Assembly (NCBI GenBank): GCA_029964075.1
Contig: CM057144.1
Location: 5,541,281-5,605,280 of the forward strand
Direction: 5' to 3'
Length of the DNA: 64,000 bases
From: Patiria pectinifera
Taxonomy: Eukaryota > Echinodermata > Asteroidea > Valvatida > Asterinidae
The stretch's first letter is position 1. Every line of letters starts with the position of its first letter. Below, in pieces: positions 1 to 64,000 of the stretch. The notes beneath the pieces were generated by a model. It made no database searches, was not told the origin of the DNA, and worked only from the letters and a program-made list of their open reading frames with translations. The position numbers were made by a program, and so were the translations under genes.

Positions 1-3000
1 GGTTTTAAACAAGTACGTTTATAACAGGCCTGGGACCTGGATGCTGATAATGACCTGAGCCAAAATTAGGGCATGACACGAAGGTGTATTACTCTTCTAC
101 TGAAAGGTATATTTTGATGTGTTTTGTGTTACAGTCCAATCCTACTTAGGCAATGGCAAATCAGTGAAAGCCTCCTCACTCAATGGTTTCTACGTCATTG
201 ACACCCCAGCATATCTAGACATATTTTTCTACACTGATCCCAACTTCAATGAGTTTGAGCCCACATCTTTCAGTCCTCAGCCTCCAGCATTCAAGTCTTG
301 TGGAGGCTTCCTGGACATAGAAAGTGGCATAAAGGTGCCATCTTTTATTCTTTGTTGAGCATTATAATATGTCCCAAGTTTGGTAGCATCTTGATATATG
401 GTACTAAACTATTGATGTAGTTGGAGGTGCGTATTTCCAAATGGACAACTTTATAATTCACTAATAATTCAATTTTTAAGTGCAGGCAATTCCAGCGTTT
501 CACCGATCGTTGTACTGTATTTGGTCTCAGTGAAAAGAACCCTGAAAATGTGTGTGTTTTTTAAAGAGTGTTTACCACCACCACCTAGTAATGGTCGATG
601 AGATGTTCGTGTTCATTTTCTCTGAATCATTTAAGAAAATGTAATGTCATCACTCTGTCGAAGACATTGCAATTCTTTCGCATGCATTTTCAGGCTTTTT
701 CACTGAGCTCTGAGTACGAATAATTGTCAGGTTTGTGATGTCCGTAATACTGGAATTGCCTTTGTCATTAGAGGGCAAAAAAACACTCCATGACTTTGGA
801 GTGCAGTGAAACGTACAACATGTAGCCTGTCTGTATGTATTTGCCACATGAGATGATCTGTGGAGTTGCAAAGGTCAATCAAAGGTTCATTCATGGTTTA
901 GATAAATCTGAGATTTCTCATGACAATTCAAAATTCAGTGTTCTAGAAAAAAGAAGTGTTCTTATGAGACCAATTAAAGGGATGCTCGGCAGTTATTACC
1001 AAATGCCAACAAATCTTAGTAAAGAGTGTTAACCAAAATGGAACTTTTATTTTAACAAGTCAAACATGAGAGATTGCATATAAATGAAAAAAGTTAAGAA
1101 AAGAGGCTTGGAAGGCGAACAGTATGTATGTGTTCGTTAATATGACTGGCCACTGCAACTCAAGATGCTCAGTAGAGTTATACAGATCTGTGAGAGAGAG
1201 AGAGAAAAATCAAACTGTATTCAGTTATGAAGAGATTTGGAAGTGAATGATGTATCAACCTTGCTGAACAACTCCCGACTTTCAGAGGCATTACTGGGCC
1301 ACTTAAGAACCTCCAGTGGGACCACAGACCCTACAAAACTTTGTCAACGTTGAGTTAGAACCAGACAGCTTTACTAGCATTGATCCTGACAGGGTTACTG
1401 CATCACAACACTACGTATTATGCGACACTGAAGGCTATTAATGGAGCAGGCTTGGAAACCGTAGTTGAGATGTGATGGTAGGAAGATAGACTGACATACA
1501 GACAGACAGACGGACAGACAACATGACAGCTGTGATCTGACAGGATTACTGCATCATCATCAATACTTACTATATGTGACTCTGAGAAAGCTATCAATAG
1601 AGCACGCTTGGAAACCATGGAAGAATGTGATTGTAGGCAGAGATAGACAGACAAACAGACAGACCAGACAACATGATGAAGTGATCTGACAGGATTACTG
1701 CACCTCCAAAAACTTCACCAATATGTGACTGTGAAGGCTATGGAGACAGGCTTGGAAACAATCAAAGAATGTGATCAAGTGTGCAACTTTTTCTCTGATC
1801 TGCTGATTTCCTTGTTTTACCTTTCATGTGTATGGCATTACAAATTGAAAATTACTGTACAAAGTCTTGTGGGATTAGGGGTTTCCTCATTTTGTTTAAG
1901 TTCCCAGTTGCATCCAGTGTGTTGGTAGGGAACAAAATGAGACTGAAATACAAGATAAAGGAAACAAGAGCAGAACAACCATGACATGGATCTGATGGGC
2001 AGTGGCATCATAACACTATGCAGAATATGTGATATGAACATTATGGGCGTACAAACCTTGTTCAACGAGGTTGCCGATTAGAACGCCAAAGCAAAGTGCA
2101 TGTGGAGTGCATCTGGAAAGAAGGAAAATTAATGATCCTACGAAAATACTTTACATCCCGGAACAATGTAACAAAAATTGGCAAAAACAAGCCCACTATA
2201 TGCGATCATGTGCAATTTTTATGCACAAAACTGAACACAAGTTGCAGGTATGGGACTAGGTCTGCCATATTTATTTCTTGCGTTCTCCATCTACTCCCCA
2301 ATCTTGTTCGCTAACATGCATAACAGCCATGCATGTATCCTGCTCTCAGGAGTGTAACTGTTCTGCTGGAGGCAGCCTGCTGCAGATGACATTAACACCA
2401 CCTCCATGTTTGTGAGAAGTTTGAGGAGGAAGTGTAGCACCCACCACGATGTGGAGAGGAAAGCCCTGACCCAAGCAAGACACACAGGACCTCCTGGTCT
2501 AAATCAAGGAGATAAATCTGTGGCTCAAATTATGGTAGGACTTTTGCAAGATGTGTTGCTCTGCTTAATGTTTGCTTCACGGTGATTTATTATTTTTGGT
2601 TACTTTTTTAACAGCGATTGAAACCAACTATTTTACGTTCTTGCCTACTTTGACACAAATCATCAAAACCTGGGGATCAGTAATTAGCAATGTATCTCCT
2701 CAAACTATGTGTATTGGCTGTATGCACAAGTACCCCATCACCATTGACAGAGAGACATATAATAAACACTTGAATGCCATTGCCATTGTTCATCTGGCAC
2801 ACCCATGGGAAGCAATCCAGGGTTGTGGACATTTGAATAAATATTAGTTGTGCACATTCCAGGGCCAGAAACCGATACCGCAGTCTCAGCAGGCTAGCTT
2901 AGCCAGTCCGATTATCCTCAAAGGTCGGTTCATACTCGGCGCAAACGTGAATGCGAATTTGTGAACGCAGGTTTTCAGTTGAAAAGCTGGCTCTGATTGA

Positions 3001-6000
3001 CAAGGTATACACATCATCAATAAGTATCTGCTTAAAATCCATTCTCTAGGGACATGTAATTCAAAGGACAAATATTCCAACACACATGAATAAAACCATA
3101 ATCCCAACTATAGACCATTTAAACCAGCCCAACCCAGGCCAACTATTTTTGTCATTGCAATGGTTGAGTTTACAGAACGACTGACCGACAGCTTTGAGAC
3201 CGTCTCTCGAATATATACAGCATTAAGACACGTTATTGCAATCACACCCCGAAGCTGGCTGGTTATGAAAATTAGTCTAGATAGATAACAGTATGCTTGC
3301 GAGCCTATGCATGTACTCACTGTGTCCCTCACACTGGCGCTCTCATAATAGTCACCCCACCCCATCTACTAGTGCTCATGAGTTTCTAGAGATCATATCA
3401 TATGATTATCTATGACCATCCATGCCTTTTCCATCCCCAGAGTACTGCGTAAGTAGCTCTGCAGACCTCCTAGATGACATCATTCCCTGCATGGTGGTTG
3501 GCAACAGCTCCTCTGGCTCCGTGGCCATCGAGAACGGATTGATTATCATACGAGCCGGAAGAGACCGGGAGGAGAGATACAACCTGGATGACTATCAGTT
3601 ACCCAAAGACACCACCAGATAATTGACATGCAAAGTTCAACATGGAGACCCTGGCAAGTAAGTGTATACAGGCAGTGTGTCAATTTATTTGAGTGTTGCC
3701 TTACATTGTTCTTCAGGATGGAGTGGGTCTTTTGTAGACTTATAAAATATTGAACCATCTTAACCATGGCTAAAATTAATAACTGCCGTCTTTGAAATAA
3801 TACCTTTTGATTTCGTGCATTATTTCTCTTTTAATGTGCAGGGAGTCTTTACTCTTGGATGAAAGTGTGCAATGCGAGAAGACCAGAAACTTTGTGTGAC
3901 AACACCAGCAGGAACAAGCACTATACTGGGTCAGTATATCATCGTCCAGGATGAGAACCTATAGAGCAGTACGATGAACCAGCATGGCCCTAAAACCGTT
4001 GAACTTTTAGACTGGAGCTAGAGCAAGGTTAACTTGTTTAATTGATAACTTGTTCTGGCAACTTGAATCCTGCTGGTAAGGCCGCAATGTACAATGATAT
4101 GTATTGCTTTCTGTGACTTATCCAATAGAGAACGGTGATATGATGATGACATCATCAATGGTACCGACCTCGTCCTGAAATCACCAACAAGCCAGAATGG
4201 AAAACGGGGATATAGGCAACCACTTTGATTTCACTGTGGCTACAAAGGGAGGTGAAATTTACAAATCATGTGTTGTCAATACAGGAATACAATTTAAGTT
4301 ATAACAAGTCAAATGAGACAAAGAAGAGTACAATGTGACCACTTTGATTTCCTTGTGGCTACAAAAGGAGGCAGGTGCAACCAAATGATGTAAGATAACA
4401 ATGATGTGCATTCGCCTCATCAAGACATCAGCAACCGATTTCATAGAAACAATGCATAACTATGCCTTGCCTGGGACTTATGCTTATTAATATTGCGCAG
4501 TTTGAAGTGTTGCGCAGCTTGCGCAATAAATAGTGGCGTAAGTAGACGTAAGGAAAGCCATTGTGGACAGTTTTGTGAAATCGGCTGCAGCAAACCTTTG
4601 ATGGAAAAGTTTGACAGGTAACCTCTTGTTTTTGAAAAGTTGTTGAAGTATTAGGTACTGTAGAGATGTTGACCTTTAGTGCATTGATAGTTTTCACTAG
4701 GCTTGGCTGTGAGACAATTTAGTGATTCTGTAAAAGGGTCTTGGTATGTGCTCTGTGGATCTCAGGTAATACGAGGATCTTTGACTTCAATGTCTCGGAA
4801 CTTCAGAAACGTTCTTGTCCAATTATTGGAGCATTCTTTTGAGGCTGCTTTCCTGACATACCATCCTGCAGGTCCACATATCGGCACTGATTTCATGAAC
4901 TGTCACACAAGCGGTGTATACGTGCACTTCGTGAAGTCTTGCATATGATTATTTTTGTTTGAACTGACACGCAAGCTTACACTGTAATTGGAAATACAGC
5001 TCGAAGAAAACGCTTTGAAAGGTTTGACGCGATTTTACCCCATCCATGTGTTTATTGAATCATTTAATGTAACGTAAATCTGTTAACTGGTGAAGGCAAT
5101 GTTGACTTGAACTGGTGCTCAATTAATTAGAAATTGAATAATTAAGACGAGTTTTATTTAAGTCTGGAAAACAAAAATGACGACTCTAGGCTTGGATATC
5201 AGTTTAGTAAGAGAATCAAGAAAACTCAGGGGACCACCGGGTGTCAGTTCGTGGTGTTAGCTAACGAAAACCCCAGCCTTCCTGTACAAGAATACATGCT
5301 GTTTTCAGGCTGATTTTGTTTGGTTAACTGGGACTTCGTTTGGCTTTAAAGCTCTTTGTGGAAGGTTTAACATATATATAAGTGCGTGTGTTTAATGTCT
5401 TCTGTATATTTGTCACGAAAAAACATGTTTTTCTGATTACGCTGTTTATTTCAATGTTCCTTGGAAGGCGAATAGCACCACGTATTGTCTGACATTGACC
5501 ATGATGTTTGTTTTGGAGAGTGCCCCCACGTAAGATGGTGTCAAGTCCCCAGTCACCCGCCCCCTTTTTATTATAGGAAGGCCGGGTGTCCCAGCGAAAA
5601 AAGCCTATCTACCTTCCAGCCCAAAGGATAATATTGAGTTGCCCCCCACACTGTAACATGAAGCCCCTCCTACCCCTACTCTCGCTCCTCCCCCAGGATG
5701 AGAACCCACTGGCTCACGCCGCTATCAGTATGAGCATCAGACGCCACCAGCAGTGCATTCAGTGTCCCTATGGTCCCCCATCAGGTCTGCCTTTTAACTA
5801 TTGAGCAAGTATTTGTGCACATAATCCTACCGGACTGCTGAACAATTGACTGACAAAACTCCAAACTTTGCAGGTCTGCCGCAGGGCAGTTCCTCATCCT
5901 AGGCCTGCTGGATGCCGATAGAACCAACCGAATTCCCATCAGACGCTCCCTCAGTATACACCCTACATCACTAATCCCTAGACACCATCCAGTACACATC

Positions 6001-6869
6001 AAGACTGCTTAGGCACAGGTTGGTCTGACTGCCACTTCATTGCATTTGAAGAGTTCCTTTCAAAACGCGATCAAACACCATTTTGGTACCTATTAGGAAT
6101 CATGTCGTTCCCGGATCGCTCACAGTCAGTTTTTGTCCGTTTACAGAATACAATAAGTGAAAAATGTGCAGGAATGGTAGATAGTACCGTGTTACTACTT
6201 GCTATAGAGCAATTAGTGGAGCCATAGTGCATGCTTGCAAATGATTCACACACACACTAGAGCCAGTTCAGATTCCACATGAATGTGGATGTGAAGTGAA
6301 ATTGAAGTCAAGCAAAATTACATTGGAGTGAAATGTGTTAAGTTTTAAGGATTTGAAACACAATAACCTTACTTCGACATCACAAAAGTCGCATGCTACT
6401 TTTGTCCTGAAATATTAACCGCAGCCCGTTTAAGCGTTGAGTACACACAATGATCTGAATGTACAATCCTGTTCCGTCTTTGTGGAGAAGTGCTCTGCAC
6501 AAAATTACAAGACATTCAAGTATCCAATATCTATCTCTCTCTATCTTTATTACTATTGATTAAGGGGGCTTTTGCTTACTGATTTCAATGGAATCAGTAC
6601 ATTTCAAATTAATACGTTGAACTGGTCTGCATTCCGGTTTGAACAAGCCCTGTCAATCTAGTTGGGCAAAGAAAATTGAATATTTGCTCTGAGTCTGAGT
6701 TTATAATGTACACTGGACCATTTGAAAGTCATGTTCAGTGACCGTACATGTTCCCATTTAAATTTATTTGTTGATTATATTGTTTTTATTTCTTGCTGGT
6801 AATGAAACCAAGGAATCCTCAAAGTGACCTGGGCACTGTGAGAAGCTTGAAAGCTTGAATAAACCCTGT

Positions 6870-7050
6870 AGAGAAGACAATGAGCAGAAATTACAGATTT
6901 AGAAGTGGGAGAAAACCAAGAAGAATATTCTGGAGAAAACCCACGGAATCAGATAGGGAATGAAAACCCAATCCAAACGTGGCCAGGGCAAAAGAATCGA
7001 ACCGGGCCATAGCAGTGGAAAGGCGAGGAGAATGTAACCACGGCACCAAC
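6870..7050 (-). repeat. tRNA-derived SINE fragment (copy A)
   Basis: It contains the phrase 'gagaaaaccca' and an inverted B-box-like GAATCGAACC. It is the same insertion as 56030-56215, so it predates the split between the two copies. Confidence 0.5.
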
Positions 7051-7974
7051 CTGACTTCCTTGCAAGTGACTCCAGTAGTTGTGCAGTCTCTAAAGACAGA
7101 AAGAGCACAATGTTTCACTTTTTAATTTGACCTGTTCTTAACATTTGCGCACATAGCACTGCAGTAAATTAATGACTTATTGTTTTTCTTGCTGCACACT
7201 GTAGGGTACGCTATGTCTATAGACAACATTCTACATCACCAGTCTTGGGCAGACAGAGCTGCGTGGACCCATGGTCATCAATCTCACTCTCAGCTCACTG
7301 GGCAACTGGACAGACACAAAGCATAGACTAATCTACTGGGATGTTGGTAAAGAACTACTGTATTGTAACTATTGAAACTAAGTGTCCCAAGAATTTCAAA
7401 TGTATGAACAGAAAAGTGTCATATCCCCAAATTGGAATAAAAAGTTCAAGTTTTCTGTCAATCTGTTATATTTTGCACAGATAATTCTGAATGGCGAGAT
7501 GCAGCCAAGACATGCAGTGATATGGATCAGATAACTTACACTGATGATGGTGCACAGGTCCAATGTGGGGGTAAGTCACTTTCCAAGACATATAGGATCT
7601 TTTGCATTTATCCCAAAACTAACCGACTGGATTATTATCCAAATGGTTTCCTGGATTAAAGATCGGACTGGTTAAGAAGCTTTCTATGTGACAAACCAAT
7701 GTGCGTTCTTCTTAAGGTTTGTTCTACGAAGGTGCACCATCAGCCTCATCACCCTCGGAGGCGACACGCGGCGGCGCCAGGGATCGAACCCACCCTTCTT
7801 CAGCCGTGGGCCATTTTGCACTGGCTCAGGTCACTACACCACGCCATCCCAAATAACCCGCCGGAAATCTCCAGATCTGCCTGAATACTTCTACATGAAT
7901 GAGGACCAAGGTTTGTCTATATGCGTAGCCTTTAAAGAGTAGAGTAGATCATTGTGCAAATATATCCCAAAAGT

Positions 7975-8345
7975 AATTGCCCAGATTTACAGCTAAAAAG
8001 CTTACTTGGTTGAAGAAGCTAGTAATGACACTAAACACCCTGTGAAATTATGCCTTGTGGCAGAAGCTGTCATTTGAAGAAAATGATAAATGAATGTCAT
8101 TTCTGAAGATGTGTCAAGTGACACATATTTGGAAATATCCATTAGTAGTCGGTTTGTAACTGGGCGAGTCTGTGTAGGGTACGTGCAAGCATTGAGACAA
8201 GGCACATGCGTGCGCAGTTGCTGCTATTCGGCTGTTTTAAGTGCCTGACATCGTGGAGAGAATATGACTCGGCAGCACTTTTGAAACAGGCAAGATCCTG
8301 GAATATTGTTTTCTCAGGAATATACAGCAATCACAGAGCTCAAAA
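7975..8345 (+). repeat. Dispersed repeat, family 'AGCTTACTTGGTT' (copy A)
   Basis: It starts near AAAGTAATTGCCC, carries AAAGCTTACTTGGTT, then ACTAAACACCCTGTGAAA, and ends near AGAGCTCAAAACGTC. It is the same insertion as 57112-57485, and a diverged third member lies at 15590-16000. Confidence 0.65.
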
Positions 8346-10529
8346 CGTCATCCGTCTTTAGATTTTGAAGGCATGTTTGTTGCTTCAAACAAAAACAAAT
8401 GCACAAATGACAAGTGATCTACTTTACCGAGTAGAATAATAGCATGAATTCTTTGCTGGATTAATTATATACATGAACATTCCTTCGATACCAGTGAAAA
8501 TGAGCTTCGTTACCAGTACTTTGGGGATCCATATACCTTTTTGTTCTACAAGGTACTGGTCTACACACTTCTAGTAAGCGATTTGAGGATGACATCCCCT
8601 TGCTTTTTGAGGTTGAGCCAGATTGGAGACCTGAGAGGAGAAGCCCAAAATATCACTGAGGATGGATACTGGAAAACTTCACACCATGTCTGGATTGTCA
8701 GAGGACCGCCACCCTGCAAATCACTGTAGTCGAGACTTCCAGTAAATATTCAATACCAGACTGTGGGCAGTCTTGGTTGTGAATGGTTAAGCTCTTAGGG
8801 GTTGGATTGTACGTACTCTATTTTAATTAGGTACGTGTGAGTGCCGGTCAGTTTACTGTTGCATGCACTTAAGTACCCACCTTCAGTCCCCTTAATCTTA
8901 GAGGTTGTCTTTGTATAATATACATGTATATGCATAAGCATAAGGTTATGCTGTGAGAGACAACAAGAAAAATCAGTGCCACAGTATCCAAAACAAACGA
9001 GCAATGTTTAAAATGTCAGAAGCTTGACTCTTATTCATATCACCAATTACCTCCATCTTATACTTGAAGGTTTGCATGGTGGAGGCGTCTAAAGATGTAA
9101 GGTAATTTGCAGTGACACCATTTACATAAATCTCATGTGACTGGGTGTGGTTCTGGAAAGAAGAGGCAGCTCTAACACGACAGTATATTTTGAAGGATCC
9201 TTAATCTTATCCATTTTGCAAGTCAACTTATTTTTACTTGTTTCTCATTCTTTCTGTCAGTGAAGAAGTTCAGACCTTTGCTGAGATAGCGCCCCTGTCT
9301 ACCACTGTCAACATTTCTATTGAGGTCAAGCCCGGTCAATGATAACCCGACCTGTTCACTGCACAGGATGGGAGCATTGTTGGAAACGGGCTTGGAGTGC
9401 ACTGGTAAGTCAAACAACAATAACTATATATAACTATATGTAAAGCATGATCATATAACCATACAACCATAACCTTAGATCCATAAATATTGTTGGAAAT
9501 TGGTGGAATGCACTAGTTAGTCAATCAACAATAACTAATATGCAAAGCATGATCATATAACCATAAAACCACTAGCCATATCCATAAATAACCATTAGCA
9601 AAAGCATAACCATAACCTCAGCCATCTAATTTAACTTCTAAACATCATCATAAAATAGCACTCAATGTAGGTAAATAATGTCATAGATTGTGTTTTGTGA
9701 AAGACTATTTGCAATTTTTCAGATGGTATTTGTTTTGCTTTGTCTTTGCGGCAATGATAGTTGAGCAGAACACCGGGTCCAACGTCGCCTACAAGGATCC
9801 TGACAGCTTGTGCTTGGAGCCTATGACCCTGACATCAACGATAACCTGACCGACATTGTAACTCAGCCTCCATCGTATGGAACCCTGGAAGAGACACACC
9901 AGTCGGAAGAAGATACCCTCAACCCCAGAACTGCAGTGACCCCTCTGGTTGACGGCGAAAGAGCCAACCATCCCTTAGCGAGACTTAAGAATTTACCGCA
10001 TGACGAGGGTAAGTAAAGACACATTATTATAAGCTTTATTTGTATTTTTCTGAGTCAAGAACCCTTGAGAAGTATTCAACTGGCCCCTTACATTTCACTG
10101 TGATGTTTCTACTCACCTTCCAGGAGGACATGGAGTTGGACAACATCAAAGTACGTATGCTCCAAACCCTAACTACCACGGCAGGGATGGTTTCCTTGTC
10201 TTGGCTTGGAGGACCTGTCTGGAGCCATGTCTCAACTACTGGAGGTACAGATTGCTGTGCTGACCAACCCTTGCATCCATGAAGGCACCTGCAAAGGTGG
10301 GTTGCTTACCAAACTAATGCCCAATTTGACATCAACAGGCCTTAGGGGCTTGCGAAAGGATCGTTAAAAACAAACTAGTAACATTCTCTGTGGAAACAAA
10401 ACTAGCAGTAGACTATTACTGAGTTTAAAGGTAAGAGACACTATCACATTTCCTTTTTTTCATTGGAGTAATGTTCTGAGAACTTTTGTTATCGTGAAGA
10501 TGTTTAGCTTTTGCACAAAATAATGAACA

Positions 10530-10860
10530 TGTTTGTACCCCTTCCATCTGGTCAAGGAGCATTGAACTCATAGTCTGCGGGAAAATCTGCAGGATGTGGG
10601 TTCCAGTCCAGCTTGGGGTTACATGGTATGTGTGTGTCCTTAGCATGGCAAAACTGCTTTGTCACTCATTGCTTCTCTCCACCCAGGAATTATTGGGCAC
10701 CTGTGAAGGTAGAAATGGTTATTGTGGTTGATTTCAGCTGCTTTGCACAAAAATGGCAGCATCCAGCTGTATACTCCCCAGGAGTTGAGGTTGTCTATGG
10801 AGTGTTTCTTTGGCCCAATGAGCAGGGTAATAATGATTAAAGCGCCAATAATGGTAAATA
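10530..10860 (+). repeat. tRNA-derived SINE (copy A)
   Basis: It carries a B-box-like GGTTCCAGTCC and then CTTCTCTCCACCCAGG, TATACTCCCCAGG and a GGTAATAATG tail. It is the same insertion as 59595-59925. Confidence 0.55.
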
Positions 10861-13800
10861 CATATGTTAATAAATTCATTATTTTTTTTTACAGAGTCCT
10901 ACTGAAGACCCTAATTGTACCTCCCCAGCAAGAAGCAGCAGCTTTGGAGTCCTACTTCTGTGCCTGTCGGCCCGGCCTGCAGGTGGGCGACATCTACAGA
11001 CTGATTACAATGAGTGTCAGTCACACCGTGTGAATACCCATACGTCTGCTACTGATCACCTCGATGGATTTGCGTGTGCGTGTCCGTTGACTGATCCAGT
11101 GTGCGGCGACCTGCATTGGACGTCAGTATTCAATACCGTTTGATATTTCTGCATTATTTAGTCACATAACACATTAATAGTCATTGAGACTCGTATTCGT
11201 CACTGTCTTCTTTTATGCGCTTCATGCAGAGCTAAGGTAGCCCTTGGTGTGGTGTGCAGTCTTCCTTATCCTGTTCATCATTGCTGCTGTGGTCTTCATT
11301 GTGTACAAGAGGCATCACACCAAAAAAAAGTAAGCAATACGCACAAAACGTAAACAAATAAAGTAAAATACTTAGGCAAAGTAATGCTAGTGATTACATG
11401 TTTATCAGAGGGACAACATGGACAAAGTTTATGTTGTGACTCCTAAACAGTTAGCTTCGTGACTCACATCTTGCTACAGTTTTGGGTCATATATGTAATG
11501 TATGAGTCAGTGACAGATCCAGGGTTGAAAAATCAAGAGAGAGAGAGAGAGAGAGAGAGAGAGGTTTATCTGACAAAACGGGGTTAAGCCCAGAAGGATT
11601 TTGCTGTGTTGTTCTGCACAACTTTACTTATATATGTGGCCTGAGAGGGTGCTGGAGCCCACATACCCCACATAAACCCCTCCCCATAGATCCGCCACTG
11701 TGGGCATATATAAAATGAATTACATTGTGCCAATTCCACTACTGAGATTACTTCAAAGCAGGCTGAATAAAACAAAATGATAACCCCAGATCGAGAGGTT
11801 GAGTTCCTCAAAGAGTGTTTAACGCTATTTGACTTTGCAGATGGAGAGCAATCAGCTGCAGGCCTCGCATGATGGCAGCGCCAGCGTGTGGCAATGCTTG
11901 CTGTTGATGCTTCGCATGTTGCTTGCTGTATCGGCACTCATGGTACGAAGTTCAAAAGATGGGAGTACCCATTAGGTAAGTGATGACGAGGACCAGCCTA
12001 GTGTTACCCCAGCAATGCAGCAGAAACATCACCCACAAGAGAAGGCCCAAGTCTGCAAGTTCTGATGGCACTTCTTCCAGAAGTCAGCAAAAAGAGCAGC
12101 CAAAGGCCTTGAATACAGCCTCCAGGCGTTCCAACGCTGTTGAAGATAAAAACTATATAGCATGAACAGCTTCCACACTTTGAATAGCGAAAATCCTGCT
12201 GGGACTTCCACACCTGATATCCCTCGTCCCTCTGAGAAACCCCTGCCTTCCCTACTGATAGTGGAGGCAGACCCAATCTTGTCTTCTCAGAGCTGAGAAG
12301 TCTCCAGGATGATGCCAGTTCTGCTTGCAAAGGGCATAACATCCCGGAGAAGCTGCCAAATGGGACAGGCTCGAAGTCAGAAGGATGTTGAGGCTGGTGA
12401 AGAGGAGGATGCTGGTTTGCCAAAGTCTCCATTCTCCTGCAACGAGGATGATGTCGGACAAAAAGAAAAGGGGTATTCACCTTTACTTGTAGTGAAAACA
12501 CACTTTCAATTAACAAAATTCCCTGGCTTGTTAACCTTGAGTGAGGCTTTAAAAATCACAACAAGGATAGGAATTTTATTTTTTTGACAAAATGACTTTA
12601 AAACGTCATGATTGAGCAGCAATCGTGCTGAAACTCAACCAATAGATTACAAAGGAAGGTGCATTAGATACCTCAGTAACCTCAGTTTCTGTTTGTTGAC
12701 AATTTGACTTGAGTGAGTTCAAACTTGTAACCATTATATTTTCAATTACCAGCATTCTAGCATCAGAGCAAGTGTTTTTACACATGTTGGCGATGGATCA
12801 GTTATGAGACCCCACAAAATTGTGCATAAGAGTTTTAGGTTTTTTTCAAATTTGTATTTTCACTGGGATAACCAAGTTCAACAGGTTAGTTGTAATGCAC
12901 CCTTTTGCAGATTTTGGTCAATTGTGTTGCTTCAAACATACAAATAATGTAAAGGCCAATGATCTAAGTGCCTGTAAGGCTTTTAACACTAGACAGAATT
13001 TTGAAGTGGCACCGGGGCAACAGTGAAAACATGAGATTGTTTCAGCCCCGGTGCGAGCACCAGCTACGCTTGGGACCACCACTTGTAATCAACTTTGTAT
13101 CTCTATTAAGCCTTTTAACTTCAAAAGTAACACTGGGTTTATTGGAAACAATTTATATGGAAAACCTTGGGTTGTAAGTAAAAAAAAATCAAAAACAAAA
13201 TATGTTTTTATTCAAATGACAAAGAATCATTATATATTGCATTATTGCGACATTTCATGAATAATGGAATAAAACGAGTGAAGCTGCATTTGGATGAATG
13301 GCGCCGAGCATTTTCTGTGAACATGGTGAACATGTTGAACTATTGTTAAAATTATTTAAACTGGAAGTAAATGTTGCAGCTGTGTTTCTCCACAGCCTTC
13401 CATGCAATCCGGTATATGAGCTCCACACACGTCAGCTGCACACTGACCTACTTAGGAAATCGACGACTCGGTGGGTATGAAACGAGTCAGCAAAATCACA
13501 AATCTGTATGCCTATATATTACTCTCTTAGTAATTCTTATCCAAGTTGGCAAACCTAAAAACAGAACAACTTTCATTACAGTATGATTTAATCCCTCCAC
13601 AAAACTTCTGATCATTCATCTGAAATCCCGTGTTGATGAAAGCAGGTGTCAAACATATTTTTATACTGTGATCTTTGTGGCAATGAAACATCTTGAATTC
13701 CCGTTCATCATGGAGTATGTAACAGGAAACATAATGAGACTATACTACTTTGCTTAAATACCAAACATAAAAGTGAGGAAGTAGTTTGTGTGTCAAAGTA

Positions 13801-15004
13801 ATGTGCTGATGATATAAAAACAAATCAAAACCCACATGACTTTAATTGTCTATCAGTCAGAAGTTTGCAATGTCAGTTTGCCAAGTTTGAGAAAGAGCAT
13901 GTGAAAGAAAGCCCTACAAACCAAGGTTTGCCCTTAATAGAGTTACACACAGACAAAGAAATCATGCAATGGAATGCTTTTCCTCTTTTTAACTGTTTTT
14001 ATCTTTGCTTCCTGTTTTACCCAGAATCAGTGTTGTATTTATTAAAAGAGATTAGAAGTGCATTTGGCTTTAAAATGTTAGCATTCTCTGATGGATATAA
14101 GTATTTTCTGTGATAGCCATAACTAGTGGTTTTAAAAACGTTCCAATTTGATTAAAAGCTAAAATACATGTTAATATTAATATTCACTAATTGTTTTTTT
14201 TAATCATCATAATTAAAGCGAAGCCGTACAAGGCAACCCATAGTACTGCATAGTGATAAGACTGGAACATTATCTGATGCACTATTGTAAACACAGTCAA
14301 GTGAATAAATAAAATAGCCAAATAACAAAATATAAAAGTAATGCAATGAAATCACACTAATTCAGATTACCAGACAATGAAGTACCTCGGCAGCAATGCA
14401 TGCATTTCTGCAGAATTTGGCCTCAAATTATTTCTTAACAAACTGCATGTATAATTATGAGTTTGAAATTTTAGACACACAAAATCGTATGGTTGTTAAC
14501 TAATCACTTCATCCCGATTAGTTGTAGTTAATGCGTTGCACAAATCATCCATGATTTGTAATCATGAGAAGTACCTTTTTCAATTTTTCCGAAACCTATT
14601 ACACTAAATTATAGCTAATGCTTTATGAAACTCAGATGTGTAAGTAGAAGTTGTAATGGAGTGTTCACCAAGTCAGAAATAATAAACAGAATTAAAAATG
14701 TGGGGGTTTTGCCGATTCAAAGAACAACAATTCAATGAATCTTAATAGCAGATTATTAAAATTTTCAGCCATTAGATATATTTTTGGAAGTAAGCATAGG
14801 TTTCACAAGCTACCCTTTAAGTATTGCCAAATTCCTCTTTTCCCCAAAGATGACCCGGCATTTAGAAGCGATTTCACAGGATGCATGATCTCACTTGCAA
14901 TCAAGATCCATTACCTTCAAGTCATATACAAAACAGGGCACAAACAATGCCAAAAGTAAATGCATTCGTCACATTCCAGTTGGACAACACTTAAAATTGG
15001 ATGA

Positions 15005-15319
15005 CTTGTAATGACATCATTACAGCTCTCTGCCTGTGATGAATACAAAAATTAATGTTACCCGGTTGGATGTGGACCAAATTGTATAAGATTTACTGTA
15101 CCGTAGATAATAAACTTTCCTTTCTTGAGCATGCATTTTATTTGTGAGTATGTTGAGTTATTTATCAGCCCAAATTGCGTCGAAGAATGGATAAACAATA
15201 TTATTGTACACTGCGATGAGAGGAAGTCGAAATTTATCAGTCCTTTGTTTTGCTAGAAGTTCAATTGTTAATAGACATCATTTCCGAAGTATATAGCCAT
15301 TCCACTAGCAGTCAGTTAG
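15005..15319. other. Downstream flank of copy A, no gene seen
   Basis: This AT-rich sequence continues past the point where the window ends for copy B. An AATAAA-type signal in 'gataataaacttt' (about 15106-15118) could be a late polyadenylation site of the receptor gene. No coding pattern is visible. Confidence 0.4.
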
Positions 15320-15465
15320 CCACCAGTATAGTCATTTTATCCACCAGTATAGTCATTTTATCCACCACGGGTCATTTTTATCAACCAGTGGTAATTTTAT
15401 GCACCAGTGGTCATTTCATCCACCACTGGACATTTGTCCACCAGTAGTCATTTTCTCCACTAGTG
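15320..15465 (+). repeat. Minisatellite, 19-21 bp unit
   Basis: About seven degenerate units of the type CCACCAGTGGTCATTTTAT lie head to tail. The first two are 21-bp CCACCAGTATAGTCATTTTAT, and later units are shorter and more diverged. Confidence 0.85.
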
Positions 15466-15589
15466 GGGAAATTATTAGCGAATCGTCCGGGCCGTTTTGT
15501 GGGACGAGTAGCTGCGTGTCTCTGGATACGTTTATGCACTGGACAGTCATAACATTACAGGTAGAGAACATCATTTGCAGCTATCCAAA

Positions 15590-16000
15590 AAGTAATTGAC
15601 AAAATTAGTGTTGAAAAGCTTACTTGGTTTAACGATAGTAATGGCACTAAACTCCCTGTGAAAATATTCTTTCTGGCGTGCTGTCATTTTAAAGAAACAA
15701 TAAAAAGGTCATTTCCAGAAAGGCGTCTAATTACGCATTTTTGAAAATTTCCGTTATTAGTCTTTTTTTTGTATATGCGACTGTTGCGCGCAAGCGTTGA
15801 CACGATGTAGGCGCGCGCACTTGCTTCAATTCGTCGGTTCAGTCCGTGACATCGCGTAGCTGCCATCGGCTGATTGAGAACGTGTCAGACGCTGATTTCG
15901 GGCGCAATTCAAAACATGACTCGGCAATTGAATTGAAATCGAGATCCTAGAACATTGTTTTCACGGAATATGCAACATTTACTGAGCTAAAACTTCCTCA
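15590..16000 (+). repeat. Dispersed repeat, third member of the 'AGCTTACTTGGTT' family
   Basis: It shares, in the same order, AAAAAGTAATTG, AAAGCTTACTTGGTT, AGTAATGGCACTAAAC, CCCTGTGAAA, GCTGTCATTT, ATGACTCGGCA, ATCCTAGAACATTGTTTTC and GAGCTAAAAC with 57112-57485. The two are clearly diverged. The GC-rich centre (about 15785-15880) differs most. No protein is encoded, so it is probably a SINE or MITE. Confidence 0.65.
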
Positions 16001-17276
16001 GGTTAGTTGTTAAGCACCCTCTGTTCTTTAAATAAAGTGGGGCAAAAGGCGTAAACAGACAAATTTAGCAGTCACAGGCAAACTTGGTGAGTTTTGTTCA
16101 ATTCATAGTTGTGAATGGGGATTAACAGAATGTTTACATGTCGCGTTAAAAACCTTTTCTTCCCTTTGGGGCGTGTCATAATTGTTCTACTACAAATGGG
16201 CACACCTTGCATATGAAAAAAACAACAATCTAATAATTTAAAAAACAATAAATAGGCGAACCTATAAAGCTCGTTAATGTTTCCATGGAATTTTAACTGA
16301 TATAACGAAAAGAGTGATTTCACATAAAAGGTAAATTTTATGTAGTTTTTTGGTCTGAAATCAGCGAAATAAAAGTTCATTCTACTTTAAGTAAAGGTAT
16401 CTGTAAAGGTATCTCTGTTCATTTTGCCACCTAAAATTGACACAAAATTTGATTGTTTACTAAAATTTATTCATTTTCTGTTTTTTTTCCCCTTCATATT
16501 TTTAAAATACTTTGTAATCCATCCTATAGTGCCCCTTTTATGTGCCGGATTTGCTTGTTTCTAATTTTAGTGAAACAAAATGGATTTTAATCATTGCCTG
16601 TTTTTTATTTTTAAATGTTCTCCCTCTTCTTGCATAAAAGCGAAATACAATTTGGAAGTTTGCAGGTTAATTTACTGCTTATACTGCTAAGGCACAATTC
16701 AGAGGAAAAAAAGTGGCATAAGTTTGGATTAAGTTTGTAGGCCATATTATCTTGTGATTTCTGTTTTCCCAACCCCCCAAATTATGAAAGTTGTCCCCAC
16801 CCCTTAAAGAGAAAGTTTGTCAAAAATTGTGTTACAACAGGTCATCAACACAAAATGTTCATGTACTACAAAATATTTGATAAATGACTCTCCTTTGGTG
16901 CTTTTTTTGCCATTTTTTTTGCAATGGACGCCCCGCCCACAAAAGGTCAGAGTAAAAAAGGCATTCAATATTGCACATTCTCATTTTGGCTCAAAAACCA
17001 ATACCCGAAAACAGTCTACTATGTGTAGAAAAAAATGCATCAAGTGGATTTGGGTGTATAGTGTTTCATTATTAATGCCTGAAATGTTCAAAGAAAGTAC
17101 CCACTATTGCGAATGGGAGATGATTTTTGACCATAGGCCAACTGACTTTAAGGAAAATCGACGAAACAGAGGAGATTCTTTGATTCGAATGTTTTACCCC
17201 GCACGAAAATGTGACAGAGGTGTACCCCCTCATCACCCTAGATACCCCCCAATCACCTAGATATCTCAAAATAATT
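16001..17276. other. Intergenic or flanking DNA, no gene seen
   Basis: AT-rich sequence with poly-T runs. An open stretch at 16817-17260 has no recognisable motif and low-complexity composition, so I do not call it a gene. Confidence 0.4.
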
Positions 17277-17776
17277 NNNNNNNNNNNNNNNNNNNNNNNN
17301 NNNNNNNNNNNNNNNNNNNNNNNNNNNNNNNNNNNNNNNNNNNNNNNNNNNNNNNNNNNNNNNNNNNNNNNNNNNNNNNNNNNNNNNNNNNNNNNNNNNN
17401 NNNNNNNNNNNNNNNNNNNNNNNNNNNNNNNNNNNNNNNNNNNNNNNNNNNNNNNNNNNNNNNNNNNNNNNNNNNNNNNNNNNNNNNNNNNNNNNNNNNN
17501 NNNNNNNNNNNNNNNNNNNNNNNNNNNNNNNNNNNNNNNNNNNNNNNNNNNNNNNNNNNNNNNNNNNNNNNNNNNNNNNNNNNNNNNNNNNNNNNNNNNN
17601 NNNNNNNNNNNNNNNNNNNNNNNNNNNNNNNNNNNNNNNNNNNNNNNNNNNNNNNNNNNNNNNNNNNNNNNNNNNNNNNNNNNNNNNNNNNNNNNNNNNN
17701 NNNNNNNNNNNNNNNNNNNNNNNNNNNNNNNNNNNNNNNNNNNNNNNNNNNNNNNNNNNNNNNNNNNNNNNNNNNN
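17277..17776. other. Assembly gap, exactly 500 N
   Basis: A run of exactly 500 N, a placeholder length, so the true size is unknown. It separates copy A and its flank from the region leading into the main gene. Confidence 0.99.
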
Positions 17777-18310
17777 TCAGTCACACATTTATGTTTTGGA
17801 GCTACGGATCTCCATGGTTTGAAATTCGTGATAAACCGTGGGAGTACCATATTCATGCATGCTTATAAGTACATCCGTGGTTATCCGTCATCTTCCTTGG
17901 GTCGTCGTTTAAAACTGTTCACAACTTTCGTGATGATGAAACGTCATGAAAATCAATCCGTAGTGCAACCGTGGGACATCCGTAGGACAACCGTACTGAT
18001 TCGTGTTATTCGTGTTATTCTTGGAGATTCGTAGCTCATTCGGGTTGGAAATCTCTACGAATTCGCTACAAAATGTTCTACGGATATGCCCGGATGCGAT
18101 AGGGTTCTGCTAAGGTTGTATTCTTGACTATTCGTAGGAGAATAGGTCATCCGTGGTCATCCGTGGCCCAATCGCAGACAACCGTGGCGTTAACACCATT
18201 ATTCTTAAGAATATGCCTACCGTCGACATTCTTCAACAATCCGTCCATTGTCTTGACAAACCGTAGTGTATTCGTGGTGTATTCATTTTATCAACATTAA
18301 TTTTTCAGTG
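17777..18310. repeat. Degenerate short-period repeat rich in ATCCGTGG/ATTCGTRG
   Basis: About twenty octamers of the type ATCCGTGG, AACCGTGG or ATTCGTAG occur in roughly 500 bases, often spaced 10-12 bp, for example around 17955-18045. The block starts at the edge of the N gap, so it may be larger. No open frame or known element is recognised. Confidence 0.6.
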
Positions 18311-19923
18311 TTGTAGCATAGGAAAAATGCAAAGGTCATATCCGTCACACCTTTTGTGATGAAAATGACAATATCCGAGTGAATTTGGAGCCAATTGTAA
18401 CCGAGCTGGGAAGGTTACGCAGAAAAATCCAAAGTGACACTACGCTATAACTCCAATTACTTGATCAAAATTTATTTATTACATGAAAAAAACGAAAACC
18501 AGTCATTCTTCAGCAGTCTGTAATAACAGAAAACAGAAGAATAGAAATTAATTTTATTTCATTACAAATATGCAATGACTATGAATCCAATTAATCTATT
18601 ATTCAATTATTATAATTAACCATCTTTCCTTATCCTTGGTTATCTCTCGTCATAATAAACAATATATTGCATTACCGGTTCTATAAACCTCACTTTCCAT
18701 TCATTTGTTCTATATAAATGTTTCTGGTGCGAATTTACAAGTACATTTCTTAAGAGAGGCATACAAATAGTAAAGGCATAAAAATGTAATCAAGGAGAAA
18801 TAATCTCCATAAGCACTTGTTCAATGCAATAATTTGCACCAAACATTAATCTCCAAGACTCCAATTTCGTAGGCACATTTCAAGCAATATTATTCTATAC
18901 ACGTACCCAATTGTTATGGATGCTGGATATAGGAGGATACACTGGTCTACTCGAGAATGCCTCTTTATAAAAGAACCTCAAGCAGAAGCTGTAATAAAAT
19001 TACTGTACATATTAAGTAATCTCATCAAATGTTTCGATGAAGAAATATTAAATATTTATCAGTGCCATCAAAAAATATTTCATCTCCACAATACATGCGT
19101 ACACATGCTTAGTTTTTGTATATTGATGAATTTACGTACATTTATTACTTTACGTTGTTTGTTTAAACCGCAATGCTCATAAATAGAGTATATTCTGTAT
19201 TCGTACATCCATCTACATGTATCTCATGTGTTTCATTTCAGGCTAAATTATTCTCTAATTTCTCTTGCCATCCACGCTATCCAAATTTGAGTTCAATAAA
19301 GTGCATTGACCCTATAATTCAACATATTAAGGATCGAAGTATGTGCAGGTATACAGTCAATATTACAAGGATGTTCGGTATCGAAAGTTCAAGTCCTATG
19401 CACAGCAATTTTCATATAGACTTGGTTTTCAACCCGGGATATTTATTTATAGCATAAAAGAGAGATAGAATAATGTAATGTGAAAAGAGGGGCTTTTAAC
19501 ATGATAAACCCAATCCGTTATCATCCTTATTTTTTTTACCATTATCGACTAAAGAAAGCGTCAAGAAATCATCTCTGTCAGGGTAAAGCTCTGTGACGGA
19601 GCTGACAAAAAAAATAACTTATATAGTGCCATCTACAGTTTGTTTGAAGCATGAATACCATATGTGCTTGAAAGTTTTCACAACTCAGATCATATTCATG
19701 AATACTATTTTAGAATAAAAGTATAAATAAGGCATGTTTTAAGGCGTTCGGAGAAACCGCCGAATAAAGGTACGCACCTGTGATTTAGCAAAAATCCTTG
19801 TTTTAATGGGTTTTTATTCACAATACCAATGCACTGTCGTATCTCGTGCGTGTACAAAGACCGAAGCAGTGTTTCTATTCGGTTTTTATCAGCAGATATT
19901 TCCTGCTTTTCATTTTTTCCCAG
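18311..19923. other. Upstream intron or flank, no gene seen
   Basis: AT-rich DNA without recognisable coding exons. The first exon of the main gene that I can support has its acceptor at 19923 and enters in mid-codon. Earlier exons, including the signal peptide, must lie elsewhere or be lost in the gap. Confidence 0.45.
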
Positions 19924-21573
19924 GATCAGAGCCTGGACTTGATGACATCCTACCTAGCTCACCGTCTCCTAACGACACCTCCACTGTCACCACCAGCCTG
20001 ACCCATGCTATGGTTGAAGGCCAGCGACTGTACGTCTCCGTCACATGCTACAATCACGCTGAGAAGTCGTCATGGAAATCATCAGATGGTGTTACCATAG
20101 TAACGGTGCCCCCAAGCTCAGCGGGAGCTGTAGTCAATGTCAAGACATTTTCAGAGACTCAGCATGAAACACGTGATGGGTACCAGTCACAGAGGGATGC
20201 TCTCCAGGGATCTTGGGATGGTTTCATGGATCCATTTGGAATTCAGTCCTATGAGGTTAGTGCATCAGTTGTGCAAATAACACCTGTCAGTATGGTTAAT
20301 GCACAGCACAGCTGGAAAGTGGAAACTGTATGAAATCTTCCAAACTACTAGCATCACAACATCAAATGCGTGGTCATATTAAAAAGTACAACAAGATCTT
20401 TCATTTGAGTGGTGTGTCAATGAGATGAAATGTAGTTAAGTGTGATTTTGGGTACAACAAACCTTTTTTCCCCCTAAAATCTAGGATTTTTTGTAGTAAT
20501 TTGTGTACCTCGTTTTAACATGTAAAATGTGACTGTTATTGAGAGTTTTTGTGTTTAAGGCAGAGACAAAGGTTCATGTATTATAAGAAAAGAGTTTCAT
20601 AATGTTGCAGTTCATCGAACTCAGATTTTATCCTTCCTTATAACAAGGAAGGATGGAAACTAACTTCAATAGATGAGAAGTTGAAATTAAAATTCTCTTT
20701 ACTTATGGATTGTTTTGTTCTTCCCAGTGCTTTCTTACTGGACCCAACGCATTCACCTCCTGGAGACCTTGTGGAACCACATCAGAGACCCACCTCGATT
20801 GGTCAGGTCTTAGCCTGGTTGATGATGTGACATATAGCCTTTCAGTCAGAGCCGTCAATCATGCTGGTTTGACCAGCCAGGCTATCACAAGCAACTTCAC
20901 CGTGGAGTCTGCAGAGCCTATCGTAGGAGGTGTGTATCTCAGCATTGTTGATTGTTTTCTTGCTTTACTTTCTAAATTTGATCAGAATATACATCTGTAT
21001 AGTATCTTTATGGGGAAAAAAGGGGGCTAAATAGACAAAAAACACAACCAACCAGACTTGTCCTCCACCCAATTTGAAACCACCCATGCAGTCATAAGGA
21101 CTTTATGCTCCTAAATTTATACCTCATTGTTACCCCTGCTAGTTGCGAACTTGGCTCGACTTGTGGGGTACCATTATTCCCATTACTATATATGCTCATC
21201 CCTTCATGGTTAACTTATCCATCCACCCCACGTGACCACTACTTAGCTTTTGATTTGCTGTGTGGCTCCTAAATTGATTGATGCTTCTTGACATTTCTTG
21301 ATTGATGAACAGCCTCAAGCCTGATCAAATATTTTTGGCGTGGTGAAGGGACGGTTGATCTTTCCTGGGATGGCTTGTTCTCCTCCCCTTCCTCCTCTTT
21401 GGTCTATGAGGTATCTCTGGGTACCATCCCAGGTGGTAGTGATACCATGCAGTGGGTGGAGACCATGGAGACTGGTATGCGTGTCTCACCGCTGGCTCCC
21501 TACACCGACTACCACTTGACGCTGAAGGCCATCAGCGCGGCTGGCTTGTCACGGACAGTCAATAAGATCATTA
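19924..21573 (+). CDS. Exons 1-3: fibronectin-III-like repeats
   Basis: Exon 1 contains 'SLTHAMVEGQRLYVSVTCYN' and 'GSWDGFMDPFGIQSYE', the strand F and strand C signatures of invertebrate FN3-like units (W-D-G-F-x-D-P-x-x-I). Exon 2 has 'LVDDVTYSLSVRAVNHAGLT' and exon 3 has 'LAPYTDYHLTLKAISAAGLS'. These give two to three partial FN3 units. Phases are 1 in, 0/0 between exons 1 and 2, and 1/1 between exons 2 and 3. Exon 3 stops just after the last strand of its unit (donor 'ATTA|gtgtgt'). Exon 4, about 12.8 kb further on, resumes inside the last strands of another unit, so intermediate exons are probably missing. Confidence 0.85.
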
Positions 21574-24500
21574 GTGTGTAAAAGTTTTACAACGTCAAGA
21601 TGGAATTGGTGCTTAACTTTGTTATATTGTAGTCCTATAGTGTTTGAAAAGCAAATTAATATAAATGCGAAGTGGAAAATTCATTTGAATCATTAATCAA
21701 GTTTAAAAGTACACATGTTAGTCTGCTTCTCGTAGTTTGCTGCTGCTTTTCCAGTGATAAATCTGAGGTAAATTTATTATTCAACATTGTTTTTCTGTCA
21801 CAGTATTGTGTTCACAGGACCTTTGACATTCACAGCCTGGTAAGAAACATATTCTGGGATGCTGTGACAGAGACGGAATATGGCAGACAGACAATTGCAG
21901 CCAGGCAAATCAATCCAGTGAGGCAACTAAGACTTTTCACAAATTGTCATAATTTTATCCTTAAGCCTCCAATTCCCGAATTAAACTTTTCTCTAACCTT
22001 TGCGAAAGAAATTGTCTAAAATTTGTCAGCGTCCAATAAATACAGACCGACCTTGCGCTTACTTTTTTTGCTAGCTAACTGCAAATTTTACTAGCCGGTT
22101 CAAAGTTTTACTAGCCCGTTTAGAGTTTTACTACTTTTATTCAATTTTTTAAGACTAAGTTCTATTCGGCGCATCAATCATGAATTTGACAATGTAGTAA
22201 TTAGTGAATTAATAAATCAAAATAGCCCACATTTGGGTTACTGACATTTGGTAGAAATCGCCACATTTTGCTTAGTTAGTGAATTAATTTGGCCAAGTTT
22301 ACAGAGGGTGCTGCTTGTTCAACACGCGGCTCTGCATAGACTTTGTAACAGACACTATCTTAAGTGACTTCGTTTAACCGTAACGCTATACAGCTGCAGC
22401 CAGTTATATTGTTGGAAAGATTGAAAAACGATGTGAATGAGAATACTAGTGTATACATTGATTGTGCGGTACTGGTGTCACGGTCTCACTTCTCCGGCGT
22501 GCTAGCTTCTCCACAGAAGGAAATTTCGCACGCTCAACACAATTGTGCGCAGTAGTGTACATTTTCGCTTTTTTTGTGTGTGCTGTGTGTGCTGGGTTTG
22601 TACTGCACTGGCACGTGAGATAGATAGGATATAGATCCCCAGAATTTTTCGCGCGCGCGTAACTCTTACCATGTGTTACCAAATATGTAACCCAAGGTTT
22701 TTTGAGATAAAGGTTTTTAGGAAACACATTTATTTAAAACCACGACAACAAAAATATGAACAACCACGATCTAAACAGGCACCAGACACAGACAGGAGTT
22801 CGTACTCAAGCTGGGAACGTAAGTGCAAATCAGACCATGTGAGGACCTCTGGAATGACCAATGACTCAGGGAATGACCATACTCAGCTCACTCCTTATAG
22901 TGTTACAAAGTGTTACATAACACATTTGTGTGTTATTTACTTGGTTGGTTTCTTGACTTGGTAGACTTCAGAACACAGCCTGAGGAAACATAGCCACACA
23001 CAGAGCACATGATCATGTAATGTGCTCAGTGTATCGTGCTCAATGCGCTGCATTCAATTCCGCTATCCTAGCACGGAGAATCTAGCCGACGCATGACACA
23101 CGGGTACCTCGCCGCGCTGCTGCGAGCTCTACACTGTGATAAGCTTCACTACAGCCTACTTTGTGTATGCGGCGCGGCGCGGCGATTGCGAGTGTATCAC
23201 ACCTGCAAGCTATATCACGCTTTAGTTGCCTAAATCTATAGCTTTAAAGTACCGAAGTGCGCCACGTATTCTGTTCCACGCGCACATCTTAAGTGTGTGA
23301 AGACATCAGCGCTCGAACCAGAGTGAACCAGAACATTTATACGATTAATTATGAGATGAAAAAATCTGCTTGGATCAAAGCAAATAAGTTGTCTCTTAAT
23401 ATTAAAAAATATTGTTTAGTAATAGGAGTACTGTCAGTCATTTCCAATCTGTATTGATAATACTAACATTATAAAAACCGATTTACTCTCTCCAGCTGGG
23501 CTCCTTCATGCATCAACTTAACACTAACAGTTTATTCAAATCCGTTTGTTCGATGGTTTAAAAATAATTATGATATCCACCATTATTTCACAATACAGTG
23601 TCATGAATTTCATTGGCATTACGCTCGTACTACAATCTTTAAAATAACTGTGAAGCATGAGGGTCCCAAACTGTGGAGCTCGGTCGACTTTTCTTTCAAA
23701 AATATCTCCAGTCTTTCGCTCTGTAAGCGTAAATATAAAAATAAGCTATTCAACAGTGTTGTTTTTGTCTTTTCTTTTTTCCCCCTTTTTTTTTAGCAGG
23801 GTTGCAGCTGCAGGGCTGGTTAGGCTACTGATTTCTTAATTATGTCATACCTATTTTCATTACTAATGTTATGTGTTGTTTGTGTGTTTAATTCTTTCGT
23901 ATACATGTATTCTATATGATTGTAACTGGGGATCGCTACTCGGCAAGCTTTGCTTCTTAGGGATCCCCTAACCACATATTTTGTATACATTACCCTCCGA
24001 TTGTCTTTTTTTATGTGGTAATAAAGTCAAAGTTGATTGATTGATTGATTGATTGAACAATCCTACGGCACACTTCGGTACTCTATGAAACGCTTTAAAG
24101 CCTCTTTACAATTTTTTCCAAGACATGCCCTTTATTGTGTCACACCAGCTGGCTTTGATAATTTGATGCACATCCTGAATGATATATATATTTGTTTTTA
24201 CTTTTGACAGCGTGTTGAGCGCATTATAGTACCGACGTTGGTAAAAATAATTGGGGAGGGGACGGGAGATTCGACACTCGGGGGCACCAAAATGACCTTG
24301 CTATATGCCTGTAGTAGCTGAAGTTTACGCACATGCTGATCAAATAAAGGCTATAATTATAAACTAGGTTCAAGTATGTGTCGTTTGTGTCACTGGTTTC
24401 TATTTTTTTAATGTATGTAAATTCAATATTAGGTTTTGCTCTAAAAACACCGTATACTCAGTGTGTCCCCCAAGTGAAAAAAATCACTTGGGTAGGACTC

Positions 24501-27500
24501 GAACCAAAGACCTCCTGCTTTCTATTTCCACCGAGCTAATGTGATTGGTTGGCAGGTTCGAATCATGTACATGTAGCAGTGGGTACCTCACTGAATCTAT
24601 TCATAAGATTGAATTGGGTCAAGGTGATTTAAATTCAATTTTAAATTTTGCCCTTCAGCGACTTATAAACACTTATAAACACTTATAAACAATTATTTAC
24701 ATCTCCCTGACGCAAATTTCCATCTATATAATTACGTAATTATGCAAATATGTAATTACGCTGATCAGGGAAGAGGGGGGGGGGGTGAAAACCTGCCCTA
24801 GTAGCCAACCACAAACTGAACTCCCTTATAATTCACTAGGAATTCAAATCAGCTCAGGGGTCACAGTCACAAATTGTTCAAGCCAGCACTAAAGAAGGGA
24901 CTGAACTGCAGGAAGAATTTTTTCTCTCTCTGAATAGTCAACGAGTGGAACAGTCTCCCAGCACATGTTGTGAATTCCAAGTCAATCAACCTATTCAAGA
25001 ATAATAGATTCCTACTGGAGCCAAAAAGGATATGGGGTCTTAAAGGCTTAAGCATATTCTATTCCCATCATACCTTAAGTGTAAGTGTAAGTGTAAAATT
25101 ACAAAGACACTCAATCATCCTATCATTCACATTTTGTAAGTCAATAACATTTTTGAGAAAAGTATGACCATAAGTTTTCGACAACATTGCCGAAAACTAT
25201 TGCCTAGTTAAGTTTTTATTCCCCGCCGGCGAAGCCGAAGGGGCATACTGTTTCTGCCTTGTCCGTCCGCACAGTCGTGTTTTGCTATGCTTCCGAGGAT
25301 TTGCCTTATGTTGCTGATTTCATACGCATTTACACATTTCATTGCTCATTTGACTCATTTCTTTGCTCATTTTGCTCATTGCTTTGCTTATTTTACTCAT
25401 TTACTCATTTCATTGCTCATTTTTCTCATTTCATTCCTCATTTACTCATTTCATTGCTCATTTAACTCATTTCATTGCTTATTTCACTCATTTACTTATT
25501 TCATTCCTCATTTTACTCATTTACTCATTTCATCGCACATTGTACTCATTCACTCATTTCATTGCTCATTTTAATCATTTCGCTGCTTATTCACTCATTT
25601 CGTTACTCATTTTGCTCATTTCATTGCTCATTTTACTCATTTACTCATTTCATTGCTCATTTTACGCATTATATTGCTCATTTTACTCATTTACTCATTT
25701 CATTACTCATTTTACGCATTTCGATGCTCATTTTAATCATTCCATTGCTCAGTTATTAATTTCATTACTCATTTAACGCATTTCATTGCTCATTTTACTC
25801 ATATCATTGCTCAATTATTCATTTCATTGTTTATTTTTCTCATTAACACATTTTCATTGCTAATTTTTCTCATTCCTCATTTACTCATTTCATTTACTCA
25901 TTTCATTGCAGCACCTTGTAAACCATTATTAGGTGCTACATAATGGGTCTCATATTTCTCATAAACTTTATTTACCTTTCTTTAATAATTTACATAATTT
26001 CCAGCGCCTTGAGTACCTAATTGATGATAGATACGTGCGCTATAAAAGACTCCGTTATTATTATTATTATTGCTCATTTTACTCATTTCATTGCTTATTT
26101 TACTCATTTCATTGCTCATTTACTAATTTCATTGCTCATTTTACTCATTTCATTGCTCAATTTACTCAGTTACTCATTTGATTGTTTTCATTTCAATTTT
26201 TTATTTTGCTCATTTTATTGCTAATTTTGCCCATCTCGTTGCTCATTTCTTTTACTCGTTTCATTGCTCATGTTACTCATTTGATGCTCATTTTACTCAT
26301 TTACTCATTTCATGGCTTAATTTACTAATTTTGCAGCTCATTTTACTCATTTCATTGCTCACTTTATTCATTTCATTCCTCATGTACTCATTTCATTGCT
26401 AATTTTACTCATTTACACACAACTAGGGCCTGGATAGGGATTATATGACAAACTAAATTAGGGGCGCTGTTGCTAATAATGACGGCACTATACCTTTACA
26501 TTATACATGTATAGCTTTAATTCCTTAGGTGTTATCGATTCAGCGTTCCGGTGGATCGTGCGTTTAACTGTGAACCCTTTTTTGTTATTGGGGACATTTC
26601 GTCACCGTTTTCACGAATGTCAAAATTTACAATTTTTTCGAAACATGTCATTTTGACATGTTTCTGTAAGCAAAACATCATTAATTTCCAAGTTACATTA
26701 ATTCTGCAAGGGGCAGAAATCTCAATAAATGCATTTTGCGTTTTCACGAAGAGCCACATACATTTTGGCCCTTTGAACGCGTGCATAACCCATTGCACGG
26801 TAATACGTAAAAGTAGGTCAAATGTGTTTTCCGTTTTTACGAAGAGCCACATATCTTGGTTACATTTTTAGCTATGCGCACGTACTCACGCGCGCCTATG
26901 GAAATACACGTTCAACAGAAAGGGCCAATATTTCGGAAACCTAAATTTGCGTTTTCACGCGTACAAAGAGCCACATATCCTTGCTAATTAATCTTCACCA
27001 ATTAATTACTGCATTATTAGTCTTATTACCGGGTAATGTAAAAAATCAGTAGTATTTGTTGCAGTTTTAAAATATGAGAACTTTCTTTTGCGATTATCTC
27101 GAAAACACTTTTCTTCAAAATCAACGTAATATATAAAGTATGTGCCTGTTTGTGAAAACGGTGACGATTTTTTCACCACATTTTTTCCAGATTTTTTAAA
27201 ACTTATTTATGGTTTGAATTTTGTTCAAAATAAATATTCGAGAACTTGTTTTGCAGCTCCAGTGGCTAAGTACACACAAACCCTGTTGCTATAGATAATC
27301 GTTGCCTGGCACATAGATCGTGGAAACATCAAAGTGTTAGTTAGGCCCCTGATTACTTTGAGTGAGCTTTGTGACGCGTGTACATACGATACCCATGCGC
27401 TAAAAAGCAAAACTACAGGCCCAGTGATTGGCAGGCATTAACAGGTTGTATCCAGGTATCATGTCGAATGTGTCCTGCCCAATCCACGAACTGAGCTTGG

Positions 27501-30500
27501 CCCACAACGAATGAGGCATTCGACTGCTGCTGACGGTACCCCCAAACGGCTGCATTCGATCGAACAAGGTAAGTCTGCGTTTTAATATGAGTCCTATGGG
27601 CCCATTATTGTCGTGATACTGATCCCGAACGGGAGTCTCCGTGACCAATTATTTTGCCAATGTAAAATTCCGAGGTTGAAGCCCTCATTTGATCATCGTA
27701 AAAAAGAAAAAAGTTGAAAAGGATAATACACTTGTCTGTACGGCACCTACGGTCAGAGACCTGAATGTAGCTAGCTCAAACCAATAAACCCTGCATTTAA
27801 TGCAGCCCAAGCGCTCAATGTAACCACAACTATGAACAGTGTGAATTTTGAATAAAGCCATGACATTGTACAATTTGAGATGTTTGAGAAAACGGGCTTT
27901 AAATCACCGTTTTCCGTGGTTATTTGATCGGGCACACTAATTGGCAGTATGCATTTGACATCAAAATGTTAAAAATAGTAGGTCTATACCCAGGACTTTG
28001 TAATGTTTAATTTGTTTCCGATTGAATTTACACAAATTATGATGTCCTTAAATTTTTTTTAAAAGTATTTGGAGGCAATGATTAAAAACAAAACAAAAAC
28101 AAGAGCTTTCATGTTGCGCTAATTGGTTCATGCTCGAGCTGATTGAGAGAGCAACCCAGACCTTCCAAACAACAAGTCCCTGGGCCTACATCGCTTGAAC
28201 TATCTCAAGTGGCGGATTCGGGAAGAATCCAGGGTTCTATGATGACTACAACTCATTTGTAGGTGATATCATTAATAAGGGCCATGCAGAACGAGTGCCA
28301 GTTAGAGATTGCAGCAGTAACAAGACCAAGACCGGGTGTGGTTCATTCTCCACCACGGCATCTATCATCCCCAAAAAGCCACGAAAGATCTGCGTGATCT
28401 AGGACTGAAGCACAACATTCAAGGGGGTGTCTTAAAACGGCCATCTGTTCCAGGGGCTAGATTTGATCAAAAACCTTGTTGGCACACTGTGCAAATTCCG
28501 GCAAAATCTCATTGCATTCATTGATGATTCAATTCTGATTCTTTGGAGTAGAGAATGGGTGTACACTTTTTTGGGGCTGTATCATCCCCAAGATGTGCCA
28601 ACTTTGGCTTGGTGTCCATTCCAGAGGACTACATGAATAATTGCCGAGAACAGGCAGCTCAATTCGTCCAACGGGACGCAAGGCGGGTTCCACCTTCAAA
28701 CAAAATGGTGTTCAATTCCAGGGTAGAATCTAACAATGTCTAGGCAAAAATCAAGTCAACTGTGATTCATCACTAGACGACGAGATTAGGTCACGCTGGG
28801 AGTGTTGGAGAGGAAGCCTTCCTCGCCACCAAAAGCTGATAATACCCCGATGCTACCAGCACTCCTTTGGAAACATGGTGTCGAGACGTTGTCACTTCTT
28901 AGACGCCAGTACTATTGGCTATACGCACAGTGTATATCTTAGGCAGGATGACGATCAAAACCGAGTCCACTGTTAACTTTTTATTATTTGTATTATTACT
29001 ATTATTATTATTTATTCGACCTCAACAGCACAAAAACAAGAATACATGTACAGAAAAATCCAAAACTATAGAAATACAAAAATAACAAGACAATACCGAC
29101 AAAAGAACTATATACATGTACAACAAAGACGATGACAGCAGGGCAACTAGATGAGCATATAGTGAACTTTGGTAAAAACATGAATGATAAAAGGATGAAT
29201 GTATGAGGATAGCATGCAAGTATGAGTGGTCAATCAGTGGAAGGGACACCAAAAAAAAACCTCAAGTAAAACACCAAAAATCACAATACTATGTAGGTCA
29301 GGGACAAGACAAGTAAACTGACTGTTGCTCGAAAGCATGTCATCCCAAACGTAGTAAAACAGGAACACTGAAAAAAATCTACAAGACACGAGCAGGCAGG
29401 GAGAGGAAGACTAATTTAATTTCCATAATTGCTTGCTCCTGGGTCAATACGGGTAGATTCAAAGTATTTTTTTAATTAGTCAGGATATAAGTAAATGTCT
29501 TTAAGTTGGAGGAGAAAAGTCGGAAGGGGACAGATTACAGCAGCATCCCGGATGTGTGGTGGAATAGTGTCCCACAATGCCATTGACGCCAGTCTATTCA
29601 GACGCCAGTCTTTTCAGACTTTCCTTGACGCAAGTCTTTTCAGACTGGCGTCAAACTAAGCGAGGCATAGCCACCTGCATATACTTCAAGAAACTTTACT
29701 GAGACAATATTTTCAGAGGTAACCCAGAATGATAACCAAAGGATGGCACCCATCCCCGACCAGGAATGTTTCTCTACATAATGAAATTGAAATACTCAAA
29801 CTCACACAGAAGGAATCATTTCCTCGAGAATAGCAGGCTCTTTCAAACCTCTAAGTGAAAAGCACTGACATTGATTGACAAACAGCGAGGAAACGGAATC
29901 GTACCCCGAAGATCTGCTCCATTTTTAGACTCGATCCCTTTGTAGATGGTGGGCGCAACCAGAAAGCAGAAACATCGTTCGGCTTCAAGCATCACGCAAT
30001 TCTTCCTCGCAAACACCACGTCACTGATGAGATGATAGTCCGGTTTGGTACTTTCATCGGCACGTCGCCCACCAAGGTCGAGGCTTGACAACACAGGCTA
30101 TAAAATCTAATGGCTTCTGGATAGTCGGCTGCAGTTCAGCTGTGGCCAGTCGGATCCATCGATGCACCAAGTGTCGCAGATTGTATACCAAACCTGGAGA
30201 GCAGAAAATGGTCAATCTCCCCGAAGATAGACTCCAGCCTGGACCGCCTTCCACCTACTGTGGCACTGATTACTTTGGCCAATGGACCATAAAGGACAAG
30301 GTTGGCTGATTTAATCACGTTGATTTAAATCACTGATTTAAATCGCAATTTCAATCGAATGTGTTTTTTTTATAAAAATCACTGATTTAAATCACTTGTT
30401 TGTAAAAATCCTATTTTTGGAAAAATCAAATTATGAGGGTCATTTTAATAATTTAAATCAACTTAATTACAAAGTGTAAGATGTTGTTAACACATTCAAA

Positions 30501-33500
30501 CACCCCTTCTTCATCACCATCGACTCAATTTAGGTTTTGCATAATTACACAAAATCATTGTTTTGATTAAGTCAAGATCTGAGTTTAAAAGGTTTTTTTT
30601 CAAAGTTTTTAATTTTATAGAGAGCACACTCACGTTTGCTTTAATCATTCCTTGATCTGTTTACAGTAATATTGTGAATCAACTGTGCTGATGTAGGCTT
30701 ACATGAACCAAAAGGTGTATTAAAAGTCTCAAGTTGATAGTCTTATTCCTAACGTTTTTCCCTACAAAGTTAGGGTGAGATTTATATAAGCCCTTTAAAG
30801 GTGAAAGGCCTGATTTCTGTTCTCCACCTTGGACCATCAATCAAACACTATAAGTTACACAAGGATCAGTGCCTCCGGGGTTTTTTTAAATTAGAAGCAT
30901 TTTTATGAAATCAACATGCCCATGGAGAACTGTCGGTTTTTTGTATACCATGTACAGGTACCATAAATCAAGTTTTCATTCATATCCACACACATCGTAC
31001 CTTAGCTGTATCAATCAAGCAATGCACCTTTAAAGTGTCTTCAGTTTTAATGTACCATTGAACCAATGACGTAGACTGGATGAAGAAGAAATCAAGTGAT
31101 TTTTTTTTTAAATCACTGATTCGGTACATTTTGTTTCAAAAGCATTTATCATTTTATTGAGTTTTGTGGATGATGGGTATTATAGGAACCTGTAAACTCC
31201 TTTGTGATGAGTGTGAGGGTGCATGGGGAGACTTAGACACATGTTTAGACATATAAATATTTTGAAAGTAAACAAAAATCAAAAAAATCTGATTTATATC
31301 AGAAAAAACCTGATAAAGGAAGTTAGAAAGGGAATGAAACGGTATGGGGTGTTATTCACCTGCATGGCATCAAGGGCAATCCATATCAAAGTGGCCGACT
31401 CCCCCACCGCGGACTCCTTCATCAATGCTCTGCGTCGCTTCACAGCAGTGGGCGGGTCAGTAAGACTACTGAGATCGGACCAAGGCACCAACATCATCGG
31501 AACTTGAGTTCCGGAAGAAATTGACCAGACTAAGGTTCAAACTTCCTTGAGGGAAAGGAATGTGACTACCCTTCAGCAAAGATGAATGCTCCTTTAGCAC
31601 TTCACCCATGAGGTGTTTGGAAGAGACAAATTACATCAGTTAGAAGAGTAATCAACGCCCTTGTGGAGCAGCAAGGGACGCTTTTTGATGACGAATCCGT
31701 CATGACGAATCCGTCTTATGTGCGAGTCTGCAGCAATAGTCAATGGTGGACCCCTGTCAGTGGACAACCTCATGACCCTAAATCGTCAGAACTACTCACT
31801 GCCAACCATTCACTTACCTTGAAGTCCAGCGTCAATCTCCCACCACCGGGTACATTTCAGCGTGTTGATGTGTGCTCTAAGAAACCATAGAGTTTGTTGA
31901 AGTACAGTGGAGTACACTGCTTAACAACAAACAAACGAATAACGCACATATATACAACCTCATGGTAGCCAACCTTTTGACACTGATTTCACCATTTTGC
32001 TCCTGAAATTTGCTGATAGTTACGACTTATAAGAACCAAACAATGCAAGAAGGTAATTGTTTTATATTAATCTTGTCCTAGGCAAGAACTATTGTCTTTG
32101 TATTCGATGAGATTATATTATAATATCGTGATTTATTTATGATTAGTTATGCGTTCTCACACTTGTATACATGCGTAAACATGTAATCGATGCACACTTC
32201 TGTCATAATTTGGATTACATTTTGTGGACTACACGTAATATTTATTCACAGTTTTCACGGAGCCTTTATTGCGACATGAGGGGTGTTAAAATTACCCATA
32301 TTTAATATTCATACATTGCGCTACTACTGAACCTAGTCAAAGTGGGAAGTTCCATATTAAGTTTTGATGTAATTTCTTTAACTAAAGGGAGTTAAAATTA
32401 CTATTCCTACATTGCGCTTCTACTGACCCTGGGTTAAATAGAAACTGTGTTAATTTGATGCACTTTGTATGGGTAAGGGGTGTGGAATTTACCCATGGGT
32501 ACTTGAACACATCACAATTCCCCGTAATCCTACTTTGCCCGGGGTCTGTAGTTAGGCAACGTGGAAGTATTACCAATGGGTACTTTGAACAGCCCTCATG
32601 TATAGCAAACATTACAATTGCCCGTAATTCCCACTTTATCCAGGTTCAGTAGTAGGGCAATGTGTGATTGTTACTTTGATGGGTACTTTGAACAGCCCTT
32701 ATCTATAACAAATTACATCAAAACGTACTGAAATTCCCACTTGAACTAGATTCAATAGTGGGGCAATGTGGGAATGATACCAATGGGTGCTTTGAACAGC
32801 ACTTAGCAAATAACATCACAGTTGCCCGTAATTCCCACCTTGCCCATGTTCTGTCGTTGGGTAATGCGGGAATGTTACCAATGGGTNNNNNNNNNNNNNN
32901 NNNNNNNNNNNNNNNNNNNNNNNNNNNNNNNNNNNNNNNNNNNNNNNNNNNNNNNNNNNNNNNNNNNNNNNNNNNNNNNNNNNNNNNNNNNNNNNNNNNN
33001 NNNNNNNNNNNNNNNNNNNNNNNNNNNNNNNNNNNNNNNNNNNNNNNNNNNNNNNNNNNNNNNNNNNNNNNNNNNNNNNNNNNNNNNNNNNNNNNNNNNN
33101 NNNNNNNNNNNNNNNNNNNNNNNNNNNNNNNNNNNNNNNNNNNNNNNNNNNNNNNNNNNNNNNNNNNNNNNNNNNNNNNNNNNNNNNNNNNNNNNNNNNN
33201 NNNNNNNNNNNNNNNNNNNNNNNNNNNNNNNNNNNNNNNNNNNNNNNNNNNNNNNNNNNNNNNNNNNNNNNNNNNNNNNNNNNNNNNNNNNNNNNNNNNN
33301 NNNNNNNNNNNNNNNNNNNNNNNNNNNNNNNNNNNNNNNNNNNNNNNNNNNNNNNNNNNNNNNNNNNNNNNNNNNNNNNNNNNNNNGATCGCAAAACCGT
33401 TAGATTGGTTCACTGCCACCATTATATCGGCTCTTACGGTGTCTTCGCAACACTTGAGTAATTCGTCCAGAATTTGCGGTGAAACGTATTTGGCATTGTC

Positions 33501-36500
33501 TGGGGAGTTTTCCAAATGTGCTTTCAGCACTGCGTCGCTAGAGTTGATCCTAAAATTGAGGAGGTCTCTGAAATTTCCGGACGTGCTGCTTTTCCCCCTT
33601 ACAGGCAAGTCGTTATTCACGCATAACATCAAGGAAGATATTTTGGACTGAGTTTCTGTCTGTTTTCAGCAACAGTTCGCTGGATGGCATCGTTCACTTT
33701 ACCAAGGATGTTCAGCTTTGGCTTTTCAGTTACGGCCATGAAGTTAGTAAAGTCTATATGTGAAGCTCTGTATCAACTAGATTGCGCATGAACCTTCGCG
33801 CACTCATGACAGTCCTTGTAATTGTGGTGCGGTAAAGCCTTCGTGATGAGCGCACCTGGTACGCCTCGGGTCACAGACTGCGGGAAAAGAACAATGTGCA
33901 CACTAGGTGGTCCTTTGAAGCTCAGTGAATACGCTAGCTAGGGGTTAGTCATTTAACCACAGACGTCGAAATGTCTTCGACTTTTTTCACAGTATCTGTT
34001 GGCAAGTCTGCCTTCAAATCATACTGTTCTTCTGGCGCGAATGTTTCCTTCAATAACTCATATCGAAGGAAGTCTCTCACACACTTTCTCGATGCATCCA
34101 GAGGCTAGAAACCGTGGCCCAGCACCTGCGTCCAAAGTCATGGACGTCGTGCAACTTTCCCCAGCTACTAGGTGAAAAGAATGAAGAGAAAATTTAAAGA
34201 GGGTCAAAGTCAAAGTTGTACTCAATAAATAATAATGCGTCCACTTGTGGACGATAATTTTAAAAAGTCTTCTTTCAAGTTGTAATCAGTGCCAAGTACT
34301 GCAGATATGTGCCCATGCAGTAATATGATTGTGACGTCGTTACCCATTTCCTTACTTTCAGGGATGAATGAAGCAGGTCAGTGTAACTCCTCTACCAGTC
34401 ATTTCTCTGTGGATATCACTCCACCCGTTGAGGGTCGACTGCGTGCCGGGCCGTTCTATGACATGGTGAGTGCTTGTCCGAACAGTGTAAGTCTCTTTTA
34501 TATTACTGTGTGAGAAAAATTTGTATTACATTACGATGCATGCAGCTATTGGTAACCAGCTATTAAACCATGCCCTCAGCACCGGTTCCAAATAGTCGAC
34601 TAGATTAAAGTTTAATAGTTAAATTATGGTTAACCACCTACTAACCATAGTCCTCACTCAAACTTGCTGAGGACTGTCAGGACAGTATTAAGGGCTGGTT
34701 CATACTTTACACAGTTGTGAACGCAAAGTTACTAATATAATATATATAGAATAGTCACTTTTGCAACTTCATTATGCGAATAGATTTTGAGACGTCACAC
34801 ATTTACATTTATGTTGGCATTTGCACTGAGTATGAGACAGCTGTTTATGTGTTCTCACACTGCAAATACATGCGTAGTTGTTTCAAACCCACGTTTGTTT
34901 TGTATTCACACCTAATATGTATCACCTTTCATACAAATGAGCAGTACTTGCCATGATGTCATACATTTGTATAATTGCATTTTGCATTTGCAACTGAACC
35001 GGACCGTACATGTATTTGCAGTACATACTTCCTGTGACATCACAACTTTTCGTTCGTCTTTGTTTCTGTGCACTGAGTAAGAACCTTCATAACTTCTCTA
35101 CCAGTTGTTTCTCCCTTGATCTAACCACTTCCAGTTAGGGTTGGCTGTGTGCCGGACCAGTCTTCCACTCACATTAGAGCATTTTAACTCCTCCATTTCT
35201 TTCACCCCTGCAGCCTGTGACATACACGGCCATCAGCGAGTCAATCCCATTGGTATGGCTGTGTGGTGGACCAGTCTGCTACTCACATTGTGCACTCATC
35301 AGAGCATTGTAACTCCTCCATTTCTTTTTACTCCTTGCAGCCTGTGTCATACACAGACAGCATCGAGTCAATCCCATTGGTATGGGAGGATTACAGGGAT
35401 GATGAGAGTGGAATCAAATCATTCAACATACGTCTCGCGCACGCTGCGTCATGTGATGTCGAAGACGACAACAACACGATGCCGGTACCCGGCCAGGACT
35501 GGCTGGTACTCGGCCCGGATATTGGGGATTTTACATATGTGGACTTGAACCTACAGGTAAGAAATTTGAGAAATAGTGAAGCATGAACAATACTAGTGAC
35601 CATCCCTTGCTTTGCTACACTCTCCAAAACACTTCAATATTTGCACATTTTGCATGTAAAGTCAACAGGCTGTCAGAGTGCAAGGGTTAATGTCCAATGT
35701 CCATGCCAACCAGTAGGTATTACAAAGAACAGAGGCTAACTTCATTGTGTTGCTGAAATGTTAGCAGAGAAATTGTCTAAACTTTTAGTTGGAAAAGTGT
35801 GTTAACCTGAAACGGACCTCACCTCCTAGCCATGCTGATTGTTTGGTGGAATGAGATTTGTATTGTTGAGTCTCCTAGGCAGAAAATGTTAGCAATGCCA
35901 TAAAATTATTTCAACTGAGGTGCTATTTGTTGTCACATGGCAGTAATCTTCAAGGTTTGAATTTTGTCAAGAGTTCCAGTGGCATAGCGACGAGGGATTC
36001 TGGGGGTTGAAACCCTTCACCTCCATGACCCTCCCCGCAAAAAAAATAATAATGATGGGAAAGGATGGGGTATTGGCTCCGTGCAAAAGTACTCCGTCAA
36101 TGGCCAGAAAAGGAGCGTTGGGGAGACCTAGACTGGTTCCTGGTCTATCCACTGGGTATTTCGGATTATCAAAAGTTATTGAGGGCGGGGATTAGTGTGG
36201 GAGAACATCGCAAGTTAAATTCGAACGTATTTGTGCGAAGACGTCATGGCTAAGCTTTGTGCACATTCAGGATAAATACGTTGTGCGTACGTCGAGCGCA
36301 AATCAGTACAGTACGCGCACGTGGTGTCCCGGTCCAAGGGGCTTTCAAAAGTGGTAACAGAGCGCCCTCTTTTGTTGCCACACGGAGCCACACTGAGCAG
36401 CGCTTGTGATCAATGTGCTTAATGCACTCTCTACACATGGTCCACTTACGGACGTGGTTAAAACCACCAACATGGCGATCCGACATATTGACATTTCGTG

Positions 36501-39500
36501 GAAAAGGAAAAAAATTGTGTGGAAAAGGAAACAAGGTTTTATATTTTGTGAGCACTGGCAACCCTGTTTTATTTTAAATGCCCCTTCATCCTCAGTCATG
36601 GCATAGCAAGTGGGGAAAATTAGGCCGGTGGAGAGACTGATCATGGTTGAGATCGTTCTGGAAAATACAATGATACGGAGAATCATAAACTGAGGATAAA
36701 CTATTAAACATCTGAATCAACATGGTAATAAACTTGAAAAAGAGGAGCCTATTTCCGACACCTCGTGTGGCGTGGCCTATTTTCGCCCATCCCAAACACT
36801 TGAAATCTTAACATATGTGGATTCAAACAGGACAACCAATAACTCGTGATCAATAACATGAAAACTGGGTTTAAACAGGAAATAAGCTTGCTCATCATCC
36901 GTAAACCAGCCCAACGCCTTCCGATTCCCGCGGTTGCTATGTCGGTTCGCTGCATTGGCTCGCATGGTGGCGCTCATGTAATATTAAAGTCGCAACACAC
37001 CCTATGAAACATTTCTTGCTACACTACTGAACAGTTCTGTACTGGGAATAGGATATTGAAAGTTTTTACAAATTGGATCTTAGACATTACATTTTCGCAC
37101 ATCTGTTTATAAAATTGTTATGGGTTTTGTAAAAAAAGCATGTAGGATAAATTTTATTTTAATTTTAAAATCACTCAAGCCTATTTTAATTAAGCACATT
37201 GATTACAAATCACTTTATTTACTCTATTTGATTCAACTTCTAAATCTGCTTGTCTTTTTCAGATGAGCCATCCTTACTTTGTCCAGTTGTTAGCCGTCAA
37301 CCAGGCAGGAGATAGTATCGAGACCCAAGTGGGACCCATCTTTGTTGACTCGTCTGAGCCGACTGCAGGACTGGTGGTTGATGGAATGGACTTCAAGATG
37401 GACATCACTGACAGCGGAGACAGAACCCAAGTTGCTGGTAAATGGAATATCGAGGGGCTATTGGAGTGAAAGAGACAGTGGAAGCTAATTCAAAACTTAA
37501 AATCTATCATTCACATTACGTTTGACTTGACTTTGACAGGCACAATCCTACACTTGCCCAACCCAATGGGCCCACCCTGTCCACTGAGAGACATTCCCTT
37601 CACTGATTCACAGTGGTCAGCGTTGGATTTCAAGGGACTCTGGAACATGAACTGGGACAAGTGGGACCTGGAGTACGAGTCACAGCAGGTGAGTCAAGTC
37701 AAGTGTGTCGCATGCCAATATGACCCATCAGGCCAGCGTTCATCTCCATTCTTAGTGTGATCCAACGTTTACTACTGAGAATATACCTATTTCCCCTTGA
37801 TGGGATGCCAGTCCATCACAGGTTACTCACCAGCTAATGCGAGTACCTATTTATAATCTCGGGTGGAGTGAGGCAAGTGGGGTGGAGTGAGGCAAGTGGG
37901 GTGAAGTGGCTTGCCCAAGGACACAACCTGGATATGCGATATGGCCATCACCTGGATTGAACACCTGACCCGCTGATCATGAGTCACAAACCCTGATTAC
38001 TACTAGGCCACACAGTAGTCCGCCTCCTATCACAACAGGTAGGCTGACAGAACTGTCTGGTAATTTTTTCACTATCTATTCTTCCAAACAAAGACACTGC
38101 AAAATGAAATATTGATTATTATCAAACAGTTCATGCTAAACAACTGATGAATAACTGTGTTGGTGTATTTTAGTATCGCATCATCATTGTTTTTTTGTAG
38201 GTATCGGTAGGTAGGTAGCCATCCTTCCGTCTCTAGAGTTGATGATCCATGTCATGACTTAGTTCACTGCAGTGCTGAGGCAGTGTTCCTTTTGACTGTG
38301 GAGGCCAAGCCCGTGTTTTTTAATGATGGATAAATCGTGCAAAATTCAGGACAACAGTCAAGACATTTGTCATTACCAAATGAGAATTTGAGAATTTACT
38401 TCTGAAGTCACATTTCTTTGCTTAATTTCAACATTTTCCTTTCCTGCCCAGATCTTTTCCTGGACATTTTGGAGAATAGTTATGTGCTTAAGTCATATTT
38501 CTTTGCTCAATTTACAACGTTTTCCTTTTCTGCCCAGATCTTTGCATCCGAGGAGAGCTTGACAGTGAAGATGGAGCGAGACACTCAAGGGCCTCGTATG
38601 CTGTCGGGAGCATACGTCACCAATGCACAGATTGTCAGGAGCTCAGAATATGAGGTCAGTCCTCTACTCACTAGATCAAGTGTAAAAAAATAAAATACAT
38701 TTCATTGTCATATCATTGTTATATCGTGTCTTCGATACTGTAATTTCATAGGTCTAGAACGGCCACGTGTCCAGTCCATAAAAGTGACTGTTTACTTCAT
38801 ATACACTGCACTGCATATAAATTACCTTTACCTGCATGATGAGCATGAAGGGCCTGCCCGCGCAACTCACAACTAATAACTGCAACCGCTCAGTCTCAGT
38901 TTGGCAGGAAAGCTCGCAGTTAACGAATGTTACACCACAAGTGATTTTTTTCTTGCATACCGTTTTTCATTTTGACTTATTGGCGTGATATAACTCAACA
39001 ATTATTGACTGCTGTGATGTTGGATATGACGTTTTTAACCCTCTCAGTGGGCATGGCTGTTTACTCCTCTTGCGTTTAAAACGTCATATGCCACATCACT
39101 GCAGTCAACAATTGTTAAATGTCTTCTGTTTATATTCTGTGTATGAATAGGTCATTTCTATCCAGTTATTCAATATGATTTCTGTCTGGTGAATTTTTTG
39201 CAGTTATTTCTCTCAAGTGACTTTAATTCAGTTGGTTTTATCTAGTGATTTACCTAAAACAGTGTAACGCCGCTGTAACGAACATCATGAGATCCACAGA
39301 AATTGTTCATAATAGCAATCATTCAATATAAAGCTGCCGATGCACTGGTGCTCACGTTTCAATAAATAGCTCCCTTCAGAACTTCACCCTGCACGCCCTG
39401 GTAGTTATTGAAAGACGACTTTGAACACGTGCTAACTATTGAATCATGTAATTACACAATTTGGGGGTTTACTAGCTACAGCAACGGGTAGCTATCCCCT

Positions 39501-42500
39501 TCTAATTCTCGGGGAATATAATAGCCACTTGTCACTCTTCTGTTGGCATTTTTCAACAACAGTGTTCGGTACATTTTGTACATAAAAATCGGGAGCTGAG
39601 AACGATGTTTCGTATAGCCAAATGTTCAGTATAGCGGTGTTCGGTATAGCGTCGTTTCACTGTTGTTTGTATTCAGTCATTTCTAACCAGTTACTTCTGT
39701 CGGTCGATTACTATCAATTGATGTCTCAGAGATATTTAGACCCAAAAAAAAATTGTCCAATCATTCTTTCTGGTTATTCCCATTCAATGAATGTTATGTA
39801 GTGATGTCAATCCAGTGATTTCTATCCAGAAAGTTGAGGTTATAAAGTAATTTTCAGGGAATTCTATGAAGAGTTCGCAAAATTTTTAAACGGATTTAAA
39901 CTAACTTTTTAAACAATTGGTTTTGATGAGGGGTTCGAAGGTTATGTTGGTTATGTTTAGAATGTAGGTAGCTTTAATTACCTCTGTCTTGAAAAACAAA
40001 CTTGTTTTAACAAGTATAGTGTCATTTTGATTTGTAGTTTGACTTGAAAGCTGCCTCACCTGACCTTCACAGTGTGACCAGTATTCTATTTTGGGATGGC
40101 CCGGATGGAGTCATCGGGGAATATGACTTTGGTGGACGGGAGAACTGGCAAGAAGGGATATGTCAGTGCTGCTTTGTCAAGCCTCTCAACCAGGTAAGTA
40201 CAAAACAACCAGACACCTGGTGAGTTTGGTTAGTTTTGTTATTTTGTTCATCGCTTGTTGTCCACAGTTGATTCGATGAAGAGAGCAATATGCTGCTTTT
40301 GATTTGGAAAATTGAAAGAAATTAGTTAAAAGTCTCTTTTAGTGGACTCTTTTAGTGGAATGTGTGACTTAATTGATTCAGATTTTAATTGATCAGTGAT
40401 AAGGGGTTAAAAAAATATTATTTTTGCATTCTGCATGTATATCAATAACCACGGGACCTTGTCTTAGTCACTTGCATTGATATTTAATGTAGGCAGATGA
40501 GGTCGATCTTTGGCTCGTAAAGGCTTGGAAAAACCGCGATCACTTCGGTTAAAACACGGTTTAACCTTTTTTGCAAAGCCGCCTAACAACCCAAAACGCC
40601 TACATTTCTTTTCACAGTCTGCCTGCCCGATGTGCGATTGTGCAGACTTCCTGGGTGTCACTGAGGACTATAACGCAACCTATGCCGTTACTACTGTTAA
40701 AGAGGTTATCACAACCGAAGCAGCCCAGGCACTATTCACGACAGAGGCTTATACTCCCTGGTCTATTGAGACACCCGACGAAGACGGAGACGGTGTCTCT
40801 GACGAGGACAAGGGGAGATGGATTCAGCAGAGAGCATGCGGCTTCCAACTCTCTCCAAGTAGGTTGATTGGCCTGTGACTTATTGCTCTCCAGACTTGAG
40901 CACAATGAGCATGTTGAACCCTTGAAAAACTGTTTTTCTACCACTTTATTTTTAGTTCAGTTTGAGACTGTAACATAGTACTTCTGATGCAGAAGACCAC
41001 GCCACGTCACCTTCTTTCATGGGTTCTTAGATGGCTACGAAGTCTGATGAGTGACAGACATCCGCTCCCGCAAACAGGGCACCAGTGAGCAGGCCCAGGA
41101 GGTGCAAAGCTCACAGCTTCTTCAGCGTTGCCTTCACATGGTCTTTGTAGCGTTTGAACTGACCACCGACAGAACGCTGGCCCTGGGTGAGTTCACCATA
41201 CAGCATGCAACGCGGGAGCCGGTTCGCTGGCATTCTGATAACACCATCATCATCAAGTCGACTCTCGTCGGACTGCAATAAAAGCACGCCACAAATCACG
41301 GTCTCCCATGGCCGTCCTGATCTCAGCTGCACAGTTTAGCCCAGTATCACGACGCAGCTGGTCCATGTAGGTTTGCACCTCATTGCTGACTTTGTCTCTC
41401 CAACTCACGTCTAGAGCCATCCTCAGCATGCGAGTGTAGCAGCTATCAAGTCGAGCCTCTTGCTTTGTATTAAGGGTCCATGCCTCAGAGCCGTAGAGTA
41501 GGATGGACTCCACGGTTGCACGGAATGGAGCTCGTTTGAGTTTATCCGGCATCATAGACCTCCAGATCTTCTTGAGGTTTTGGCAAGCCTTCCAAGCCTG
41601 TGCTTTCCTTACTCGGATGTCCTTGTCTGTTGAGCAGATGTGAGAGCCCAGGTATATGACGTCTTCTCTCACAGCTAGGGTAGTGAGGTCCTTGGTGTTG
41701 ATTTTCACATCCCAAGTGTCGATGTGTCGAAGTGTTGAGCTGCAGGCCAATCTTTTTGCACTCTCTGTCCACGCTGTGAAGCAGAGCTTGTGCCTTTTGC
41801 ACCAAATCCGAGACCAGAGCGATTTCATCTGCAAAGTCGAAGTCGGTCTCTACAATAGCACTCACCCGTCTGCTTTGCGTCTGCTTTGCCTTTACCTCAG
41901 AGCGTAGTCTAGGGCGATGACAAATAAATAGGGCACAAGAGTATCACCCTGCAGCACACCAGCCATGATCTCGAAGATGTCTGACTCGCCATCTGGGGTC
42001 AGCACCCTGGCAGAAGTGTTAGGTTATTTTCGGCCATCGATTGCCTTGACGATACGCTCTCGTTTGAAAAGGGCCCCCCGGTACCTCGTCCGGTCCAAAG
42101 CCAGTCCGGTCTTCAGCCCAGTCTCGTCCGGTACATGGTCCTGTCTGACCAGAAGTTTTGAAGTCAGTCAGGCGCATCAATGTATTGCCCTTCAGAGAAC
42201 GTCCAGAGCAGAACAATAGCAGTCTTACCGGATTAAAGATAAAATCCTTCCATAACGCCTTGGTAATTTACGGTCCCATTGTACACGAAACCCCATGGCA
42301 GGGGTTTTGATCTGTGCCGACAAAAGTGTTCTATTGTTTGGCGCTGAGAGATGAAAACCACAAGCGGGTTTCTTCTGGGATATATTACACGTGTCAATAC
42401 TTGCAAACAATAGACCCAAGGATAGAGGAGTTCCTGATTAGCAACCAGACCAGCTCCTGGGCCGGTAGCTGGGACGGTATGAGAGGACTACTTGGGAGGG

Positions 42501-45500
42501 GACGAGCTTACTGGGGGCCCTTTTCATACCGGGGCTGAATGGTCACGGGCCCTAAGCAGCCAAGACTGAGTGGATGAAGCTGTGCAGCCGCAGAAGGGGA
42601 CGGCTGAGGACCTCAGCCGGGATGCGATCGACACCAGATGCGTTGTTTGATTTCAAGCCATTGCCCGCTTTTCGAACTTCTTCAAACGAGAGCGTATCGT
42701 CAAGGCAATCGATAGCCGAAAATGTAGGCAGATTGTCCAGGCACGATGCATCAGTGGGGTTCCTTCGGTTCAGCAGGTCGTTAAAGAATTCAGTCCATCG
42801 CGCCAGGATACCACTTCGGTCTTTGATGGTCGTCGTTCCGGTGCTATCTTTCATGGGACAAAATAAGTACACGATCGGTCCGTGAAGAGCTTTCAAGGCT
42901 GTGCAAAAGGAGTGGCTGGTATTTGCGTCCGCGTGTCCTTGATTTTCCCGCATGACACGTAGCTCGCGTTGAACGTTCTTCTTGTGGAGGAGCCAGCGGA
43001 TTTCGGCCGAGTTGGGTAGTAAGGTCCGGAGTGTCCAGCGGGGTGTCGACAGCTTCGGGGAGATTGTCCAGGTGTTCCTGCAACAGTCTTTCAAGATCAC
43101 GAAGGGCTGGCAAGGACTGCACAACGCGAACGTTGAGTCTTTTCTGGGACTTCTGCTTGTGGATGGGAGGAAGTATACGCATGCGCGCCACGCATAGCCC
43201 TGGTGATGATCACGTGCCGCAGGTCGCCATGACGCACGATGACATAGTCGATTTGATGCCAGTGTTTTGATCGCAGGTGCATCCATGACGTTAGTCTAGA
43301 GGCTAGACGTTGTTATTGTTTGTACGCGATAGCCCGTCGGGATAACCAGCCGCCGCGCGAGGGCGCTATCAGACCGACCAATATCGATCACAAACCCGTC
43401 AGAACAACGTCTAGACTACTTGCTAACATCTCCCCCTGAAAAATGGGGGAAATTAGTGCGCATGCGCCACTTCTGCAGGCAATATACGGTCCATTTTCAG
43501 TCCCAGACATACCACACACAACAAAAAAGCTAACCAATAAAATTGCACAAAAGTCTTGCTGCAGCTTTTAACCCACTGGAAGAAATTTGAGAGTTTGCTT
43601 CGGAATTACCATGATTTTCTTTAAACTGCAAGCTGCATATATTAGGCTAAACAGGTGCGTGCGCATTACACAACCAATAGCAAGTGGTCTAGATGTTGTT
43701 CTGACGGGTTCGTGGGCGATATTGGTTGGTCGTGATAGCGCCTTCGAGCGGCGGCCGGTTATAGCGGCGGCGCGGCGGGCTATCGCGTACAAACAATAAC
43801 AACGTCTAGCCTCTAGACTACCAAATTCGGGACACTAGCCCGAATTCGGAACACAGCTCAAGCAAGCAAAGCCCGTTATTATTGGCATTTCCAATGCTGT
43901 GCTGCCCGATGATGCCTTGCCATACATGGTAGTTAGTACCAACTCTGGCGTTGAAGTCGCCGAGTAGCAAAACGTTGTCAGTCGGTAGAGCGGATCGGAG
44001 GGCGTCATAGAATAGAGCCTTGTCCTCGTCAGTTGAGACAAGAGTCGGTACGTATGCGATGAGTAAGGTGACAAAACGGCCTTCCACAAGTGGGATTCGA
44101 AGCGTCATCAGGCGCTCGCTGACGCCGACTGGCGATTCAGACAATGACAAAGACAGCGGAGTGCGGATGGTTAACCCTAAAGGGGCCGGGGGGCGGAATC
44201 CGCCCCCTCAACATTTTCCGCGATAGCTTCTACAAAAAAATTTTTCGCGACCCGAGCTGTTATGACTTTTTAGCCTCGAGCTTTGCGCATCTTTTGATAC
44301 CAAAAACATAAAAATCGGACAACGGGTTGGCACGTAGCGATAATTTTTTCGGCGCTACGCGCCGTGAAAACTGAATTTTCGCATATACGTCGTGTACACC
44401 GAGCAGAATTGTCATTCATACATATGAATAATTAATTAGCCATAATTCCAAAACCCTTGACCTATAGTCATGACATTTCTTGGGCATGTTTAGGAAGAGT
44501 TGTTCTATGCATGTGCTGAGTTTCAAAAATTTTCGTCACTCGATGGCCGAGATCTTAGGGGGGGGGCGGAATCCGCCCCCCCCCCCCGCCCCCCCGGCTG
44601 AGAGATGGTCAAAATAACCCGGCCCCTTTAGGGTTAAACTGACGCCGTGGATGCATGGGGTGCCGGCTGGGCGGCCCATCCAAAAGAACGTGTAGCCTTC
44701 GCCGACTTCCGTAAGTGAGCCTTCGTCGGAGAATCGGGTTTGGCTGAGGGCGACGATGTCGGTATTGTATCGGCGCAGTTCAGCGGTGACCAAAGCGGTG
44801 CGACGCTCGGGTCGACTGTTGTTAGGGTTGTCGAGGAGTGTGCTAACGTTCCAAGTAGCAACATTTAGAGCCTTCGTCTTAATATCTTTGTCTTTATTTC
44901 CTTTTGTATTTCGACCGCATGACGAGACACTCCGGTGAATGCGGCAATCCACCCGGAGAAGGAGGAAAAGGCGATTTTTAGGCCACCTATGCTGGGCCCC
45001 TCCTCGTATGATCCTGAACAGGCCTACTCAGTCGACTCAGTACTGTCGAAGGAAACTGCTGTTCCGTCCCAGTTTCGGACGACCATCTTTCCGAGCCCGC
45101 CTACGTGCAGATATACGAACTAGAAGCTTCCACCTGGTCTGAGCCTGCCCCACTCGTTCGTGAATCCATCGCCGCAGGACTTTTGATGAGCCTTCCCCTC
45201 CAATATATGAAGGCGATGTGGTAACTTGTGCAAATGATGTTTGAAGTGGCGGAACGGGCGCACACTCCGTAGCCTACTATCTTGATGCGTGCAAACAGTT
45301 AGGCGGGCGGGCTAAATACCCCTGGTTCATTTACCGGGAGACGGTATTGTTATTGAGGGAGCGTGGGACCCTTCAAGCCAAAGCGGGAGTCGGTCCACGC
45401 ATGAACGCACACGGTACGGCCGTTCATGGTGATAGTTCGTAGTGGGACTTGTACATGGACAGGCAGACAAAAGAGCAATGACAGGATTAGTGATACTTTG

Positions 45501-48500
45501 CTGGATGTTTACTGCCCTTCTTAAATCCCTGGCAGTTCACTTCAGTGGCCAGTTGGTTTTACAAAACAAACTGTTACTATATTTTTTGCATCGTGGCTTT
45601 CTTGGTTTACGACTTGCAGTCCTTCCAAAAACACCTGAACGAAAAGCAGCAGAGCATTGTGTCAATAGGCCGTCGTATTGATGACCACACTAATTACACG
45701 CGAGGGTTTTTTTTTACGGACCTAGTGAGAACCAATAGCTCTGTAGAAAAAGTGCTCACCATGAAGTGTGGTATCATTGATACGAAATTTCCATTCCATA
45801 GAACCTGAATAAAAGGCCTACATGTACATTACATGCTATCAATGCTGTAGTAGTCGCCAATTACAGTGAACAATAGCTCTGTGCAGAGGATTTAGTGAGG
45901 TCCCCCGGTCTTGGCGGTCAGTTAGTGGAAGCCCCCACTGCTGGATATAAAAACCACAGGATTCATTGTTATTAAAATGGTGATTTGTATCGGGAGCCGG
46001 CAGTGCCAACCGTCGGACGGTTTGTAGAAACAGGTCACCCGCTTTCTATGCAAGCGGGAGCCGATTAAAGAGGGGCTCAAATGAAAGCGGCTCCTGGTAA
46101 ATGAACCGGGGGTATTTAACCTGTCCGCCTTAATCCGATGGCAATGAAATCCAAGACGGCCGGCTGTCACGGCGCTGCATTGCCTTGCCGAGAATTCAGG
46201 TTATTCGGAGGTCGCCAACACGTTGACACACATGGGTTTTGCATCGGAGTTTACCTTCTCCTAGGCAGATTGCCAAACGAGGCTGACGAGTTCCACCTAC
46301 CCGGCTTTGGAATCAGAGTTGTCCTTCTCCTAGGTGGACTGCCAACCAAGGCTAACGAGCTCCACCTGCCAAGGTTTGGAATCAAAGTTGTCTTTCTCCT
46401 AGATTGACTACCAGCCACGGCTAAGGAGCTCCATCTATCCCAAGCGTCTGGTCATAGCGCCAGGAACACGCTTGCACCCTCTGTCATTCAGTCAAAATGG
46501 GGTTGACACGAGGAGCCAGTAGGATTTCGTTAGGAGAGGCTAATGTTGAGACGCCATGCTATTGGATGGGCTATTTCAGTGGGAATGTGGCTGTTCATTT
46601 CTCCATACCAGCCCAGCACGTCCTAATCCTTTAACCCCAAGACTGTAACATCTGTAATCCATGAACAAATACAGTGTATGCAAACGTTCTGTGAAAACCC
46701 TTTATTCAATATTACGCTTAAACCCTCCTTGCCTATTACTCACTGGGGTGCCCTAAACTGTCCCAGCAGTCTCTGATTTATATTCATAAGTTGACGAGGT
46801 GATTGTTGCCTGGTTTGGTCACCTCCAGCGTAGGAACAAGGACAAATGTTTTAAGGAAGAACAGCGATCTGGAATTTTCTCAAATTCCAGATCGCTGGCA
46901 ACTATCTAAAGTGGCCGTCCAAAGAAAAGATGGATTGACAACATCAACAATGACCTAAAATGTCTACAGATCAATGCCAACCTGGCATTGAACCGAGTAG
47001 TTTGAGACAGACGGACTGTAAACAGATAGATGAATGCCAGTCCAACATATTCCTGTGGTCATATCCACCCAAGAAGTCTCCAGCTTATCATTATTTTGTA
47101 TAAAGTTTGATATTATAAAATATTTTCATGAATTTCTTTTGCCAGATGGCAACGCATCGCAGGCAGTATTGTGGTGCCGTTACTTCAAGGATGAGTGGTC
47201 GATGTCGTCCAGCGTCGTAGATCTAGACTTCGACCCCTCAGTGGAGGAACGTCATTATGCCATCAACTTCAAGGTTATGCCCTTCGATGCTGAGGAGGTA
47301 GATAAATATTAAAAGTTAATTATAACATTTTCTTGATCACAACTTTTGCTGCTCTAATTTTTATGTGAGCTAGCATTGATTTTGAACAGTGGTTCTGAGC
47401 TCAGTTGAGGAGTTTCTAAAAAAGGAGACTCCTTTCCCTAATCATTTCACCTTCTCCTTGTCACAGGATGAGTGGTCCTTTGAAGTTTATGTTGACGGTA
47501 AGCTGCTGTCCTCATTGACTGGCATACCGGTCCTGTCCTCATCCACTAAGCTCATCATTCATGTCTTCAATCGAGACAGCTACGTCGCTGAGCTACACGA
47601 CCCCTTCAATCCTCCGTCTGTCTCTGCAACGCTCAGAAACATGAGGTATGTCTAATGTGTTTCTTTTCAATTTGTGTCATAATTTTTCTGCTGCACCACT
47701 AGGCGACGCATCACAGATAGTTGCCACACCACATATATCATATGTACAAAGTCCATACATAATCTGTCACTTGTTTTTTGTCACTTAATGGTACACCACA
47801 GAATTATCGTGTTAGATTTTCCTTGTTGGAAAACCTCTTTTGCTCTTTGCAGGTTAATTGTATCATAGAATATGCATAACCATGCCGCTCATTATATACT
47901 CTGTCCTTTTCTTTGGATATAGGATGCCTCCTGATCAGAGCAAGCTGTGTCGTTACGGGGCACCATTCAGAGCTGGAACCAGTCCTGTCTCATGCTACTT
48001 TGCAGGTGTCGGCTCTGAAGCAGGGGCCACCGATATCGTAGCATTTAAAGAGGTGAAGCTGGTCATGCACTGTTGATAAACAAATCAAAAGCCCAAATTA
48101 ATGCCAGTTCATAGAGTTTGGGCAGGTTTATTTCAAAATATTTCTTTTCGGGAGCCGGGGTGTCATGATTGTCTGTAATGCCTTTTATTATGCTTGATCA
48201 TACTTGATGTGATAGCGAACGAAAACGCAAATCTGTGATGTCACGGAAAGTACTCACATGCATGCAACTTTTCCTCGGATTAGCTGATTTCCTCGTTTTT
48301 TATTCATACTTACACCATTAAGAATCATAAAATACTGCATATACTCTTGCATACTGCATATAGATTTGTTTGGAAACATTCCAGTTGCATGCCTGTTCTC
48401 CGAGTTCTAATTTGTAAAGTTGAATGCGTTTCAACTCCAGCGAATTTCGTGGCCAATGTTTCCGGACACCATTTTCACTTTGCATTTGCATTCATGTGAA

Positions 48501-51500
48501 GTATAAACCAGGGCCCAATTTCATAGCGCTGCTTAACAGTTAGCAGAAAAGTTGTCTTTATATTGCTCATTTTCCTTTTTTTTTTGGTTTTGCTGACTTC
48601 CCTTTGTGGTTTGTGTTTGAAAAAAATCACAAACCAGAAGATGAATCTTGACATACAGTCTCCGTTTCTGTCTCTTATGTTGTACAGGTGGCAAAGCCAT
48701 GTGTCCCCTGCATCAATCCCTGCGATCGTTACCAGTGTGATCCCTCATGTTCCATGGACACTGTACCCATCACATTCACACTCACCAACCTCACTCTTCC
48801 CTACCTGGAACTCCTGAATTGGACCAGCTCTGATAACAACACCAATGCAACTACACCTGCTCCTAGGGAAGAGGGACAAGAGTTTCCATTTTTCTTGACA
48901 GGTGGGCTCAGTAAAAATGAGAGCAACAAATCTTACTTATGGATTGCAGTCAATCTGATTGCTGAGAAATTGCAGGTATAAGATAAGCTGAGGGAGTGGT
49001 TGTTGATGAAGGGAATACATAGTAAATACCTGGTACCTGGTAGGAAGAAATTCCTTCAATGCTGGAGCGCCGTAATGGCAGCCGTGCTAAAGCCAGGGTA
49101 ATAATGGAGCGCCAGGAGCGTCATTTAGTGATGGATATGAGCGCTATACAAGAAGCCACTATTGTTATTATTATATGTGCCAGGCCGGTTTTAAACAAGT
49201 ACGTTTATAACAGGCCTGGGACCTGGATGCTGATAATGACCTGAGCCAAAATTAGGGGCATGACACGAAGGTGTATTACTCTTCTACTGAAAGGTATATT
49301 TTGATGTGTTTTTGTGTTACAGTCCAATCCTACTTAGGCAATGGCAAATCAGTGATAGCCTCCTCCAATGGTTTCTACGTCGATGACACGCCAGCATATC
49401 TAGACATATTTTTCTACACTGATCCCAACTTCAATGAGTTTGAGCCCACATCTTTCCAGTCCTCAGCCTCCAGCATTCAAGTCTTGTGGAGCTTCCTGGA
49501 CATAGAAAGTGGCATAAAGGTGCCATCTTTTATTCTTTGTTGAGCATTATAATATGTCCCAAGTTTGGTAGCATCTTGATATATGGTACTAAACTATTGA
49601 TGTAGTTGGAGGTGCGTATTTCCAAATGGACAACTTTATAATTCACTAATAATTCAATTTTTTAAGTGCGGGCAATTCCAGCGTTTCACCGATCGTTGTA
49701 CTGTATTTGGTCTCAGTGAAAAGAACCCTGAAAATGTGTGTGTTTTTTAAAGGTGTTTACACCCACCACCTAGTAATGGTCGATGAGATGTTCGTGTTCA
49801 TTTTCTCTGAATCATTTAAGAAAATGTAATGTCATGCTCTGTCGAAGACATTGCAATTCTTTCCTTGCATTTTCAGGCTTTTTCACTGAGCTCTGAGTAC
49901 GAATAATTGTCAAGTTTGTGATGTCCGTAATACTGGAATTGCCTTTGTCGTTGAAGACAAAAAAACACTCCATGACTTTAGATTGCAGTGAAACATACAA
50001 CATTGGCCTGTCTGTATGTGTTGCCACATGAGATGATCTGTGGAGTTGCAAAAGGTCAATCAAAGGTTCATTCATGGTTTAGATAAATCTGAGATTTCTC
50101 CATGACAATTCAAAATTCAGTGTTCTGAAAAAAAAAAGTGTTCTTATGAGACCAATTAAAGGGATGCTCACGACGGTTATTACCAAATGCCAACAAATGT
50201 AGTAAAGGTGTTAACCAAAATGGAACTTTTATTTTAACAAGTCAAACATGAGAGATTGCATATAAATGAAAAAGTTAAGAAGAGGCTTGGAAGGCGAACA
50301 GTATGTATGTGTTCGTTAATATGACTGGCCACTGCAACTCAAGATGCTCAGTAGAGTTATACAGATCTGTGAGAAAAATCAAACTGTATTCAGTTATGAA
50401 GATTTGGAAGTGAATGATGTATCAACTTGTACTGAACAACTCTGACTTTCAGGAGCATTACTGGGCCATAGGAACCTCCAGTGGGACCACAGACCTGCAA
50501 AACTTTGTCAACGTTGGGTTGAACCAGACAGCTACTAGCACTGATCTGACGGGGTTACTGCATCACAACACTACGTATTATGCGACACTGAAGGCTATTA
50601 ATGGAGCAGGCTTGGAAACCATAGTTGAATGTGATGGTAGGAAGATAGACTGACATACAGACAGACAGACGGACAGACAACATGACAGCTGTGATCTGAC
50701 AGGATTACTGCATCACATCAATACTTACTATGTGACTCTGAAAGCTATCAATAGAGCACGCTTGGAAACCATGGAAGAATGTGATTGTAGGCAGAGATAG
50801 ACAGACAAACAGACAGACAGACAACATGATAGTGATCTGACAGGATTACTGCACCTCAAAACTTCACAATATGTGACTGTGAAGGCTATGGAACAGGCTT
50901 GGAAACAATCAAAGAATGTGATCAAGTGTGCAACTTTTTCTCTGATCTGCTGATTTCCTTGTTTTTTACCTTTCATGTATGGCATTACAAATTGAAAATT
51001 ACTGTACAAAGTCTTGTGGGATTGGGGTTTCCTCATTTTGTTTAAGTTCCCAGTTGCATCCAGTGTGTTGGTAGGGAACAAAATAGACTGAAATACAGAT
51101 AAACAAACAGACAACATGACATGGATCTGATGGGCAGTGGCATCATAACACTATGCAGAATATGTGATATGAACATTATGGGCGTACAAAACCTTGTTCA
51201 ACCCGAGTTGCCGATTGGGAACGCCAAAGCAAAGTGCATGTGGAGTGCATCTGGAAAGAAGGAAAATTAATGATCCTACGAAAATACTTTACATCCCGGA
51301 ACAGTAACAAAAATTGGCAAAAACAAGCCCCCTATATGCGATCATGTGCAATTTTTTTATGCACAAAACTGAACACAAGTTGCGGTATGGGGCTAGGTCT
51401 GCCATATTTGTTCTTGCCGTTCTCCATCTACTCCCCAATCTTGTTCGCTAACATGCATAACATGCATGCATGTCTGCTTTCTCAGGTGTAACTGTTCTGC

Positions 51501-54500
51501 TGGAGCAGCCTGCTGCAGATGACGTTAACACCACCTCCATGTTCAGCGAGAAGTTTGAGGAGGAAGTGTACCCACCCGATGTGGAGAAGAGCCCCGACCC
51601 AACCAAGACTGGGACCTCCTGGTCTAAATCCAAGGATAAATCTGTGGCTCGTTATGGTAGGACTTTTGCAAGATGTGTTGCTCTGCTTAAAATTTGCTTC
51701 ACAGTGATTTATTATTTTTGGTTACTTTTTTAACGGCGATTGACAACTATTTTACGTTCTTGCCTACTTTGACACAAATCATCAAAACCTGGGGATCAGT
51801 AATTAGCAATGTATCTCCTCAAACTATGTGTATTGGCTGCATGCACAAGTACCCCATCACCATTGACAGAGAGACATATAATAAACACTTGAATGCCATT
51901 GCCATTATTCATCTGGCACACCCATGGGAAGGCAATCCAGGGTTGTGGACATTTGAATAAATATTAGTTGTGCACATTCAGGGCCAGAAACCGATACCGC
52001 AGTCTCAGCAGGCTAGCTTAGCCAGTCCGATTATCACTCAAAGGGTCGGTTCATACTCGGCGCAAACGTGAATGCGAATTTGTGAACGCAGGTTTTTTCA
52101 GTTGAAAAGCTGGCTCTGATTGACAGGTGTACACATCATCAATAAGTATCTACTTAAAATCCATTCTCTAGGGACATGTAATTCAAAGGACAAATATTCC
52201 AACACACATGAATAAAACCATAATCCCAACTATATACCATTTTAAACCAGCCCAACCCAGGCTAACTATTTTTTTGTCATTGCAATGGTTGATTTACAGA
52301 ACGACTGACCGACAGCTTTGAGACCGTCTCTCGAATATATACAGCATTAAGACACGTTATTGCAATCCACCCCGAGCTGGCTGGTTATGAAAATTAGTCT
52401 AGATAGATAACCGTATGCTTGCGAGCCTATGCATGTACTCACTGTGTCCCTCACACTGGCGCTCTCATAATAGTCACCCCACCCCATCTACTAGTGCTCA
52501 TGAGTTTCTAGAGATCATATCATATGATTATCTATGACCATCCATGCCTCTTCCATCCCCAGAGTACTGCGTGAGTAGCTCTGCAGACCTCCTAGATGAC
52601 ATCATTCCCTGCATGGTGGTTGGCAACTCCTCTGGCTCCGTGGCCATCGAGAACGGATTGATTATCATACGAGCCGGAGACCGGGAGGAGAGATACAACC
52701 TGGATGACTATCAGTTACCCAAAGACACCACCAAGATAATTGACATCCCACCAAAGTTCAACATGGAACCTGGCAAGTAAGTGTATACAGGCAGTGTGTC
52801 AATTTATTTGATTGTTGCCTTACATTGTTCTTCGGGATGGAGTGGGTCTTTTGTAGACTTATAAAATATTGAACCATCTTAACCATGGCTAAAATTAATA
52901 ACTGCCGTCTTTGAAATAATACCTTTTGATTTCATTCGCATTATTTCTCTTTTTAATGTGCAGGAGTCTTTACTCTTGGATGAAAGTGTGCAATGCGGCC
53001 AAACTTTGTGTGACAACACCAGCAGGAACAAGCACTATACTGGGTCAGTATATCATCGTCCAGGATGAGAACCTATAGAGCAGTACGATGAACCAGCATG
53101 GCCCTAAAACCGTTAGACTTTTAGACTGGAGCTAGACAAGGTTAACTTGTTTAATTGATAACTTGTTCTGGCAACTTGAATCCTGCTGGTAAGGCCGCAA
53201 TGTACAATGATATGTATTGCTTTCTGTGACTTATCCAATAGAGAACGGTGATATGATGATGACATCATCCAATGGTACCGACCTCGTCCTGAAATCACCA
53301 ACAAGCCAGAATGGGAAAACGGGGGATATAGGCAACCACTTTGATTTCACTGTGGCTACAAAGGGAGGTAGGTACAAATCATGTGTTGTCCAATACAGAA
53401 TACAATTTAAGTTATAACAAGTCAAATGAGACAAAGAAGAGTACAATGTGACCACTTTGATTTCCTTGTGGCTACAAAAGGAGGCAGGTGCAACCAAATG
53501 ATGTAAGATAACAATGATGTGCATTCGCCTCATCAAGACATCAGCAGCCGATTTCATGAAACAATGCATAACTTATGCCTTGCCTGGGACTTATGCTTAT
53601 TAATATTGCGCAGTTTGAAGTGTTGCGCAGCTTGCGCAATAAATAGTGGCGTAAGTAGACGTAAGCCATTGTGGACAGTTTTGTGAAATCGGCTGCAGCA
53701 AACCTGATGGAAAAGTTTGACAGGTAACCTCTTGTTTTTGAAAAGTTGTTAGTATTAGGTACTGTAGAGATGTTGACCTTTAGTGCATTGATAGTTTTCA
53801 CTAGGCTTGGCTGTGAGACAATTTAGTGATTCTGTAAAGGGTCTTGGTATGTGCTCTGTGGATCTCAGGTAATACAAGGGATCTTTGACTTCAATGTCTC
53901 GGAACTTGAAACGTTCTTGTCCAATTATTGGAGCATTCTTTTGGGGCTGCTTTCCTGACATACCATCCTGCATGTGCACATATCGGCACTGTTTTCATGA
54001 ACTGACACGCACGTGGTGTGTGCGTGCACTTCGTGAAGTTTTGCATATGATTATTTTTGTTTGAACTGACACGCAAGCTTACACTGTGGTGGAAATACAG
54101 CTCGAAGAAAACGCTTTGAAAGGTTTGACGCGATTTTACCCCATTCATGGGTTTATTGAATCATTTAATGTAAAAATCTGTTAACTAGTGAAAGGCAATG
54201 TTGACTTGAACTGGTGCATAGTTAATTAGAAATTGAATAATTAAGGCAGGTTTTATTTAAGTCTGGAAAACAAAAATGACGACTCTAGGCTTGGATATCA
54301 GTTTGTAAAGAGAATCAAGAAAACTCGGGGACCACCGGGTGTCAGTTCGTGGTGTTAGTAACGAAAAACCGCAGCCTTCCTGTACAAGAATACATGCTGT
54401 TTGCAGGCTGATTTTGTTTGGTTAACTGGGACTTCGTTTGGCTTTTAAAGCTCTTGGTGGGTTTAACATATATATAAGTGCGTGTGTTTAATGTCTTCTG

Positions 54501-57500
54501 TATATTTGTCACGAAAAAACATGTTTTTCTGATTACGTTGTTTATTTCAATGTTCCTTGGAAAGCGAATAGCACCACGTATTGTCTGACATTGACCATGA
54601 TGTTTGTTTGGGAGAGTGCCCCCACGTAAGATGGTGTCAAGTCCCCAGTCCCCGCCCCCTTTTTATTATAGGAAGGCCGGGTGTCCAGCGAAAAAAAGCC
54701 TGTCTACCTTCCAGCAAGGATAATATTGAGTTGCCCCCCCCCCCCACACACACTGTAACATGTAGCCCCCTCTACCCCACTCGCTACTCCCCCCCTCCCC
54801 AGGATGAGAACCCTGGCTACGCCGCTGTCGAGTATGAGCATCAGACGCCACCAGCAGTGCATTCGAGTGTCCCTATGGTCCCCCATCAGTCTGCCTTTTT
54901 AACTATTGAGCAAGTATTTTTGCACATAATCCTACCGGACTGCTGAACAATTGACTGACAAAACTCCAAACTTTGCAGGTCTGCCGCAGGGCGGTTCACT
55001 CATCCTAGGCCTGCTGGATGCCGATAGAACCAACCAGGAATTCACATCAGACGCTCCCCTCGAGTATACACCCTACATCACTAATCCCCTGAACACCATC
55101 CAGTACACATCAAGACTGCTTAGGCACAGGTTGGTCTGACTGCCCACTTCATTGCATTTGAAGAGTTCCTTTCAAAAACGCGATAAACACCATTTTGGTA
55201 CCTATTAGAATCATGTCGTTCCCGGATCGCTCACAGTCAGTTTTTGTCTGTTTACAAAATACAATAAGTGAAAAATGTGCAGGAATGGTAGATAGTACCG
55301 TGTTACTACTTGCTATAGAGCAATTAGTGGAGGCCATAGTGCATGCTTGCAAATGATTCACACACACACTAAGAGCCAGTTCAGATTCCACACGAATGTG
55401 GATGTGAAGTGAAATTGAAGTCAAGCAAAATTACATTGGAGTGAAATGTGTTAAGTTTTTAAGGATTTGAAACACATTAACCTTACTTTGACATCACAAA
55501 GTCGCATGCACTTTTGTCTGAAATATTAACCGGCCGTTTAAGCGATGAGTACACACAATGATCTGAATGTGCACAATCCTGTTTCGTCTTTGTGGAAGTG
55601 CTCTGCACAAAATTACAAGACATTCAAGTATCCAATATCTATCTCTCTCTATCTTTATTACTGTTGATTAGGGGCTTTGGTTTACTGATTTTGTGGAATC
55701 AGTATATTCAAATTAATATGTTGAACTGGTCTGCATTCCGGTTTGAACAAGCCTGTCAAACTACTTGGGCAAAGAAAATTGAATATTTACTCTGAGACAT
55801 TTACAAATCTATGTATACATCATTTATGTATACATTGATAATTGATTCGTCTGAGTTTATAATGTACACTGGACCATTTGAAAGTCCTGTTCCAGTGACC
55901 GTCCATGTTCCCATTTAAATTTATTTGTTTATTATATTATTTTTATTTCTTGCTGGTAATGAAACCAAGGAATCCTCAAAAGTGACCTGGGCACTGTAGC
56001 TTGCAAGCTTGAATAAACCCTGTAGAGAGAAGACAATGAGCAGAAATTACAGATTTAGAAGTGGGAGGAAAACCCAAGAAGAATATTCTGGAGAAAACCC
56101 ACGGAATCAGATAGGGAATGAAAACCCAATCCAAACGTGGCCAGGGCAAGAATCGAACCGGGCCATAGCAGTGGAAGGCGAGGAAAGTAACCACGGCACC
56201 AACCTGACTTCCTTGCAAGTGACTCCAGTAGTTGTGCAGTCTCCTAAAGACAGAAAGAGCACAATGTTTCACTTTTAATTTGACCTGTTCTTAACATTTG
56301 CGCACATAGCACTGCAGTAAATTAATGACTTATTGTTTTCTTGCTGCACACTGTAGGGTACGCTATGTCTATGAACCAACATTCTACATCACCAGTCTTG
56401 GGCAGACAGAGCTGCGTGGACCCATGGTCATCAATCTCACTCTCAGCTCACTGGGCAACTGGACAGACACAAAGCATAGACTAATCTACTGGGATGTTGG
56501 TAAAAGAACTACTGTATTGTAACTATTGAAACTAAGTGTCCCAAGAATTTCAAATGTATGAACAGAAAAGTGTCATATCCCAAATTGGAATAAAAAAGTT
56601 CAAGTTTTTCTGTCAATCTGTTATATTTTTGCACAGATAATTCTGAATGGCGAGATGCAGCCAAGACATGCAGTGATATGGATCAGATAACTTACACTGA
56701 TGATGGTGCACAGGTCAATGTTGAGGTAAGTCCTTTCAAGACATATAGGATCTTTTGCATTTATCCCAAAACTAACCGACTGGATTATTATCCAAATGGT
56801 TTCCTGGATTAAAGATCGGACTGGTTAAACTTTCTATGTGACAAACCAATGTGTGTTCTTCTTAGGTTTGTTCTACGAGGTCACCATCAGCCTCATCACC
56901 CTCAGAGGCGACACGCAAGCGGCGCCAGGGATCAGACCCACCCTTCTTCAGCCGTGAGACCCATTTTGCACTGGCTCAGGTCACTACCGCCATCCCAAAT
57001 AACCCGCCGGAAATCTCAGATCTGCCTGAATACTTCTACATGAATGAGGACCAAGGTTTGTCTATATGCGTAGCCTTTAAAGGTAGAGTAGATCATTGGC
57101 AAATATATCCCAAAAGTAATTGCCCAGATTTACAGCTAAAAAGCTTACTTGGTTGAAAGCTAGTAATGACACTAAACACCCTGTGAAATTATGCCTTGTG
57201 GCAAGCTGTCATTTTGAAGAAAATGATAAATGAATGTCATTTCTAAAGATGTGTCAAGTGACACATATTTGGAAATATCCATTGGTAGTCGGTTTGTAAC
57301 TGGGCGAGTCTGTGTAGGGTACGTGCAAGCATTGAGACAAGGCACATGCGTGCGCAGTTGCTGCTATTCGGCTGTTTTAAGTGCCTGACATCGTGGAGAG
57401 AATATGACTCGGCAACTTTTGAAACCAAGATCCTGGAATATTGTTTTCTCGGAATATACAGCAATCACAGAGCTAAAACGTCATCGTCTTTAGATTTTGA

Positions 57501-60500
57501 GCATGTTTGTTGCTTCAAACAAAAACAAATGCACAAATGACAAGTGATCTACTTTACCGGTGAATAATAGCATAATTCTTTGCTGATTAATTATATACAT
57601 GAACATTCCTTCGTACAGTGAAAATGAGCTTCGTTGCCAGTACTTTGGGGATCCATATACCTTTTTGTTCTACAGGTACTTTGGTCTACACACTTCTAGT
57701 AAGCGACCCCGAGGATGACATCCTTGCTTTTGAGGTTGACCAGATTGGAGACCTGAGAGGAGAAGCAAATATCACTGAGGATGGAGTACTGAGCTTCACA
57801 CCATGTCTGGATTGTCAGGGGACCGCCACCCTGCAAATCACTGGTGAGACTTCAGTAAATATTCAATACCAGACTGTGGGCGGTCTTGGTTGTGAATGGT
57901 TAAGCTCTTAGGGTTGGATTGTACGTACTCTATTTTAATTAGGTACGTGTAGTGCCGGTCAGTTTACTGTTGCATGCACTTAAGTACCCACCTTCGGTCC
58001 CCTTAATCTTAGAGTTGTCTTTGTAATATACATGTATATGCATAAGCATAAGGTTATGCTGTGAGAGACAACAGAAAAATCAGTGCCACGGTATCAAAAC
58101 AAACGAGCAATGTTTAAAATGTCGAAGCTGACTCTTATTCATATCGCAATTACCTCCATCTTATACTTGAAGGTTTGCATGGTGGAACGTCTAAAGATGT
58201 AAGGTAATTTGCGGTGACACCATTTACATAAATCTCATGTGACTGGGTGTGGTTCTGGAAAGAGCCAGCTCCTAACACGACAGTATATTTTGAAGGATCC
58301 TTAATCTTATCCATTTTGCAAGTCAACTTATTTTTACTTGTTTCTCATTCTTTCTGTCAGTGAAAGAAGTTCAGACCTTTGCTGAGATAGCGCCCCTGTC
58401 TACCACTGTCAACATTTCTATTGAGGTCAAGCCGGTCAATGATAACCCGACCCTGTTCAGTGCACAGGATGGGAGCATTGTTGGAAACGGGCGGAGTGCA
58501 CTGGTAAGTCAAACAACAATAACTATATATAACTATATGCAAAGCATGATCATATAACCATACAACCATAACCAGATCCATAAATATTGTTGGAAATTGG
58601 TGGAATGCACTGGTTAGTCAATCAACAATAACTAATATGCAAAGCATGATCATATAACCATAAAACCATAACCATATCCATAAATAACCATTAGCAAAAG
58701 CATAACCATAACCTCAGCCATCTAATTTAACTATAAACATCATATAAAATAGCACTCAATGTGGGTAAATGTGTCATGAATTGTGTTTTGTGAAAGACTG
58801 TTGCAATTTTTCAGATGGTATTTGTTTTGCTTTGTCTTTGCGGCAGCTGATAGTTGAGCAGAACACCGGGTCCAACGTCGCCTACAAGGATCTGACGCTT
58901 GTGCTTGGAGCCTATGACCCTGACATCAACGATAACCTGACCATTGTAACTCAGCCTCCATCGTATGGAACCCTGGAAGAGACACACCAGTCGGAAGAAG
59001 TACCCTCAACCCAGAACTGCAGTGACCCCTCTGTTGACAGCGAAGAGCCAACCATCCCTTGTGAACTTAAGGTACCGCATGACGGGGTAAGTAAAGACAC
59101 ATTATTATAAGCTTTATTTGTATTTTTCTGAGTCAAGAACCCTTGAAAGTATTCAACTGGCCCCTTACATTTCACTGTGATGTTTCTCACCTTCCAGGAG
59201 GACATGAGTTGGACAACATCAAAGTACACGTATGCTCCAAACCCTAACTACCACGGCAGGGATAGTTTCCTTGTCTTGGCGGAGGACCTGTCTGGAGCCA
59301 TGTCTCAGCTACTGGAGGTACAGATTGCTGTGCTGACCAACCCTTGCATCCATGAAGGCACCTGCAAAGGTGGGTTGCTTACCAAACTAATGCCCAATTT
59401 GACATCAACGGGCAAGGGCTTGAAAGGATCGTTAAAAACAAACTAGTAACATTCTCTATTGGAAACAAAACTAGCAGTAGACTATTACTGAGTTTAAAGG
59501 TAAGGAGACACTATCACATTTCCTTTTTTTCATTGGAGTAATGTTCTATTGAGACTTTTGTTATCGTGAAGATGTTTAGCTTTTGCACAAAATAATGAAC
59601 ATGTTTGTACCCCTTCCATCTGGTCAGGAGCATTGAACTCATAGTCTGCGAGAAAATCTCCAGGATGTGGGTTCCAGTCCAGCTTGGGGTTATGGTATGT
59701 GTGTGTCCTTGGCAAAGGCACTTTGTCACTCATTGCTTCTCTCCACCCAGGAATTATTGGGCACCTGTGAAGGTAGAAATGGTTATTGTGGTTGATTTCA
59801 GCTGCTTTGCACAAAAATGGCAGCATCCAGCGGTATACTCCCACAGGGAGTTGAGGTTGTCTATGGAGTGTTTCTTTGGCGCAATGAGCAGGGTAATAAT
59901 GATTAAGCGCCAATAATGGTAAATACATATGTTAATAAATTCATTATTTTTTTACAGGTCCTACTGAAGACCCTAATTGTACCTCCCCAGCAAGAAGCAG
60001 CAGCTTTGAGTCCTACTTCTGTGCCTGTCAGCCCGGCTGGGTGGGCGACATCTGCCAGACTGATTACAATGAGTGTCAGTCCACACCGTGTGAATACCCA
60101 TACGTCTGCTATGATCACCTCGATGGATTTGCGTGTGCGTGTCCGTTGACTGATCCAGTGTGCGACGACCTGCATTGGACGTCAGTATTCAATACCGTTT
60201 GATATTTCTGCATTATTTAGTCACATAACACATTAGTCATTGAGACTCGTATTCGTCACTGTCTTCTTTTATACTTCTGCAGAGCTAAGGTAGCCCTTGG
60301 TGTGGTGTGCAGTCTTCTTATCCTGTTCATCATTGCTGCTGTGGTCTTCATTGTGTACAAGAGGCATCACACCAAAAAGTAAGCAATACGCACAAAACGT
60401 AAACAAATAAAGTAAAATACTTAATGCTAGTGATTATGTTTATCAGAGGGACAACATGGAAAAGTTTATGTTGTGACTCCTAAACAGTTAGCTTCGTGAC

Positions 60501-62424
60501 TCATCTTCACAGTTTGGGTCATGTAATGTATGAGTCAGTGACAGATCCAGGTTGAAATCAAGAGAGGGTTTATCTGACAAAACGGGGTTAAGCAGGATTT
60601 TGCTGTGTTGTTCTGCACAACTTTACTTATATGTGGCCTGAGAGGGTGCTTTAGACCCCCTTAAACCCCCTCCCCATAGATCCGCCACTGTAGGCATAAA
60701 ATGAATTACATTGTGCAATTCCACTCTGAGATTACTTCATAGGCTGAATAAAACAAAATGATAACCCCAGATCGAGAGGTTGAGTTCCTCAAAGAGTGTT
60801 AACTATTTGACACACAGATGGAAGGCAATGGCTGAGCCTCATGATGGCAGCGCCTCCAATCTTGCTGTTGATGCTTCCATGTTTGCTGTCGGCACTGGTG
60901 AGTTCAAAGATGCCGGTAGTGATGACGAGGACCAGCCTAGTACCAGCAATGCAGCAAGCTTATCACCCCAAGAGAGGCCCAAGTCTGCAAGTTCTGATAG
61001 CACTTCTTCCAAGAAGTCCAGCAAAAAGGCAGCCAAAAGGCCTTGGTCTGGCCTCAGGCGTTCCAACGCTGTTGAAGATGCTTCTCTTGTAGCTGGAGCA
61101 GCTTCCACTTTAGATGGCGAAAGTCCTGCTGGGACTTCCACACCTGATGTCCCTCGTCCCTCTGAGAGCCCTGCCTTTGCTGATAAGTGGGCAGACCCAA
61201 TCTTGTCTTCTCAGAGCTGGGGAAGTCTCCAGGATGATGCCAGTTCTGCTTGCAAGGGCATAACATCCCGAGAAGCTGCCAAATGGGACGAGCCGAGTCA
61301 GAAGGATGTTGAGGCTGGTGAAGAGGAGGAGATGCTGGATTTGCCAAAGTCTCCATTCTCCTGCAACGAGGATGATGTCGGACAAAAGAAAAGGGTAAGT
61401 ACCTTTACTTGGCAAGTGAAAACACACTTTTCGAATTAACAAAATTCCCTGGCTTGTTAACCTTGAGTAGAGGCTTTAAAAATCCTGACAAGGATAGGAA
61501 TTTTTTTTATTTTTTTTTTGACAAAATGACTTTAAAACGTCATGATTGAGCTTAGCAATCGTTAACTGAAACTCAACCAATAGATTACAAAGGAAGATGG
61601 CCCAGATACCTCAGTAACCTCAGTTTCTGTTTGTTGACAATTTGACTTGAGTGAGAGTTCAAACTTGTAACCATTATATTTTCAATTACCAGCATTCTAG
61701 CATCAGAACCGTGTTTTACACATGTTGGCGATGGAATCCAGTTATGAGACCCCACAAATTGTGCATAAGAGTTTTAGGTTTTTTTTCAAATTTGTATTTT
61801 CCACTGAGATGTAAGTTCAACAGGTTAGTTGTAATGCACCCTTTTGCAGATTTTGGTCAATTGTGTTGCTTCAAACATACAAATAATGCATAAAAAGGCC
61901 AATGATCCTAAGTGCCTGTAAGGCTTTTTAACACTAGACAGAATTTTGAGGTGGCACCGGGGCAACGGTGAAAACATGAGATTGTTTCAGCCCCGGTGCG
62001 AGCACAACTACGCTTGGGACCACCCACTTGTAATCAACTTTGTATCTCTATTAAGCCTTTTAACTTCAAAGTAACACTGGGTTTATTGAAACAATTTATA
62101 TGGAAAACCTTGGGTTGTAAGTAAAAAAAAAAATCAAAAACAAAATATGTTTTTATTCAAATGACAAGAATCGTATATATTGCATTATTATGACATTTCA
62201 TGAATAAAACTATGAATAAAATGAGTGAAGCTGCATTTGGATGAATGGCGCCGAGCATTTTCTGTGAACATGGTGAACATGGTGAACTATTGTTAAAATT
62301 ATTTAAACTGGAAGTAAATGTTGCAACTGTGTTTTCTCCACAGCCTTCCGTGCAATCCGGTATGAGCTCCACACACGTCAGCTACACTGACCTACTTAGG
62401 GAAATCGACGACTCGGTGGTGTAA
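19924..62424 (+). CDS. Large type I membrane receptor/adhesion protein, 5'-partial, 33 exons
   Basis: Exons: 19924-20255, 20728-20929, 21313-21573, 34362-34465, 35341-35556, 37263-37437, 37540-37688, 38538-38654, 40038-40193, 40618-40858, 42414-42476 (tentative), 47146-47297, 47467-47645, 47923-48052, 48688-48901, 49323-49519, 50453-50636, 51486-51656, 52563-52776, 52964-53043, 53242-53367, 54979-55129, 56357-56499, 56637-56725, 56866-57055, 57676-57843, 58361-58503, 58847-59086, 59198-59369, 59958-60180, 60283-60378, 60818-61394, 62344-62424. All junctions are GT-AG and phase-compatible, giving about 1,977 codons and a TAA stop. The ectodomain is rich in N-glycosylation sequons. There is no start codon or signal peptide, and one FN3 body seems to be missing between exons 3 and 4. 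I do not recognise a named gene. Cell-surface adhesion or signalling is inferred from the domains. Confidence 0.88.
20256..20727. other. Intron 1, nothing notable
   Basis: AT-rich intron with donor gttagt and acceptor ttcttcccag. No repeat or gene recognised. Confidence 0.6.
21574..23480. other. Start of the long intron 3, no gene seen
   Basis: A small degenerate repeat (TTTTACTAGCC-type, about 19 bp, near 22075-22140) and a GC-rich patch with GCGCGCG near 22650 and 23170 are the only structure. A possible 22-bp micro-exon near 21818 does not keep phase and is not called. Confidence 0.5.
23500..24058 (+). mobile_element. CR1/L2-type LINE, 3' end with (GATT)n tail
   Basis: The frame around 23650-23750 reads 'GPKLWSSVDFSFKNISSL', the typical end of a CR1/L2 ORF2 (G-P-K-L-W-N-S-L-P form). 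A non-coding tail follows, ending 'aataaagtcaaagttgatt' plus four GATT units at 24033-24056. It is strongly 5'-truncated, with no intact reverse transcriptase. Confidence 0.75.
24450..24660. repeat. tRNA-derived SINE fragment(s)
   Basis: On the minus strand GGTTCGAGTCC (complement of 24496-24506) is a good Pol III B box. A second, opposite GGTTCGAATC lies at about 24555-24564. The B boxes facing each other suggest two SINE pieces or a foldback. No complete tRNA fold is possible. Confidence 0.5.
24661..24790. repeat. Short tandem and foldback structure
   Basis: Three 12-bp units of ACTTATAAACAC type are followed by CCCTGA...TCAGGG flanking an AT-rich core with AATTACGTAATT, then a G9 run. It looks like a small hairpin-forming repeat. 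Confidence 0.4.
24880..25075 (+). mobile_element. LINE ORF2 C-terminal fragment
   Basis: Frames here read FF..R(V/I).EW(N)SLPAHVVNSKSIN followed by LFKN.., the usual C-terminus of CR1/L2-like ORF2 proteins. It is shared between two frames, so it is decayed. No reverse transcriptase domain is present. Confidence 0.65.
25330..26415. repeat. Long CATTT-type minisatellite (ACTCATTTCATTGCTCATTTT)
   Basis: Dozens of 10- to 21-bp units built from ACTCATTT, CATTGCTCATTT and TTACTCATTT fill 25330-25905 and 26070-26415. The unit order is irregular. All frames read as low-complexity SFHCSFYSF-type strings, which are not a real protein. Confidence 0.92.
25906..26069 (+). mobile_element. LINE/SINE 3'-tail-like insert splitting the minisatellite
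   Basis: It contains GCGCCTTGAGTAC and ACGTGCGCTATAAAAGACTCC followed by (ATT)n. A similar tail (GGATATGAGCGCTATACAAG plus ATT repeats) ends at about 49178. It interrupts the CATTT array. Confidence 0.5.
26590..27170. repeat. Non-autonomous element with short inverted ends and repeated GAAGAGCCACAT
   Basis: CGTCACCGTTTTCAC (about 26600) is inverted near 27160 (GTGAAAACGGTGACG). Inside, the phrase CGTTTTCACGAAGAGCCACATA recurs three times in degenerate form (near 26741, 26828 and 26950). A 10-bp perfect hairpin AAACATGTCA/TGACATGTTT sits near 26641-26665. No coding capacity. Confidence 0.45.
27180..28120. other. Intronic stretch, nothing recognised
   Basis: AT-rich DNA without motifs that I can assign. 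Confidence 0.4.
28976..29590 (-). mobile_element. 5'-truncated LINE inside the BEL/Pao fossil
   Basis: On the minus strand a short end of an ORF reads 'LWDTIPPHIRDAAVICPLPT', the usual LINE ORF2 terminus, followed by an untranslated tail and AATAAATAATAATAATAG-type A/T-rich repeats at 28976-29020. The strong 5' truncation and 3' tail repeats fit target-primed insertion. Confidence 0.65.
30302..31310. repeat. Non-coding repeat with GATTTAAATCACTGATTTAAATC-like ends, inserted in the integrase region
   Basis: The insert starts in TGATTTAAATCACTGATTTA (about 30330) and a related TTTAAATCACTGATT recurs near 31110. The central kilobase has no coding pattern. It lies between two neighbouring parts of the BEL/Pao integrase, so it is younger than that element. 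Confidence 0.6.
31891..32279. other. Intronic stretch, nothing recognised
   Basis: AT-rich spacer between the BEL/Pao fossil and the 104-bp satellite. Confidence 0.4.
32280..32886. repeat. Satellite with ~104-bp unit, first units inverted
   Basis: Units contain AATTCCCACTTTGCCCAGG, GTAGTAGGGCAATGTGGGAA and GGGTACTTTGAACAGCCC. The GGGTACTTTGAACAG-like phrase recurs at 32578, 32681, 32785 and 32884 (truncated by the gap). The two leftmost units (about 32300-32350 and 32400-32440) are in the opposite orientation. The array runs into the N gap, which it probably caused. Confidence 0.8.
32887..33386. other. Assembly gap, exactly 500 N
   Basis: Placeholder run of 500 N immediately after a satellite. 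Missing exons between exons 3 and 4 could lie here. Confidence 0.99.
33387..33830 (-). mobile_element. hAT-type transposase fragment (DUF4371 region)
   Basis: On the minus strand an open frame from 33632 into the gap reads GNFRDLLNFRI, then 'LENSPDNAKYVSPQILDELL', matching the RGNFLELL and APGNAKYTSP signatures of DUF4371 hAT transposases. Just upstream, KPKLNILGKVNDAIQRTVAE continues the match in another frame. It is a 5' fragment cut by the gap, with no catalytic core visible. It is a plain DNA transposon relic. Confidence 0.65.
34362..37437 (+). CDS. Exons 4-6: fibronectin-III-like repeats
   Basis: Exon 4 (34362-34465) reads 'MNEAGQCNSSTSHFSVDITP', the end of one FN3-like unit and a linker. 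Exon 5 (35341-35556) holds 'WEDYRDDESGIKSFNIRLAH' and exon 6 (37263-37437) holds 'YFVQLLAVNQAGDSIETQVG' then 'IFVDSSEP', together one full unit. Phases are 1 in, 0, 0, and 1 out. Sequons NSS and NNT mark it as extracellular. Exons 4 and 5 both have decayed tandem ghosts in the intervening intron. Confidence 0.85.
34690..35050. repeat. Dispersed MITE-like repeat, 'GGTTCATACT' family
   Basis: It starts GGCTGGTTCATACTTTACAC with GTGAACGCAAAG, carries several ATTTGCA/GACATCAC phrases and has no coding potential. Related heads occur near 52045 and 2925 (GGTTCATACTCGGCGCAAAC), and a similar body near 48180-48510. Confidence 0.45.
35086..35340 (+). repeat. Decayed tandem ghosts of exon 4 and of the exon 5 acceptor
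   Basis: 35086-35165 aligns with exon 4 (shared CTCTACCAGT.TTTCTC and GCGTGCCGG/TGTGTGCCGG phrases) but has lost its frame. 35141-35254 and 35255-35388 are two copies of about 115-130 bp. Each has CTCCTCCATTTCTTT, a CAG acceptor, CCTGTG.CATACAC and GAGTCAATCCCATTGGTATGG. The first copy carries a ghost acceptor at 35213 with about 45 bases of exon-like sequence; the second is the true exon 5 acceptor at 35340. Confidence 0.8.
35557..37262. other. Intron 5, no gene seen
   Basis: No clear element. The ACGC/CGCAC-rich patch near 36230-36400 may be a repeat fragment. Confidence 0.45.
37540..40858 (+). CDS. Exons 7-10: ectodomain segment with Cys cluster and DxDGDG motif
   Basis: Exon 7 (37540-37688) reads 'WSALDFKGLWNMNWDKWDLE'. 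Exon 8 (38538-38654) reads SLTVKMERDTQGPRMLSGAY. Exon 9 (40038-40193) has ILFWDGPDGVIGEYDFGG and a CQCCF cluster. Exon 10 (40618-40858) has CPMCDC, a sequon NAT and 'DEDGDGVSDEDKGRW', which resembles Ca-binding thrombospondin type 3/EF-like D-x-D-G-D-G loops. Phases are 1 in (exon 7), then 0/0/0, and 1 out of exon 10. I cannot assign exons 7-9 to a known fold. Confidence 0.82.
37785..38045 (-). repeat. tRNA-derived SINE
   Basis: It has GATGGGATGCCAGTCCATCA, CTTGCCCAAGGACACAAC, an inverted B-box-like region GGATTGAACACCTGACCC, and CTACTAGGCCACAC, the common reverse-orientation layout of tRNA-derived SINEs. A 19-bp GGGTGGAGTGAGGCAAGTG unit is tandemly repeated at 37861-37915. Confidence 0.7.
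38405..38537 (+). repeat. Tandem duplication of the exon 8 acceptor (86 bp offset)
   Basis: The phrase CATTTCTTTGC..AATTT, then TTTTCCTTT.CTGCCCAG and ATCTTT, occurs twice, with acceptor-like ends before 38452 and before 38538. The second leads into exon 8. The first would shift the frame, because 86 is not a multiple of three. Confidence 0.8.
38990..39119. repeat. Foldback repeat with ~40-bp arms
   Basis: AACAATTATTGACTGCTGTG with ATGTTGGATATGACGTTTT on the left is inverted on the right as AAAACGTCATATGCCACATC with ACTGCAGTCAACAATTGTT. The loop is about 45 bp. It is probably a small MITE. Confidence 0.7.
39120..40037. other. Intron 8, degenerate TTTCTATCCAGT repeats
   Basis: Loose copies of TCATTTCTATCCAGTTATT-type sequence lie at 39145-39270 and 39670-39835. 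Nothing coding. Confidence 0.4.
42414..42476 (+). CDS. Exon 11 (tentative) of the receptor gene, inside the LINE-rich intron
   Basis: The frame reads PRIEEFLISNQTSSWAGSWD between an acceptor ending 'caaacaatag' and a donor 'gtatga'. It enters after one base of exon 10 (forming Asn) and leaves with one base that forms Asp with exon 12, so both phases match, and it carries a sequon NQT. It lies in a 490-bp island between two parts of the LINE, and the acceptor is weak. If it is not real, exon 10 still joins exon 12 in phase. Confidence 0.4.
43294..43818. mobile_element. Foldback DNA element, 525 bp, ~140-bp inverted arms, TA target site
   Basis: GTCTAGAGGCTAGACGTTG at the left is inverted at the right. 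The first 45 or so bases of the arms are identical and similarity runs to about 140 bp (GCGATAGCCCG, GGGCGCTATC/GGCGCTATC, CCGTCAGAACAAC). TA lies on both sides (43292-43293, 43819-43820), suggesting a Tc1/mariner-type target site. There is no transposase, so it is non-autonomous. It is inserted in the LINE endonuclease region. Confidence 0.85.
44175..44633. mobile_element. piggyBac-like MITE, 459 bp
   Basis: A perfect 16-bp terminal inverted repeat, CCCTAAAGGGGCCGGG, is flanked on both sides by TTAA (44171-44174 and 44634-44637), the piggyBac superfamily target site. Subterminal GGGCGGAATCCGCCCC palindromes lie at both ends. No transposase. It interrupts the LINE endonuclease, and the flanking codons continue in frame across one TTAA. 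Confidence 0.88.
45302..46129. mobile_element. PIF/Harbinger-like MITE, 828 bp
   Basis: Terminal inverted repeats of about 42 bp (GGCGGGCGGGCTAAATACCC with CTGGTTCATTTACC, and its near-complement at the right end) are flanked by TTA on both sides (45299-45301 and 46130-46132), the 3-bp target site typical of PIF/Harbinger. No transposase is encoded. Confidence 0.75.
46200..46440 (+). repeat. 66-bp tandem repeat, partly in frame
   Basis: About three and a half units of 66 bp each contain GGACTGCCAACCAAGGCTAA-like sequence, then GAGCTCCACCT, GGNTTTGGAATC and GTTGTCCTTCTCCTAG. The first units read as a 22-residue repeat (GGLPTKANELHLPRFGIKVV) and the last has a stop. It is probably a repeat of an unknown element, not a gene. 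Confidence 0.75.
46790..47030 (+). mobile_element. LINE ORF2 C-terminal fragment, split by a palindrome
   Basis: The frames read 'VIVAWFGHLQRRNKDK', then 'SGRPKKRWIDNINNDLKCLQ', the usual W-x-GHV-x-RR ... RGRPKxxWxDxIxxDL tail of LINE ORF2. Between them sits a perfect 16-bp inverted repeat (CAGCGATCTGGAATTT, 46862-46877 and 46882-46897). Confidence 0.7.
47146..48901 (+). CDS. Exons 12-15: possible ConA-like beta-sandwich plus cysteine-rich segment
   Basis: Exon 12 (47146-47297) reads CRYFKDEWSMSSSVVDLDFD then HYAINFKVMPFDAEE. Exon 13 (47467-47645) reads DEWSFEVYVDGKLLSSLTGI, then 'STKLIIHVFNRDSYVAELHD'. Exon 14 (47923-48052) holds 'LCRYGAPFRAG' and 'CYFAGVGSEAGATDI'. The H-Y-x-I-x-F-x-V ... 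F-x-V-Y-V-D-G-K-L pattern resembles lectin/laminin-G-like jelly rolls; this is inference. Exon 15 (48688-48901) has CVPCINPCDRYQCDPSC and several sequons. Its donor is placed at 48901 because only that site keeps phase with exon 16. Confidence 0.82.
48180..48510. repeat. Dispersed MITE-like repeat, diverged member
   Basis: GCGAACGAAAACGCAAATCTG and TGATGTCACG on the left, and TTTGCATTTGCATTCATGTG with AAGTATAAACC on the right, resemble the family at 34690-35050. No coding. Confidence 0.4.
48511..48560 (+). repeat. Short repeat piece GGGCCCAATTTCATAG
   Basis: The phrase GGGCCCAATTTCATAGCGCT with GCTTAACAGTTAGCAG looks like the head of a dispersed repeat common in marine invertebrates. Recognised from memory, so only a hint. 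Confidence 0.4.
49020..49180 (+). repeat. SINE/LINE 3' tail with (ATT)n
   Basis: It has TGGAGCGCCGTAATGGCAGC, GTGCTAAAGCCAGGGTAATA and GGATATGAGCGCTATACAAG, followed by ATT repeats. It ends only a few bases before the point (49187) where similarity to copy A starts. Confidence 0.6.
49323..53367 (+). CDS. Exons 16-21: FN3-like unit and downstream ectodomain
   Basis: Exon 16 (49323-49519) reads 'SYLGNGKSVIASSNGFYVDD' then 'LWSFLDIESGIK'. Exon 17 (50453-50636) continues 'EHYWAIGTSSGTTDL' and 'NTTYYATLKAINGAGLETIV', a complete FN3-like unit (D-x-E-S-G-I, Y-x-W-A-I-G-T, Y-Y-x-x-x-x-A-x-N-G-A-G-L). Exons 18-20 (51486-51656, 52563-52776, 52964-53043) carry YPPDVEKSPDPTKTGTSWSK, 'YCVSSSADLLDDIIPCMVVG', IIIRAGDREERYN and 'LYSWMKVCNAAKLCVTTPAG'. 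Exon 21 (53242-53367) has GNHFDFTVATKGG. All phases fit. Confidence 0.88.
50690..50935 (+). repeat. Two decayed tandem copies of the exon 17 3' end
   Basis: GATCTGACAGGATTACTGCA starts copies at about 50693 and 50833, each followed by TATGTGACT.TGAA.GCTAT, GCTTGGAAAC and GAATGTGAT, matching the end of exon 17. The first keeps a donor-like gtaggc at 50787, exactly 150 bp after the true donor. CAGACAGACAGA runs separate the copies. The same ghosts are in copy A near 1537-1790. Confidence 0.88.
52045..52400. repeat. Dispersed MITE-like repeat head, 'GGTTCATACT' family
   Basis: GGTTCATACTCGGCGCAAAC with GTGAATGCGAATTTGTGAAC heads a non-coding stretch. The same is present in copy A from about 2928. 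The right end is not clear. Confidence 0.4.
53443..53495 (+). repeat. Decayed tandem copy of the exon 21 3' end
   Basis: ACCACTTTGATTTCCTTGTG with GCTACAAAAGGAGGCAGGT repeats the end of exon 21 (ACCACTTTGATTTCACTGTG with GCTACAAAGGGAGGTAGGT) 116 bp downstream. The GT donor is changed to GC. It is also present in copy A near 4340. Confidence 0.85.
53500..54978. other. Intron 21, no exon supported
   Basis: A 1.6-kb intron. An open stretch at 54803-54890 (DENPGYAAVEYEH) was considered and rejected as an exon. A C-rich patch lies at 54735-54800. Confidence 0.5.
54979..57055 (+). CDS. Exons 22-25: ectodomain with RKRR furin-like site
   Basis: Exon 22 (54979-55129) reads 'LPQGGSLILGLLDADRTNQE'. 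Exon 23 (56357-56499) reads VRYVYEPTFYITSLGQTELR and 'PMVINLTLSSLGNWTDTKHR'. Exon 24 (56637-56725) reads 'WRDAAKTCSDMDQITYTDDG'. Exon 25 (56866-57055) reads VCSTRSPSASSPSEATRKRR, then 'FSRETHFALAQVTTAIPNNP' and 'EISDLPEYFYMNEDQ', which opens the first cadherin-like domain. R-K-R-R before Q-G-S is a good proprotein-convertase site, suggesting a two-chain receptor (inferred). Phases 1/2/1/0/1 all match. Confidence 0.87.
56030..56215 (-). repeat. tRNA-derived SINE fragment (copy B)
   Basis: GGAGGAAAACCCAAGAAG, GGAGAAAACCCACGGAATC, an inverted B-box-like AAGAATCGAACC and AGTAACCACGGCACCAACC are the usual minus-strand SINE phrases. It lies in intron 22. Confidence 0.55.
57112..57485 (+). repeat. 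Dispersed repeat, 'AGCTTACTTGGTT' family (copy B)
   Basis: Same insertion as 7975-8345, diverged relative of 15590-16000. Non-coding, in intron 25. Confidence 0.65.
57676..59369 (+). CDS. Exons 26-29: two tandem cadherin-like (Cadherin_5/VCBS-type) domains, start of EGF 1
   Basis: Exon 26 (57676-57843) reads 'LVYTLLVSDPEDDILAFEVD' then ITEDGVLSFTPCLDCQGTAT. Exon 27 (58361-58503) ends the domain with 'NISIEVKPVNDNPTLFSAQD'. Exon 28 (58847-59086) reads 'LVLGAYDPDINDNLTIVTQP' and SYGTLEE. Exon 29 (59198-59369) reads 'YTYAPNPNYHGRDSFLVLAE' and then 'NPCIHEGTCK'. N-E-D-x-G ... D-P-x-x-D-x-L ... x-x-G-x-L ... Y-x-P-x-x-x-Y-x-G-x-D-S-F and the V-N-D-N-P end are the classic tandem cadherin-like signature. 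These fold like cadherin/Ig sandwiches and are common in adhesion proteins. Confidence 0.88.
58150..58314 (-). other. Unassigned minus-strand open frame inside intron 26
   Basis: On the minus strand a 54-codon frame starts MDKIKDPSKYTVVLGAGSFQ and continues NHTQSHEIYVNGVTANYLTS. It has a protein-like composition with no low complexity. In copy A (about 9045-9215) the same frame extends further before a stop. It matches no family that I recognise. It could be a fragment of a processed gene or an exon of an antisense gene, or chance. Confidence 0.25.
58586..58690 (+). repeat. Decayed tandem copy of the exon 27 3' end
   Basis: ATTGTTGGAAATTGGTGGAA with TGCACTGGTTAGTCAATCAA repeats the end of exon 27 and its donor (ATTGTTGGAAACGGGCGGAG with TGCACTGGTAAGTCAAACAA) 109 bp downstream, followed in both by CAAAGCATGATCATATAACC. 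It is also present in copy A near 9490. Confidence 0.88.
59595..59925 (+). repeat. tRNA-derived SINE (copy B)
   Basis: GGTTCCAGTCCAGC is B-box-like. CATTGCTTCTCTCCACCCAGG, TATACTCCCACAGGGAGTTG and GGTAATAATGATTAAGCGCC give the SINE body and tail. It fills most of intron 29. Confidence 0.6.
59958..60180 (+). CDS. Exon 30: two EGF-like domains, second of Ca-binding type
   Basis: EGF 1 begins in exon 29 (NPCIHEGTCK) and ends here with 'YFCACQPGWVGDIC'. EGF 2 is DYNECQSTPCEYPYVCYDHL followed by DGFACACPLTDPVC. The D-x-N-E-C start and the C-x-D-x4-F-x-C-x-C pattern fit the calcium-binding EGF consensus with a beta-hydroxylation site. The domains sit just outside the membrane. Phase 1 in, 2 out. 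Confidence 0.92.
60283..60378 (+). CDS. Exon 31: transmembrane helix
   Basis: It reads AKVALGVVCSLLILFIIAAV then VFIVYKRHHTKK: about 24 hydrophobic residues followed by a basic stop-transfer KRHHTKK. It is a single helix with extracellular N-terminus, so type I. Phase 2 in and out. Confidence 0.95.
60818..62424 (+). CDS. Exons 32-33: cytoplasmic tail with basic cluster and C-terminal DSVV
   Basis: Exon 32 (60818-61394) encodes about 192 residues rich in Ser, Asp and Glu. It includes an acidic SDDEDQ, a Pro/Ser part and SSKKSSKKAAKRPWSGLRR, which resembles a bipartite nuclear localisation signal, followed by EAGEEEEMLDLPKSP near the end. Exon 33 (62344-62424) adds PSVQSGMSSTHVSYTDLLRE and IDDSVV before TAA. 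D-S-V-V fits a class I PDZ ligand (S/T-x-hydrophobic). No kinase or other enzyme domain is visible, so signalling would go through partners. Confidence 0.88.
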
Positions 62425-64000
62425 ACGAGTCAGCAAAATCACAATCTGTATGCCTATATGCTCTCTTGGTAATTCTTGTCAATTGGCAAACCTAAAAACA
62501 GAACAACTTTCATTACAGTATGATTTAATCCCTCCACAAAACTTCTGATCATTCATCTGAAATCCCAAATGTTGATGAAAGCAGGTGTGGTAGCATATTT
62601 TTTTATACTGTGATCTTGTGGACAATGAAACATCTTGAATTCCGTTCATCATGGAGTATGTAACAGGAAACGCAATGAGACTATACTATAATACTTTGCT
62701 TAAATACCAAACATAAAAGTGAGAGTAGTTTGTGTGTCAAAGTAATGTACTTGATGATATAAAAACAAATCCAAAACCCACATGACTTTAAATTGTCTAT
62801 CCAGTCAGAAGTTTGCAATGTCAGTTTGCCAAGTTTGAGAAGAGCATGTGAAGAAAGCCCTACAAAACCAAAGGTTTGCCTTGCAACAGAGTTACACACC
62901 AGACAAAGAATCATGCAATGGAATGCTTTTTCCCTGCTTTTTAACTGTTTATTATCTTTGCTTCCTATTTTACCCAGAATCTAGTCAGTAGCTGTTTATT
63001 AAAAGAGATTAGAAGTGCATTTGGCTTTAAAATGTTAGCATTCTCTGATGGATATAAGTATTTTCTGTGATATGCATAACTAGTGGTTTTAAAAACGTTC
63101 GAATTTGATTAAAAAGCTAAAATACATGTTAATATTAATCTATTCACTAATTGTTTTTTTTTTAATCATCATAATTAAAGCGAAATGAGTACACAAGGCA
63201 ACCCATAGTACTGCGCTAGTGATAAGACTGGAAACATTATCTGATGCACTATTGTAAACACAGTCAAGTGAATAAATAAAATAGCCAAATAACAAAATAT
63301 AAAAGTAAATACAATGAAATCACACTAATTCAGATTACCAGACAATGAAGTACCTCGGCAGCAATGCATGCATTTCTGCAGAATTTGGCCTCAAATTATT
63401 TCTTAACAAACTGCATACTGAAAATTATCAGGATTTGAAAATTTTTTAGACACACAAAATCGTATGGTTGTTAACTAATCACTTCAATCCCGATTAGTTG
63501 TGTAGTTAATGCGTTGCACAAATCATCCATGATTTGTAATCATGAGAGAGTACCTTTTTCAGAATTTTTTTTCCAGAAACCTATTACACTAAATTATAGC
63601 TAATGCTTTATGAAACTCAGATGTGTAAGTAGAAGTTGTAATGGAGTGATTCACAAGTCAGAAATAATAAACAGAATTAAAAATGTGGGGTTTTTTTGCC
63701 GATTCAAGGAGCAACAATTCAATGAATCTTAATAAGCAGATTATTAAAATTTTCAACTCATTAGATATATTTTTTTGGAGAATGTAAAGCATAGGTTTCT
63801 AGCTCTCGCACAGAAATGATAGCAAATTCCTCTTTTCCCCAAAGATGACGGCATTTAGAAGCGATGATTTCACAGGATGCATGATCTCACTTGCAATCAA
63901 GATCCATTACCTTCAAGTCATATACAAAACGGGGCACAAACAATGCCGAAACAATGCATTAGTCACATTTCAGTTGAATAGCTTACTTAAAATTGGATGA
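62425..64000 (+). other. Probable 3' UTR and downstream flank
   Basis: AT-rich, no coding pattern. Its end coincides with the window end. The equivalent in copy A is 13481-15004. Confidence 0.5.
63271..63280 (+). terminator. Candidate polyadenylation signals (two overlapping AATAAA)
   Basis: AATAAATAAA about 850 bases after the stop, kept in copy A near 14304. Another AATAAA is near 63668. The true cleavage site cannot be chosen without transcripts. Confidence 0.35.

Follow-up and report, generated by a model that had tools for sequence, protein, structure and literature searches.

Within a 64,000-nucleotide stretch of the Patiria pectinifera genome (the window), several exon edges of one large gene have partly decayed copies of themselves in the adjoining intron. 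The question raised by this locus is whether a particular process duplicates exon-intron junctions in this lineage or whether ordinary local duplications were hidden by splicing and left to decay.

Gene model and genomic context

The gene was modelled in this analysis from the sequence alone as 29 exons between positions 34362 and 62424, with an open reading frame that continues until its final stop; all features described here lie on the forward (+) strand. Between exons 8 and 16, the initial annotation had counted one exon more than this model, whose frame is open without the extra exon, and our exons 16, 20, and 26 correspond to its exons 17, 21, and 27. Three additional exons are located upstream (19924-20255, 20728-20929, and 21313-21573), with no repeat clusters found near them. 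GC content ranges from 0.39 to 0.43 per contig within the window, and scans of the window returned no Rfam match at the gathering threshold and no tRNA match. Of six open frames not included in the 29-exon model and searched against Pfam, the one holding the third upstream exon had a sub-threshold fn3 match (24.4 vs. a cut-off of 25) and the remaining five had no match. In a PDB sequence search, a 764-residue part of the protein matched 19 sequences (E of 0.1 or below), 15 of them Notch chains, and a viral contig scan with a 308-residue part gave two pattern matches and no confirmed relatives.

Duplicated exon edges

Strong nearby copies are present at 5 of the 57 exon edges in contig 33387-64000, i.e. 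at the acceptors of exons 5 and 8 and at the donors of exons 16, 20, and 26. Repeat search, self-blastn (pairs wholly within the satellite at 25300-26420 set aside), and a shuffle test support the five copies, essentially at the positions initially given, with Z values from 15.2 to 28.1 and none of the 60 dinucleotide shuffles per edge reaching the observed score. These local duplications at exon edges are real, and the junction positions reproduce the offsets of 86, 109, 116, and 127 bases (not multiples of three) and of 150 bases that were initially reported. Ghost units were located by repeat search, at exons 5, 8, and 26 also by self-blastn; the true units rest on self-blastn and the gene model at exons 5 and 8, on repeat search and the gene model at exons 16 and 20, and on repeat search and self-blastn at exon 26.

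At exon 5, a ghost unit (35142-35258) whose acceptor has its first exon base at 35214 runs head to tail into the true unit (35256-35385; first exon base 35341), giving an offset of 127. The exon 8 edge has a ghost unit at 38402-38457 (acceptor 38452) and the true unit at 38487-38543 (acceptor 38538), offset by 86 and separated by an unmatched spacer of 29 bases. The true exon 20 unit (53335-53399; exon end 53367, donor 53368) is followed after 51 unmatched bases by a ghost unit (53451-53515; donor 53484, offset 116) in which GT has become GC. Because of these spacers, a strict tandem origin is not visible at exons 8 and 20. At exon 26, the true unit (58477-58585; exon end 58503, donor 58504) and its ghost (58586-58694; donor 58613, offset 109) again lie head to tail.

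The exon 16 array contains a duplicated donor as initially annotated, but is longer than claimed and has its third unit split by an insertion. Repeat search delimits a true first unit (50537-50686; exon end 50636, donor 50637, both supported by the gene model), a second unit head to tail with it (50687-50831; weak ghost donor 50787, offset 150), and the exonic half of a third (50832-50928). A MITE-like insertion of 130 bp with TGCAACT...AGTTGCA ends follows at 50929-51058, and beyond it lie the donor-like, AGAC-rich half of unit 3 together with a faint remnant of unit 4 (51059-51180). We rejected a loss of the unit 3 donor, as it was severed by the insertion, past which a donor-like site is found at 51071. 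An in-frame stop is indeed present directly past the true exon 16 donor. A relative of the MITE-like insertion is located at 48263-48389, and a search for inverted ends picked them up only at this 48 kb copy.

A sixth edge had been proposed at exon 4 (34362-34465; gene model and repeat search). Its ghost is real (35090-35163, with 53 of 74 bases like those at 34384-34457, offset 706) but covers neither splice site, and we therefore regard it as a partial-exon ghost and rejected it as an exon-edge ghost.

Comparison with known systems

Exon-edge duplications have been described in amphioxus (lancelet) genes as so-called mirages, the Adh3 paper being Canestro et al. 2002. In the relevant passages of two papers, mirages are tandem copies across intron/exon boundaries, at donors as well as acceptors, and are found in several amphioxus genes and not one alone, namely Adh3, the globins BflGb6 and BflGb9, troponin C, and PGBD5 (PMC3087553, PMC3902484). 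Their units measure 10-160 bp (10-72 bp in Adh3, 60 and 108 bp in PGBD5, and 150-160 bp in the globins), the BflGb6 copies are 81-100% alike, and AG/GT signals are often kept with regular splicing apparently unaffected, according to the same passages (PMC3087553, PMC3902484). One of them also proposes mirages as an origin of new introns (PMC3087553). Passages from the amphioxus huntingtin and VCBP papers mention tandem repeats and do not describe exon-edge duplication.

The resemblance to our gene is close. The repeat unit spans the exon-intron boundary at 5 of 57 edges (the exon 4 ghost does not), all offsets fall within 10-160 bp, and at all five loci the true exon frame is kept and the ghost is intronic. 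In contrast to the amphioxus cases, one gene has five affected edges here, most arrays consist of two units and that of exon 16 of about four, and the copies are visibly decayed. The exon-edge copies are thus most likely a further example of the known mirage pattern and not a new one; a local duplication process straddling splice junctions, as put forward in the initial annotation, is in substance the one published for amphioxus (PMC3087553, PMC3902484, in the passages cited). If the animal is an amphioxus, these descriptions from several other genes leave a pattern peculiar to this gene unsupported. The potato RdRp gene also underwent a tandem duplication across an intron/exon boundary, yet there it yielded a new intron, whereas our model retains the old exon limits and contains no new intron. 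Similarly, in the passages on intron gain by tandem duplication in Drosophila, local duplication supplies spare splice signals, as here, but coding sequence is duplicated and introns are created, while in our gene existing junctions were copied into introns (PMC2891723). Taken alone, the gene supplies more examples of mirages, and with five edges it offers a dense test case for them.

We consider it probable that the ghosts are mirages of the amphioxus type, i.e. neutral tandem duplications across exon edges that are hidden by splicing. An ordinary mechanism acting locally, such as replication slippage or unequal exchange, would have produced tandem or nearly tandem copies of segments some 60-150 bp long, each reaching across a single exon edge. 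With the original exon still bounded by the first donor or the last acceptor within each array, the spare copy would be left inside the intron, to be spliced out with it and to decay neutrally if splicing is indifferent to ghosts. The gene model uses the single original edge at all five loci. Use of the first ghost site would add 127, 86, 150, 116, or 109 bases (exons 5, 8, 16, 20, and 26), with a frameshift at four loci and a stop within the extended reading at all five. As the spare copy is intronic and brings a stop when read in, it would be concealed by ordinary splicing. Exonic differences between the true and first ghost units at codon positions 1, 2, and 3 number 4, 5, and 9 at exon 16 and 8, 10, and 12 when exons 5, 16, 20, and 26 are pooled, a spread compatible with constraint on one copy and freedom of the other.

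Excess of duplications at exon edges

The main placement test comprised the six strong tandem loci of 33387-64000, excluding weak clusters and the dispersed exon 4 ghost. Five of the six lie on an edge vs. 1.24 expected at random (P 0.0017, for an excess noticed before the test), and fairer null models give P 0.007-0.09. When four tandem loci of 17777-32886 are added, with the 25300-26420 satellite counted once and clusters scoring below 20 excluded, 5 of 10 are on an edge vs. 1.40 expected (P 0.007, or 0.07 at a detection weight of 2). Inclusion of three to four weak intronic loci results in P 0.007-0.010 without weighting, and detection weights of 2 and 3 bring this to 0.07-0.09 and 0.18-0.23, respectively. 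The stretch 15005-17276, with a 19-bp tandem repeat at 15331-15466, was outside both tests. The edge excess is nominally significant, for one gene, and a bias of duplication towards exon edges is possible but not established. Plain neutrality does not predict five of six strong loci on edges.

Random duplication followed by unequal survival and detection is a conceivable, if less probable, source of this excess. Duplications within exons would be purged and those within introns would fade in both copies, while those at edges would stay recognisable through the half that the protein maintains. Placements within exons, which make up 4-10% of positions depending on unit length, would harm the protein, and P for the six loci rises to 0.019, 0.057, and 0.17 when detection is assumed to be 2, 3, and 5 times easier for duplications at edges, respectively. 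Exon 20 fits this expectation (30/33 exonic vs. 21/30 intronic bases identical), but exon 26 shows the opposite (69/73 intronic vs. 23/27 exonic). Likewise, the intronic halves do not diverge faster when first ghosts are summed over the five loci (238/269 intronic and 181/211 exonic bases identical, excluding two further exon 16 alignments).

A mutational process that favours exon edges, such as duplication linked with transcription, with R-loops, or with steps in base composition at boundaries, would make edge duplications arise more often, and we regard it as rather unlikely. It draws on both unweighted placement results and on the intronic parts showing overall no greater divergence than the exonic ones, whereby exon conservation is no obvious reason for edge duplications to be detected. 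However, these are few events in one gene, the pattern was noticed ahead of the test, unit ends set by similarity flatter the intronic identity, and detection weights of 2 to 5 weaken the excess. For the same gene, a lineage whose duplication process prefers exon-intron junctions, with at least five independent junction duplications in one large gene and a stock of spare splice sites as a possible source of new introns, seems improbable to us. Should a count across the whole genome bear out a real edge excess, a mutational process linked with gene structure would be indicated.

Splice sites within ghosts

The ghost sites are graded, from intact acceptors via weakened donors and a GC donor to one severed by an insertion. 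First ghost donors score below the true sites (0.7 vs. 7.9, 5.3 vs. 11.5, and 8.7 vs. 11.2), but both ghost acceptors are at full strength (8.0 vs. 8.4 for the true site at exon 5, and 9.3 vs. 8.3 at exon 8), and silent splicing around them is therefore an assumption. That ghosts serve as alternative splice sites or exons is very unlikely all the same. The two acceptors and the exon 4 ghost, which keeps 13 of 24 residues in the exon 4 frame, would agree with such use, but the donors are weakened, the first ghosts lead to stops and mostly frameshifts, and the exon 4 ghost lacks splice sites and contains a stop.

Second copy and age of the duplications

Self-blastn and contig comparison identified an error-ridden second copy of 49187-64000 at 1-15004. 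All 18 of its exons have frame-breaking indels, changes are distributed evenly across codon positions, and 152 G>A changes stand vs. 56 C>T. Judged from these features, 1-15004 most likely represents a false duplicate left unpolished, an assembly artefact and not a paralogue; its reading as an old paralogue was rejected. Despite this poor-quality duplicate in the window, it is hardly credible that the ghosts themselves are assembly errors, with exonic and intronic unit parts 70-100% identical and of unequal lengths, and with the three arrays inside the duplicated half appearing in both contigs. The presence of these three ghosts in both copies was initially taken to mean that they are older than the copy split. 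The arrays do recur in the second contig, but since this is most likely an unpolished duplicate, their presence in both gives no date, and a false age argument based on a duplicated contig is removed. In the stretches compared, unit number is equal in both contigs for all three arrays, but the second contig probably repeats the sequence of the first.

Decayed copies of exon edges

The decayed nearby copies of exon edges ("ghosts") in this gene are real local duplications. An ungapped repeat search recovered all six ghost pairs, while self-blastn at E 1e-6 recovered the five edge pairs, the exon 4 pair being absent from that list. We further tested the 57 exon edges of 33387-64000, comparing 80 bases at each with flanks of up to 800 bases on both sides and with 60 dinucleotide shuffles per edge. 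Five edges stood out, with the exon 5 acceptor highest (Z 28.1), followed by the exon 16 donor (25.3), the exon 26 donor (21.3), the exon 8 acceptor (18.8) and the exon 20 donor (15.2); the next values were those of the exon 4 donor (4.1) and the exon 32 acceptor (3.3). At these five edges, repeat search, self-blastn and shuffle test agree with the ghosts described in the initial annotation. It had also listed exon 4 among them, which was an over-reading: the clear match spans 74 bases, all interior to the exon, and includes neither splice site. In the frame of exon 4, this ghost keeps 13 of 24 residues and contains a stop.

At all five loci, the first ghost (the one nearest the unit with the real splice site) falls in the intron, offset from the true edge by 127 (exon 5), 86 (exon 8), 150 (exon 16), 116 (exon 20) and 109 bases (exon 26). 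An exon extended up to this ghost would contain a stop at every locus and a frameshift at four of the five. Scored with a scheme built on the gene's own sites, both ghost acceptors remain intact (8.0 vs 8.4 for the true site at exon 5, 9.3 vs 8.3 at exon 8), whereas the first ghost donors fall below their true counterparts (0.7 vs 7.9 at exon 16, 5.3 vs 11.5 at exon 20 and 8.7 vs 11.2 at exon 26), the second of them carrying GC in place of GT.

Some relative ages can be proposed. The exon 5 unit starts within the exon 4 ghost (35142-35163 is common to both), so the latter probably predates the exon 5 duplication. The exon 16 array consists of three units and a faint trace of a fourth, and since an insertion of 130 bases interrupts the third, the array is presumably older than this insertion. 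The inserted sequence is a short MITE-like element of ~130 bp with TGCAACT...AGTTGCA ends (50929-51058); it shares both ends and its first 40 bases with a second copy at 48263-48389. Inverted ends of 14 bases were found by search only in the 48 kb copy; direct reading gives 7 bases for the one in the array. Past the insertion lies a donor-like site (51071, score 4.7).

Placement relative to exon edges

Scanning 33387-64000 every 20 bases yielded six strong tandem loci (score of at least 30), namely the five exon edges and a 69-bp repeat of three units in the large intron 10 (46234-46440), the sole strong locus off exon edges; the exon 4 pair also scores 30 but is dispersed and thus falls outside the six. 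Random placement of units, restricted to positions where no exon would be damaged, predicts 1.24 edge-straddling loci out of six vs five observed (P 0.0017), and P rose to 0.019, 0.057 and 0.17 if edge duplications were 2, 3 and 5 times easier to detect. Adding three to four weak intronic loci gave P 0.007-0.010 without weighting and 0.07-0.09 with weight 2. An extension to 17777-32886, which contributes a satellite and three other tandem loci, none of them at the six edges there, left five of ten at edges vs 1.40 expected (P 0.007, rising to 0.07 with weight 2). What speaks against a simple detection bias is that the intronic halves of the first ghosts are overall about as alike as the exonic ones (238/269 and 181/211 identical), although exon 20 runs opposite to this trend and unit ends were set by similarity. 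The excess at exon edges, tested for placement after the pattern had been noticed, is suggestive, and a true preference of duplications for such edges is a question for a genome-wide count.

Tandem repeats spanning intron/exon boundaries have been published for amphioxus as "mirages". Passages of the PGBD5 paper describe repeats of 60 and 108 bp that overlap its exons 3 and 4, point to Adh and troponin C as additional examples, and have Canestro 2002 among the references (PMC3902484); a passage on potato RdRp reports that a duplication across a boundary created an intron (PMC4974935). Among the literature titles listed, none was a genome-wide survey of mirages, though one may exist. The pattern seen here is real and most likely represents mirages in a further gene of amphioxus, the species being our inference.

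The second copy

The stretch 1-15004 matches 49187-64000 at 92.8%, and the three arrays of the duplicated half are present in this second contig as well. The initial annotation held the ghosts present in both copies to be older than the copy split, which over-read the second copy given frame-breaking indels in 18 of its 18 exons (72 of 85 exonic indels), an even spread of substitutions over codon positions (68/63/63) and a strand imbalance of G>A over C>T (152 vs 56). Insertions outnumber deletions across the whole alignment (194 vs 113). Without exon 31, substitution rates are about equal in exons (3.6%) and introns (3.9%), the exon rate being 6.0% with it, and isolated substitutions (five matching flank bases) amount to 0.6% in exons and introns alike. 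Taken together, the changes do not resemble those of a sequence evolving under constraint. The contig runs to a 500-N gap and is most simply explained as an unpolished long-read version of the same locus that stayed in the scaffold as a false duplicate; a young pseudogene is less likely. Under either reading, ghosts common to both copies carry little information on age.

Gene model and other repeats

One gene was predicted in the region, on the plus strand, with 29 exons (numbered 4-32; 34362-62424) placed by splice-site context and reading frame. In this model, an exon 31 donor at 61394 keeps the joined frame open until the final stop, and the predicted product has 1691 residues, counting from the first full codon in exon 4. 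Likely upstream exons lie at 19924-20255, 20728-20929 and 21313-21573, and gaps of exactly 500 N at 17277-17776 and 32887-33386. The translation suggests a large membrane protein with a single pass. Big_9 (35.5 bits vs 23.6) and Cadherin_4 (27.6 vs 25.1) exceeded their Pfam cut-offs, Cadherin_5 fell just below and fn3 below; phmmer matches were EGF repeats, chiefly from Notch chains, which account for 15 of the 19 sequences.

The satellite (~1.1 kb, 25300-26430) is built on TTTACTCATTTCATTGCTCAT, and a ~100-bp repeat of nearly four units (32509-32886) abuts a 500-N gap. Broken open frames occur on the minus strand at 41253-45027, resembling a non-LTR retrotransposon, with no Pfam match in two tested frames, and on the plus strand at 28000-32000, where we take the frame at 31217-31507 to resemble a BEL/Pao-type integrase, again with no Pfam match in that frame. 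A related dispersed element is found at 15555-15999, 7939-8253 and 57077-57485, its copies being 71-80% alike.
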